Source of the DNA: Hexactinellida sp. DTS-2022
Taxonomy: Eukaryota; Porifera; Hexactinellida
Assembly: GCA_028753945.1 (NCBI GenBank)
Contig: JAPNXP010000005.1
Span: forward strand, 372,001-436,000
Length of the DNA: 64,000 bases
Reading direction: 5' to 3'
Shown here: positions 1-64,000 of the stretch, one piece after another
Layout: each line of letters opens with the position of its first letter
How positions within the stretch are numbered: position 1 is the stretch's first letter
The notes under the pieces: model-generated
Told to the model about the DNA's origin: nothing
What the model saw: only the letters and a program-made list of their open reading frames with translations
Databases searched by the model: none
Program-made: the position numbers and the translations under genes

Positions 1-2
1 GT

Positions 3-233
3 ATTTCAAAAGAAAAATGGAAAATTTCTTCACAGAATCCAATTGAAATATTGGATTTTGATTTGATCCCTGAAAGGACACAATTGTGTCGAGATGGCGA
101 GTTGGTCTTGACACTCTCAGATGGTTCCTGTCAGATACACCCCTTGCTGCACCATAGTTCCATATCTGGAGGTGTTAGTTCCGAATTGGAGGCGTTTACT
201 AACTTTGTTACAAACTGTGAAAAATTCATTTAA
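3..233 (+). CDS. Unrecognised partial coding segment, open at window start
   Basis: One frame is open from base 3 to a TAA at 231-233, giving about 76 residues. It contains the stretch LVLTLSDGSCQIHPLL. No family is recognised. It may be the last exon of an upstream gene, or an internal exon ending at a donor near 171. No donor in it fits the phase of the exon at 404, so I could not join it to the SETDB1-like gene. Confidence is low because only one short frame supports it. Confidence 0.3.
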   Translation: MSKEKWKISSQNPIEILDFDLIPERTQLCRDGELVLTLSDGSCQIHPLLHHSSISGGVSSELEAFTNFVTNCEKFI

Positions 234-403
234 CTTTGTGTTGAATACTATACAATGTATTCTAATTACTATCGAGATTATATGCATTTATTTATATTTG
301 TATTTACTCGTTTGCCCTTTATTTCTCTGAAATTCCTATTCACACTTTATCTATCTTATTAGTTGGCACTCCATTTGTTTGTTTGTTTGTTTGTTTGTTG
401 TAG

Positions 404-3400
404 GTATGAGCCTTTCTATGGATCTCTACTATTCTCGAATGAAAGCAATGATGTAACAATCAACAAATCTGAAACTGGAACTAAATACAAAGAGGAATTG
501 AATTCACCATTTATTGATTCAAACCAAGTAAATAATACGGTTGTTTACTTAGCAATACATTAGAACCTCGTTAGTAGGAACACGGTTAATACGAACACTA
601 TTTCAGTCCCCTTCAAAGTCATTTCAATACAAATGATATTGGTTAATACGAATTCCAAAAAGGCGAACACATTTTGACGGTCCCCTGGTGTTCGTACTAA
701 CGAGATTATACTGTATATATAGTGGAACCTGTCTATAACTGCAATTCCAAAATGACCTTATAGATAAGTCGTAGTCAAAATCCAGGGTAATGTGTGACAA
801 TACAATTTGTAGCAAAATTTAGAATCTAACTTTACAACTTTTAAACTTTTACGACTCGTCAAAAAAAGTTGAGGTTGAGTCCTAATTTGGAATTTACTTT
901 AACTAGATCATTGTTCGGAATACATGCTGTAATATACACTCAATTCTAAACCCTTTTCTTATATAAACCTGGTTCGCAAAAGTTAATTATGATGTCAAAT
1001 GTAATGACCAAGCCAGTCCCTAAATGTTACATTAGAAAATGTGTTGACCGATATACAGTATTTAAAGTGATAACTTATAGAGGTCCCTAATGTTAAATAC
1101 TATAATTTGAAATGTTTGTTTAATTACAGACACTAAATACAAACAACATACTATATATTATTTTCATGAATAAACGAAAACAAACAAATAGGAGATTAGA
1201 AGAACTGTAGTTTATGAGACTGCTTATTATCAACAACAACAACAAGTCCCTCCTTGTTGATATCTATGCCTCGAGGAGAATGGAACTCTCCAGGTCCTGT
1301 CCCTTCGTGTCCCATGGTACCGACAAGCTGTCCCTCTCTGGTGAAAACTTTAACTTTATGAGCTCCCGCGTCACTAATTAGAATATTCGTGTGTCTGTCC
1401 AGACAGAAATACCAAGGTTTAATCAGCTGTTCCTGTGACACAATCGAATGCATTAGGTTCCCATCTCTGGTAAATGATTGGATAGGATAGGGACAATCAT
1501 AAAACAGGACTATAAATAGAGAGGGAGCTAATTTTAGGTCGAATAGGCAAGTGTCCTCTGTTATGTGTGGAGAGTTAAGTGGAATCACATCGACAGAGCT
1601 CAAATCCTCAACACTCAAATGAGATATGCTATTAGTATCAAGCATTCCTACATACAGTGTGTCTGTGTAAACTGACAGACCACGCATGATATACTTTGTT
1701 TCAACGCAACACAAAATGTCCCCAGACACTTTATCTAGCTTGCAGATAAGTGGATTATCACAGCTGACAAACAGGTGATGGAGTGAGACAGTTATGGAAT
1801 AAGGAAGAGACATTCCTTGTGGCTTAATTGTTCTCGAATAATTGCCTTCTTTGCTAAACACCTGAATCCTTTTAACCACGTAATCACACACGAATATATC
1901 CCCATTGTCTCTGTCTATTGACAGACCAGAAGGATAACATATTTCCATCTGTCCCATTCCTTTATTGACACCAGACCACACTGGGTTGTGTCTGTTCACG
2001 TAGGATACACCCTCACACAAGCGACACAATCCAGCCATGCCACCTTCCAACCACCCGTCATGCCACTCGAGCCACACAGATGGAATCCGATCCACAGTCG
2101 CCTCTAGTCCCCGTATCTTCTCGTCCAACTCTCGGGACACATTTATGAGAGTCTCATTGAGCTCATTGTGTTGGAGATTGTGTGTCGCATCAGCTTTGGT
2201 TACTTTCAACTGATTCAGCTTCACCTGTCTGTCCTCCACTTGTGTCTCTGCCACACGGACCACTTCATCCAGCTGTGCCACCAGTTCGAGGTGTCTGCCA
2301 CGTAGCACTTGGAAATAAACCTCGAATCGGACTCGTAACTCCTCTTTCGCTATCACCACTTCCCCCCGAATTCGTTCCAGCTCTCTGGCTGTCTCTTCTC
2401 GCATGTCCGCTACAAACTCAGTTGCCATTCTACTCTCGATTAGTTTCAGTTCCTTTAACACAGTTGCATTGTCCTATCTCTGCTGGCTGCTCTTCTTATA
2501 CTCACACAGCTCGCACCACGCAACACGCCACTTCTCTGCTAGCTATCCCGTTACACCACTAACCACACAACTCTATCAGGCAATCCCAGAGTCTCTGCTC
2601 GCTACACTGCCTGGCAACCATATGGCTACTATGCTACGCATAACCACATTTCATAATCTCTACATAGCAACAACAATGTAGCTAGTTATGCTTAGTTTCA
2701 GTTCTTACCACTTATATTCTGATTTTGAATTTATCATTTATTTCTAATAAGCATTAGAAAAATCTAAAATTGCAGCTGTGCCGACAGCATGTCCATTGCA
2801 TTGGAGGTCCATTGCATATATTTTAGTGGTTGGTTGATTGAATGTGCCTCCAAAAGCAAATGCTTTCGGCACAGCTGTAATTTTAGATTTTTTATTTTTG
2901 CGTTTACCCTACGACGCCGGGTCTTTGGTCTACATATTTTTTGCTTAATTTGTATGTGCTTTTATCTTTTATAGAGCGTACACATATTAGGAAGCTCTTT
3001 TGTAATTATTCTGTTTAGAAAGATAATGCAACTAACCCCCCCCCCAATATACCTTAGTCAAATCCAACTATAATCAATAGCTGATCCTACATTATTTCAT
3101 ACATTCATTGTATGATATAAGCCTAAGGTATAAGGCAGTGTTTTATGCAACCATTTGTAAATACGCTCCTAATCCTGGTCTGATCCAATTTTCATACGCC
3201 TAAATCACAAATTAATGTTACGGTATAGGAGAAGATTCCATTTTTCGCGCTCTTATATTCAAATTTTAACAAAATCATACTCCAAAAGGAGCGTCTCGCG
3301 CTCCTGGATAATAGATAATCATTCCTTGTAGTGTGTAGTGTAGGGTAAATATAATAATGCATAGGAGCGATAAACAACAACAACAACAACAATAGTTAGC

Positions 3401-6400
3401 TATAATGCTATGTGTGCGCTCCTGGATAATTCCTTGTTTGTATCCTAGACTGCTTTATCGCGGAAGATTCACATTTCAGAGCCTATTCAGTTCATGGAGA
3501 TATCGGATGTGATCCTATTGGACAGTCACAGCGAATCAGATTTAGACTCCAGTGCTTCGGAACAACAACTGGAGGAGACTGTTGTATCCAATGCAGATAA
3601 TATCATGGTGCTATTTATAGTACGGTGGTGCCGTTATAAGAACATCGTCGGGAACTGCACTTAGTGTGCTTATAACCGACATGTTCTTATAACCGAAATA
3701 AAACATATAGGGTATATGGCAACCGTTTTCTAACATAGTGTTCTTATAATCCGATATGTTCTTATAACCGGTGTGCTTATATCCGGTATCTACTGTATCA
3801 ACTTATTGTATGTATATATCTATACGCTCTTTAAAACATGCTATATGGTCCCAATTTAACAATTTGTATTAAGTTGAGTTCGTTTATTATGAAGTCTCTC
3901 TATTATGAACACAATTTTTGGTCCCTTGAATGTCCGCTTATAACGAATATCTGGATATAACGAAGGAATTTACAGGTCCCAAGCACTTCGTTATAACGAG
4001 AGTTGACTGTATATTCGTATTATCCGTATTAAGCGGAGTATACTGTATATTCGTATTATCCGTTATTAACTCGAGTCTACTGTATATAGGTTGAGATAGT
4101 TGACAACGAATCGGATGCTCTAATAGAGTCCACTAAGCTCGGAATGATAGAAGATAGGTTTCCTAGGGAGTGGTGTGAAATAGCTCTCAAAATGACGCAA
4201 GGCGACGTGTCCCATGCCGCTGAGCTGTTGGAGAAGGCAGATAAAATGTTGTTTGAGTCAAACCCTTCCATACATGGAGATCCTCAGCAGGTATTGTAGC
4301 GTAAAGCGTTTGTAACACGAATGTCCGGATTTATACACACCATCACTATGTCACCCTTTTTGACCATTTTATACTACAATAAGGAATTTTTTTTTTTGAA
4401 ACATTGTTTAATTACTTCCCCTTTCCTTTTTGGAAGCGTTATGTAACACGAATTACCGAAATTAATCATACCATATACAAAAGGATGGTTTGTAATTGTT
4501 TGTCACACATTGTCTAATTAACTAACTTTCCTTTTGGAAGCGTTACATTAGTAACATTACTCAAATTCACGAAATAGATACCACTCCCTATATAACGCTT
4601 TTTGACCATTTTTATACTACAAAAAGGATGGTCTGTCTATCACACATTGGTTAATACATAACCTTTAACGGGCCATACTTAATCCCAACATAAGGCCATG
4701 TAAAATAAATTAATCGTTTATCATCCGGATTTTTTCAGAAAATAGGGACGGCGGACGGGATTTTATAATAAACAAGTTCTTTATTTATGAATTTACTTAT
4801 ACAGCGATCATCGGCGTTTGTATTAAATAACCTGGCTACTTTCTACCGATGGTGTTTTTTATAAACATAAAAAAACAATCGGTAGAAAGTAGCCAGGTTT
4901 TTTAATACAAACGCCGATGATCGCTGTATAACTAAACTCTTATTTTATATGGCCTAAGAAATATGGCTGTGTGATTACATATACGCCTCTAGTTGCTGTT
5001 AGCAGTTAGCAAAGAGAAATCGGATTCCCTTACAGAATCCAACAGTGAGCCCAACAGCGAGGGAGAGCTCCCGTTTATAACCCGGGTATGCGGGTCCTAT
5101 CCCGGGCAGCCTATTAGAGACTGTTCTGATGTCCTAGTCATCTCAGATGAAGAGGATTGGGTAATATACTAGCATGCATCAAATATTGTATAACTCGGTT
5201 ATAACGTACAAATACAGTATTTATTAGAATAGTAGCCTAGGAGATTATTTATTTTTAGGCCATTTTCTGACCAATAATTTTTGTGACTTTTCGAGAATAT
5301 CACATGTTGATACAATTTATTTAGTATAGTCGGTTGATAATCGTATTGCGACTAATAGTAGATATGAAATTACTCAGGGTACCCGTGGTAAATTTGTATT
5401 TGCTAATTTGGGGGGGGGGCTATTATTGGAGGTAGGCGATTATTCGAATAGGGGCTAATATTATAGTATATACGGTATAGAATTTATTGGAATGGATACA
5501 AATACTACAGTATACTGTAACTCGGTTATAACGTACCCCCTCGGGAATTGAATAAGTACCAGGGTTTATCCAGGTGCCAACCTGGCATCGATTGAGGTTC
5601 AAAAGTGTTTGTAGTGTTCCGGGTTGGCACTTAATTTTTTGCCAGGTCTCTGACAATAATTTTGTGGCCATAGAAATTAATGGACAATTCCCTGTTTGGG
5701 TACCGTACATATTTTACCTCCTTCAAATAATGCCTCATCATTGAATTATACCGATTATGTATTATGCTTGACACCTCTAGGTTACCATAATAATTTAACT
5801 TTTATATAAAAAATGCCGGCCAAGAAATTCCTAGATAAACCCCTGAAGTGATAATTATATAGGACATATATAAATACACATTAATAATTGGAATATATAA
5901 GATTGCAGTGTATTCCAGAAAAGACCATTTTGGAAAAACACTCGGGGAAAAAACGAAAAAACTTACGAGGATATACTGTACTTTATACCCGAGTTATACT
6001 ATATACTCTAACAACAAATTGTTATTGTTTACTTTAGATAAGTTCCGTTTCACACCCAGAGCTCTACTTCCCACACAACACAACAATCCCCCCTGCCTAC
6101 CACTGTCCCATTAAAACCTACCAAAGCATTCGCAGTCTCCATAGGGAGAAAGGCGCTTATGTCATGGACGCTAAATTTGTAGGAAATATTGGCCGGTATT
6201 TCAACCATTCGTGCCAACCAAATATATTCACACATACAGTTTTCCTGGACACACACGATCTCAGATTTCCATGGGTGGCTTTTTTCGCGAAAAAACGGAT
6301 AAAAGCTAATACGGAACTAACTTGGGACTATAATTATGAAATTGGAAGTGTGCCTAATAAGGTGTTACAATGTCTGTGTGGCACACCAAAGTGTCGAGGT

Positions 6401-6412
6401 AGATTGTTGTAG
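404..6412 (+). CDS. SETDB1-like: SETDB1/eggless-like histone H3K9 methyltransferase, 3' exons (partial)
   Basis: Six exons are proposed: 404-527, 3449-3607, 4090-4290, about 5000-5160, 5909-5977 and 6038-6412 (TAA). All junctions checked are phase 0; the acceptor near 5000 is unresolved. The last exon encodes the C-terminal half of a split SET domain plus post-[17 protein letters not shown], then [45 protein letters not shown] and a Cys-rich [13 protein letters not shown] end. NHSC and the ELTWDYNY tyrosines are typical SAM/lysine-pocket residues, and [13 protein letters not shown] is characteristic of SETDB1. The earlier exons would be the low-complexity insertion that divides the SETDB1 SET domain; it is acidic and Ser-rich with several SUMO-interaction-like motifs. 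Pre-SET, MBD and Tudor parts must lie upstream of the window. Family role: H3K9 methylation and silencing, often of transposons. An intronless NHL gene sits antisense in the 528-3448 intron. The last exon is near certain; exon 404-527 is less so. Confidence 0.85.
558..715. mobile_element. pogo/Tigger-like MITE, family 1 (AACCTCGTTAG)
   Basis: TA-flanked element with ends of the type AGAACCTCGTTAGTAGGAAC and its complement, and internal GGGACC/GGTCCC. Family 1 copies recur at 21825, 23823, 25430, 37336, 37522, 39555, 40880, 43168, 48761 and 51181. No coding capacity. Confidence 0.75.
1196..2461 (-). CDS. Coiled-coil/NHL-repeat protein, family A copy 1 (TRIM-NHL-like without RING/B-box)
   Basis: An intact intronless frame of 421 aa. 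Residues about 1-115 are a charged coiled coil ([20 protein letters not shown]). A linker with the paired cysteines LCRLCEGV follows, then an NHL propeller from about residue 165 to the end: [67 protein letters not shown] propellers bind protein or RNA; in TRIM-NHL proteins they choose the target, but the RING and B-box needed for ligase activity are absent, so the role is unknown. The gene has a near-identical paralogue at 34508-35773, and the similarity extends over about 240 bp of 5' flank. It lies antisense inside an intron of the SETDB1-like gene. A hairpin repeat (2757-2893) sits just upstream of its 5' flank. Confidence 0.9.
   Translation of the reverse strand: MLKELKLIESRMATEFVADMREETARELERIRGEVVIAKEELRVRFEVYFQVLRGRHLELVAQLDEVVRVAETQVEDRQVKLNQLKVTKADATHNLQHNELNETLINVSRELDEKIRGLEATVDRIPSVWLEWHDGWLEGGMAGLCRLCEGVSYVNRHNPVWSGVNKGMGQMEICYPSGLSIDRDNGDIFVCDYVVKRIQVFSKEGNYSRTIKPQGMSLPYSITVSLHHLFVSCDNPLICKLDKVSGDILCCVETKYIMRGLSVYTDTLYVGMLDTNSISHLSVEDLSSVDVIPLNSPHITEDTCLFDLKLAPSLFIVLFYDCPYPIQSFTRDGNLMHSIVSQEQLIKPWYFCLDRHTNILISDAGAHKVKVFTREGQLVGTMGHEGTGPGEFHSPRGIDINKEGLVVVVDNKQSHKLQFF
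2757..2893. repeat. Hairpin repeat, GCAGCTGTGCCGAC family
   Basis: Imperfect palindrome starting AAATCTAAAATTGCAGCTG and ending with its complement; inner arms carry TGGAGG and GTGCCTCC. Related copies lie at 18903-19026, 27690-27900 (two), 29333-29453, 31450-31545 and 57556-57679. It looks like a MITE or the structured end of a larger element. Confidence 0.75.
3164..3440. mobile_element. Short inverted-repeat element with GCTCC-rich ends
   Basis: Begins ATTTGTAAATACGCTCC and ends with two copies of GCGCTCCTGGATAAT. Other copies are at about 28553-28716 and, in the opposite orientation, 50252-50418. It ends only a few bases before the proposed acceptor of the 3449 exon of the SETDB1-like gene. 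Confidence 0.6.
3621..3797. mobile_element. pogo/Tigger-like MITE, family 3 (GGTTATAAGAAC)
   Basis: Ends of the type CAGTGGATGCCGGTTATAAG / CCGGTATCTACTGTA with several GTTATAAGAAC-like repeats in both orientations. It lies in the SETDB1-like intron just after the exon ending at 3607. Confidence 0.75.
3860..4089. mobile_element. Fused fragments of MITE families 6 and 4
   Basis: The left part (ATTATGAAGTC, ATTATGAACAC) is family 6 and the right part (CTTATAACGAATATCTGG to GTTATAACGAGAGTTGACTG) is family 4. Two short ACTGTATA tails follow up to the exon at 4090, suggesting nested or recombined copies. Confidence 0.55.
4691..4957. mobile_element. GGCC-ended inverted-repeat element with a large internal palindrome
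   Basis: Outer ends read AAGGCCATGTAAAATAAATT and its approximate complement, TTTATATGGCCTAAG, as in the element at 53730-54078. Inside is a palindrome with 53-bp arms at 4798-4850 and 4878-4930 and a 27-bp loop; the arms differ by only a few bases. Confidence 0.65.
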
Positions 6413-6490
6413 AGGACACATTTATAGTTGCATTTATCTAGACATGAGTAAGCAATTTAAACAAACTTTTGTTATTGATATATTTATATA

Positions 6491-6757
6491 TACAGTCGAC
6501 TCTGCTTAATAGAGTCACCTCGGGACCAGGTTACTTTGACCCGATTAAGCGGAGAAATCTATTAATCGAAATATTTAAGCCAAAATGTCATTCCGTCCTA
6601 TAAATCCTGCGAAATTTGACCCGATTAAGCGGAGAAATCTATTAACCGAAATATTTAAGCCAAAATGTAATTCTGTCCTATAAATCCTATGAAATTTTGA
6701 CTCCATTAAGCGGAGAAATCTATTAACCGGTGGCTCTATTAAGCGGAGTTGACTGTA
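6491..6757. mobile_element. pogo/Tigger-like MITE, family 5 (CCGCTTAATAGAGTC)
   Basis: Ends TACAGTCGACTCTGCTTAAT and GCGGAGTTGACTGTA, with an internal duplication of a GACCCGATTAAGCGGAG-type block. It fills most of the gap between the SETDB1-like stop codon (6412) and the cadherin start (6836); nothing else is seen there. Confidence 0.8.
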
Positions 6758-6835
6758 TATGTCACTTTTGAAGTTTTTTTTGCTTTGAAAGTTGTGAAAA
6801 TGTTATTAACCAAACTATATTGAACTATTAGCACA

Positions 6836-7995
6836 ATGTTCATCTACTTCTTAACATTCCTATTAACCATATGCGTTGTCAAGGCAGATCCCTTCGCCCC
6901 TTCCTTTGCAGAGAACATTTACACTGTTGAGGTGTTAGAAAACAAATCTGTTATTTCCCAGCTGTTAATTATAATTGCTAGCGACGTGGACACACCTTTG
7001 GTATTTGAACAAACTTCAAACTTTCCAGAATTTCAGGTTACAAGTGCAGGAATTCTGAATTTAATACAAACACTCGATAGAGAGAAGATTCCTTCCTATA
7101 AGCTTAATGTCAAGGTAACATTCCTATGTACACCATATGTTGCTATGTCTTATGAATTCTTTTTGAGGAAAAAATTCCACTTAATTGGAAGTTTGGAATT
7201 AATAACCGGAACTTATATACATGCCATTTACAGCCACTTTTTATCACTAATCACATGGTACCTCTATTGTATAAATATGACTATCACAAATGGACTGTAT
7301 TAATACTGCAAAAAGCGATCAACTACCTTTTACGGTCATTTTGTAAGCTAGTGGTTGTAAATGACAGTTTTACTATATACAGTGGTGTTCGCGTAATAGC
7401 AAGTCGCATTTTGCACGAAATTAGCTTGTTAATAGGCGAACTTGCTATTAGAGGAATATAAATAACATAAATGCTCGCTTGGGGACTGAAATACCTTATA
7501 ACTTGCTAATAGAGCAATATTGCTACAGTAGATGTCGGATATAAGCACACCGGTTATAAGAACATATCGGTTATAAGAACACTATGTTGGAAAACCGTTG
7601 CCATATACCCTATATAATTTATGCCGGTTAAAAGCACATAAAGTGCAGTTCCCGACGATGTGCTTTAAACCGGCATCCACTGTATTAATAACACTACTAT
7701 ATCCCAATATATGATTGACTATACTATATATACTATACTATACTAATCACTAGCTATACTATACTATACTATACTATAGCTATACTATACTATACTATTG
7801 TGTACTAATCACTAGCTATACGTATACTATTGTGTACAGGTAACAGATTCCACTGGGAAGTCTAGTAGCACAATAGTGTTTGTAACTGTGTTGGATGTTA
7901 ACGACAACTCCCCTGTGTTTGTAACTACTCTGTTGCAACACACTCTAGCAGAGGATACCCCTATAGGGACATCTCTACTAACGGTATGTGATAGG

Positions 7996-8031
<36 letters not shown>

Positions 8032-11000
8032 GTTGTGTTGTTAGTCTATAACTTGTATTTAGTATGTTCGTTTGTTTGTTTGTTTTTTCGGTTTTGGGGT
8101 TTTTATTTTGTTTGTTTGTTTATTTATTTATTTTCTTTTTATGTTTTATGACTACTTGTTTGTTTGTCTATTTCTTTGTATATTATTTGTTTGTTTTATT
8201 TTGTTTTATGATTACTTGTTTGTTTGTTCATTTATAAGTCTTTATTTATAAGTTTGTTTGTTTGTTTGTCTATTTAAGTTTGTTTGTTTGTTTGTAAATT
8301 AATATGTTTGTTTGTTTCTAAGTTTGTTTGTTGGTTTTTGGTTTTGGATTTTTATTTTGTTTGTTTATGTACTTGTACTTGTTTACCTGTTTACCTGTTT
8401 ACTTGTTTATTCAGGTTAGCGCCACGGATGCAGATTCTGGTATAAACGGATTTGTAACTTTCAACTTGTCAGACAACCCCGGAGACACATTCCGGATCAG
8501 TGACGTAATCGGAACTTTCTCGCTTAACAAGGCACTTGACTTTGAAGACACCACTCACTACCAAGTGGTTGTAATGGCATCAGATAGTGGCACTCCCCAG
8601 AGATCCACTTTAACACCTGTCTCCATAACAGTTACAGACTCAGCTGATCTTAACCCTGTGTTCTCACAGACTTCGTATTATGTGGCTATAAACGAACACT
8701 CCACTTCATGTAGGTATTAGTGTCATATTAATATGGCACTAGTGTCGTATTAATATGGCACTAGTGTCGTATTAAAAGAACTCATTTAATGTCATATTAT
8801 TATGGCACTTAGTGTCATATTAATAGGGCACTTAGTGGCGTATTAAAAGAATTAAAGAAAAAATCAAGAAAACATTAGGAGTAGAATAACTTTGGGCATT
8901 AAAAATTTTGTGTGGGTAGTGGCGAATTTATACTTTTGATCCCCAATTAATATTACAGTGAACTCTCGTTATAACGAAGTGCTTGGGACCTGTAAATTCC
9001 TTCGTTATATCCGGATATTCGTTATAAGCGGATAATAATTAATGCATTTAGTACTCTGGGAGAAAAATTCCCATTTCGTTATACCCGACTTCGTTATAAC
9101 GGGAGTTCACTGTAATTATTATTTTAATTATGTGTATTTAACACTGCATATATTTTCTTGACTTTTGAACACAATATTATGCCCTTATTTAGCAACAAAA
9201 CTGTTATAATCCCATTCTATTTATAGTATCAGTTATTACTGTGGAGGCTACAGACAGTGACCTTGGTGTAGGTGACACAGTCAACTATGCCATTCAAAGC
9301 GGAAACGATGGAAATGCTTTCACAATTGGAACAATAACCGGAACTATAGGAGTATTCAGTTCCAGTTCCATAGATAGGGAATCTCATCCGAATCCCTATG
9401 CACTCACAATAAAAGCGTTTGAGGCACAAAACACGAGCCAATCTGCCTATGTGGTTGTCATGATAGAATTGTTGGATATTAATGACCAACCACCCCTATT
9501 TATAGGTGGGCCCTTCTCGGGATCTGTGGCAGAGAATTCATTGGTTGGCTATTCAGTTGTGACTGCTATTTCGGCGAGTGATGCTGATTTGGGAAATAAT
9601 GCTTTGTTTGAGTTTAGAATAGATGCAATCTCAGATCCAGGTTAGTATATAGGAACACGGATAAGGGAAATATCGGTTAGGGAGTACAAGGTTTAATTCC
9701 CCTAGCCTATACAAATGCATGCAAGTGACTCCGGTTAATACGAATTCCGGATAATACGAACATATTAAGACGGTCCCTTGGTGTTCGTATTGCTACTGTA
9801 TGTATATTTAACACCTTTGTAATTTTAATTTTTTAAATTAATTACTAAAGGGCTTACTTATATATCCTCCAAAATCTATTTTTAATATACAAACCCGGCT
9901 TCGCAAAGGTGAATTTTGTTATACAAATGAATTTGCCAGTATCTTAAATTTCATTAGAAAATTGTTGTCCGATAAATAACTAATTTCATTAGTGTCTGAA
10001 TTACATTAGAAAAGGTGTTGAAGGTTAATTTAGGAGTAATACCCATTAAATAGTTTGTTCGTCTTATCCGGAAATTCGTATCAATCAGATAAAAATAGTA
10101 AGAAAAAACCAATAGTTAGAAAAAACCGATGAAAAATACTAGTAAAGTTGGATTTTCTTACAAAAGATTGTATTACTAATTGTTAGAATAAACCGATAAG
10201 TTAGAATAACCCGAGTTAGAATATACCGGTTTCGACTGTATTTAAGTTAATTCCCTTAACTTTAGGAGTGTTCACTATAAACGCGGTTAGTGGTGAGGTG
10301 GTTGTGAGTGCCGCTTTGGATCGCGAGACACAATCCAGCTACTCATTTGGAGTTGTCGTGTTTGACAAGTTCGGAGCTTCTCTCTCCTCTACTGCTAATG
10401 TAGTTATAACGGTTACGGATATAAATGATAATTCTCCAGTATTCGCAAGTGACATGTTTACGTTTAGTGTTCTAGAGGAAGAGTTGCCAGGTGTGACACT
10501 AGGTGTTATAACAGCTGTTGATATTGATGAAGGTGTTAGTGGCATGGTGACATATTCCCTAACTGGTGTATATGCCAACAGGTGATTATATATAAACCAA
10601 GTTTCAACCTAATTTAAATGCATAGCTCAATATTCGGTTTGACTAAATATTATTTGTCAAATAGTTAATATTTTGTTGGTCAACATGAGTTATTTCGAAT
10701 GTAAAAATAAATTTGGTTGAATTAGCGAATGTTGACTGTATTTGGCATTTGTTTTGAAGACAAATATATTGGGTTGACCAAATATGTATTCAAAACGATC
10801 TCTATATTTTCAGAAATCTATAAAATTCCTATTTGTTTAACTATTTGGTTGAATAAAAAAATTAAAAAAAGTTGAAAAAGTTGAAAAAATGGTATTCGGT
10901 TGAAGTGATTTCAGCCTTCTAATTTTATAATACAATTAACTATGCCACTTAACAGGTTTCAAGTGAACTCAAGTGGCGTAATAACGACACATTCTACTCT

Positions 11001-13066
11001 AAACAGGGAAGAAGTCCCTAGTTACGAAATCAACCTTGTGGCATCCGATATGGATCCAATTGATCCTAGAGACTCTACAACTTTGTTAATTATAACAGTT
11101 GGGGATATCAATGATCAGGAACCATTTTTCACACCTATTAATCGATCTGTTGATGTTATAGAAAGTATTACTGTGCCACATAACCTATTGACTGTGCTTG
11201 CTAGAGATAATGATACCGGAATTAATGCAGTAGTTAGTTACAGTATTCTCTCAAGCTCTAATATAGGGAACCACTTCAGTATTACTAGTGATACAGGTAT
11301 ATGTTTGGTGTTTCTTTCTTTGTTTCTTTGTTTTCTATATGTTTGTTTGTTTGTTTATTTGATTGTTTGTTTGTTTTCTATATGTTTGTTTATGTGTTGT
11401 TTTGTTAATTGATTGTATATTTAATTGTTTATTTATCTGTTTGATTGATTGATTGTTTGTTTATTTAATAAATTATTTATTTGATTGTTTGTTTGTTTGT
11501 TTATTTATTTGTTGTTGTTATTTCTTACTGCATACCATTGCTTACTCCTGTTTACTACACACCTACATAGGTATCATATCTGTCACTACTGCTCTCAACA
11601 GAGAGACTATCTCTACCTTTACTCTCCTCACAGTCGCTACCGACTCAGGCCTAGGCTCCCTAACAGGAACTGGTACTGTAGTGGTTACGGTTACAGATGC
11701 CAACACACAGGACCCTGTGTTCTCACAAAGTATATATCAGGCCACTCTGTCTGAGAATACACCACTTGACACCTCTGTTTTAAAGGTAGTGACACTTAAG
11801 ACACAATTCTTAGTTCCAAATACAGTAGACTCTGTTAATAGGAACACCAGGGGACCGTATTAGTACAGTAGACTCTGTTAGTAGGAACACCAGGGGCCCA
11901 TATTAGGACAGTAGACTCTGTTAATAGGAAACCAGGGGACCGTCTTAATATGTTCGTATTATACGGAATTCGTATTAACCGGAGTTACTTACATGCATTT
12001 GTATAGGCTAGGGGAATTAACTTTGTACTCCTTAACCGATATTTCCCTTATCCGTGTTCCTATTAACGAGAGTCTACTATAGTTAGTATAGTATACTGTA
12101 TTTTCTATTAGTTCCATATTACATTGTTATCCTAAAGGTGTTAGTTCCAATACATACCCTTTGTATGCTTGTACACCTTATCCGTGTTCCTACTGTATGT
12201 TGTTTATAGGTTAATGCAAGCGACAATGACATAGGCGCAAATGCGATAATAACTTTCTCTCTTATCCAATCATCAGATTCTTCCTACTTCAAAATAGATT
12301 CCAAATTGGGACACATTTATATAGCCAATTCTTTGGATGCTGAGACACAATTATTATACGATTTTAAAGTGTTAGCGGAAGATAACGGAGTGCCACCTCG
12401 ATCTGCCACTTCACAGGTCCAAATAAGTGTCACAGACTCAAATGACCACTTTCCTATTTTCACACCTGATCTATTTATAGACTTTATTCCTGAAAATATG
12501 GGAATTTCATCCACAATTCGAGTATTAACAGCCTTTGATGGAGATATTGATCCTATAAATAACCGCTTGACTTATTCTATTATTAGTGAGACTCCTAATG
12601 AGAACAAGTTTACAGTTCTACCTTTAACTGGAACTGTTATAATCAGAAACCAGTTAGATAGAGAAACGACCGATTTCTATACTCTAATTATAGAGTGTGT
12701 TGATATAGGTGGTTTAAGCGACTCTGTTACACTACAAATTATTGTTACAGATATTAACGACAACTCACCTATAATACAGGCTACGTATACGTTCGATTAT
12801 CTGGAGAATGACGTAATTGGAACTAAGTTAGGAACTGTGTCTGCCACTGATGCGGATGAGCCTAATACCCTTAATTCACAGCTGAGATTCTCTTTAATTG
12901 GTAGGTGTTAGTAGCAGGTTGCCGTTGGTTAATTAGTATGGGAATTTTCCTATTGGAATTATACATTTCTTGTGGAAATTATACATTTTCCTATGGGTAT
13001 AATACATTTTCTTGTGAAAATTATACAGTACATACCCTTGCTAATCCGAACAGGATATTCAAAAAA

Positions 13067-13098
<32 letters not shown>

Positions 13099-16000
13099 CA
13101 CAACTGCCTCTCGACACACAAGCCTCCGACAAAGGCGCGTCCGAGAAGCGAGTTTTTTTTTTTTTTGCGAGGGTCTGTACTGTATTGGGATACCTTGAAA
13201 TGAATGGAATATTCTATGAGAATTATTTGGAAATAATAATTTAAATTTTATTCTCACAACTAACCTAGTTAATAACACATATATTTACTATTATTTAGTG
13301 TATAGTTTTTTTTTTAAATTATAAAATAAGATTTTTTCAACAAATAAATTTCTAATAAAAAGTGTGAAAAATCTTAACATTAATTGTGTCTCATTGTGTA
13401 TGACTGTGAAGTTGGCTTAGTATTCGACCAGGCTCACTTCAGTCAAATATTTGACTCACTTCTAGTTATTAGATTTGAATAAATTTAGTCTCGTTCGAAA
13501 GAGGAGATACGGAGGTTTCCCGTGATATTATTTATTTTTTAATTTTTTAACTTTCAGTTGGTTATTTTTATCATACAAAGCCGCACTGGTATCTCATCAA
13601 AAATCACATTCTCAAAATTTGTTTACAATTCTGAAAATTTGTTACCATACTTTGGAGAGTTGGAGGTTTATGTGATTTAATTTTCATTTAAAATTTCCCA
13701 AAAATTGTGGAGTTATGAACATTCAAACTTGAAGTTGGGAAAAAGAGTGGAAGTAGAATTTTGGAAAGTCCATTGAGTAGGGTTAGTACAAAGTGTCAAT
13801 TCCTATCCAATATCAACCTGAATCTATTTTATTTTGGTATCATTCGTTAGAAGAGACACGGAGGTTTACCTCAATGCCATTAGATTCCCGAATATTCCCT
13901 ATATAACAGATAAATAAGTCCTTTAAAAATGGCTTAAATCTCTGTTTTTATTGTTTTATCTTTTCAAACTTTGAGCTCAATTTTCCGAGATAAAATTGAA
14001 CCAGAATCGATTCAAACTTTACAGGTACTTTCTCTGATATATTATTATTCTATCCCCAGAAAAAAAAACAGGGGTCGCTAGTCATTTCTTTCAGAATTTT
14101 TTTAATTTCTCCAAAATGTTTTAATTTCGATCTCATTATTTTAGCTAAGCCTATCTTTATTTCATCATAACATCAATATTAGTGATATCATATATACTAT
14201 CTACGTAATGTAACACAATTCATTCGCTTATCTTAGTTCCCATTGTAGTATTGAGTTTCAACTAATAATAGCAAATTGTAATTGCAACTATATAACTAAG
14301 ACATCAGATTGGAATGCAAACAGAATAAGTAAACAATGAATTATTCTGGTTGAAATAATGGTAGTGATAATTATATAATTATTAACAAATGCAAGAAGAA
14401 TGGCATCCACAATGTGTGCTTGTATCAATTCCCACTGCTTTTTGGATTGATCTTACTTATCCAATTCCAAGAAGAGAGAATGGCATCCAGGTATCTCATT
14501 AAAATAATATGTGTTTACCGTCCGAATAACGGACATGTTGGGGAAATGGCCTTTGTTCTTTGGACTCTGGAGATGTCCACTTCTCGGAGACGGCTGAAGT
14601 ATTAATTACATGCATGGTAAATTCATTCCGTTCCAGGAGGTTTGTCCGTTTTAAATGTGTTGTCCGCTTCTCGGAGTGTCCGTTTTGGGAGACTACTGTA
14701 GCTGTTATCAATTCCGACTGCTTTGGGATAGATCAATTCCTTTTTGTATTTGCCTTCCTTTAAAGAACTATAGGATAAATCTTTACACAAATATTTATAA
14801 ATCATCCACATGTACATTTAAGAATAGAACTTACCACTTTATAACTGTTGTCATGAGAAGCTTTGGGACCTTTCTGTATCAAGCTGCCACCATTGACAGC
14901 TCAAGTGGTCCAAGTGGTGTCGCCACCACTCTAGGGTTTCGGCCCTCCATAGGCCTCATCAGGAGGACGGTCCAGTCCTCTACCCACGGTACGCTCACTA
15001 AGACCGCTGTATCCGACCTCGTCCAGATGGTCTTCTTCCATCGTCGCGACACAACTAGGCCTGCTCTCTCTCGCTGTCTACACAGCTCCAGCAGCGCCTA
15101 GTCCTCCTGGGAGTGACTGATCATAAGCTCTCGCGGACCACACACCGCTATGTCACACTGTCCAACATAAATGTTGTTGAAAATCTTCACTATTTAAGTA
15201 GAGAAGGTGGCTGTAGAAATGTTTGTTTATTGCCTGTAGAAATGAGAATCGCAATTTTTTGCGCTATAAGAGCCCGAAATAATTTTATTCTTCTTTGCTT
15301 CTATCGATGTAATTAATTGGATCGCTTCTAAACCTGGATAACATTCCGCATAAGACAATTAATCATTAACTAATAAAGGGAATCCTTTGGTTTTCTAATT
15401 ATATAGTTTTAATTAATTAATATCTACGACTACGAGGTAATCAGTGAATTCATTGATTGCCCGTAGATATTAAATCCACCCTTAGTATTGGTAGCTTCCT
15501 CTCTGTCTATTGAACGTTTACTTATACTTTCTACATTAAAACTTTTATTTTTACTACTTAAACTTTTAGACTTGAAATTTGTAAATATCTTACTAACTTT
15601 ATCAACAGTTGGTTTAGTATAACTAAATTTACTCTTCTTACTTCTAGACCACTCCTCTTTGCACTCCTCCTCATTCTCTACGCGTAATCTCTTCTTAACT
15701 TTAAACACTTTATGAGCCAGTGGAGTGAAAGCAAATTTAAACGCCGCGATCCTATCGTCTATATTATTATAAACTGTTCTGATGAAATCAGCAGCTCGTA
15801 TCCCGGTCTCTGAATTAAATATGCTGTGTTTAACTATTCTGAACCAATTCTCAACAATCGCATTACTGTCTGTTGCATTCTCTGACGAATTAACTGTACA
15901 TAAAATTATCCCACTCCACAACGGTAACAATGGCATATAATACGTTAGAAGAAATTCAACTATCTGGGGGTTATAAGAAACACTAGGATCAAGTTGCGAA

Positions 16001-19000
16001 TTATTTTCGAATTCGCTTATTGAGACTAAGGTATTACGATAAATCATTTCAAAATGTCTGCCAAAAGGGGATTTATCTCTGTAAGTTACAGCATTACTTT
16101 TAACTTCAGTCTCATCCTCGAATTCATTGGGAACATCATTACTAACATTAATCTCCGCCTTAATACATTCTTCTAGTTGGTTTAATTTAGTGCAATAAAC
16201 ACTAGTTTGCTTCTTACTACACAAAATATAACAAATTAACCCGAAAAGTTGATTAATTTCATCCATTTGTTTACTATTAACCATACGACCAAATACATGC
16301 AATATTAATCTTTTTAAAGCCTTTTCTAATTTGAATTTCTTATTTAAATTATAACTAATTCTGTGCATGATATGAGCCGAGCAGAGATGGAGGACTGTTA
16401 TAACACCTAAGTTCTCACTATTAGCTATAAATTCCCAACAATATTGGAGATAATGAAAAATAGTAAATTTGTTAAACGCTAAACATGTACTGTGCATCAT
16501 AGCCCAACTAAAATCTATCTCAACTTTCTTAATTTTTAACTCCATTGTGTTAAATAATTTTACACTCAAACACCATTTATTTAGGAAGTGTGAGATTTCA
16601 GCTGTGCTATGATCGCTACTTATCATTTCAGCTAATGGGATGGGACTAGTGGAAAACTCCGGGTGTTGTATTGTAAGGGCATAGTAATATATTTTCTTAG
16701 AACAGGAAGGGGGTTTAGAAATAAGAGAACCAGTCGCATCTAAATTCAAGACAATATCTTTACTATTCATTAGTTTTAGAATTTCCAGCTGCTTATAAGA
16801 ATACATATGAATAATGAAAGGATCCTGTACGAAATACTGGACATAGCCTGGTAGGGGGGATTCAGGGAGTAAATAACGGAAATACTGCTGGGTTGCTGTT
16901 ATATCTTCCATATATAAATTAGAAAATCTCTCCGTAGATTTCAATTCAGCTCTAACTTTCCGCAAACAATCTTGTGATTTAAGAGAAGTAAAATTACCAT
17001 AACAGAGACCATGATTACTTGAATTATTAAATTGTTTATTATAAATTTTACTAACCGAATTATTCACTAATAATTCTCCCATTTTACTACGCTCACTGCA
17101 AGATAGATGGCGACTATGTGCGCTCTGTCCATCTGTGTGTTGAAGTGACAAACATCCTTCTGAGTAAATTTTGACAAGTATGTCATTATCTACCAAATTT
17201 AGTGCATCATCAATATAGAAGATATAAGATCGACAATTTTCAAACTTACAAGACGCTCTAGCTCTGAAGAGTGGACTATTAACCTTGCGACTATCAGGTT
17301 TCTTCAACCAATAATTTACAAACTTCAAAACACACATTGGGGCTAAATCTTTAAATTTTTCAGCAAAAACATTAGTCCAATTACTAACCAATGAAGTTTT
17401 ACCAGTAGAATTGGTAATACAAATATTATCCCACTCACTCATGTCGAGATAAAACTCACCACAGTCACTACTACTCGTACTACTTATAACTTCAATCTCA
17501 GAACTTTCTATCACCATTTGTGTTTCAAAGTTGTCAGTTTTAATATCAGGCACATCGTGAGAACGAGGAAGTGGTTCACTAAATTCACTTTCAACTTTAA
17601 CACTAAAATCAGTACACTTACTTTCTAAGCACTTGACACCATTAGCATTGTACTCATCTCTCAACACCTTTACCCAAGTTATAAAAAGACTCAAGTCATC
17701 TCCACTTAAAAACACATATTTCTTACCAAACATTTGATACAAGAAACTACATTCAAGCTGTACTTCAGACAACCACAAAAACAATAAAGGAGTACATTCC
17801 ACAAAGCTTTTACAATAAGTATTTACAATCGTGGTAATAAAATCAAAACACTCCTCAAAATAGCACATTTCCTCGAATTGTAAAAAACCAGAAACATTTT
17901 GTGGATTAATTAATCCATAAAACATAGCACCGTCTACCCATAACTGGCATTCAGTTGTATTGAACATGTAATACACGTCGTGACCTTCACTATTCAGAGA
18001 ACTAAGATTTGTATTCTGAGAATCTATCTTTAACTGATCATACATAGCTTGGTCGGACGCAGAAGATGCCCACACAATAAGTAGTTTATCGTCAACTACA
18101 TTCAATTCAAGTTTTCTTAAATCTAAGTTATCGAATGACGAAAATAAATCGAAACAAGCAGCTACACTTAAACTTACTTCCTTAAGAATTGTGGAAGTTA
18201 CCAATGATACTCTGCTCTGAATAGTTAAGTTACTAAGACTATAACTCACGTGAAATTGCTCCTCCGAACTAGGGGGACTTACTGAAGGCTTAACTTCGCT
18301 CAAAGCATCCCTCACCAGGGTTCTTACGTCATAAGAATTATTTCTCCACTTCAAGTACAGGCTATGTCTCTTATCAGGCTTGTTACGCAAGTTACTTTCT
18401 TACAAATGGAACCCCAAATGGAACTGGGCGAACTGTAGCTTGCAGACAGGGACTGGACCAATTGTTCGAATGATATTGTTGTGGAGAGGAGTGCGTCGAT
18501 AAAAGATTTGATCTCAGCTGGTAGTTCTAAAAAAAATAACAATAAAGGTTATTCTTATCCATAACATATATAAGTCAAAATTACCTCGTTCGTGATGAGT
18601 ATCTTGAGCTGGGGTGATAGGCCCAGGGTTGATCTCGATGCCGCCAATGACGAGTAGAATGGCTACTATACATGCAATAAAAGCCGAGATGATCGAAACA
18701 GATGAATCAGTTTGGTCTGTTGATTGATGACGATGATGGGTATTATTGCATCTGCGGCTGCAATGCAATCCGATGTGAGCACGCCACAATTCAATAGAAA
18801 TCATTGAGAGAGAATAATGAATCAATAAATAATTGTAGAAAAGAACTAAAGTTCAAGAAATAATTGTAGAAGAATCAAGGAAAAGTTTGAAAGAGTGATG
18901 AAAAAATCCAAAATTGCAGCTGTGCCGACGCATGTTCCTTTTGTGGCACTATATTTTGGTGGTGGTTTATTGATAGTGCCTCCAAAGGAACACGCTTGTG

Positions 19001-22000
19001 GCACAGCTGCAATTTTGGATTTTTTTCGCCATGTCATGAACACCTCATAGTGTTTAGTCTCATTTAACAAGTTGTACGGGACAAAGGAACCATTGTTGAT
19101 TTTAAATTATTTCTATCTTGAACCATCTTGGGTTTAATGCCATTCATTCATTATGTATAGATAATAAATGATATAAATAGTTAATTATTTTAGCAATGTG
19201 AGTTGAGTTGAGTTAAGTAAACAAATTTCCAATTTAATTTAATTTGCTTTAATCCATTGAATATTAATATACTGTTTAAAATTGGAAATCAGCATACTTG
19301 TTTACTTAGAATGACAAAAGGGATCTAGTTTATATTCCTATTATAACCCCCTATCACTCTAATACAATTCGACCACCAAACACGCACACAGACGAATAGT
19401 CATTTAATAGATATTCCATTTCATTAATCCATTGTTTGTATATCAGTCATCGTTTTAAAATTGAAATCAGCATACTCGCTTACTTTGAATGACATATGGG
19501 ATTAAGTTTATATTTCCATTATACGTAAATGCTTTATAAACCCCCCCCCCCCCCCCCCCCTTACACTCTAATACATTTCGGGCACCAAGCACACAAATAG
19601 ACAAATATTTATACAAATAGATATCCCATCTCATTAATCCATTGTTTGAATATCAGAAATCGTTCTGAAATTGAATAACTGTTGAGTGAAATTGAATTTT
19701 CATATAGGAGAAAACTTTAATACAACTATTGTATTAGAAATCGATTTATATACTAATGAATCAAATTGAATTATTCATATAAATAGAATAAATTATTGTA
19801 ACTATGATATCAGAAATAGATTTGTATAGTAATAGCTATTGAATGTAAATTAGTTATTCATATATACTATAATTCTTTATTGTGATTATAATATCAACAA
19901 GAACTTGAATCGAAATAACACTGAATCTAATTGAATTATTCATAAATATTAAATAGTAGTTATTCATCGAAACCACGAAATAATTGCATAATTGAATATT
20001 AATGAATTTACGATTTTAGAAAGTTAAGGGTGAATTGTGGCAACTTTGAGCCTAATTCTCAGGAAAATGAGGACGGATTACAAAAATCGTGAAGAGCTAT
20101 CAGTTGCAAAATACTTTTCTCATACTAATGATTAAAAGAAAATTTTTGTTATTGCATTTATTTTCTTGTGGGACAAAAAAAGCTAAAAGTCCCGTTAAAA
20201 AATTTCCCAAGTCAAAATTGAAAAATCAGGCCACGAAGTGCACATTAATCAACAACCAGACACCTATCCTGAGAATCTCAGAGCTCTAGCACTTATGGTT
20301 TAGCCTGGGGAGGCGACACGGAGAAAAAAAAAAAAAAAAAAAATCCAAGGCACTAAGACCAATACTGGGCCACTATACTATAGTATAGTCGGCACAGTAA
20401 AAAAGCAATGAATGTAAAGTTCGAAATCTCCTACTAGCCTGAGTCGAGGCTTAAATATTCTAAGAATAGCCTAAATGCGCAACAGCTAAATTTGTAAGTG
20501 GAACTAACGATTGTGTGACGCAAATTAGACTTGTGGGAAATACCATTTAGGGATAGCTATAGGTGCATACTTGTAGAGAGCTTATTATAAACTAAAGTAT
20601 GAATATTGAAAATTTAATTAATTAGCTATTGCTGTCCAAGAAATTAAAAAAATTCTGAAAGAAATGACTAGCGACCCCTGTTTTTTTTTCTGGGGATAGA
20701 ATAATAATATATCAGAGAAAGTACCTGTAAAGTTTGAATCGATTCTGGTTCAATTTTATCTCGGAAAATTGAGCTCAAAGTTTGAAAAGATAAAACAATA
20801 AAAACAGAGATTTAAGCCATTTTTAAAGGACTTATTTATCTGTTATATAGGGAATATTCGGGAATCTAATGGCATTGAGGTAAACCTCCGTGTCTCTTCT
20901 AACGAATGATACCAAAATAAAATAGATTCAGGTTGATATTGGATAGGAATTGACACTTTGTACTAACCCTACTCAATGGACTTTCCAAAATTCTACTTCC
21001 ACTCTTTTTCCCAACTTCAAGTTTGAATGTTCATAACTCCACAATTTTTGGGAAATTTTAAATGAAAATTAAATCACATAAACCTCCAACTCTCCAAAGT
21101 ATGGTAACAAATTTTCAGAATTGTAAACAAATTTTGAGAATGTGATTTTTGATGAGATACCAGTGCGGCTTTGTATGATAAAAATAACCAACTGAAAGTT
21201 AAAAAATTAAAAAATAAATAATATCACGGGAAACCTCCGTATCTCCTCTTTCGAACGAGACTAAATTTATTCAAATCTAATAACTAGAAGTGAGTCAAAT
21301 ATTTGACTGAAGTGAGCCTGGTCGAATACTAAGCCAACTTCACAGTCATTCATTGTGTCCTATCCTAGGTGGCGATGTGTCCTTCTTTGCTATAACCGCA
21401 AACTCTGGAGAGATAGTCTCAACTCAACAGATCGACCGAGAGGCGACACCATCTCTCACATTAAATGTGTTAGTGGCAGATAATGGCTCAGTGCCACTAA
21501 TGGGGAATTCTATGATTTCTATTAATGTTATTGATGTTAACGACAATTCTCCTTTGTTTGGAGAGTTTAGCTATTTGGCAGAGGTGTTTGAAGGCACACA
21601 AGTGGCGCAAACAGTGTCGCTAGTCACTGCTACTGATAGGGATGTAGGCGTTAATAGCGATATCGTGTTCTCTATCACTGGTATGCATATGTTCTTTCTT
21701 GTTATACAAACATATGTACTAACTAACTAACTAACTTACTAACAAACATTCTAACAAAGAAATAGATAAACAACAAACACTAACAAACTAAATAAAGAAC
21801 TAACTAACTAACTAACAAACAAACTACAGTATAACCTCGTTAGTATGAACACGGTTAATACGAATTTCCGGATAAAGCGAACAAACAGTTCCACAAAATC
21901 AGGTCCCTACAATGGGTATTACTCCGGTTAATACGAACTCCGGATAAAGCGAACATATTTTTATCGTCCGTTGGTGTTCCTATTAACGAGGTTCTACTGT

Positions 22001-25000
22001 AGCAACTAACAAACTACCAACAAACAATATACATACATATATTTATATTTAAACAAACAAACAAACAAACAAATAAACAAACAAACAAACAAACAAACAA
22101 ACAAATAATCAAACAAACAAACAAACAACCAACCAACCAACCAACCAACCAACCAACAAACCAGCTAACAACAAACAACAAACAAACAAACAAACGCATT
22201 ACAATATACATATATATTTATACTATATACCCCCCTATACAGGAGGGAATCTTGGCGGCCACTTCTCCATGGGTGTCACAAGTGGCGCAGTTAAGACCAC
22301 TTCCCTGCCCACCGACAGAGAGAACACTCCGGAATTCGAACTAACTCTAACCGCTAGCGACAATGGAACGCCCTCTCGACAAACCACTGCACAACTCAGA
22401 ATAATAATTAACGACACAAACGATAATAAACCTGTGTTTGTTAAGACCGCTTTCTTTATAGAACTTAGCGAGAATACGAGCACTAGCTCTGTTATAGTGG
22501 AACTGTCTGCTAGTGATAGAGATCTGGAACTAAGTGGAAGTGTTAGGTTCAATATGGTGTCTGCAACTTCCTTCTTCGCAGTAGACTCAGTTTCAGGTAA
22601 ATATACATATTATTAGAACAACACAAACAAAATGATTTGTTATATGAATTAGGCAGGTTTTCAAGTGGTGTTGGAATTTAAATACAGTGAACTCCCGTTA
22701 TAACGAAATAACTGCTTATAACGAATGGAGATTTTCCCCCAGAGCACTAAATGCATTAATTATTATCCGCTTATAACGAATATCCGGATATAACGAAGGG
22801 ATTTACAGGTCCCAAGCACTTCGTTATAACGAGAGTTAACTGTCATATATTATTAGATTTAGAACAACACATACAAAATACATGCAACATTAATTGTATA
22901 ATTTTTGCCTGCATCGTCGGGAATTTCAAATAATGTTCTTATAACCGGTGTTCTTATAACCGGTATGTTCTTATAACCGGTGTTCTTATAACCGATATCT
23001 ACTGTATATGGAAACCGTTTTCCAACATAATGTTCTTATAACCGGTGTTCTTATAACCGAGTTCTACAGTGCCTAACATCCGATAGGAGAAGTTAGCTTG
23101 GTGTCTAGTCTCGACAGAGAATCCCTAGACCGACACACCGTTGAGATCGAGGCAGTGGATCAAGCCACTCCGCCACTTACCTCCGACACAAATGCCATAA
23201 TAACTATATCTGTCACAGACGCAAACGACAACGTGCCACTATTCGCACCAACACCTCCCTCACCTGTGGCAGTGAGTGAGGGAGAAAGTGTCGGTTTTGT
23301 GGTCGACACCTATGTCACTACCGATAGCGATATTGGTGCGAATGCCATTGTCACCTTCTCGTTGTCAGGGGGGGAAGGGGGGTTCGAGATAGATCGCATC
23401 TCGGGAGAGCTAAAAATAGCCGCACAGCTGGACAGGGAAACAAAGTTCAATTACGTACTCAAGGTACAGTATCGTACAGTATAGTATGCAATAGAATATA
23501 TAAAAATACTCGACAATAGAATAGATAAATAATGAGATAAATAATACTCGACAATAGAATAGATAAATAATACTCTACACTGAGTCTACAGTATACAATA
23601 GAATAGATAAATAATGTTGAAAGTATAAATCCTATAAATGGCGGCTAAATTTTAAGCGTCCCCAATAATTCAAACCAGAATTTTAATATTTTAATTCTGG
23701 CGGTTAATTTTGAAATTTACGAGTCATTAAATCCTGTTTCAAATTATTGGCGCTTAAAATTAAGCCGCCATTTCTAAGTTTTACTTTCAACATTATTTAT
23801 CTATTCTATTAACCAATTAAATTACAGTAGAATCTCGTTAGTAGGAACACCAGGGGACCGTCAAAATATGTTCGCCTTATCCGGAATTCGTATTAACCAA
23901 TATCATTTGTATTGAAAAGGCTTTGAAGGGTACTGAAATAGTGTTCGTATTAACCGTGTTCCTACAAACGAAGTTCTACTGTATATAGAAACCTCAATGT
24001 AACAAGGTACAATGGGACATTAAATTGTCCCTTATACAGAGTTACTCCCAATATCACCAACTCTTGCTATTTATAGATATTCGCAATAGATGGTGGCTCT
24101 ATCCCTCTCAGTTCATTGGCTACTGTGATTATAAGTGTCTCAGATATAAACGACAACGCTCCTATTTTCACACCTGACACACCCACAAGTGTTAACATTA
24201 AAGAGAACCTAAATATCGGTCAGGCAGTGGCTACAATAACCGCAACTGACTCCGATATTGGTTCCAATAAGGTGCTGAAATATTCTATTTATAGTTCCCA
24301 ACCTAGTTCAGGTTTGAACACGTTTCGTATTGATATGAATACCGGGCAAATTACAGTTAAAACAGCAGATATCGATAGAGAGAATATCAACAGTTATCTC
24401 ATTACAATTCTTGTTATGGATCAAGGGACACCACAACTTAGTTCTAGTACCAGTTTAGATATTATTATAGTAGATGTCAATGATGAGAACCCTACTTTCT
24501 CACAGACTGTTTATACAGCCACTCTGTTAGAGAGTAGGGCGGTCGGTACAGTTGTTCTGAGTGTGTTTGCTTTTGATGGAGACGAGGGGCTGAATAGTTT
24601 GCTGACGTATTCTATAAATGGACCTGAGGCTGTCAAGTTTGTTATTGACCCACAAACAGGTAAGTTAACATACACATTTTTCACATACAAATTTTTCACA
24701 TACAAATTTTTCACATAACAAATTTTTCACATACAAATTTTTTATATCCAAAAATGAAATTGCCATGCCAGTGCCTACAATTATATTAAAAAAGGTGTTG
24801 ACCATTAAATAAATAATTCCGTTAATACAGTCGACTCCGCTTAATAGAGTCACCTCGGGACCAGGTTGCTTTGACCCGATTAAGCGGAGAAATCTATTAT
24901 CCGAAAATATTTTAAGCCCAACTGTAATTCCTTCCTATAAATCCTGTGAAATTTTACCCGATTAAGCGGAGAAATCTATTAACTGGTGGCTCTATTATTT

Positions 25001-28000
25001 ATAAGCTGATCATCTGTAATAGACTTTAGTTCAAACGGCTCAAAAGTGAACATTTTGGCTGGTCCCCTGGGTGTTCACTTTCTAAAGTTTTACTTTTACT
25101 TTAGTAGATTGAGACATTAGTTCCAGTTCCATTAACACCTGCTATTTAGGTCAGGTTTTTACAACAGACACGTTTGACTTTGAGACTAAGGCTCTCTACA
25201 CATTTACCGTTACAGCGGTTGACGCCGGTAACGCGAGTAGACAGGGAACAGCTGATATACAGGTCAGCATTTCCGATGTTAATGATAACCATCCAGAGTT
25301 AGTTCCAGTTTCATATTCAACTGAGCTGTCCGAAGATGTTGTTATTGGTGTTGTTGTGCTACTCGTGTCAGCTACTGATAGGGATATCACTACTAATGCG
25401 GTTATTAAGTGAGCTTATACGGAGTGTATGGTAGAACCTCGTTAGTAGGAACACCAGGGGACCGTCGATATTTATTCGTTTTATCCGGGATTAGTATTAA
25501 CCGGTGTCATTTGTACAGTGGATGCCGGTTATAAGAACATCGTCGGGAACTGCATATAATGTTCTTATAACCGACATAAATTATATAGGGTATATGGCAA
25601 CCGTTTTCCAGTAGAATGTTCTTATAACCGGCATGTTCTTATAACCGGTATCTACTGTAATCTATATGGGAGAGTATCTTTCGATTTTAACTGGAAAACT
25701 ATAACTATTATTATTGTGCCAACTATACTGTAGTATATGGCCCAGTATTGAAATTACTGCCTTGGTATATTATTATTTCTAGAAACATTATCTCTACACC
25801 CCTGCCAAATTTCAAGTTTGTAGATCTTGCCAGTTCCTCAATCAATTCCGAACAAAAAAATCATTGTTTTTTTTAAATTATATAAGATTACCGTATCCTC
25901 CACAGAACAGAGTTTTATTAACTAAGAACTTAAATTTTCAGGATAAATGTCTCATGGGTTACAGATGTGCACCTGGGGTCACGATTTTTGATAATTCACA
26001 TTTCCATCCCTAAATATGACAAAACTTTTAACCAATTAAATTCGAGGGAAATAACTCTAAAAATAAGTTCGCTTTTGTAATATACAAATATGGTATATTT
26101 GATTATACACATAATCTTCTGAAACTAAGAACATGTTTTGGCTACCCCGCTTGGAAACTAACGTATAATTTGAATGGTACTACCCATGTATGTTTGTATA
26201 ACCAAAAACAGTTTCATTTGACAAATTTTCAGTTAATACCTATTATAATCAACAAATAAACAAACTAGAACCATTGCAAAGAATAGTTAGGATTATGAGA
26301 TAAAACACAAATAGTTCCCAAGTTGGAAATACAAACTCCATAGGGGGTTATAAACTCTCCCTTTCCCTCCCCTTCCCTTCCCAAGGTGAGAATATGCTGT
26401 CCCAATTCCGTATACACCTTGATGGCATTACTCCCAATGTCGCTAATGATAATATTGCCAGCTGAGTCCAAACAGAAGAAGTAAGGGCAAGCGACCAAAC
26501 TGTCCTCTGTCCCTTGAGAGACACAGGAACTGAGGGGGTGTCCTTCTCGAGAGAAGAAATGGACACATTTGGGACTCAAGTCTAGCATCACGATTCGATC
26601 AGCTGACAGCTTAACGTCTCTAGGGTGATACAGCTGTCCTATTCCGATACAAGACTTGAATTTGAGGAGTTTCGAGTATACACACACTCTGTTGTTGTAG
26701 CAATCTGCAACTAACACATCTCCGTTAGTGTCGATACAAAGTCCACGGGGACCGTTAAACTCTCCTTCCTTGTTACCATAAGTTCCAGTTCTGTTGATGA
26801 GTTTTGAATCTTTCTTTCGGAACTGTAACAATGCATGGTGCCCCATGTCGGTTACGAATATGGACTCTTTGTTAACAGCTATTCCCCATGGATCCTCTAG
26901 CTTTTCATTCTTGAATTGCGCCACAAACTCTCCCTTTAAGGACACTATTTGCACACGACTGTTCCCATAATCTGCTACGTATACTAGTTCAGTGGATTCA
27001 TCGAATGCTATTCCTGCGGCATTCAACTCATTAGCACCTGCACCAAACTTCCCAGCTGTTAGTACCGGTTCTCGCTTGAGAGAATAGTCCGGTATCTCAC
27101 ACGGGACTATCTCTCCTAGCTCGGATATCAGCTGTCGGATTGTGTCCGTATTTTCACACCTTAAGACGGGACATAGGAATGTGGCAGATGGTCCCAGTTT
27201 CTTAATGCCCTGTTGGTATGCTTGTGTGGCTTGTTCATGGAACTCTAGGTTTGGGTTAACCTTTATGCTCATTTGCATCATTTGTTGCTGTACCCTTTCC
27301 AGTTCTTCTATGGCAGCGATACGAGTGGCCTCTTTGTTCCTGTGGTCCTCTCGCAGCTCACGGACCCTCTGGAGGAGAGCGTCCCTCCTCGCGATCAGCT
27401 GACCGATTAGGGGATCGAATGTTTGGTAGATGATAGTGGCAACATTGTCGAAATGTGGTATTTTATCGAAAATAACATTTGTAGGCATATTAGTGGCCAT
27501 TTTAGTTTTGGTTATGAATTGAGTTTATTCAAATAATATAATTAATGTAATACAGCTCTATCTTATACTTGTGTAACTTGAGAATACCAAAGTACGTCAA
27601 TGGTTGCTATGGTGATATCTGGAAAGTTAGGGAATTTTTCTTGGATAATTGTGTCTACTGTGATACAATAATAATGATCTGAATTGTTTACAGCGTTTAC
27701 TTTTGGAGGCACTATTGATCAACCAACGACCAAAATAAAGTGCCTCCAAAGTACATGCTGTCGGCACAGCTGTAATTTTAGATTTCTTCAACCAGTTATT
27801 TTACAGCATTTTCTTTTGGAGGCACTATTGATCAACCAACGACCAAAATATAGTGCCTCCAAAGTACATGCTGTCGGCACAGCTGTAATTTTAGATTTTT
27901 GGAATTGAAATGATTGAAATGGCTTTGAATGGGACTGAAATAGTGTTCGTATTAACCGTGTTCGTACTAACGAGGTTCTACTGTATTATACTAGTATTAG

Positions 28001-31000
28001 TAAACTTTACTAATTACTATACTTTATAGTTATTACTGTGCCGACTATACTATAGTATAGTGGCCCAGTTCTAATCTTACTACTTTGGTATATTATTAGT
28101 CCGTATCCTCTCCACAGAACAGAGTTTGTTAACTAAGAACTGAAATTTTCAGGATAGGTGTCTCATCGGTTACAGATGGGCACCTGGGGTCACGATTTAT
28201 TAATTTCGACTTGGGAAAATTTTAACGGGACTTTTAGCTTTTTTGTCCCATAAGAAAATTAATGCAATAACAAGAAAATTTTTAGAATCATTAGTATCAG
28301 AAAAGTATTTTGCAACTGATAGCTCTTCACGATTTTTTTAAGCCGTCCTCATTTTCCTGATAATTAGACTCAAAGTTGCCACAATTCACCCTTAACTTCT
28401 AAAATCGTAAATTCATTAATATTCAATTATGCAATTATTTCGTGGTTTCGATGAAGAACTACTATTTATGAATAATTCAATTAGATTCTATAGCTGCTAC
28501 TACATAAATCGATTTCTAATACATACTTAGTTGCAGTGTATTATACAGCTATTTGTAAATACGCTCCTAATCCTGGTCTGATCCAATTTCCATACGCCTA
28601 AATAGCAAATTAATGTTACGGTATAGGAGAGGATCCAAATTTTCACGCTCCTAAATTCAAATTTTCCAAAAATCATGCTCCTAGAGGAGCGTCTCGCGCT
28701 CCTGGATAACTCCTTGCTTAGTTGTATTAAAGTATTCTCCTATATGAAAATTTAATTTCACTCAACAGTTATTCGATTTCAGAACGATTTCTGAGATTCA
28801 AACAATGGATTAATGAGATGGAATATCTATTTATATAAATATTCGTCTGTGTCTGTTGGTGCCCGAAAGGTATTGGAGTGATAGGGGAGTTTATAATGGG
28901 AATATAAACTTAATCCCTTTTGTCATTCTAAGTAAACAAGTATGCTGATTTTATTGTTGACGTTTACAAATAGGTAAACAAATTGCTTCGATTCAGAATG
29001 AACCTTTTTACTATCTTGCCATTGTTGTAATGGGTAAAGAACTATGTTGATAACTAGTTATTTATTGTGTACGGATATATGATGTTAATATTTATTGTTG
29101 TTGTTCATAAAACTTGTACAAAACTACAAATTGATTAAAATTTATTTGTACATTGAGGGCAAAGGGTATTACAGATAATTTCTATAATTTAGTATCTTTA
29201 CATAATGAATGAATGGCAATAAACTCAAGATGGTTCAAGATAGAATAATTTAAAATCTACAATCATTCCTTTGTCCCGTAACAACTTGTTAAATGAGTCT
29301 AAACACCATGTGACATTCATGACATGGCGAAAAAATCTAAAATTGCAGCCTGTGTCGACAGCATGTTCCTTTGGAGGCACTATCAATAGACCACCACCAA
29401 AGTATAGTGCCACCAAAGGAACATGCGTCGGCACAGGCTGCAATTTTAGATTATTTATTACTGTGCGGACTATACTGTAGTATAGTGGCCCAGTATTGAA
29501 ATCACTTCCATGGTATATTATTATTACTAGAAACATTATCTCTACACCCCTGCCAAATTTCAAGTCTGTACATCTTACCAATTCCTCAATCAATTCCGAA
29601 CTGTTTTATTATATAAATTACCGTATCCTCTCCACAGAACAGAGTTTTATTAACTGAACTTAAATTTTCAGAATATGTGTCTCATGGGTTACAGATGTGC
29701 ACCTGGGGTCACGATTTTAGATAAATCACATTTCCATCCCAAAAGATGACAAACTTTTAACCAATTTAATCCGAGGGGAAATAACTCTAAAAATAAGTTC
29801 GCTTTTGTAATATACAAATATGGTATATTATTCTACACATAATTTTCTGACAAAATATGGTATATTTTATTATTCTGGAACTAAGAACATGTTTTGGCTA
29901 CCCCCCTTGGAAACTTACGTATAATTTGAATGGTACTACCCATGTATGTTTGTATAACCAAAAAACAGTTTAATTGGACAAATTTTCAGTTCATACCTTT
30001 TAGAATCAACAAATAAACAAACTAGAAAAATTGCAAAGAATAGTTAGGATTACGAGATAAAACACAAATTGTTCCCAAGTTGGAAATACAAACTCCATAG
30101 GGGGTTATAAACTCTCCCATTCCCTCCCCTTCCCTTCCCAAGGTGTGAATATGCTGTCCAGTTTCCGTATACACCTTGATGGCATTACTCCCATAGTCGC
30201 TAATGATGACATTTCCAGCTGAGTCCAAACAGAAGAAGGAAGGCATAGCGACCGAACTGTCCTCTGTCCCTCTAGAGACACAGGAACTGAGGGGGTGTCC
30301 TTCTCGAGAGATGAAATGGACACATTTTGAACTAAAGTTTAGCACCATGATTCGATCAGCTGACAGCTTAACGTCTCTAGGGTGATACAGCTGTCCTATT
30401 CCGATGCAGGACTTGAATTTGAGGAGTTTCGAGTATACGCACACTCTGTTGTTGTAGCAATCTGCAACTAACACATCTCCGTTAGTGTCGATACAGAGTC
30501 CACGGGGACCGTTAAACTCTCCTTCCTTGTTACCATAAGTTCCAGTTCTGTTGATGAGTTTTGAATCTTTCTTTCGGAACTGTAACAATGCATGGTGCCC
30601 CATGTCGGTTACGAATATGGAGTCTTTGTTAACAGCTATTCCCCATGGATCCTCTAGCTTTTCATTCTTGAATTGCGCCACAAACTCTCCCTTTAATGAC
30701 ACTATTTGCACACGACTGTTCCCATAATCTGCTACGTACATTAGTTCAGTGGATTCATCGAATGCTATTCCTGCGGCATTCAACTCATTAGCACCTGCAC
30801 CTAACTTCCCAGCTGTTAATACCGGTTCTCGCTTGAGAGAATAGTCCGGTATCTCACACGGGACTATCTCTCCTAGCTCGGATATCAGCTGTCGGATTGT
30901 GTCCGTATTTTGACACCTTAAGACGGGACATAGGAATGTGGCAGATGATCCCAGTTTCTCAATGCCCTGTTGGTATGCTTGTTTGGCCTGTTCATGGAAC

Positions 31001-34000
31001 TCTAGGTTTGGGTTAACCTTTATGCTCATTTCGTGCATTTGTTGCTGTACCCTTTCGAGTTCTTCTATGGCAGCGATACGAGTGGCCTCTTTGTTCCTGT
31101 GGTCCTCTCGCAGCTCACGGACCCTCTGGAGGAGAGCGTCCCTCCTCGCGATCAGCTGATCGATTAGCGGATCAAAGGTTTGGAGAATGATAGTGGCGAC
31201 AATGTCGAATTGTGCCATTTTATCGAAAGTTACATTTGTAGGCATATTAGTGGCCATTTTAGTTTTAGTTACGAATTGAGTTTATTCAAATAATATAATT
31301 AATATAATACAGATCTATCTTATACTTGTGTAACTTGAGAATACCAATGTACGTCAATGGTTGCTATGGTGATATCTGGAAAGTTAGGGAAATTTTATTG
31401 GTTAATTGTGTCTACTGTGATACAATAATAAAGATCTGAATTGTTTACAGCGTTTACTTTTGGAGGCACTATTGATCAACCAACGACCAAAATATAGTTC
31501 CTCCAAAGGACAATCTGTCGGCACAGCTGTAATTTTAGATTTTTAGAATTGAAATGATTGAAATGGCTTTGAATGGGACTGAAATAGTGTTCGTATTAAC
31601 CGTGTTCGTACTAACGAGGTTCTACTGTATTATACTATTACTAAACTTTACTATTACTATACTTTATAGTTCCTATTACGTAATACAGTCAGGTCTGCTT
31701 ATTATGAACAAGATTTCGTCTGCTTAATATGAAGATTTTTTAATGAACAAGCCCTATGGTCCCAATTTATCAACTTACATCGGGTTTGTATTAAGTTGAG
31801 TTCGCTTATTATGAAGTCTCTCTATTATGAACACAATTTTTGGTCCCCTTGAATGTTCATAATAAAAGAACCTGACTGTATTATACTATTGCTATACTTA
31901 CTATTACTATACTCTATAGTTCCTATTACATAATATTATACTCTGTAGATTTGTGAAGATATCTGGATCAGCTGATTTCCTTATAGACTTTAATACCGGA
32001 GAACTTAAGGTAGCTAGAGAGTTGGACAGGGAATTAATCTCTTCTTATAGTGTAGTTATTAAGGGTGTAGATCAAGGGGTTCCCCAATTGGATTCTGATC
32101 CACTTATTGTCCAAATTGGTATTCTAGATATTAACGATAACACGCCACAATTTGTCACACCTATTGTTACTAATATTAGCATTCCAGAGAACACATTGGT
32201 TGCTACCTCAGTTGTGCAGTATTTCGCGAGTGATCCTGATTTCGGTGAAAATGGAACTATAACTTTCACACTTTTTGGTTCCAATTTGTTCAAGATAGGT
32301 TCCATAACTGGGTTATTAGAGGTGTCACAAATTCTCGACCGAGAAAATTTAGATTTCGTCCAACTAACAATAATAATAAATGACAATGGATCACCTAGCC
32401 TTTCAAATCAAATAAATTTAAATATTAACATAACTGATTCTAATGATAATCCGCCTATTTTTGATGGCTCTATTCAAACGACACTTTTCATTCGCGAGGA
32501 CACATTTGTCGGTCAGGTGATAGTCAATACCCCTGCCACAGATGCGGATATTAACACCAATATGGAACTAACTTATAGACTAGTAGACAGTAACCCAATC
32601 ACTGGATTAACAACATTTGCAATGAATGAACAAACGGCTGAATTGACAATAGCTATTGCAAATATTGATAGGGAAACAGTTGATCATTATACACTTAAAA
32701 TAGAAGCATTTGATAATGGTATTCCTTCCTTAAAAACTAATTTAACAATTTCAATAACAATCACAGATTTTAACGATAATGCACCTATTTTGACACTTGA
32801 CACTTATGAAATTTCCATCAGCGAATCAACTTCTGTTTTGAGTTCTATTTATAGATTTTATGCTACTGATAGTGATATAGGTGTTAATATGGAATTTAAT
32901 TTTTCGATTCAAAATGGAGATTCTGCTAATTTCTCTATTAACGCGATAACTGGTGTGTTATCCACACTTAACACTTTTGATTTTGAAGTGGCATCAATAT
33001 ACACATTCACAATTATTGTTACTGACAAAGGAATAACACCTTTGACAACTCAAAATAGTGTCCGAGTCTTAATATTTGATATTAATGACAATTCACCTTT
33101 TCTCACAGATACAAAGTATGAAAAAGGTTTGCTAGAAGATTTTAACACTGGGGCTACGGTATTTATATTCAATGCAACCGATATTGATTCTGGATTGTTT
33201 GGGGAAATACAATTCGAGCTAATGGGAATTTCCTCCGGTTTTGTGGTTGATTTAGAAAACGGGATAATGTCTTCAACTGGTTTATTTACCGGACAAGTTG
33301 GACGTACTTTTGATTTTCAAATTCGTGCCTTTGATAATAAAGGTGTTACTCCGACACTTTTTGACACTGAAAACGTGCATATTGTAATAATTTCTCCCAA
33401 TTTTGTCATTGAAATGGTATTGAATCGATCACCTGAATTTGTGATAAGAAACCAACATCAAATAGAAGATATATTTACAGAGGCTATAAAAGTTAATGTT
33501 ATTATTGACCAAATATCGCCTTATTACGACACTTTAAATTTAGTTGATCCTTCGAAAACAACTGTAAACATACATGCGACACATTTAACCACTAACACAT
33601 TGATTGAAGGTCTAGATTTATTAAAAGGTCTTGATGAAAATGAAGCACTTATAAACGATCTTTTATTTACAGCCGGGATTGAATTAGCCGAACCAATTAT
33701 TCCAAAAGATACCACTTTAATTTCAACTGAATTAGCTCTAATAATCCTATCAGCTATCCTGGTTCTATTTATAGCCTGTTGTAGTTGTGTTCTGTGTATG
33801 TTAATGGTACGCATTTATAGGCTGCGTCAACGTAAACAACAATATGCCAAATCATACGCTAGTCTTTCAACTTATTTTCCATCTCAGAGCAATATTTCGT
33901 CACCAACCGAACTACATTCACTTACAAATCCACTTTATATAAGCCCATACCCGAATTCATCTTTTTTCGAAAAGCCAGCCTCTTTGCGTTATGAATCACA

Positions 34001-34196
34001 GGAATTAACTATGGAATTATTTTCTGAAGATTTTGATAGTTTAGGGGGTTTGCGATCTGTTGTTGATTTGTTTGATGACAAAAGTGGAGGTGTTAGTGTC
34101 GCTGTTAATTCTATGGTGGATTTCTCTGATGATGAAGTGTCAAAAGTTTTGGTCGATTTTGGAAGCGAAGATGGATCTGGGATTTCAATAATATAA
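6836..34196 (+). CDS. Large 19-repeat transmembrane cadherin, 14 exons, complete
   Basis: Exons: 6836-7114, 7840-7983, 8415-8709, 9227-9640, 10266-10581, 10956-11296, 11571-11785, 12210-12900, 21369-21680, 22243-22596, 23087-23463, 24077-24659, 25150-25408 and 31949-34196. All are bounded by AG/GT with matching phases (0,0,1,1,2,1,0,1,1,1,0,1,2). The joined length is 6828 bases: 2275 aa plus stop. Residues 1-18 are a signal peptide (MFIYFLTFLLTICVVKA). Nineteen extracellular cadherin repeats follow, marked by 18 DxNDN-type linkers such as VLDVNDNSPVF and VTDINDNSPVF, with LDRE/IDRE motifs. The last exon adds a membrane-adjacent domain, TM helix and tail. No EGF or laminin-G domain is present, so it is not FAT, CELSR or a classical cadherin; the layout recalls cadherin-23/protocadherin-15. 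Expected role: calcium-dependent adhesion at the cell surface. Intron 8 carries a 7.95-kb transposon; intron 13 carries two antisense NHL genes. Confidence 0.93.
7524..7684. mobile_element. pogo/Tigger-like MITE, family 3
   Basis: TACAGTAGATGTCGGATATA to CGGCATCCACTGTA in cadherin intron 1 (7115-7839). The rest of this intron holds a partial family with CTTGCTAATAGAG motifs (7380-7520) and a TATACTATAC-type low-complexity tract (7720-7830). Confidence 0.75.
7995..8412. repeat. (GTT)n and (GTTT)n tracts in cadherin intron 2
   Basis: Intron 2 is almost entirely GTT and GTTT/GTTTATTT repeats up to the acceptor TTTATTCAG. Similar tracts fill introns 6 and 9 of this gene and several introns of the HECT ligase gene. 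Confidence 0.9.
8717..8850. repeat. Tandem repeat, unit about 24 bp (TCATATTAATATGGCACT)
   Basis: Five or so diverged units of TGTCRTATTAATATGGCACT lie just after the donor at 8710 in cadherin intron 3. Confidence 0.75.
8954..9114. mobile_element. pogo/Tigger-like MITE, family 4 (CGTTATAACGAA)
   Basis: Begins TACAGTGAACTCTCGTTATA and ends CGTTATAACGGGAGTTCACT. Family 4 copies recur at 22683, 42345 and 47278. The internal TAACGAA motifs occur in both orientations. Confidence 0.8.
9646..9800. mobile_element. MITE, family 2 (GGATAAGGGAAATATCGG)
   Basis: Truncated at the left; ends TTGGTGTTCGTATTGCTACT. Family 2 copies occur at 11821, 38669, 49082 and 61626. It shares the GGTCCCCTGGTGTTC end with family 1. 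Confidence 0.65.
10060..10240. mobile_element. MITE half, family 8 (ACCGGTTTCGACTGTA)
   Basis: Only the right end is clear (TATACCGGTTTCGACTGTA) with internal TTAGAATAAACCGATA repeats. Related copies: 36153 (left end) and 46900-47089. The rest of cadherin introns 4 and 5 is AT-rich with no other feature recognised. Confidence 0.5.
11821..12080. mobile_element. MITE family 2 copy with triplicated left terminus
   Basis: The left end CAGTAGACTCTGTTAATAGG plus AACACCAGGGGACCGTATTA occurs three times in tandem at 11822, 11864 and 11910 before the body continues to a single right end (AACGAGAGTCTACTATA). It lies in cadherin intron 7. Confidence 0.75.
13060..13170. repeat. A/T homopolymer tract flanking a short GC-rich segment
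   Basis: A poly-A/poly-T run (13063-13098) and a second T run (13154-13166) enclose about 55 bp of higher GC content (GCGCGTCCGAGAAGCGAG). It lies in cadherin intron 8 before the transposon. Origin unknown. Confidence 0.5.
13400..14110 (+). repeat. Left terminal inverted repeat of the 7.95-kb transposon
   Basis: 711 bp, complementary to 20639-21349. The inner boundary is at TTTAATTTCT. It ends after the tract CCAGAAAAAAAAACAGGGG, which is mirrored exactly at the other end. Confidence 0.9.
14513..14700. mobile_element. MITE, family 9 (GTTGTCCGTTAT-type), nested in the transposon
   Basis: Contains repeated GTCCGCTTCTCGGAGTGTCC-like blocks and ends TTGGGAGACTACTGTA. The other recognisable copy is at 56076-56252. 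Being inside the young transposon, it was either carried along or inserted later. Confidence 0.55.
14870..15110. other. GC-rich segment open in several frames, possible captured sequence
   Basis: A locally GC-rich block between the left TIR and the transposase stop codon. A minus-strand frame of about 70 residues is open (ALLELCRQRERAGLVVSRRW, then PWVEDWTVLLMRPMEGRN), and the plus strand is open as well. Base composition differs from the AT-rich surroundings. Mutator-like elements often pick up host gene fragments, so this may be one; no protein family is recognised. Confidence 0.35.
15430..18804 (-). CDS. Transposase of the 7.95-kb element (DDE type) with 2A-like leader
   Basis: The main frame (18390 to 15430) gives about 985 residues. 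In its own numbering it has a Cys/His cluster (C381, C386, then H418-H428) as in FLYWCH-type fingers, and a catalytic-looking core: D551 in NLDATGSL, D626 in VEIDFSWAMMHS, a CSAHIMH motif at 670-676 and E847 in NAIVENWFRIVKHS. DFSWA plus C-x2-H plus a distant E suits a MULE/hAT-like fold with a helical insertion. Upstream, an ATG at 18804 opens a leader with a hydrophobic stretch (SIISAFIACIVAILLVIG) and GGIEINPGP, a 2A-like motif; it joins by a 58-bp GT-AG intron (18527-18584) to a second short exon. The join into the main frame is not resolved; it needs another intron or a frameshift. The main frame itself has no ATG near its start. Confidence 0.75.
18903..20400 (-). mobile_element. Composite hairpin-ended repeat element, copy delta (nested in the transposon)
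   Basis: Left end is the hairpin repeat (18903-19026); right end is TATACTATAGTATAGTCGGC plus ACAGTAA. Its interior matches the complement of 28200-29330 (copy beta) in at least three blocks. It contains a run of about 22 C at 19540-19560. No gene is seen in it. Confidence 0.7.
20639..21349 (-). repeat. Right terminal inverted repeat of the 7.95-kb transposon
   Basis: 711 bp, complementary to 13400-14110; the outer end CTTCACAGTCAT abuts the direct repeat TCATTGTGT at 21350-21358. Confidence 0.9.
21825..22001. mobile_element. pogo/Tigger-like MITE, family 1
   Basis: TACAGTATAACCTCGTTAGT to CGAGGTTCTACTGTA in cadherin intron 9; the variant with GGATAAAGCGAACA internal motifs is shared with 43168 and 51181. 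Confidence 0.8.
22040..22196. repeat. (CAAA)n/(CCAA)n tract
   Basis: Simple repeats fill the end of cadherin intron 9; antisense in sequence to the (GTTT)n tracts of other introns. Confidence 0.9.
22683..22843. mobile_element. pogo/Tigger-like MITE, family 4
   Basis: TACAGTGAACTCCCGTTATA to TAACGAGAGTTAACTGT in cadherin intron 10. Confidence 0.8.
22911..23070. mobile_element. Rearranged MITE family 3 copy
   Basis: Multiple tandem GTTCTTATAACCGGT units, with an internal ACTGTATA and a second partial end just before the cadherin exon at 23087; it looks like two overlapping partial copies. Confidence 0.6.
23641..23800. repeat. Inverted repeat, arms about 50 bp
   Basis: TGAAAGTATAAATCCTATAA / AATGGCGGCTAAATTTTAAG on the left is mirrored by CTTAAAATTAAGCCGCCATT on the right in cadherin intron 11; a short hairpin element with an AT-rich loop. 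Confidence 0.65.
23823..23983. mobile_element. pogo/Tigger-like MITE, family 1
   Basis: TACAGTAGAATCTCGTTAGT to GAAGTTCTACTGTA, intron 11 of the cadherin. Confidence 0.8.
24826..25000. mobile_element. MITE family 5, right end missing, followed by a family 7 fragment
   Basis: Starts TACAGTCGACTCCGCTTAAT and breaks off after GGTGGCTCTATTA; a family 7 fragment (AAAAGTGAACATTTTGGCTG) follows at 25030-25100. Both lie in cadherin intron 12. Confidence 0.65.
25430..25659. mobile_element. MITE family 1 fragment interrupted by a family 3 MITE
   Basis: Family 1 sequence runs from GTAGAACCTCGTTAGTAGG and stops at 25512, where a complete family 3 copy starts (TACAGTGGATGCCGGTTATA, 25513-25659). The second half of the family 1 copy is not found after it. 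Confidence 0.7.
26265..27500 (-). CDS. Coiled-coil/NHL-repeat protein, family B copy 1
   Basis: An intact intronless 411-aa frame. Residues about 40-100 are a coiled coil (RELREDHRNKEATRIAAIEE). A TRIM-like linker follows (ATFLCPVLRCENTDTIRQLI, then SELGEIV), then six NHL blades: IAFDESTELVYVADYGNSRV, GIAVNKESIFVTDMGHHALL, GLCIDTNGDVLVADCYNNRV, FFCLDSAGNIIISDIGSNAI. RING and B-box are absent. It lies antisense in cadherin intron 13. Compared with copy 2 (30022-31257), blades 1-3 are almost unchanged while the N-terminus and the last blades differ at many residues, mostly by amino-acid-changing substitutions. Binding partner unknown. Confidence 0.9.
   Translation of the reverse strand: MATNMPTNVIFDKIPHFDNVATIIYQTFDPLIGQLIARRDALLQRVRELREDHRNKEATRIAAIEELERVQQQMMQMSIKVNPNLEFHEQATQAYQQGIKKLGPSATFLCPVLRCENTDTIRQLISELGEIVPCEIPDYSLKREPVLTAGKFGAGANELNAAGIAFDESTELVYVADYGNSRVQIVSLKGEFVAQFKNEKLEDPWGIAVNKESIFVTDMGHHALLQFRKKDSKLINRTGTYGNKEGEFNGPRGLCIDTNGDVLVADCYNNRVCVYSKLLKFKSCIGIGQLYHPRDVKLSADRIVMLDLSPKCVHFFSREGHPLSSCVSQGTEDSLVACPYFFCLDSAGNIIISDIGSNAIKVYTELGQHILTLGREGEGKGEFITPYGVCISNLGTICVLSHNPNYSLQWF
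27690..27900. repeat. Two partial hairpin repeats in tandem
   Basis: Each has TTTTGGAGGCACTATTGATC in the left arm and the full right arm CTGTCGGCACAGCTGTAATT; the outer part of the left arm is missing in both. They lie upstream of the family B NHL gene. Confidence 0.75.
27918..27992. mobile_element. Right half of a MITE family 1 copy
   Basis: TGGCTTTGAATGGGACTGAA to CGAGGTTCTACTGTA; the left half is replaced by the adjacent hairpin. The same junction recurs at 31560-31629, so the breakpoint predates the duplication. Confidence 0.7.
28033..29453 (-). mobile_element. Composite hairpin-ended repeat element, copy beta (no gene)
   Basis: Begins TTACTGTGCCGACTATACTA and ends with the hairpin at 29333-29453. 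Interior blocks match the complement of copy delta inside the 7.95-kb transposon (for example AAACAATGGATTAATGAGAT). A GCTCC-ended short element (about 28553-28716) is inserted in it. Confidence 0.7.
29333..29453. repeat. Hairpin repeat at the end of copy beta
   Basis: Nearly perfect palindrome: AATCTAAAATTGCAGCCTGT and its complement ACAGGCTGCAATTTTAGATT enclose TTGGAGGCACTATCAATAGA and a loop. Confidence 0.85.
29459..31545 (-). mobile_element. Composite repeat element copy gamma carrying an NHL gene
   Basis: Starts TTACTGTGCGGACTATACTG directly after copy beta and ends with a partial hairpin at 31450-31545. It aligns with copy alpha throughout, with an offset of 3757 bp at the genes. Target duplications could not be defined. 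Confidence 0.65.
30022..31257 (-). CDS. Coiled-coil/NHL-repeat protein, family B copy 2
   Basis: 411 aa, colinear with the gene at 26265-27500 without gaps. Same layout: N-terminal helix, coiled coil, CPVLRCQNTDTIRQLISELG linker, six NHL blades ending NPNYSLQFF. Differences cluster in residues 10-35, 74-110 and the last third (for example MVLNFSSKCVHFISREGHPL against the other copy's VMLDLSPKCVHFFSREGHPL), while roughly residues 175-300 are almost identical. It lies in cadherin intron 13 antisense to the cadherin. Confidence 0.9.
   Translation of the reverse strand: MATNMPTNVTFDKMAQFDIVATIILQTFDPLIDQLIARRDALLQRVRELREDHRNKEATRIAAIEELERVQQQMHEMSIKVNPNLEFHEQAKQAYQQGIEKLGSSATFLCPVLRCQNTDTIRQLISELGEIVPCEIPDYSLKREPVLTAGKLGAGANELNAAGIAFDESTELMYVADYGNSRVQIVSLKGEFVAQFKNEKLEDPWGIAVNKDSIFVTDMGHHALLQFRKKDSKLINRTGTYGNKEGEFNGPRGLCIDTNGDVLVADCYNNRVCVYSKLLKFKSCIGIGQLYHPRDVKLSADRIMVLNFSSKCVHFISREGHPLSSCVSRGTEDSSVAMPSFFCLDSAGNVIISDYGSNAIKVYTETGQHIHTLGREGEGMGEFITPYGVCISNLGTICVLSRNPNYSLQFF
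31684..31880. mobile_element. pogo/Tigger-like MITE, family 6 (TTATTATGAACA)
   Basis: TACAGTCAGGTCTGCTTATT to AAAAGAACCTGACTGTA with internal GGTCCC and ATTATGAA repeats. It lies 68 bp before the last cadherin exon. Other copies: 45100-45239, 50934-51129. Confidence 0.8.
33370..34196 (+). other. Cadherin C-terminal part: membrane-adjacent domain, TM helix, cytoplasmic tail
   Basis: After the last cadherin repeat (ending near HIVIISPNFVIEMVL) about 110 residues lacking cadherin motifs alternate predicted strands and helices (FVIRNQHQIEDIFTEAIKV, DPSKTTVNIHATHL). This resembles the ferredoxin-like membrane-adjacent domain of CDH23/PCDH15; the assignment is inference. The TM helix is LALIILSAILVLFIACCSC. 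The tail of about 125 residues begins with the basic stop-transfer RIYRLRQRK, contains an NPLY motif (an NPxY-type adaptor site), two acidic stretches, and ends SGISII, a fit to a class I PDZ ligand (S at -2, I at 0). Confidence 0.7.
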
Positions 34197-34507
34197 ATTG
34201 TTGTTGTTTGTTTTTTTATTTATTTTAGTTTTATTTATTAAATTGAATACGGTAAAGTTAATTGGCTTAGAGGGATGACTGTTGTTCGTTTGTTTATATG
34301 TTTGTTTGTTTGTTTGTTTGTTTGTTTGTCTGTTTGTTTGTTTAGTGATTACTGATTGGAGAACTGGTGGAACAAAATTAATAAGAAAACATTTACATAA
34401 AATGTTTACTACTACTCCCCCAAGTTAAAATAAGGACTATTGACTTAAGTCAAGATTTCATTTATTCTATTATTTTAATGAATAAACAAACACAAATAAA
34501 TAGGAGA

Positions 34508-35773
34508 TTAGAAGAATTGTAGCAGATGAGACGGCTTACAATCAACAACAAGAAGTCCCTCCTTGTTGATATCTAAGCCTCGAGGAAATAGGAACTCTCC
34601 AGGTCCTGTCCCTTTGTGTCCCATGGTACCGACAAGCTGTCCCTCTCTGTTGAACACTTTAACACTGTGAGCTCCATGGTCACTAACTATAATATTCATG
34701 TGTCTGTCCAGACAGAAATAGTGAGCTTTAATCAGCTGTTCCTGTGACACAATCGAATGCATTAGGTTCCCATCTCTGGTAAATGATTGGATGGAATAGG
34801 GACACCCATAAAACAGGACTATAAATAGAGAGGGAGCTAATTTTAGTTCGAATAGCCTAGTGTCCTTTGTTATATGTGGAGAGTTAAGTGGAGTCATATC
34901 GACAGACCGCAAATCCTCAAAACTGTAATGAGGTATGCTGTTAAATCTTTCCATTCCTACATACAGTGTGTCTGTGTCAACTGACAGACCACACATGTCA
35001 TACCCTGTTTCAACACGACACAGAATGTCCCCAGACACTTTATATAGCTTGCAGATATAATTCGAAATATCACTGCTGACAAACAGGTGATGGAGTGAGA
35101 CAGCTATGGAATTAGGAAAAGTCATTCTTTGTGGCTTAATTGTTCTCGAATAATTGCCTTCTTTGCTAAACACCTGAATCCTATGAGCAGCATAATCACA
35201 CACAAATATATCTCCATTGTCTCTGTCTATTGACAGACCAGAAGGAATACATATTTCCATCTGTCCATTTCCTTTATTGACACCAGACCACACTGGGTTG
35301 TGTCTGTTCACGTAGGATACACCCTCACACAAGCGACACAATCCAGCCATGCCACCTTCCAACCACCCGTCATGCCACTCGAGCCACACAGATGGAATCC
35401 GATCCACAGTCGCCTCTAGTCCCCGTATCTTCTCGTCCAACTCTCGGGACACATTTACTAGAGTCTCATTGAGCTCATTGTGTTGGAGATTGTGTGACGC
35501 ATCAGCTTTGGTTACTTTCAACTGATTCAGCTTCACCTGTCTGTCCTCCACTTGTGTCTCTGCCACACGGACCACTTCATCCAGCTGTGCCACCAGTTCG
35601 AGGTGTCTGCCACGTAGCACTTGGAAGTAATACTCGAATCGGACACGTAACTCCTCTTTCGCTATCACCACTTCCCCTCGAATTCGTTCCAGCTCTCTGG
35701 CTGTCTCTTCTCGCATGTCCGCTACAAACTCAGTTGCCATTCTACTCTCGATTAGTTTCAGTTCCTTTAACAC
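34508..35773 (-). CDS. Coiled-coil/NHL-repeat protein, family A copy 2
   Basis: 421 aa, colinear with the gene at 1196-2461. The first 190 residues differ at only a few positions (such as RFEYYF against RFEVYF). The propeller differs at dozens of positions, clustered at loops: CDYAAHRIQVF against [22 protein letters not shown] against [20 protein letters not shown] against GEFHSPRGI. Flanking identity runs from about 34470 to 36017. It lies downstream of the cadherin on the opposite strand, 312 bp from its stop codon, so the two transcripts converge. Confidence 0.9.
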   Translation of the reverse strand: MLKELKLIESRMATEFVADMREETARELERIRGEVVIAKEELRVRFEYYFQVLRGRHLELVAQLDEVVRVAETQVEDRQVKLNQLKVTKADASHNLQHNELNETLVNVSRELDEKIRGLEATVDRIPSVWLEWHDGWLEGGMAGLCRLCEGVSYVNRHNPVWSGVNKGNGQMEICIPSGLSIDRDNGDIFVCDYAAHRIQVFSKEGNYSRTIKPQRMTFPNSIAVSLHHLFVSSDISNYICKLYKVSGDILCRVETGYDMCGLSVDTDTLYVGMERFNSIPHYSFEDLRSVDMTPLNSPHITKDTRLFELKLAPSLFIVLFYGCPYSIQSFTRDGNLMHSIVSQEQLIKAHYFCLDRHMNIIVSDHGAHSVKVFNREGQLVGTMGHKGTGPGEFLFPRGLDINKEGLLVVDCKPSHLLQFF

Positions 35774-36152
35774 AGTTGCATTGTCCTATCTCTGCTGGCT
35801 GCTCTTCTTATACTCACACAGCTCGCACCACGCAACACGCCACTTCTCTGCTAGCTATCCCGTTACACCACTAACCACACAACTCTATCAGGCAATCCCA
35901 GAGCTCTCTGCTCGCTACACAGCCTGGAAACCATATGGCACTATGCTACGTATAACCACATTCCATAATCTCTACATAGCAACAACATCTGTAGCTAGTT
36001 ATGCTTAGTTTCAGTTCCATATAGTAATTTAATTATTCAAAAAATTTGATTTTGTTCTGTACTATTATTCCATTTCCACAGGAAAATCCTGTTCAACAAT
36101 TTGTAACCATTCAAAAAAATGCCTTTTGAGCCATTTTTATGGGAGAATCTAT

Positions 36153-36236
36153 TACAGTCGAAACTGGTTTTCCCCAATTCTTTGCATGGAAATAGTGTAG
36201 GAAAAATCCGATAGTTAGAATAAACCGATTAACAAT
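36153..36236. mobile_element. Left half of a MITE family 8 copy
   Basis: Starts TACAGTCGAAACTGGTTTTC and contains TAGAATAAACCGATTAAC; no matching right end is seen. Confidence 0.5.
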
Positions 36237-36725
36237 TATATCATAAATTTCAGTTACTTCCTACTTTCTAATAATTTTATAATAGGAATACTAAAATAGG
36301 GATATATTTCATACCCCAAAGGCTACTAAATCACAAAATGGGGACATTCTAAATTTTTAAAAATTATAAAGCAACCACATCCTAAAATAAAAGTATTATC
36401 CGAATTACAACTTACTATTTTCGTCCATAAAACGTATATAATTGCTGGTTTATATATAATCTAGGCGCACAGATAATTTGCCTGTATGAAAGCCTGGGCT
36501 ATAACATATATGCTTTCACTGTATGATTCTGCTTTCACTGGCTATATAATATGCTGAGACACAATGACTAACTAGTTATATTCATATATCTATATATAGC
36601 TCTGCTCAATTATAACCAGGGTAATATGTGAGCTACCTTATTGTATATTATTTGACCATTTGTTATACTAAAAGGATGGTCTGTCACACATTAGTTGACC
36701 CCCCCCCCCCCTTAGCCTTTTATAA

Positions 36726-36900
36726 TACAGTAAAACCTTTAGAAAGTGAACACCCTGGGGACCAGCCAAAACGTTCACTTTTCATGATTTATGATAATGT
36801 GTGACTAAAGCAATGGGAAAATTTGGGACCGAGAAAAAGTGTTCATATTTGGAGTTTTGTTCATTTCTTGAATGTGTTCACTTTTGGAGGTTTTACTGTA
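36726..36900. mobile_element. pogo/Tigger-like MITE, family 7 (AAAAGTGAACAC)
   Basis: TACAGTAAAACCTTTAGAAA to TTTTGGAGGTTTTACTGTA with GGGGACCAGCC inside. Related, more diverged sequence at 43691-43828. The remainder of the 36018-37881 gap is AT-rich sequence and further MITEs; no gene is seen. Confidence 0.7.
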
Positions 36901-37335
36901 TGTGAGCTACCTTATATTGTATACTATAAAAGCCTATAAAAGCCCATACAAATTAGGCTAAAATTTGTAAACCAAAAGCCCCTGCCGTCTATGGGTATTC
37001 TATTTTATCAAGAAAACCTGCCTAGAAATAGACGGTCTACATATAAGTTATTTATAATCGGTTAATTGATGGACCACATTCCATAGTACCATATATGTTG
37101 CCGTGTAATGTGTTATACTAGTATTTATTCAATAATTAAAGATTTAATTATTTATATAAACTAACGGCTTCTTTACAGAAATGATTTAATGCTTGTAACT
37201 CTTATAAAACAGTAGAATCATTCTTATTCTGATTTAGCCAATTTAATGCACTACTTATACTCTATCGGATAAAGGTATTGAACAACCAGAAATTTTGCGC
37301 CACAAGTGGCATATGATTAAGACCACATATTATAC

Positions 37336-37510
37336 TACAGTAGAACCTCGTTAGTAGGAACACGGTTATACGAAATTCCGGTTAACACGAACACTATTCA
37401 GTCCCCTTCAAAGCCTTTTCAATACAAATGATATTGGTTATTAATAATTCCGGATAAGGCGAACGCACTTTGACGGTCCTCTGATATTCCTACTAACGAG
37501 GTATAATCTA
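37336..37510. mobile_element. MITE, family 1
   Basis: TACAGTAGAACCTCGTTAGT to a slightly degenerate end (CTAACGAGGTATAATCTA). A second, truncated family 1 copy follows at 37522-37650. Confidence 0.75.
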
Positions 37511-37686
37511 TAATGAATTACTACAGTATAACTTCGTTAGTAGGAACACCAGGGGACCGTCAAATGTGTTCGCCTTATCCAGAATTCATATTAACCAATA
37601 TCATTTGTATTGAAAAGGCTTTGAAGGGGACTGAATAGTGTTCGTATTAAGTATCACCGGCATCCACTGTACTACAGTAACATTAG

Positions 37687-37831
37687 TACAGTGGATGCCG
37701 GTTATAAGCACATCGTCGGGAACTGCATATAATGTTCTTATAACCGGCATAAACTATATAGGGTATATGGCAACCGTTTCCAGTAGAATGTTCTTATAAC
37801 TGGCATGTTCTTATAACCTGCATCTACTGTA
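37687..37831. mobile_element. MITE, family 3
   Basis: TACAGTGGATGCCGGTTATA to CTGCATCTACTGTA. It ends 51 bp before the proposed start codon of the HECT ligase at 37882, so it lies in the 5' UTR or promoter region. Confidence 0.8.
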
Positions 37832-37881
37832 TTATAATTCCATATATTGATCAGCTGTTCTGTTTGATTAGCGGTTATTAG

Positions 37882-51893
<14,012 letters not shown>

Positions 51894-53527
51894 ACACAAA
51901 TATATTAACTAACAAATAATAAATACTAACAACAACAACAAATTTGCTAACTATGCTCTCTCTCTCTAAAGTAAAATGTCAGTTTTAAGCATATTTACTC
52001 TTGTTTACTTTATGCCTTGTTTGTTGTTGTTTATAACAAGTTTTAGTGAATATCTGTTTGTTATTTATATTAATAAATTATTGTATCAGTATACCATTGT
52101 ATAGTTTGAACGTTATATAATTAGAATCAATCTTTAAATAAATCTGATAAATTAGAAATAAATGCGAAACCCTTAGGGGCACGTATTATTTGAGTAAATG
52201 CGGATTATTTATGTTGGTCATTTTTTAGTTGACTTATTCATTGAATTATATGAATGGTTGATAAACTTGTTACGTTATAATTTATTTTTCCAATTGGGAT
52301 TCTTGATAGATAATGGCATATATTATATAGCATAATTTCAATATACGTAACTTACGAGTAACTTTACTTGAAGATTCATTGATTAACAAATTAGCAGTAA
52401 TACTACTATAGACTCCTTTAGATAAGGACTGGAACGTCGCGATCTCGGGGTTTTTAACTTGAGTCTGAGAGGCTCCAATTATAAAAATTGAAAAAGCATT
52501 AGGTTTCCGGTTTCAAAATGTGATTTTTGGCATATAGGGGTAACTTTTGGCACCCGCCAACAAGTTGAGGTTTCCACTCAAAATTTCTCACACCTCGACA
52601 AGTTATGACGTCATTGTCACATTTCGAGAACCCTGAAAATTCACTTAATCGCACATAATTCGCGCACTCTAAGAGATAAAAATCTGAAAATTTAATAGAA
52701 CATGCACATTAATGATGCGGACACTTGGTCACACCAGATTGCCAATATGCTTACTCATTATCACATGATGACGTAATCACTAAAATTTCACATTTTTAAA
52801 TTTGACTATTTAGGCTATTTAGGCTATTTATAATCAACTAGCGCGCTTCGCTTGCTAGGTCGCTTCGCGGCAGAACACAACCACACAACAATCGCGAAGC
52901 AATTGTTGTTATCTTACTTATATATCATATTTTATATCATAAAATTTTTACTTATATATCATATTTTACTTATGTATCATAAAATCTAAATATATAAACA
53001 ATTTCCAAAAAAGCGGGAGTTTAAAAGTTTGGCGGGAGAAAAAAAGGCAAAAAAAGCGGGAGGGTTGGCAACCCTGTTTAAAACTCATTTTCACAAATGG
53101 TCCCGCGAGCCGCAGGTTGAAGACCCCTGGTCCAAGCCAAGGGATTAAAGTTTTCTGTAAACTGACTGAGAGAGATGGAAATAGCAAGCTTTCACTTGAA
53201 TCAATGGCCAAATTAAATTGAAGGAATTAATTGTTGCTTGCTCGAAGTCCACAAACAGGTATGAATTCTAGCCTTGCATCCTCCTATGTCACACCTCCAG
53301 GACCATAGGGACAAATTCCTTGGAACGCCACTGGATAAATGCATAAAATTGATTAGAAATTCAGACTGTAATACCCTTGTTGTACTGATGAGCCTTACTT
53401 AATCTGCAGCACATTCATAGTCAATACTGTGTGAAATTTCTTTGATTCAAATATATATAAATATCCATTCAAATAATAGTTTGCTACTTCTAACTGATAG
53501 ATTGAATATTATATACAAAGTTTGTGA
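51894..53527. other. Intergenic region after the HECT ligase
   Basis: AT-rich. AATAAA motifs follow the stop codon (near 51916 and 52072). A possible hAT remnant ends near 53132 (CGCAGGTTGAAGACCCCTGG, the complement of the common hAT end CAGGGGTCTTCAACC). No gene is seen. Confidence 0.5.
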
Positions 53528-54776
53528 ATGGCAGAATCCCAGGCAAAAACACCAGGTATATATAATTATTAATTAAGAGCTTCCTTATACGTAGACCGTC
53601 TATAAATCTCATAGCAGTTGATACGATTTTTTATAGACCGTACACCCCGTTCCTAAGCTTTCATAGGATTAGTGTTGCAGTGTAAACGCGTTCACACCAG
53701 GCACGTCTATAAATTGTAACATTTAATACTAAGGCCACATAAAATAAATTACTTGTTTATCATCCATATTTTTCGAGAAAATTGGGACGGCGGACGGGAT
53801 TTTATTTTTTATTCCCATTAATATGCAAATAACTTCACCCTATGCCAAAAAATAAATCTAAATATTTAATTGAATTAGAAACTAACATGACAATGCCCAA
53901 ATAATTAAATTAATGCTCTAAAATATAGGACTTTATGCATAGTAGGTACTTTACACAAGTTTATTGCTTATATTTCTACGATTATGTTCATAAGATAATA
54001 ATAAAATAGATCCGGACGGGTAGTAAAAATTGGGGCGGGCGGGGATGATAAACAAGTAATTTATTTTATACGGCCTAAACATAGACGGTCTAGATATACG
54101 ATTGTTCAATTGTTAAATATTAACAGGGAAGATAATGTCTTTATATTTACAGGCTCTATTGTTATAATTGGACTGTTTTATAGATACTTTACCAACTGCA
54201 GATGACTTTCTCAAAGACGAGAAATGGAGAAAACGTATTAATAATATGTTTGATGTATTAGACAGTAATAATAACGGGTTCGTACCATTTATGTTTTTTG
54301 AAAATTTGATTAATAAACACGAAAAATCGCTAGAACCTGAACCCGAAGTCGCCGTGAGGGTTCGCAAGGTTCTCTATGAATACGCAATTGCGATAGGCTT
54401 TTATCCATCCTGCTATCAAGTTAAGGAAGAATTCGCGAGGAATTTTGCAGTCTTCATTGAGAAAGATGTAGCAAGAGTAAGCAGAGGTGAGGAATCTATC
54501 TTAGTCAAACGTAACGCGGTGATGTTTGAATTAGTCTCTAAGAAGGAAAACGAAATGATCACACGAGAGGAATCGCTTAAACTAAGTCGCGCAGGTGGAC
54601 AACCTGACAGTTATACTCACGATCTTTATGACCAATTAGATAAGGAGAAAACCGGGAAGTTGGACAAGAAAGAGCTCAGCAAATTGACGCTCAAGTTATG
54701 GTCGACCCTAGAGCATGCGACCCCCGAAGATAGCGATAAGCATGGTAATCTCCACGATATCATAAAAATTAAGTAA
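53528..54776 (+). CDS. Aequorin/obelin-like EF-hand calcium-binding protein, two exons
   Basis: Exon 1 is 53528-53555 (MAESQAKTP plus one base), exon 2 is 54184-54776; the join gives 206 aa. Exon 2 alone has no ATG at its start, and the ATG at 53528 is followed by a donor of the right phase, so this start is preferred. KWRKRINNMFDVLDSNNNGF matches the first helix and EF loop of coelenterate photoproteins and sarcoplasmic calcium-binding proteins. EF1 loop (residues 36-47) has F instead of E at position 12; EF2 is missing; EF3 (about 128-139, SKKENEMITREE) lacks the first D; EF4 (162-173, DKEKTGKLDKKE) is canonical. The C-terminal KLWSTLEHATPED aligns with the obelin segment around H175/W179, but that His is not present. 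Likely a cytosolic calcium sensor or buffer; light emission is not supported. The MITE-like element 53730-54078 lies in its intron, and AATAAA follows at 54934. Confidence 0.85.
53730..54078. mobile_element. GGCC-ended inverted-repeat element
   Basis: TAAGGCCACATAAAATAAAT on the left and ATTTATTTTATACGGCCTA on the right, each followed inward by a GTTTATCATCC-type block; GGACGG motifs recur inside. It lies within the intron of the EF-hand gene. A related element at 4691-4957 holds the large palindrome. Confidence 0.7.
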
Positions 54777-54983
54777 TATGAACTCCTGCATGTATGTATA
54801 TATTAGACTATAGAATTGTCAGTTTAGTCAGTCGGATAGTAACTGCTTAGAAAGTAAGAATGTACTACATTAGTAGAGTTAGCAGTTAGTAGTTAGTAGT
54901 TAGTACTATTGTGTGATGTAGATTCGTGTGATTAATAAAATTATTACCTCCTGTATCCATAATGTTTACGTTATAATTACAAC

Positions 54984-55195
54984 TACAGTAGACCCTGCTT
55001 GACGGCCACTTCTGTATAGCGGGCACCTCTGTATAACGGGCACCTCTGTATAACGGGCACCTCTGTATAACGGGCACCTCTGTATAACGGGCACCTCTGT
55101 ATAACGGGCACCTCTGTATAACAGCCACCTCTGTTAACGGGCACCTCTGTATAACGGCCACCTCTGTATAACGGCCACCTCGATCATGTCCCAAC
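54984..55195. repeat. MITE family 10 expanded into a 17-bp minisatellite
   Basis: Begins TACAGTAGACCCTGCTTGAC, then about nine tandem copies of CACCTCTGTATAACGGG. Confidence 0.8.
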
Positions 55196-55503
55196 AAGAC
55201 TTTTTGCATTATATCCTACCATTGGCGGCGGAAGCAAATTATTAATAGAATTGTGGCTCGCGTGAGCGTAGCAAGCAACTATTTGGGTTCCGGTGGGCTC
55301 ACACTATCTCAGTTTTCCGGCGCTCCATCTTATGTATACGGCGATTACAATTTCAAATTCCATGTTTCCGGCGATAATACTTTTAATAGCTACGTATTTA
55401 CATAATTAATCATATCCCCTACATTAATTAATTGTATTGGATTCATAGACGGCGCGTGAGGTTTCCATATGGGGAGTAGTGCTGCGATCTGGAATTAAAT
55501 TTG

Positions 55504-55690
55504 ATTCAATTCAGTTACAGTTACAGTTTTCATTTCAGTTACAGTTTTAATTCAGTTACAGTTTTAATTCAGTTACAGTTTTAATTCAGTTACAGTTTTA
55601 ATTCAGTTACAGTTTTAATTCAGTTACAGTTTTAATTCAGTTACAGTTTTAATTCAGTTACAGTTTTCATTTCAGTTACAATTTTTACCA
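55504..55690. repeat. 17-bp minisatellite (AGTTACAGTTTTAATTC)
   Basis: About ten tandem units; related shorter arrays recur at 55955-56050 (TTACAGTTACAGTTACAG). Confidence 0.9.
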
Positions 55691-56075
55691 CAGTCAAGTA
55701 CAATTTCGTACTTAGTTAGGTATTCACAACTTTCACCTATTTTACGACTAAACCTTAGTTAATTATTACTAATCCTTATTATACTCTATGCAATAAATAA
55801 TCGTAATCGCTTTATCTAAGTTCCAAGGTCTGCAGACAACATAATCTAGTTTCATTTTTTCTAATTCCATTTTGTGCCGCCAGACTAGTGCTGCAAACCG
55901 GAATTGAATTTGTAGAAATTCAATTCCAGTTTTAATTTCAGTTGGAGAAAAATACATTTCAGTTACAGTTACAGTTACAGTTTAGAAAAATCGCTAAAAC
56001 TATTTCAGTTGTAATTCAGTTACAGTTTTAATTCAGTTTCAGTTCGCAGCACTAATTGGGGAGGCTATTTAATAA

Positions 56076-56252
56076 TACAGTAGAGCCTCTGAACAACGGA
56101 CATCTTAGGACCGGAACCGTTGTCCGTTATTTATAGGTTGCTTTTCTATTAGACATACGTATGCTAAATAAATAAATCGGTGCCACGAGGGTTGTCCGTT
56201 ATTTAGAGGTTGTCCGCTATTTGGAGTGTCCGTTATGGGAGGCTCCACTGTA
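56076..56252. mobile_element. MITE, family 9
   Basis: TACAGTAGAGCCTCTGAACA to GGGAGGCTCCACTGTA with GTTGTCCGTTATTTAGAGG repeats. Confidence 0.75.
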
Positions 56253-56304
56253 ATAATAATTTGAAATATATTGCCTAGATTCCTATTTCAAACTCATCAT
56301 GATT

Positions 56305-56645
56305 AAAAATATCTTTAAATGATTATCGCATGAGTCTGAGGTTGAATCAATCTTAAAATAAGTTAGATCACCCTTGAACTTATGAGGTCAATGATTGTAT
56401 GAGGGAAGAATTTGTAAAATACGCCCCAGTAAAAATATGTTATGATTATATCACTGTTATGAAACCAGATTGCTACCTATTTTAGAAACTACCTAAAAAT
56501 ATCTTTAAATGATTATCGCATGATTCTGAGGTTAAATCAATCTTAAAATAAGTTAGATCACCCTTGAACTTATGAGGTAAATGAGTTTATAAGAGAGAAT
56601 AATTTGTAAAATACGCCCCCTTAGACTGTTATGATTATATCCAGA
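56305..56645. repeat. Direct duplication of a roughly 150-bp segment
   Basis: AAATATCTTTAAATGATTAT and the following 140 bp occur twice, about 189 bp apart, each ending near AAATACGCCCC. No coding frame. No other gene was found in the 54777-58992 gap. Confidence 0.75.
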
Positions 56646-56721
56646 GCATTAACCGCTCCCACTCCGCGCTCCAGGCCTCAAAAAGGAGCGCACTCTAGTT
56701 GCGCTCCATTTGCGCTCTTTT

Positions 56722-57679
56722 TTACTGTGCCGACTATACTATAGTGGCCCAGTTCTGAAATCACTGCCTTGGGTTTTTGTTTTGTTTTTTCTCCGTGACG
56801 GATGCCCTGGCTAGACCATAAGTGCCAGAGCTCTGAAATTTTCAGTATGGTGTCTGGTTGTTGATTAATGTGCACCTGGGGTCACGATTTTTGAATTTCT
56901 ACTTGGGGACAATTTTTAACGGGACTTTTAGCATTTTTTGTCCCATAGAAAAATTAAAGCAATAACTAAAATTATTTTAGAATCATTAGATTCAGAAAAG
57001 TATTTTGGATCTAATAGCTCTTCAAGAACTTATCGATTCCACCTAATTTTCCTGATTAATAGTGTCAAAGTGGCCACTATTCACCCTTATCTTTATCAAA
57101 TCGAAAACTCATTATTATTCATGATGCATTAATTCTTAGTTTCAATGAGTATTCTACTTGATATGAATAATTTATACTAATTAATTAAATTTCATAAATC
57201 TCAGAGATCATAGAAGATAGAAACAAACTATAAAATTTATCAATTGATCCTTATGGCACGTACCACCTATACAAGTGGGTCTTGACACCTTGAGGTGATG
57301 ATGACATCGTCAAAAAAATGTATTTTTACAATTTTGTGAATTAAATAATTCGCATGGGTTGGTTGGAGTTGGGTAAAGACCCAACACGCACTTAAAAAAT
57401 GCTGAGTCATCACAGATTATATTCTACTGAAACTTGAATATCTCTCAAATAAAGTGAGCTAAATGGACACTTCCAACTCACTAAGGGTCGTTGCCTTTTG
57501 AAACACCTTTCTGAAATAATTTAACACCTTCATAGTGATGATGACATTGCGAAAAAAAATCCAAAATTGCAGCTGTGCCGACAGCATGTTCCTTTGGAGG
57601 CACTATCAATAAACCACCACCAAAATATAGTGCCACCAAAGGAATATGCGTCGGCACAGGCTGCAATTTTGGATTTTTT
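56722..57679 (-). mobile_element. Composite hairpin-ended repeat element, copy epsilon (no gene)
   Basis: Starts TTACTGTGCCGACTATACTA and ends with the hairpin at 57556-57679. It shares GTGCACCTGGGGTCACGATT and AACGGGACTTTTAGC blocks with copies beta and delta. Shortest of the five copies. Confidence 0.7.
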
Positions 57680-58407
57680 AGAATTAATCTACGCCATTAA
57701 TAACAAAAATGTAACCTACTATTGCTGCCTCACTGCACCAATTGAGGTTTGGTAATTTAATCTACACCTACATTATTTCCGAAATTGCATACTTTGATTA
57801 ATCCAGTTTGGCTTCTATCAGTTTAGTTCTATTGGTGATGTATATTATTAGCCTACGTCAATGACATAAGTATGCATAAAATACTATCAATGTTATTAGA
57901 CAATTACTAACCAAGGATTTATCTTCTGCATAATAAATGACTTGCGTATTCATGATAATAGTAGCGAGTTTATTATTCAAACAATTTATTATACAGAAAT
58001 TCAATCCTCCTAGGTTAGTAAATAGCATTAACTAATTAGTTGACATACCTCGTTGAAATAAAAACATGTTATGACTAGAAACGAGATGTGGAACCTTGTT
58101 GAATAACTGCATTTCAGAAGGATAATTTCGGATACGACAAACTTTTCTAGTTCCTGTGTTTTGAATATTTTCATTCCTACACGTAATTGAAAGTCACTCT
58201 TGTGTGAATAGGTATACATTTGCGTAACTATTTAACGGGTCATTCCTTGCGATATGAATGGAATTTATTGTAGTTACTGATTGTACACTTCATTTCGCAA
58301 CTCCCCTGCAAGAAGACTGTTGGTTAGTTTTAGATTCTATTCATTTTAGCTTTAATTAACAGTGACCTAATATTAATTAATTAATTAATCTTAATTCTTA
58401 TTATTAT

Positions 58408-58963
58408 TACAGTGGATATCGGTTGTAAGATTTAGGGCTGAAACGAACATACCGAATATTCGAATATTCGTTCGAAATGATTAAACGAATATTCGTTCGA
58501 AATGATTAGACGAATATTCGTTCGAAATGATTAGACGAATATTCGTTCGTTTCCAAACGAATATTCGTTTACTACCTTTGGGTAACAACATGATTTTTGT
58601 ATGATTGGAGAGATCATAGATATATATTCTTGCCTACTAGCTGATTCATAGCAAATTTGTCTCTGATATGTAACTATGATTAAATTATTGTAACACTAAC
58701 AGGAAACTATTTTCCACAGTATTTAAGACTTGAATTTGATTTAATGTTTAGTCATCCAAACGAACGAATATTCGAATATTCGTTCGTTTAAAAAAGGTTC
58801 GTTCGTTACATTTCGTATATTCGTTTCAGCGCTAATAAGAATCATGTTCTGAGAAACGGTTCTATTAGTTAAAATTGAAAAATTATCGGTTATAAGATCA
58901 TATCGGATATAAGAACATATTTCTCTACTCCCAACGATGTTCTTACAACCGGTATCCACTGTA
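58408..58963. mobile_element. MITE family 3 interrupted by a 402-bp hAT-like element
   Basis: Outer MITE: TACAGTGGATATCGGTTGTA to CCGGTATCCACTGTA. Inner element 58433-58834: TAGGGCTGAAACGAACATAC on the left and the complement of TAGCGCTGAAACGAATATAC on the right. Flanks GTAAGATT and ATAAGAAT are an imperfect 8-bp duplication (6 of 8). The inner element is rich in CGAATATTCG palindromes. Confidence 0.75.
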
Positions 58964-58992
58964 TTTCAAAAGCATTTAGTCATTAGTTGCTG

Positions 58993-59694
58993 ATGATCCT
59001 GTGTAAAATCTCCTTTCTTTTTGTTGTGACGTTATTTGGGTTGGATGCACTAGTACCAGAGTTGTCCCCAAGTAATTCTTATGAAGGAACATTACGTACA
59101 ACTATCACTGTTGGCAATGGGGTGCCTGACGTTTTGTTTACCAAAGACGCATACTGGCGCAATTATAACACAAATGGCAAGCAATTACAAATAAGGGGTG
59201 GTATCGAGGTGAGAAACGGCATAGAAACTGTTCTTCGTCGGACTCTCAGTCTAGCTGATAATTCGACTCTTTTTCATCAGTATAATGATACCTGCACAAC
59301 TTCATACACTACCCTTGATGATGACGCATTAGAATTGATAACCAATCCTTGGGGCTGGTTAGATTCTGCTACTGAAAATCCTCCTGGAACATTTTCTAAT
59401 ACAATTCAATCACAAATGTACAATTTTACATATCGATTAGAATTGTGTAATTCACTTCCTCATCGCCTCGAAGTTTTGGTGGTTGGGGTTGGTATACGTG
59501 TGCTACGTGAAATCAACATAACCAAGTATGAAGATGGAGAACCTGATTTTGAGCTGTTTTACATATCACCGATTTGTTTGGATTTTCATTACTCTTGCAG
59601 CGAGTGTTACAGTTCTGCTTTTGGCCTTTTTAGTAACTTCCCATTGGTGATTGTCATTATCGTAGTTTACTATTTACTACTTATTAGTTTCTAA
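58993..59694 (+). CDS. Unrecognised secreted or type I membrane protein
   Basis: An intronless 233-aa frame. The ATG at 58993 gives a signal peptide (ILCKISFLFVVTLFGLDALV). The ectodomain begins SPSNSYEGTLRTTITVGNG and has at least six Cys (NDTCTTSY, ELCNSL, SPICLDFHYSCSECYSS) and four N-glycosylation sequons (NST, NDT, NFT, NIT). The last 20 residues are hydrophobic (FPLVIVIIVVYYLLLISF), either a TM helix with no tail or a GPI-type signal. The YDx-like strand pattern followed by a Cys recalls LolA-like/ependymin-related ectodomains, but this is only a weak resemblance. No function is assigned. Its start lies 29 bp after the interrupted MITE at 58408-58963. Confidence 0.7.
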   Translation: MILCKISFLFVVTLFGLDALVPELSPSNSYEGTLRTTITVGNGVPDVLFTKDAYWRNYNTNGKQLQIRGGIEVRNGIETVLRRTLSLADNSTLFHQYNDTCTTSYTTLDDDALELITNPWGWLDSATENPPGTFSNTIQSQMYNFTYRLELCNSLPHRLEVLVVGVGIRVLREINITKYEDGEPDFELFYISPICLDFHYSCSECYSSAFGLFSNFPLVIVIIVVYYLLLISF

Positions 59695-60301
59695 TACTTT
59701 TTCGAAAATTAATTCTTTTTAGGATAGGGCCTCGAACTATTTATTCGTTTCGAATGATTTTCCAACTTAATACATGTTAGGATAGATCTGTATTACCATT
59801 ATTTATTTTTATTTCTCTATTAATTTCGTTATTATTATTGCTGTTATTCTTGCTAGTTATGGGTTTATTCGAATCAATTTTTAGTTTATTATAACAAGTT
59901 CGAATCGATTTTTAGTCAATTGTAACAAGTTCGAATTGAAGGTCATTTAAAAAAATCCTAATAAACCAATAAACTAACTTGGTATCAGCTCCAATTACTA
60001 GACTCATAAATTATTGCAAATAATATAATTGAGCCATAATTAAACATTCCATTGCGAGTATCTGGTATCCTAGCAGAGCCAGTAATGATTCTCACAATGA
60101 AAGTATTTCCTTTCACTACATTCCTGACTGGATGGAGTCACCATGTGCATCAGAAGAGGCGGCACACAAACAGATGCCACATCCACTCAGTTCCACCACC
60201 TAGCTCTGCTATAAGATACGAGACACATTCTCTATAGCATTCTACTAACAAACTACTTTCCTTCCATAGCACTAACTAGCTAACTAGCAAATAATAACAA
60301 A

Positions 60302-61519
60302 ATGGCAGTTCGATTCCCTGACCCGATACACCCCGTAGACCCTGTCGAGTTGGAAATACACCAACTGTTCGACCGAATAATTATGTGTGTCCAGCAGCGA
60401 CGAGTGGCACTCATAACCACATACCGCGACACACGCGACCAAATAGCCGCTAGGCCCATAGAGCGCGCGCGAAAAGAAGAAGAACTGATCGGACTGAAAA
60501 CCGAAACCGAGGCTCGTCTCCAAATGAACCAACTGAGAGAGTTACAAGAGCGAATCCTAGTGGAACTAGAACAAGCGCTAGCAGAGGTGAGGGTACCCCA
60601 GCCCGAGACACGCGTGGTGTTCCGAGGCACCTGTGGACACCTGGAGCAGGTGATCGCAGGTGTGGGAGAGGTAGTCGAGGAGGAGGTGCCCGTTGTACCC
60701 CGATATCAAGAAATGAGACCGATTGTATCTGTCGGGAAGAAAGGACAAGCTCCTGGAGAGCTCTATAATCCTCATGGTGTCGCAATCGATGAGAACACAA
60801 ATCTGATTTATATTGCAGAAGGGTATGGTTCCAGTAGAGTCTCAATCTTCTCGGAGACAGGCGAATTCCTAAATACTTTCACAAACCAAGCCATGAGAGC
60901 GCCATGGGGTATAGCGATCCATCGAGACAACCTGTACGTGACGGACATAGGAGTACACGCTGTGTTCCGATTCAAAATAGAGGCTGACATGCGTCTCGTC
61001 GCTAGCCTAGGGAGTCAGGGATCTGGTGTGGGACAGTTCAATGGCCCTCACGGACTCACCGTCTCTACCAACGGAGATGTGTTCGTAGCAGATTCTAAGA
61101 ACCACAGAATCCAAGTCCTAGATGACTCCCTACACTTCAAAAGATCCATAAGGCTTGGGGCATTGCAACACCCGTGTGACGTTAAACTGACACCAGATGA
61201 GGTGTACGTGCTAGCTTACAGACACATACACGTGTTAACCTACACAGGGGATAGGATACGCTCTTTCAATGCGCAACCTGGGTATGAGGGATTAGTCCTT
61301 AATCTTGACTTCATATGTTTGGACGCACATCACAACATAATACTCAGACAGTGTGATACTCATAATATCAGAATACTAACCAAAGAGGGCACACACCTAC
61401 ACACCATACAGAGACCAGAGGGCGGAGAATTCTTGTTTGGAATAGCTCTAACTAATAATCTAAATATAGTAACTGTGGATAGAGATGCACCTAACCAGCT
61501 AATAATATTATCTAGCTAA
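60302..61519 (+). CDS. Coiled-coil/NHL-repeat protein, family C copy 1
   Basis: An intact intronless 405-aa frame. Residues 1-105 are helical and coiled coil (ERARKEEELIGLKTETEARL). Residues 107-135 (VVFRGTCGHLEQVIAGVGEV) match the TRIM-like linker also seen in family B. Six NHL blades follow from about 140: PHGVAIDENTNLIYIAEGYG, WGIAIHRDNLYVTDIGVHAV, PHGLTVSTNGDVFVADSKNH, PCDVKLTPDEVYVLAYRHIH, LDFICLDAHHNIILRQCDTH, and a final blade. The 5' flank from about 59949 is repeated before copy 2, giving a tandem unit of 2747 bp. No RING or B-box. Partner unknown. Confidence 0.9.
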   Translation: MAVRFPDPIHPVDPVELEIHQLFDRIIMCVQQRRVALITTYRDTRDQIAARPIERARKEEELIGLKTETEARLQMNQLRELQERILVELEQALAEVRVPQPETRVVFRGTCGHLEQVIAGVGEVVEEEVPVVPRYQEMRPIVSVGKKGQAPGELYNPHGVAIDENTNLIYIAEGYGSSRVSIFSETGEFLNTFTNQAMRAPWGIAIHRDNLYVTDIGVHAVFRFKIEADMRLVASLGSQGSGVGQFNGPHGLTVSTNGDVFVADSKNHRIQVLDDSLHFKRSIRLGALQHPCDVKLTPDEVYVLAYRHIHVLTYTGDRIRSFNAQPGYEGLVLNLDFICLDAHHNIILRQCDTHNIRILTKEGTHLHTIQRPEGGEFLFGIALTNNLNIVTVDRDAPNQLIILSS

Positions 61520-62693
61520 TGTGTGATATTGTTATTACTATTGTTATTATTATTACTACTGTTGTTGTTTACGATTGCAATTTGGGTGTCTAGCTGCGAT
61601 GGGCAAGAAGGCTAAGGAACATGCTTTAATAGGAACACCAGGGGACCGTCTTAATATGTTCGTATTATCCGGAGTCACTAGCATGCATTTGTACGTATAA
61701 GGCTAGGGGATTCGTATTAACAGAATTAGAAATAACTTTCTGTGAGTATAATGGAGCTTTTCCTGACCTTATACAGTGTGACATAAATACTGTCCCAATC
61801 CATCTAAACTTATATTCCTATCAAATACACAAGTTACTATAGAAACTAAGGTGATAGCCCATCAAAAACAAAGGTAATTAATTTCAAGTTTGATAGCATT
61901 TTTGGACAGTATACTTGGTAATAATTTATTTGTTAACCTGGAAAATAGAATTAATCTAGCTTGAATTACTATAGAGTTATAGATTATGGTCTTAGTCTAA
62001 ATTTGATAAGAAACAACTTGGCCATTGAGTTTGTGTGTCTAGCTTTTATATATTTTGAGAAAACCCTTGGAAACGAACCTACACTTTTTCGCAAGAAGGG
62101 GTAAAATTTCTGGAGAAATGACGATACATTGAGCCACTTTTGAAGCCATACGTCACCCAAAAATGATCGGATTGAAATTTTTCTTCGTATTAGGAGGTTT
62201 ACATGTGGATGTATATACAGTGGATGCCGGTTATAAGCACATCGTCGGGAATTGCACTTAATGTGCTTATAACCTACATGTTCATATAACCGACATAAAT
62301 TATATAGGGTATATGGCAACCGTTTTCCAACATAGTGTTCTTATATCCGATATGTTCTTATAACCGGTGTGCTTATATCCGACATCTACTGTACTTGCAC
62401 AGGTAAAACCAATATTTGAACAATTTGGAATATCTGGTATCACCTATTAGCTTAAATACTCACAGTTCCAAATTATAACTCTCAAATCGGTTAACGGAAC
62501 TAATCCTAAACCACTTTCATAATCCGGAAACTGCATTTGCAGTATACTGCATATACTGTACTAGATTAATGGATTAAATTAGTGGATTTCTCTTAAACAG
62601 TATACATCATATATTCTGTCTTAAGGTCGATACCTAGACTTATTGAAAGTTAATATCGAATTCTAGATATCGATATTTGAGCCCCCTGAGTAA
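61520..62693. other. Spacer between tandem NHL genes
   Basis: A family 2 MITE fragment (61626-61730) and a family 3 MITE (62216-62393: TACAGTGGATGCCGGTTATA to CGACATCTACTGTA). The remainder is AT-rich with no gene seen. Confidence 0.6.
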
Positions 62694-63048
62694 AAAAATC
62701 CTAATAAACCACTAAACTAACTTGGTATCAGTTCCAATATCACTAGACTCTCATAAATTCTTGCAAATAATATAATTAAGCCATAATTAAACATTCCATT
62801 GCGAGTATCTGGTATCCTAGCAGAGCCAGTTATGATTCTCACAATGAAAGTATTTCCTTTCACTACATTCCTGACTGGATGGAGTCACCATGTGCATCAG
62901 AAGAGGCGGCACACAAACAGATGCCACATCCACTCAGTTCCACCACCTAGCTCTGCTATAAGATACGAGACACATTCTCTATAGCATTCTAATAACAAAC
63001 TACTTTCATTTCATAGCAATAACTAGCCAACTAGTAAATAATAACAAA

Positions 63049-64000
63049 ATGGCAGTTCGATTCCCTGACCCGATACACCCCGTAGACCCTGTCGAGTTGG
63101 AAATACACCAACTGTTCGACCGCATAATTATGTGTGTCCAGCAGCGACGAGTGGCACTCATAACCACATACCGCGACACACGCGACCAAATAGCCGCTAG
63201 GCCCATAACCCGCGCGCGAAAAGAAGAAGAACTGATCGCACTCAAAATCGAAACCGAGCGTCTCCTCCAAATGAACGAACTGAGAGAGACCCAGGAGCGA
63301 ATCCTAGCGGAACTAGAACAAGCGCTAGCAGAGGTGAGGGTACCCCAGCCCGAGACACGCGTGGTGTTCCGAGGCACCTGTGGACACCTGGAGCAGGTGA
63401 TCGCAGGTGTGGGAGAGGTAGTCGAGGAGGAGGTGCCCGTTGTACCCCGATATGAAGAGTTGAGACCGATTGTAACTGTCGGGAAGCATGGACAAGCTCC
63501 TGGAGAGCTCGCGTATCCTCGTGGTGTCGCTATTGATGAAAACACAAATCTGATTTATGTCACAGAAGGGTTAGATTCCCGTAGAGTCTCAATCTTCTCG
63601 GAGACAGGCGAATTCCTAAATACTTTCACAAACCAAGCCATGAGAGCGCCATTCGGTATAGCGATCCATCGAGACAACCTGTACGTGACGGACACAGGAG
63701 TACACGCAGTGTTCCGATTCAAAATAGAGGCTGACATGCGTCTCGTCGCTAGCCTAGGGAGTCAGGGATCTGGGGTGGGAAAGTTCGATTACCCTCGCGG
63801 ACTCACCGTCTCTACCAACGGAGATGTGTTCGTAGCGGATTATCACAACCACAGAATCCAAGTCCTAGATGACTCCCTACACTTCCAAAGATCCATAACG
63901 CATCAAACAATGAAATACCCGTGGGACGTTAAACTGACACCAGATGAGGTGTACGTGCTAACTGCTAGACACATACTCGTGTTAACCTACACAGGGGATA
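63049..64000 (+). CDS. Coiled-coil/NHL-repeat protein, family C copy 2, cut by window end
   Basis: Open for 317 codons to the window edge. Nearly identical to copy 1 in flank, coiled coil and propeller framework, but with clusters of replaced residues: AYPRGV for YNPHGV, VTEGLDSRRV for IAEGYGSSRV, PFGIA for PWGIA, KFDYPRGL for QFNGPHGL, ADYHNHRI for ADSKNHRI, and a seven-codon block THQTMKY for RLGALQH. No gap is needed in the alignment. Confidence 0.9.
   Translation, partial: MAVRFPDPIHPVDPVELEIHQLFDRIIMCVQQRRVALITTYRDTRDQIAARPITRARKEEELIALKIETERLLQMNELRETQERILAELEQALAEVRVPQPETRVVFRGTCGHLEQVIAGVGEVVEEEVPVVPRYEELRPIVTVGKHGQAPGELAYPRGVAIDENTNLIYVTEGLDSRRVSIFSETGEFLNTFTNQAMRAPFGIAIHRDNLYVTDTGVHAVFRFKIEADMRLVASLGSQGSGVGKFDYPRGLTVSTNGDVFVADYHNHRIQVLDDSLHFQRSITHQTMKYPWDVKLTPDEVYVLTARHILVLTYTGD

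Follow-up and report, generated by a model that had tools for sequence, protein, structure and literature searches.

The window, that is, the whole 64,000-nucleotide stretch of hexactinellid sponge DNA analysed here, carries two closely related genes in tandem at its right-hand end. Gene 1 is a single uninterrupted frame. Gene 2 runs on beyond position 64,000, which a sequence-only reading had given as the end of the feature and which is merely the end of the window; in the genome, gene 2 is a complete frame of 404 amino acids (locus L011). That reading recognized two adjacent copies, but the array includes a third at C14:438641 that is 97% identical to gene 1. A 200-bp element immediately upstream of gene 1 has a counterpart before gene 2 and is 94-97% conserved across 48 paralogues (50-base bins), with similarity falling past -200. 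The copy upstream of gene 1 contains a TATA-like CTATAAG, spotted by eye. Two other sets of NHL genes in the window, families A and B, are listed with the pair in Table 1.

Table 1. NHL genes of the window and hypervariable (HV) codons of gene 1, numbered by codon.
Feature	Position in window	Strand	Remarks
Gene 1	60302..61519	+	family C (C1 type); uninterrupted 405-aa frame
Gene 1 domains			aa 1-140, N-terminal region; aa 141-405, NHL propeller
Gene 2	63049..64000	+	family C (C1 type); continues past window end
Upstream element of gene 1	60102..60301	+	200 bp
Upstream element of gene 2	62849..63048	+	counterpart of the gene 1 element
Family A member	26265..27524	-	419-aa NHL frame
Family A second member	30022..31281	-	
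Family B member	34508..35785	-	425-aa NHL frame
Family B second member	1196..2473	-	
Blade 1 D-A loop	60740..60775	+	HV codons 147, 149, 155, 156, 158 (xxPxG)
Blade 1 B-C loop	60824..60829	+	HV codons 175, 176
Blade 2 D-A loop	60899..60907	+	HV codons 200, 202
Blade 2 B-C loop	60947..60949	+	HV codon 216
Blade 3 D-A loop	61016..61051	+	HV codons 239, 247, 248, 250
Blade 3 B-C loop	61094..61105	+	HV codons 265, 266, 268 (ADxxNx)
Blade 4 D-A loop	61169..61177	+	HV codons 290, 292; 290 PP>0.95 in C2 only
Blade 4 B-C loop	61217..61222	+	HV codons 306, 307
Blade 5 D-A loop	61283..61309	+	HV codons 328, 334, 336
Blade 5 B-C loop	61352..61363	+	HV codons 351, 352, 354; PP>0.95: 352 throughout, 351 C2 only, 354 neither
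Blade 6 D-A loop	61421..61438	+	HV codons 374, 379; 374 PP>0.95 in C2 only
Blade 6 B-C loop	61481..61483	+	HV codon 394; PP>0.95 in C2 only

Gene 1 matches the Pfam model PF01436 at 1.7e-23 with three NHL stretches reported, and six anchor pairs were placed by eye. Its best match in the PDB is Thin (6d69, E 3.7e-41), followed by TRIM2 and TRIM71. Like the TRIM-NHL proteins (TRIM2/3/71-LIN41, Brat, Mei-P26 and Thin), it carries a C-terminal NHL propeller that is recognizable by sequence. RING and B-box domains gave no Pfam match in gene 1, in its first 140 amino acids, or in one member each of families A and B, and none of the genome's 20 B-box matches lies, by eye, inside the listed NHL stretches. 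Simple hydropathy finds no strongly hydrophobic N-terminus in gene 1 (highest 19-residue mean 1.2) and thus no sign of the signal peptide or membrane segment that secreted or membrane-bound variable immune receptors possess. The products would be TRIM-NHL-like intracellular proteins without RING or B-box, in which about 140 conserved amino acids at the N-terminal end precede a putative six-bladed propeller. In a coiled-coil check of this N-terminal region, the best heptad a/d score (0.88) was reached by 21 of 100 shuffles. The blades of gene 1 are mutually dissimilar (identity 0.07-0.22 in a gap-penalised alignment), and the gene is free of internal direct repeats at least 20 bases long.

Genes of this NHL family are intronless and occupy at least 355 loci in the genome. 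This figure is a minimum, scoring having been confined to the best candidates; it is a union built from 442 positions that merges neighbours less than 1.7 kb apart, mostly omits second pieces of one gene and counts truncated copies. The same genome holds two Frizzled matches, which identify it as that of an animal. For family C, 62 loci (L009-L070) were fetched, lower-ranked broken pieces not being among them, and 55 genes were kept (C1, n=24; C2, n=31). The seven that were dropped lack an intact frame (L027) or the usual start (L057), extend past the fetched stretch (L065 and L070), are truncated (L067 and L068) or are divergent (L069). Family A is represented by 22 genes, two from the window and 20 fetched out of 55 other rows at 79% or more, and family B by nine, two from the window and seven fetched from 27 further long rows (at least 73%).

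Within the window, genes 1 and 2 have 317 codons in common. Fifty of these differ, 40 by replacement and 10 silently, so that the clustered codon swaps between near-identical copies described from the sequence alone are real and had been understated. Between positions 60750 and 61257, where that reading counted six synonymous changes and more than twenty replaced residues, the codon table gives 6 silent and 28 replaced codons. Its remark that many codons had changed at several bases applies to 8 of these 28, which require two or three base changes. The swaps do occur around x-x-P-x-G and after AD/TD/AE, but 8 replacements also fall at codons 54-87 and 4 at codons 136-147. Length, said never to change, is constant over the codons that the two genes share in the window (no indels), but varies from 398 to 418 amino acids among the 55 kept genes.

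Across these 55 intact genes, 30 codons of the NHL part are hypervariable. Every one of the 55 strings of HV residues is distinct, with a mean identity of 21%. At HV codons, pN reaches 0.455 in C1 and 0.474 in C2, compared to a pS of 0.071-0.087 elsewhere in the genes. The resulting pN/pS ratios of 3.40 and 2.81 are well above those of the N-terminus (0.57 and 0.58). In C1, the remainder of the NHL part also has a pN/pS of 1.12. The contrast can be seen in a single pair of genes on different chromosomes. L035 and L048 differ at 4 bases in 140 N-terminal codons and at 27 in 235 other NHL codons, while their 30 HV codons show about 31 replacement and 4 silent changes.

Surface loops that are merely free to vary could accumulate many replacements. 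The positions are indeed loop positions, and their equivalents also differ between NHL subfamilies, according to the available portions of PMC5908797. However, neutral codons are expected to have equal pN and pS, and the pN of 0.41-0.47 at HV or slot codons (see below) far exceeds the pS of 0.035-0.134 elsewhere in the same genes. Relaxed constraint is therefore disfavoured. Residue use at these sites is also selective, with W favoured and V, P and I avoided, and an explanation by loss of constraint is barely credible.

Site models likewise point to positive selection, with 2dlnL values of 268 and 313 on one tree and of 358 and 740 on six trees by segment. Across the four analyses, 34-42 sites have PP>0.95. 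A core of 26 sites has PP>0.9 in every analysis, and 24 of these belong to the NHL part. Four alignments simulated without positive selection gave 0, 1, 0 and 0 of 405 sites at PP>0.95; both the models and the simulations assume recombination-free trees, whereas family C genes recombine. In each analysis, PP>0.95 is also reached at three sites of the N-terminus (drawn from 38, 54, 64, 71 and 92), and selection therefore extends beyond the putative binding face.

A diversity-generating mutator directed at the HV codons might make this variation in place of selection. Several observations fit such a mechanism. HV codons approach saturation at a silent divergence elsewhere of less than 0.1, they are nearly unlinked at distances of 3-12 bases, and their first two positions are about twice as variable as the third. 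In C1, HV codons have twice the silent C/T diversity found elsewhere (0.071 versus 0.036; 21 sites). This doubling weighs against the selection reading, as does an NG86 pS that is raised 1.5-2 times at HV codons of both C1 and C2, a rise to which multi-hit paths may contribute. However, silent C/T diversity at the HV codons of C2 stays at background (0.042 versus 0.044 in the rest), while third-position changes that replace the residue do exist at HV codons (TGT/TGG, CAT/CAA). By eye, the variable bases have no common template base, and the single-base spectrum of HV replacements is like that of replacements elsewhere (transition share 0.39 versus 0.43). In favour of selection, silent diversity beside HV codons is not elevated (0.035 and 0.033, versus 0.057 and 0.046 beyond 10 codons). 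Codon-targeted mutagenesis is accordingly quite improbable. General hypermutation and template-directed mutagenesis are also disfavoured.

The framework of these genes is shuffled, and kept alike, by short-tract exchange. Linkage between framework sites is down to background at about 60-120 bases, and comparisons between copies violate the four-gamete criterion. These signs of exchange could suggest that blocks of variable codons are copied wholesale from gene to gene, the cassette exchange that had been offered as one origin of the variation. However, the HV codons are almost unlinked at 3-12 bases, with an r2 of 0.042 in C2 and 0.062 in C1 (0.033 and 0.043 expected under independence), while other sites are linked at this range (0.175 and 0.165). 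Mutual information between HV codons of the same blade is also low (mean z 0.59 in C1 and 0.04 in C2), and z exceeds 4 in only 2 of 435 pairs in C1 and in none in C2. Cassettes are thus a highly improbable source of the HV codons. Short-tract gene conversion among dispersed copies would act together with purifying selection to hold the framework, the N-terminus and the 200-bp upstream element alike.

In each blade, selection appears to have diversified about five residues between copies, in the D-A loop (P-2, P-1 and P+1) and the B-C loop (D+1 and D+2). In LIN41, the corresponding residues border the surface with which its NHL domain binds ligand. All 14 RNA contacts listed in the available text on the LIN41/TRIM71 crystal structure fall in slots that are hypervariable here. 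Mapped by homology, 21 of the 30 HV sites occupy contact-homologous slots (3.4 expected, p=2.2e-17), the slot offsets having been derived from the published LIN41 contacts once the HV sites were known. The other nine HV sites fall elsewhere, and nine of the 30 slots (five per blade) are not hypervariable. Several anchors of families A and B, like the D anchors of blades 4-6, were set by eye. When slots are picked by structure alone, their pN/pS is 3.25 in C1, 2.25 in C2, 2.85 in family A and 3.37 in family B. By this homology, the variable positions would share one face of the propeller.

The same pattern recurs outside family C. The same motif positions are hypervariable in the 22 genes of family A and variable in the nine of family B. 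Of the 30 most variable NHL sites in family B, 16 lie within 27 slots (3.1 expected, p=7e-11), and pN/pS falls from 3.37 in slots to 0.94 in other NHL codons and 0.52 in the N-terminus. In a set of 66 database proteins, presumably from another species, 18 of the 19 HV positions in residues 141-300, as defined in our 55 genes, rank among the 21 most variable. When both sets are clustered, one cluster mixes 51 of our genes with 20 database proteins, and four of our genes fall outside it. Diversifying selection on a putative ligand-binding face, as first proposed from the gene pair, is thus supported in families A, B and C, and the database set varies at the same positions, but selection also involves N-terminal sites, and in C1 it is accompanied by doubled silent diversity.

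The residues at HV sites give some indication of what the face might bind. W, Y, H, R and N are enriched, and V, P and I are depleted. The 64-fold enrichment of Trp rests on a pseudocount because Trp is nearly absent from the rest of the domain. Brat and LIN41 each bind one RNA motif through base-specific contacts on the propeller face, and every copy in the present family might similarly recognize a different short RNA of viral, transposon or cellular mRNA origin. The coincidence of HV slots with LIN41 contacts, the enrichment of residues able to stack on or hydrogen-bond to bases, and the hydropathy profile of gene 1 are all consistent with an RNA repertoire. However, the net charge of HV sites averages -0.1 in C1 and 0.5 in C2 (range -6 to +4), and that of the whole NHL domain is about -6, unlike the basic faces of LIN41 and Brat described in the accessible parts of PMC5908797. 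Conserved basic contact residues of the LIN41/TRIM71 type are absent, their positions being the hypervariable ones. The same portions of that source report that the RNA-binding surface is not conserved in TRIM2/TRIM3 and NHL1. Overall, an RNA-recognition repertoire seems less likely than not.

These genes probably encode a germline repertoire for intracellular recognition under diversifying selection, most likely of non-self. The face would bind ligands, and this binding would be the trait under selection. We infer that candidate targets include pathogens, viruses, mobile elements and other individuals. For the ligand itself, the chance of a protein or peptide is about half and that of RNA about a third. 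An immune or allorecognition role is plausible, and the face could instead serve multimerisation or diversified self targets. The family differs from known class VII TRIM proteins in its hundreds of copies and in a contact face that is hypervariable and nearly neutral in charge.

Another close likeness is to fungal NLR proteins of the NWD/HNWD type (het-d, het-e and het-r of Podospora). As described in the available text of PMC4986451, a few surface positions per propeller repeat diversify within a concerted frame, and the role is non-self recognition. Positive selection at a few face positions per repeat is common to both systems, with NHL here in place of WD40. In contrast, the fungal WD40 repeats are about 85% identical within a gene, are shuffled between genes and are fused to NACHT (same portions of PMC4986451), whereas the present blades are unlike each other, diversity lies between many paralogous genes and gene 1 has no Pfam match to NACHT. 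The large NLR and SRCR families proposed for recognition in sponges (PMC8242945, PMC10855680) use other domains, and the portion of PMC8242945 available to us mentions NHL nowhere but in the legend of a figure. Our literature search, with thin coverage of subscription papers and none of preprints, found no description of such a hypervariable NHL family. We tentatively suggest that an early-branching animal recognizes non-self inside its cells by means of a germline-diversified set of cytoplasmic NHL propellers numbering in the hundreds. Each would carry on one binding face about 30 residues that have diversified independently, in a modular arrangement of about five per blade. To judge from this search, no hypervariable repertoire of propellers would have been described in an animal before, and the likeness to the fungal WD40 system would be a case of convergence.

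If so, a domain known as an RNA-binding or scaffold module has become a large variable repertoire in an animal, and a lineage without antibodies gains candidate molecules for recognizing non-self or viruses. Its genes would represent a library of propeller binding faces sampled by nature, and a route to asking which ligands press on the genome. Comparing framework with face also offers a clean way of telling gene conversion from selection.

One further frame near the pair, at 58987-59694, was considered as a partner gene and rejected. Among the fetched loci it is present only in L009 and L002, both of which overlap that stretch. This orphan frame has two weak relatives, located on another contig.

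The genome that carries the two tandem family C genes comprises 112.4 Mb on 18 contigs, and the window is C14:372001-436000. Over the 317 codons common to both inside the window, gene 1 and gene 2 differ at 50, of which 40 are replaced and 10 silent, and there are no gaps. The sequence-only reading had counted six synonymous changes against more than twenty replaced residues between 60750 and 61257 in gene 1, and the comparison bears this out (28 replaced, 6 silent). Pfam recognizes NHL repeats (PF01436, 1.7e-23), and the solved structures that match best are NHL propellers, those of Thin, TRIM2 and TRIM71. The first 140 residues (hereafter the N-terminus; the NHL domain spans residues 141-405) have no Pfam match above the curated cut-off. 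Simple hydropathy reveals no leader or membrane segment, so that the protein probably stays inside the cell. The 200 bases upstream of the start codon, taken in 50-base bins, are 94-97% conserved across 48 genes; likeness falls further out.

Features in and next to the window (window coordinates unless a contig is named)
Feature	Position	Strand	Description
Gene 1	60302-61519	+	405 aa, uninterrupted frame
Gene 2	from 63049, past window end	+	near-copy of gene 1; complete in genome, 404 aa
Third copy, after gene 2	C14:438641		97% identical to gene 1
Orphan frame, upstream of gene 1	58987-59694	+	235 aa; by eye, an apparent signal peptide and a hydrophobic stretch at the C-terminal end
AT-rich repeat, upstream of gene 1	58440-58850		short repeated unit around GAATATTCGTTCG (by eye)
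Long frame	15430-18399	-	989 aa, uninterrupted
Cadherin-repeat frames, between NHL genes	12210-12911 and 31920-34196	+	

All copy numbers are lower bounds from one genome, which two Frizzled matches mark as an animal's. With gene 1 as the query, identity ranges from 61 to 100% in the best 62 rows, a few of which are truncated, and the rows cluster on contigs C7, C13, C11, C15, C5 and C14. Two other NHL subfamilies are represented in the window by two genes each and give 57 rows at ≥79% (family A) and 29 long rows at ≥73% (family B). Four pooled searches locate at least 355 NHL loci. There are 20 B-box matches in the genome, none of which, by eye, overlaps a listed NHL stretch. Family C comprises two subgroups, C1 (L009-L033) and C2 (L034-L066), that are alike in the N-terminus and first blades and differ in the C-terminal blades. 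Decayed copies with in-frame stops (L027, C9:1630132, C12:4867535 and C6:1184533) indicate that the family loses members too.

Variation was mapped in an alignment of 55 intact genes, 24 of type C1 (LIILSS-like ends) and 31 of type C2 (LQIFSCQ-like ends). Entropy exceeds 1.4 bits in both subgroups at 30 NHL codons, here called hypervariable. These recur in blade after blade at x-x-P-x-G and x-D-x-x-N, while the intervening stretches vary little. All 55 of the resulting 30-residue strings are distinct, with a mean pairwise identity of 21%. Trp, Tyr, His and Cys are enriched at these sites, Val, Ile and Pro are depleted, and Trp is nearly missing from the rest of the domain. Mean net charge over the 30 sites is -0.1 in C1 and 0.5 in C2.

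The proposal of diversifying selection holds up when substitution rates are compared over paralogues. By the Nei-Gojobori method, pN at the hypervariable codons is 0.455 (C1) and 0.474 (C2) and pN/pS is 3.40 and 2.81, compared with 0.57 and 0.58 in the N-terminus and 1.12 and 0.57 in the remaining NHL codons. For example, the copies L035 and L048 sit on different chromosomes and show 4 base differences across the 140 N-terminal codons and 27 across the 235 other NHL codons, but about 35 across the 30 hypervariable codons, 31 of them replacements. A custom-written, FUBAR-like grid model testing beta > alpha agrees. Its trees are only approximate since paralogues recombine; 2dlnL is 268 (C1) and 313 (C2) with one tree and 358 and 740 with a separate tree for each of six segments. 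Posterior probability exceeds 0.95 at 42 and 37 sites (41 and 34 by segments), 39 and 34 of which (38 and 31) lie within the NHL domain. Four simulations on the same trees, without positive selection or recombination, gave 0, 1, 0 and 0 of 405 sites.

A general mutational hot spot would spread silent changes as well. At hypervariable NNY codons, silent C/T diversity is at the background level in C2 (0.042 versus 0.044) and is doubled in C1 (0.071 versus 0.036; 21 sites), an excess that the selection reading leaves unexplained. Silent diversity is not raised in the adjoining codons. In the codon tables, the third base is largely site-specific and kept while the first two vary, and third-base changes occur mainly where the residue demands them. 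This pattern differs from that of a hot spot and argues for selection on residues.

Linkage between polymorphic sites outside the hypervariable codons is 0.26 and 0.34 at ≤10 bases and decays to about 0.05 beyond 60-120 bases, so paralogues exchange short tracts. The alternative suggestion, that cassette exchange supplies the variable codons, is not supported. At 3-12 bases, r2 is 0.062 (C1) and 0.042 (C2) for hypervariable codons, close to the 0.043 and 0.033 expected under independence, whereas other sites give 0.165 and 0.175. Variable blocks are therefore not swapped wholesale. Each hypervariable codon diversifies nearly independently, and the framework evolves in concert.

The binding face can be placed by homology. 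The available text on the zebrafish LIN41 crystal structure lists RNA contacts at C563, R564, R581, S582, R611, K628, D629, Y658, W660, R676, R707, F722, R752 and R770 (PMC5908797). With a constant offset, all 14 residue types match the TRIM71 chain, and all 14 fall in five slots per blade: P-2, P-1 and P+1 in the D-A loop and D+1 and D+2 in the B-C loop. In that structure, as far as the same text describes it, slot residues line the upper, RNA-binding surface (PMC5908797). Five slots in six blades make 30 positions in gene 1, several blade anchors being set by eye, and hypervariable codons occupy 21 of them (expected 3.4, p=2.2e-17). The remaining nine hypervariable codons (147, 149, 176, 239, 268, 307, 328, 354 and 374) lie, by eye, in or beside the same loops. 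Slots defined by structure give pN/pS of 3.25 (C1), 2.25 (C2), 2.85 (A) and 3.37 (B), and codons outside them 0.41-1.19. By homology, most of the variable propeller sites map to one face, but selection is not confined to it: each analysis also picks out three N-terminal sites.

The pattern recurs elsewhere. Of the 30 NHL sites that vary most in family A (22 genes), 21 lie in the 30 slots (expected 3.4); for family B (9 genes) the figure is 16 of 30, in 27 slots (expected 3.1). A protein database holds 599 relatives. When the best 120 of these are grouped by framework, 66 fall together in a cluster that contains none of this genome's own genes and presumably comes from a single other species. 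Near-fixed framework differences separate the 55 genes from the 66 (D7E, M28V, Q31N, D46A, V105A, L190I and N195H). Both types, assigned in the 66 by a rough C-terminus rule, are present there with that set's own N-terminal residues. Within each set, the framework residue is the same in members of type C1 and type C2; position 7, for example, is D in 24/24 and 31/31 genes here and E in 25/25 and 41/41 of the 66. This sharing implies concerted evolution within each set. Among residues 141-300, 18 of 19 hypervariable positions rank within the 21 most variable of the 66, and in a third cluster of nine proteins 16 of 19 are again most variable.

The propeller would present a single face, on which the D-A and B-C loops expose about 30 variable side chains, and the N-terminus, being constant, probably links binding to an output shared by all copies. 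In a heptad test for a coiled coil, 21 of 100 shuffled versions of the N-terminus scored as high as the sequence itself (best a/d score 0.88). By analogy, a diversified face on a conserved remainder is the signature expected of receptors chased by changing ligands. To judge from the available text, the closest analogue in logic is the WD40 propeller of fungal NWD/HNWD proteins, in which four positions of each repeat, all on the interaction surface, are under positive selection while repeats evolve in concert (PMC4986451); these proteins differ in their WD40 fold, NACHT fusion and internal repeat shuffling. The closest relatives by sequence are TRIM-NHL proteins, whereas family C is without RING and B-box and has many copies and a variable face. 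The same surface is described, in the text available, as evolving rapidly between NHL subfamilies (PMC5908797). No earlier description of such a hypervariable NHL family was found in the literature searched. LIN41 binds RNA on this face, but here it is not basic, so RNA is no likelier a ligand than protein or peptide. Non-self recognition appears the likeliest role.

Two further frames in the window have no Pfam match at E 0.1. The 989-aa frame, judged by eye, is possibly a mobile-element protein. The orphan frame upstream of gene 1 has two weak relatives (26-30% identity) that adjoin each other on contig C3.
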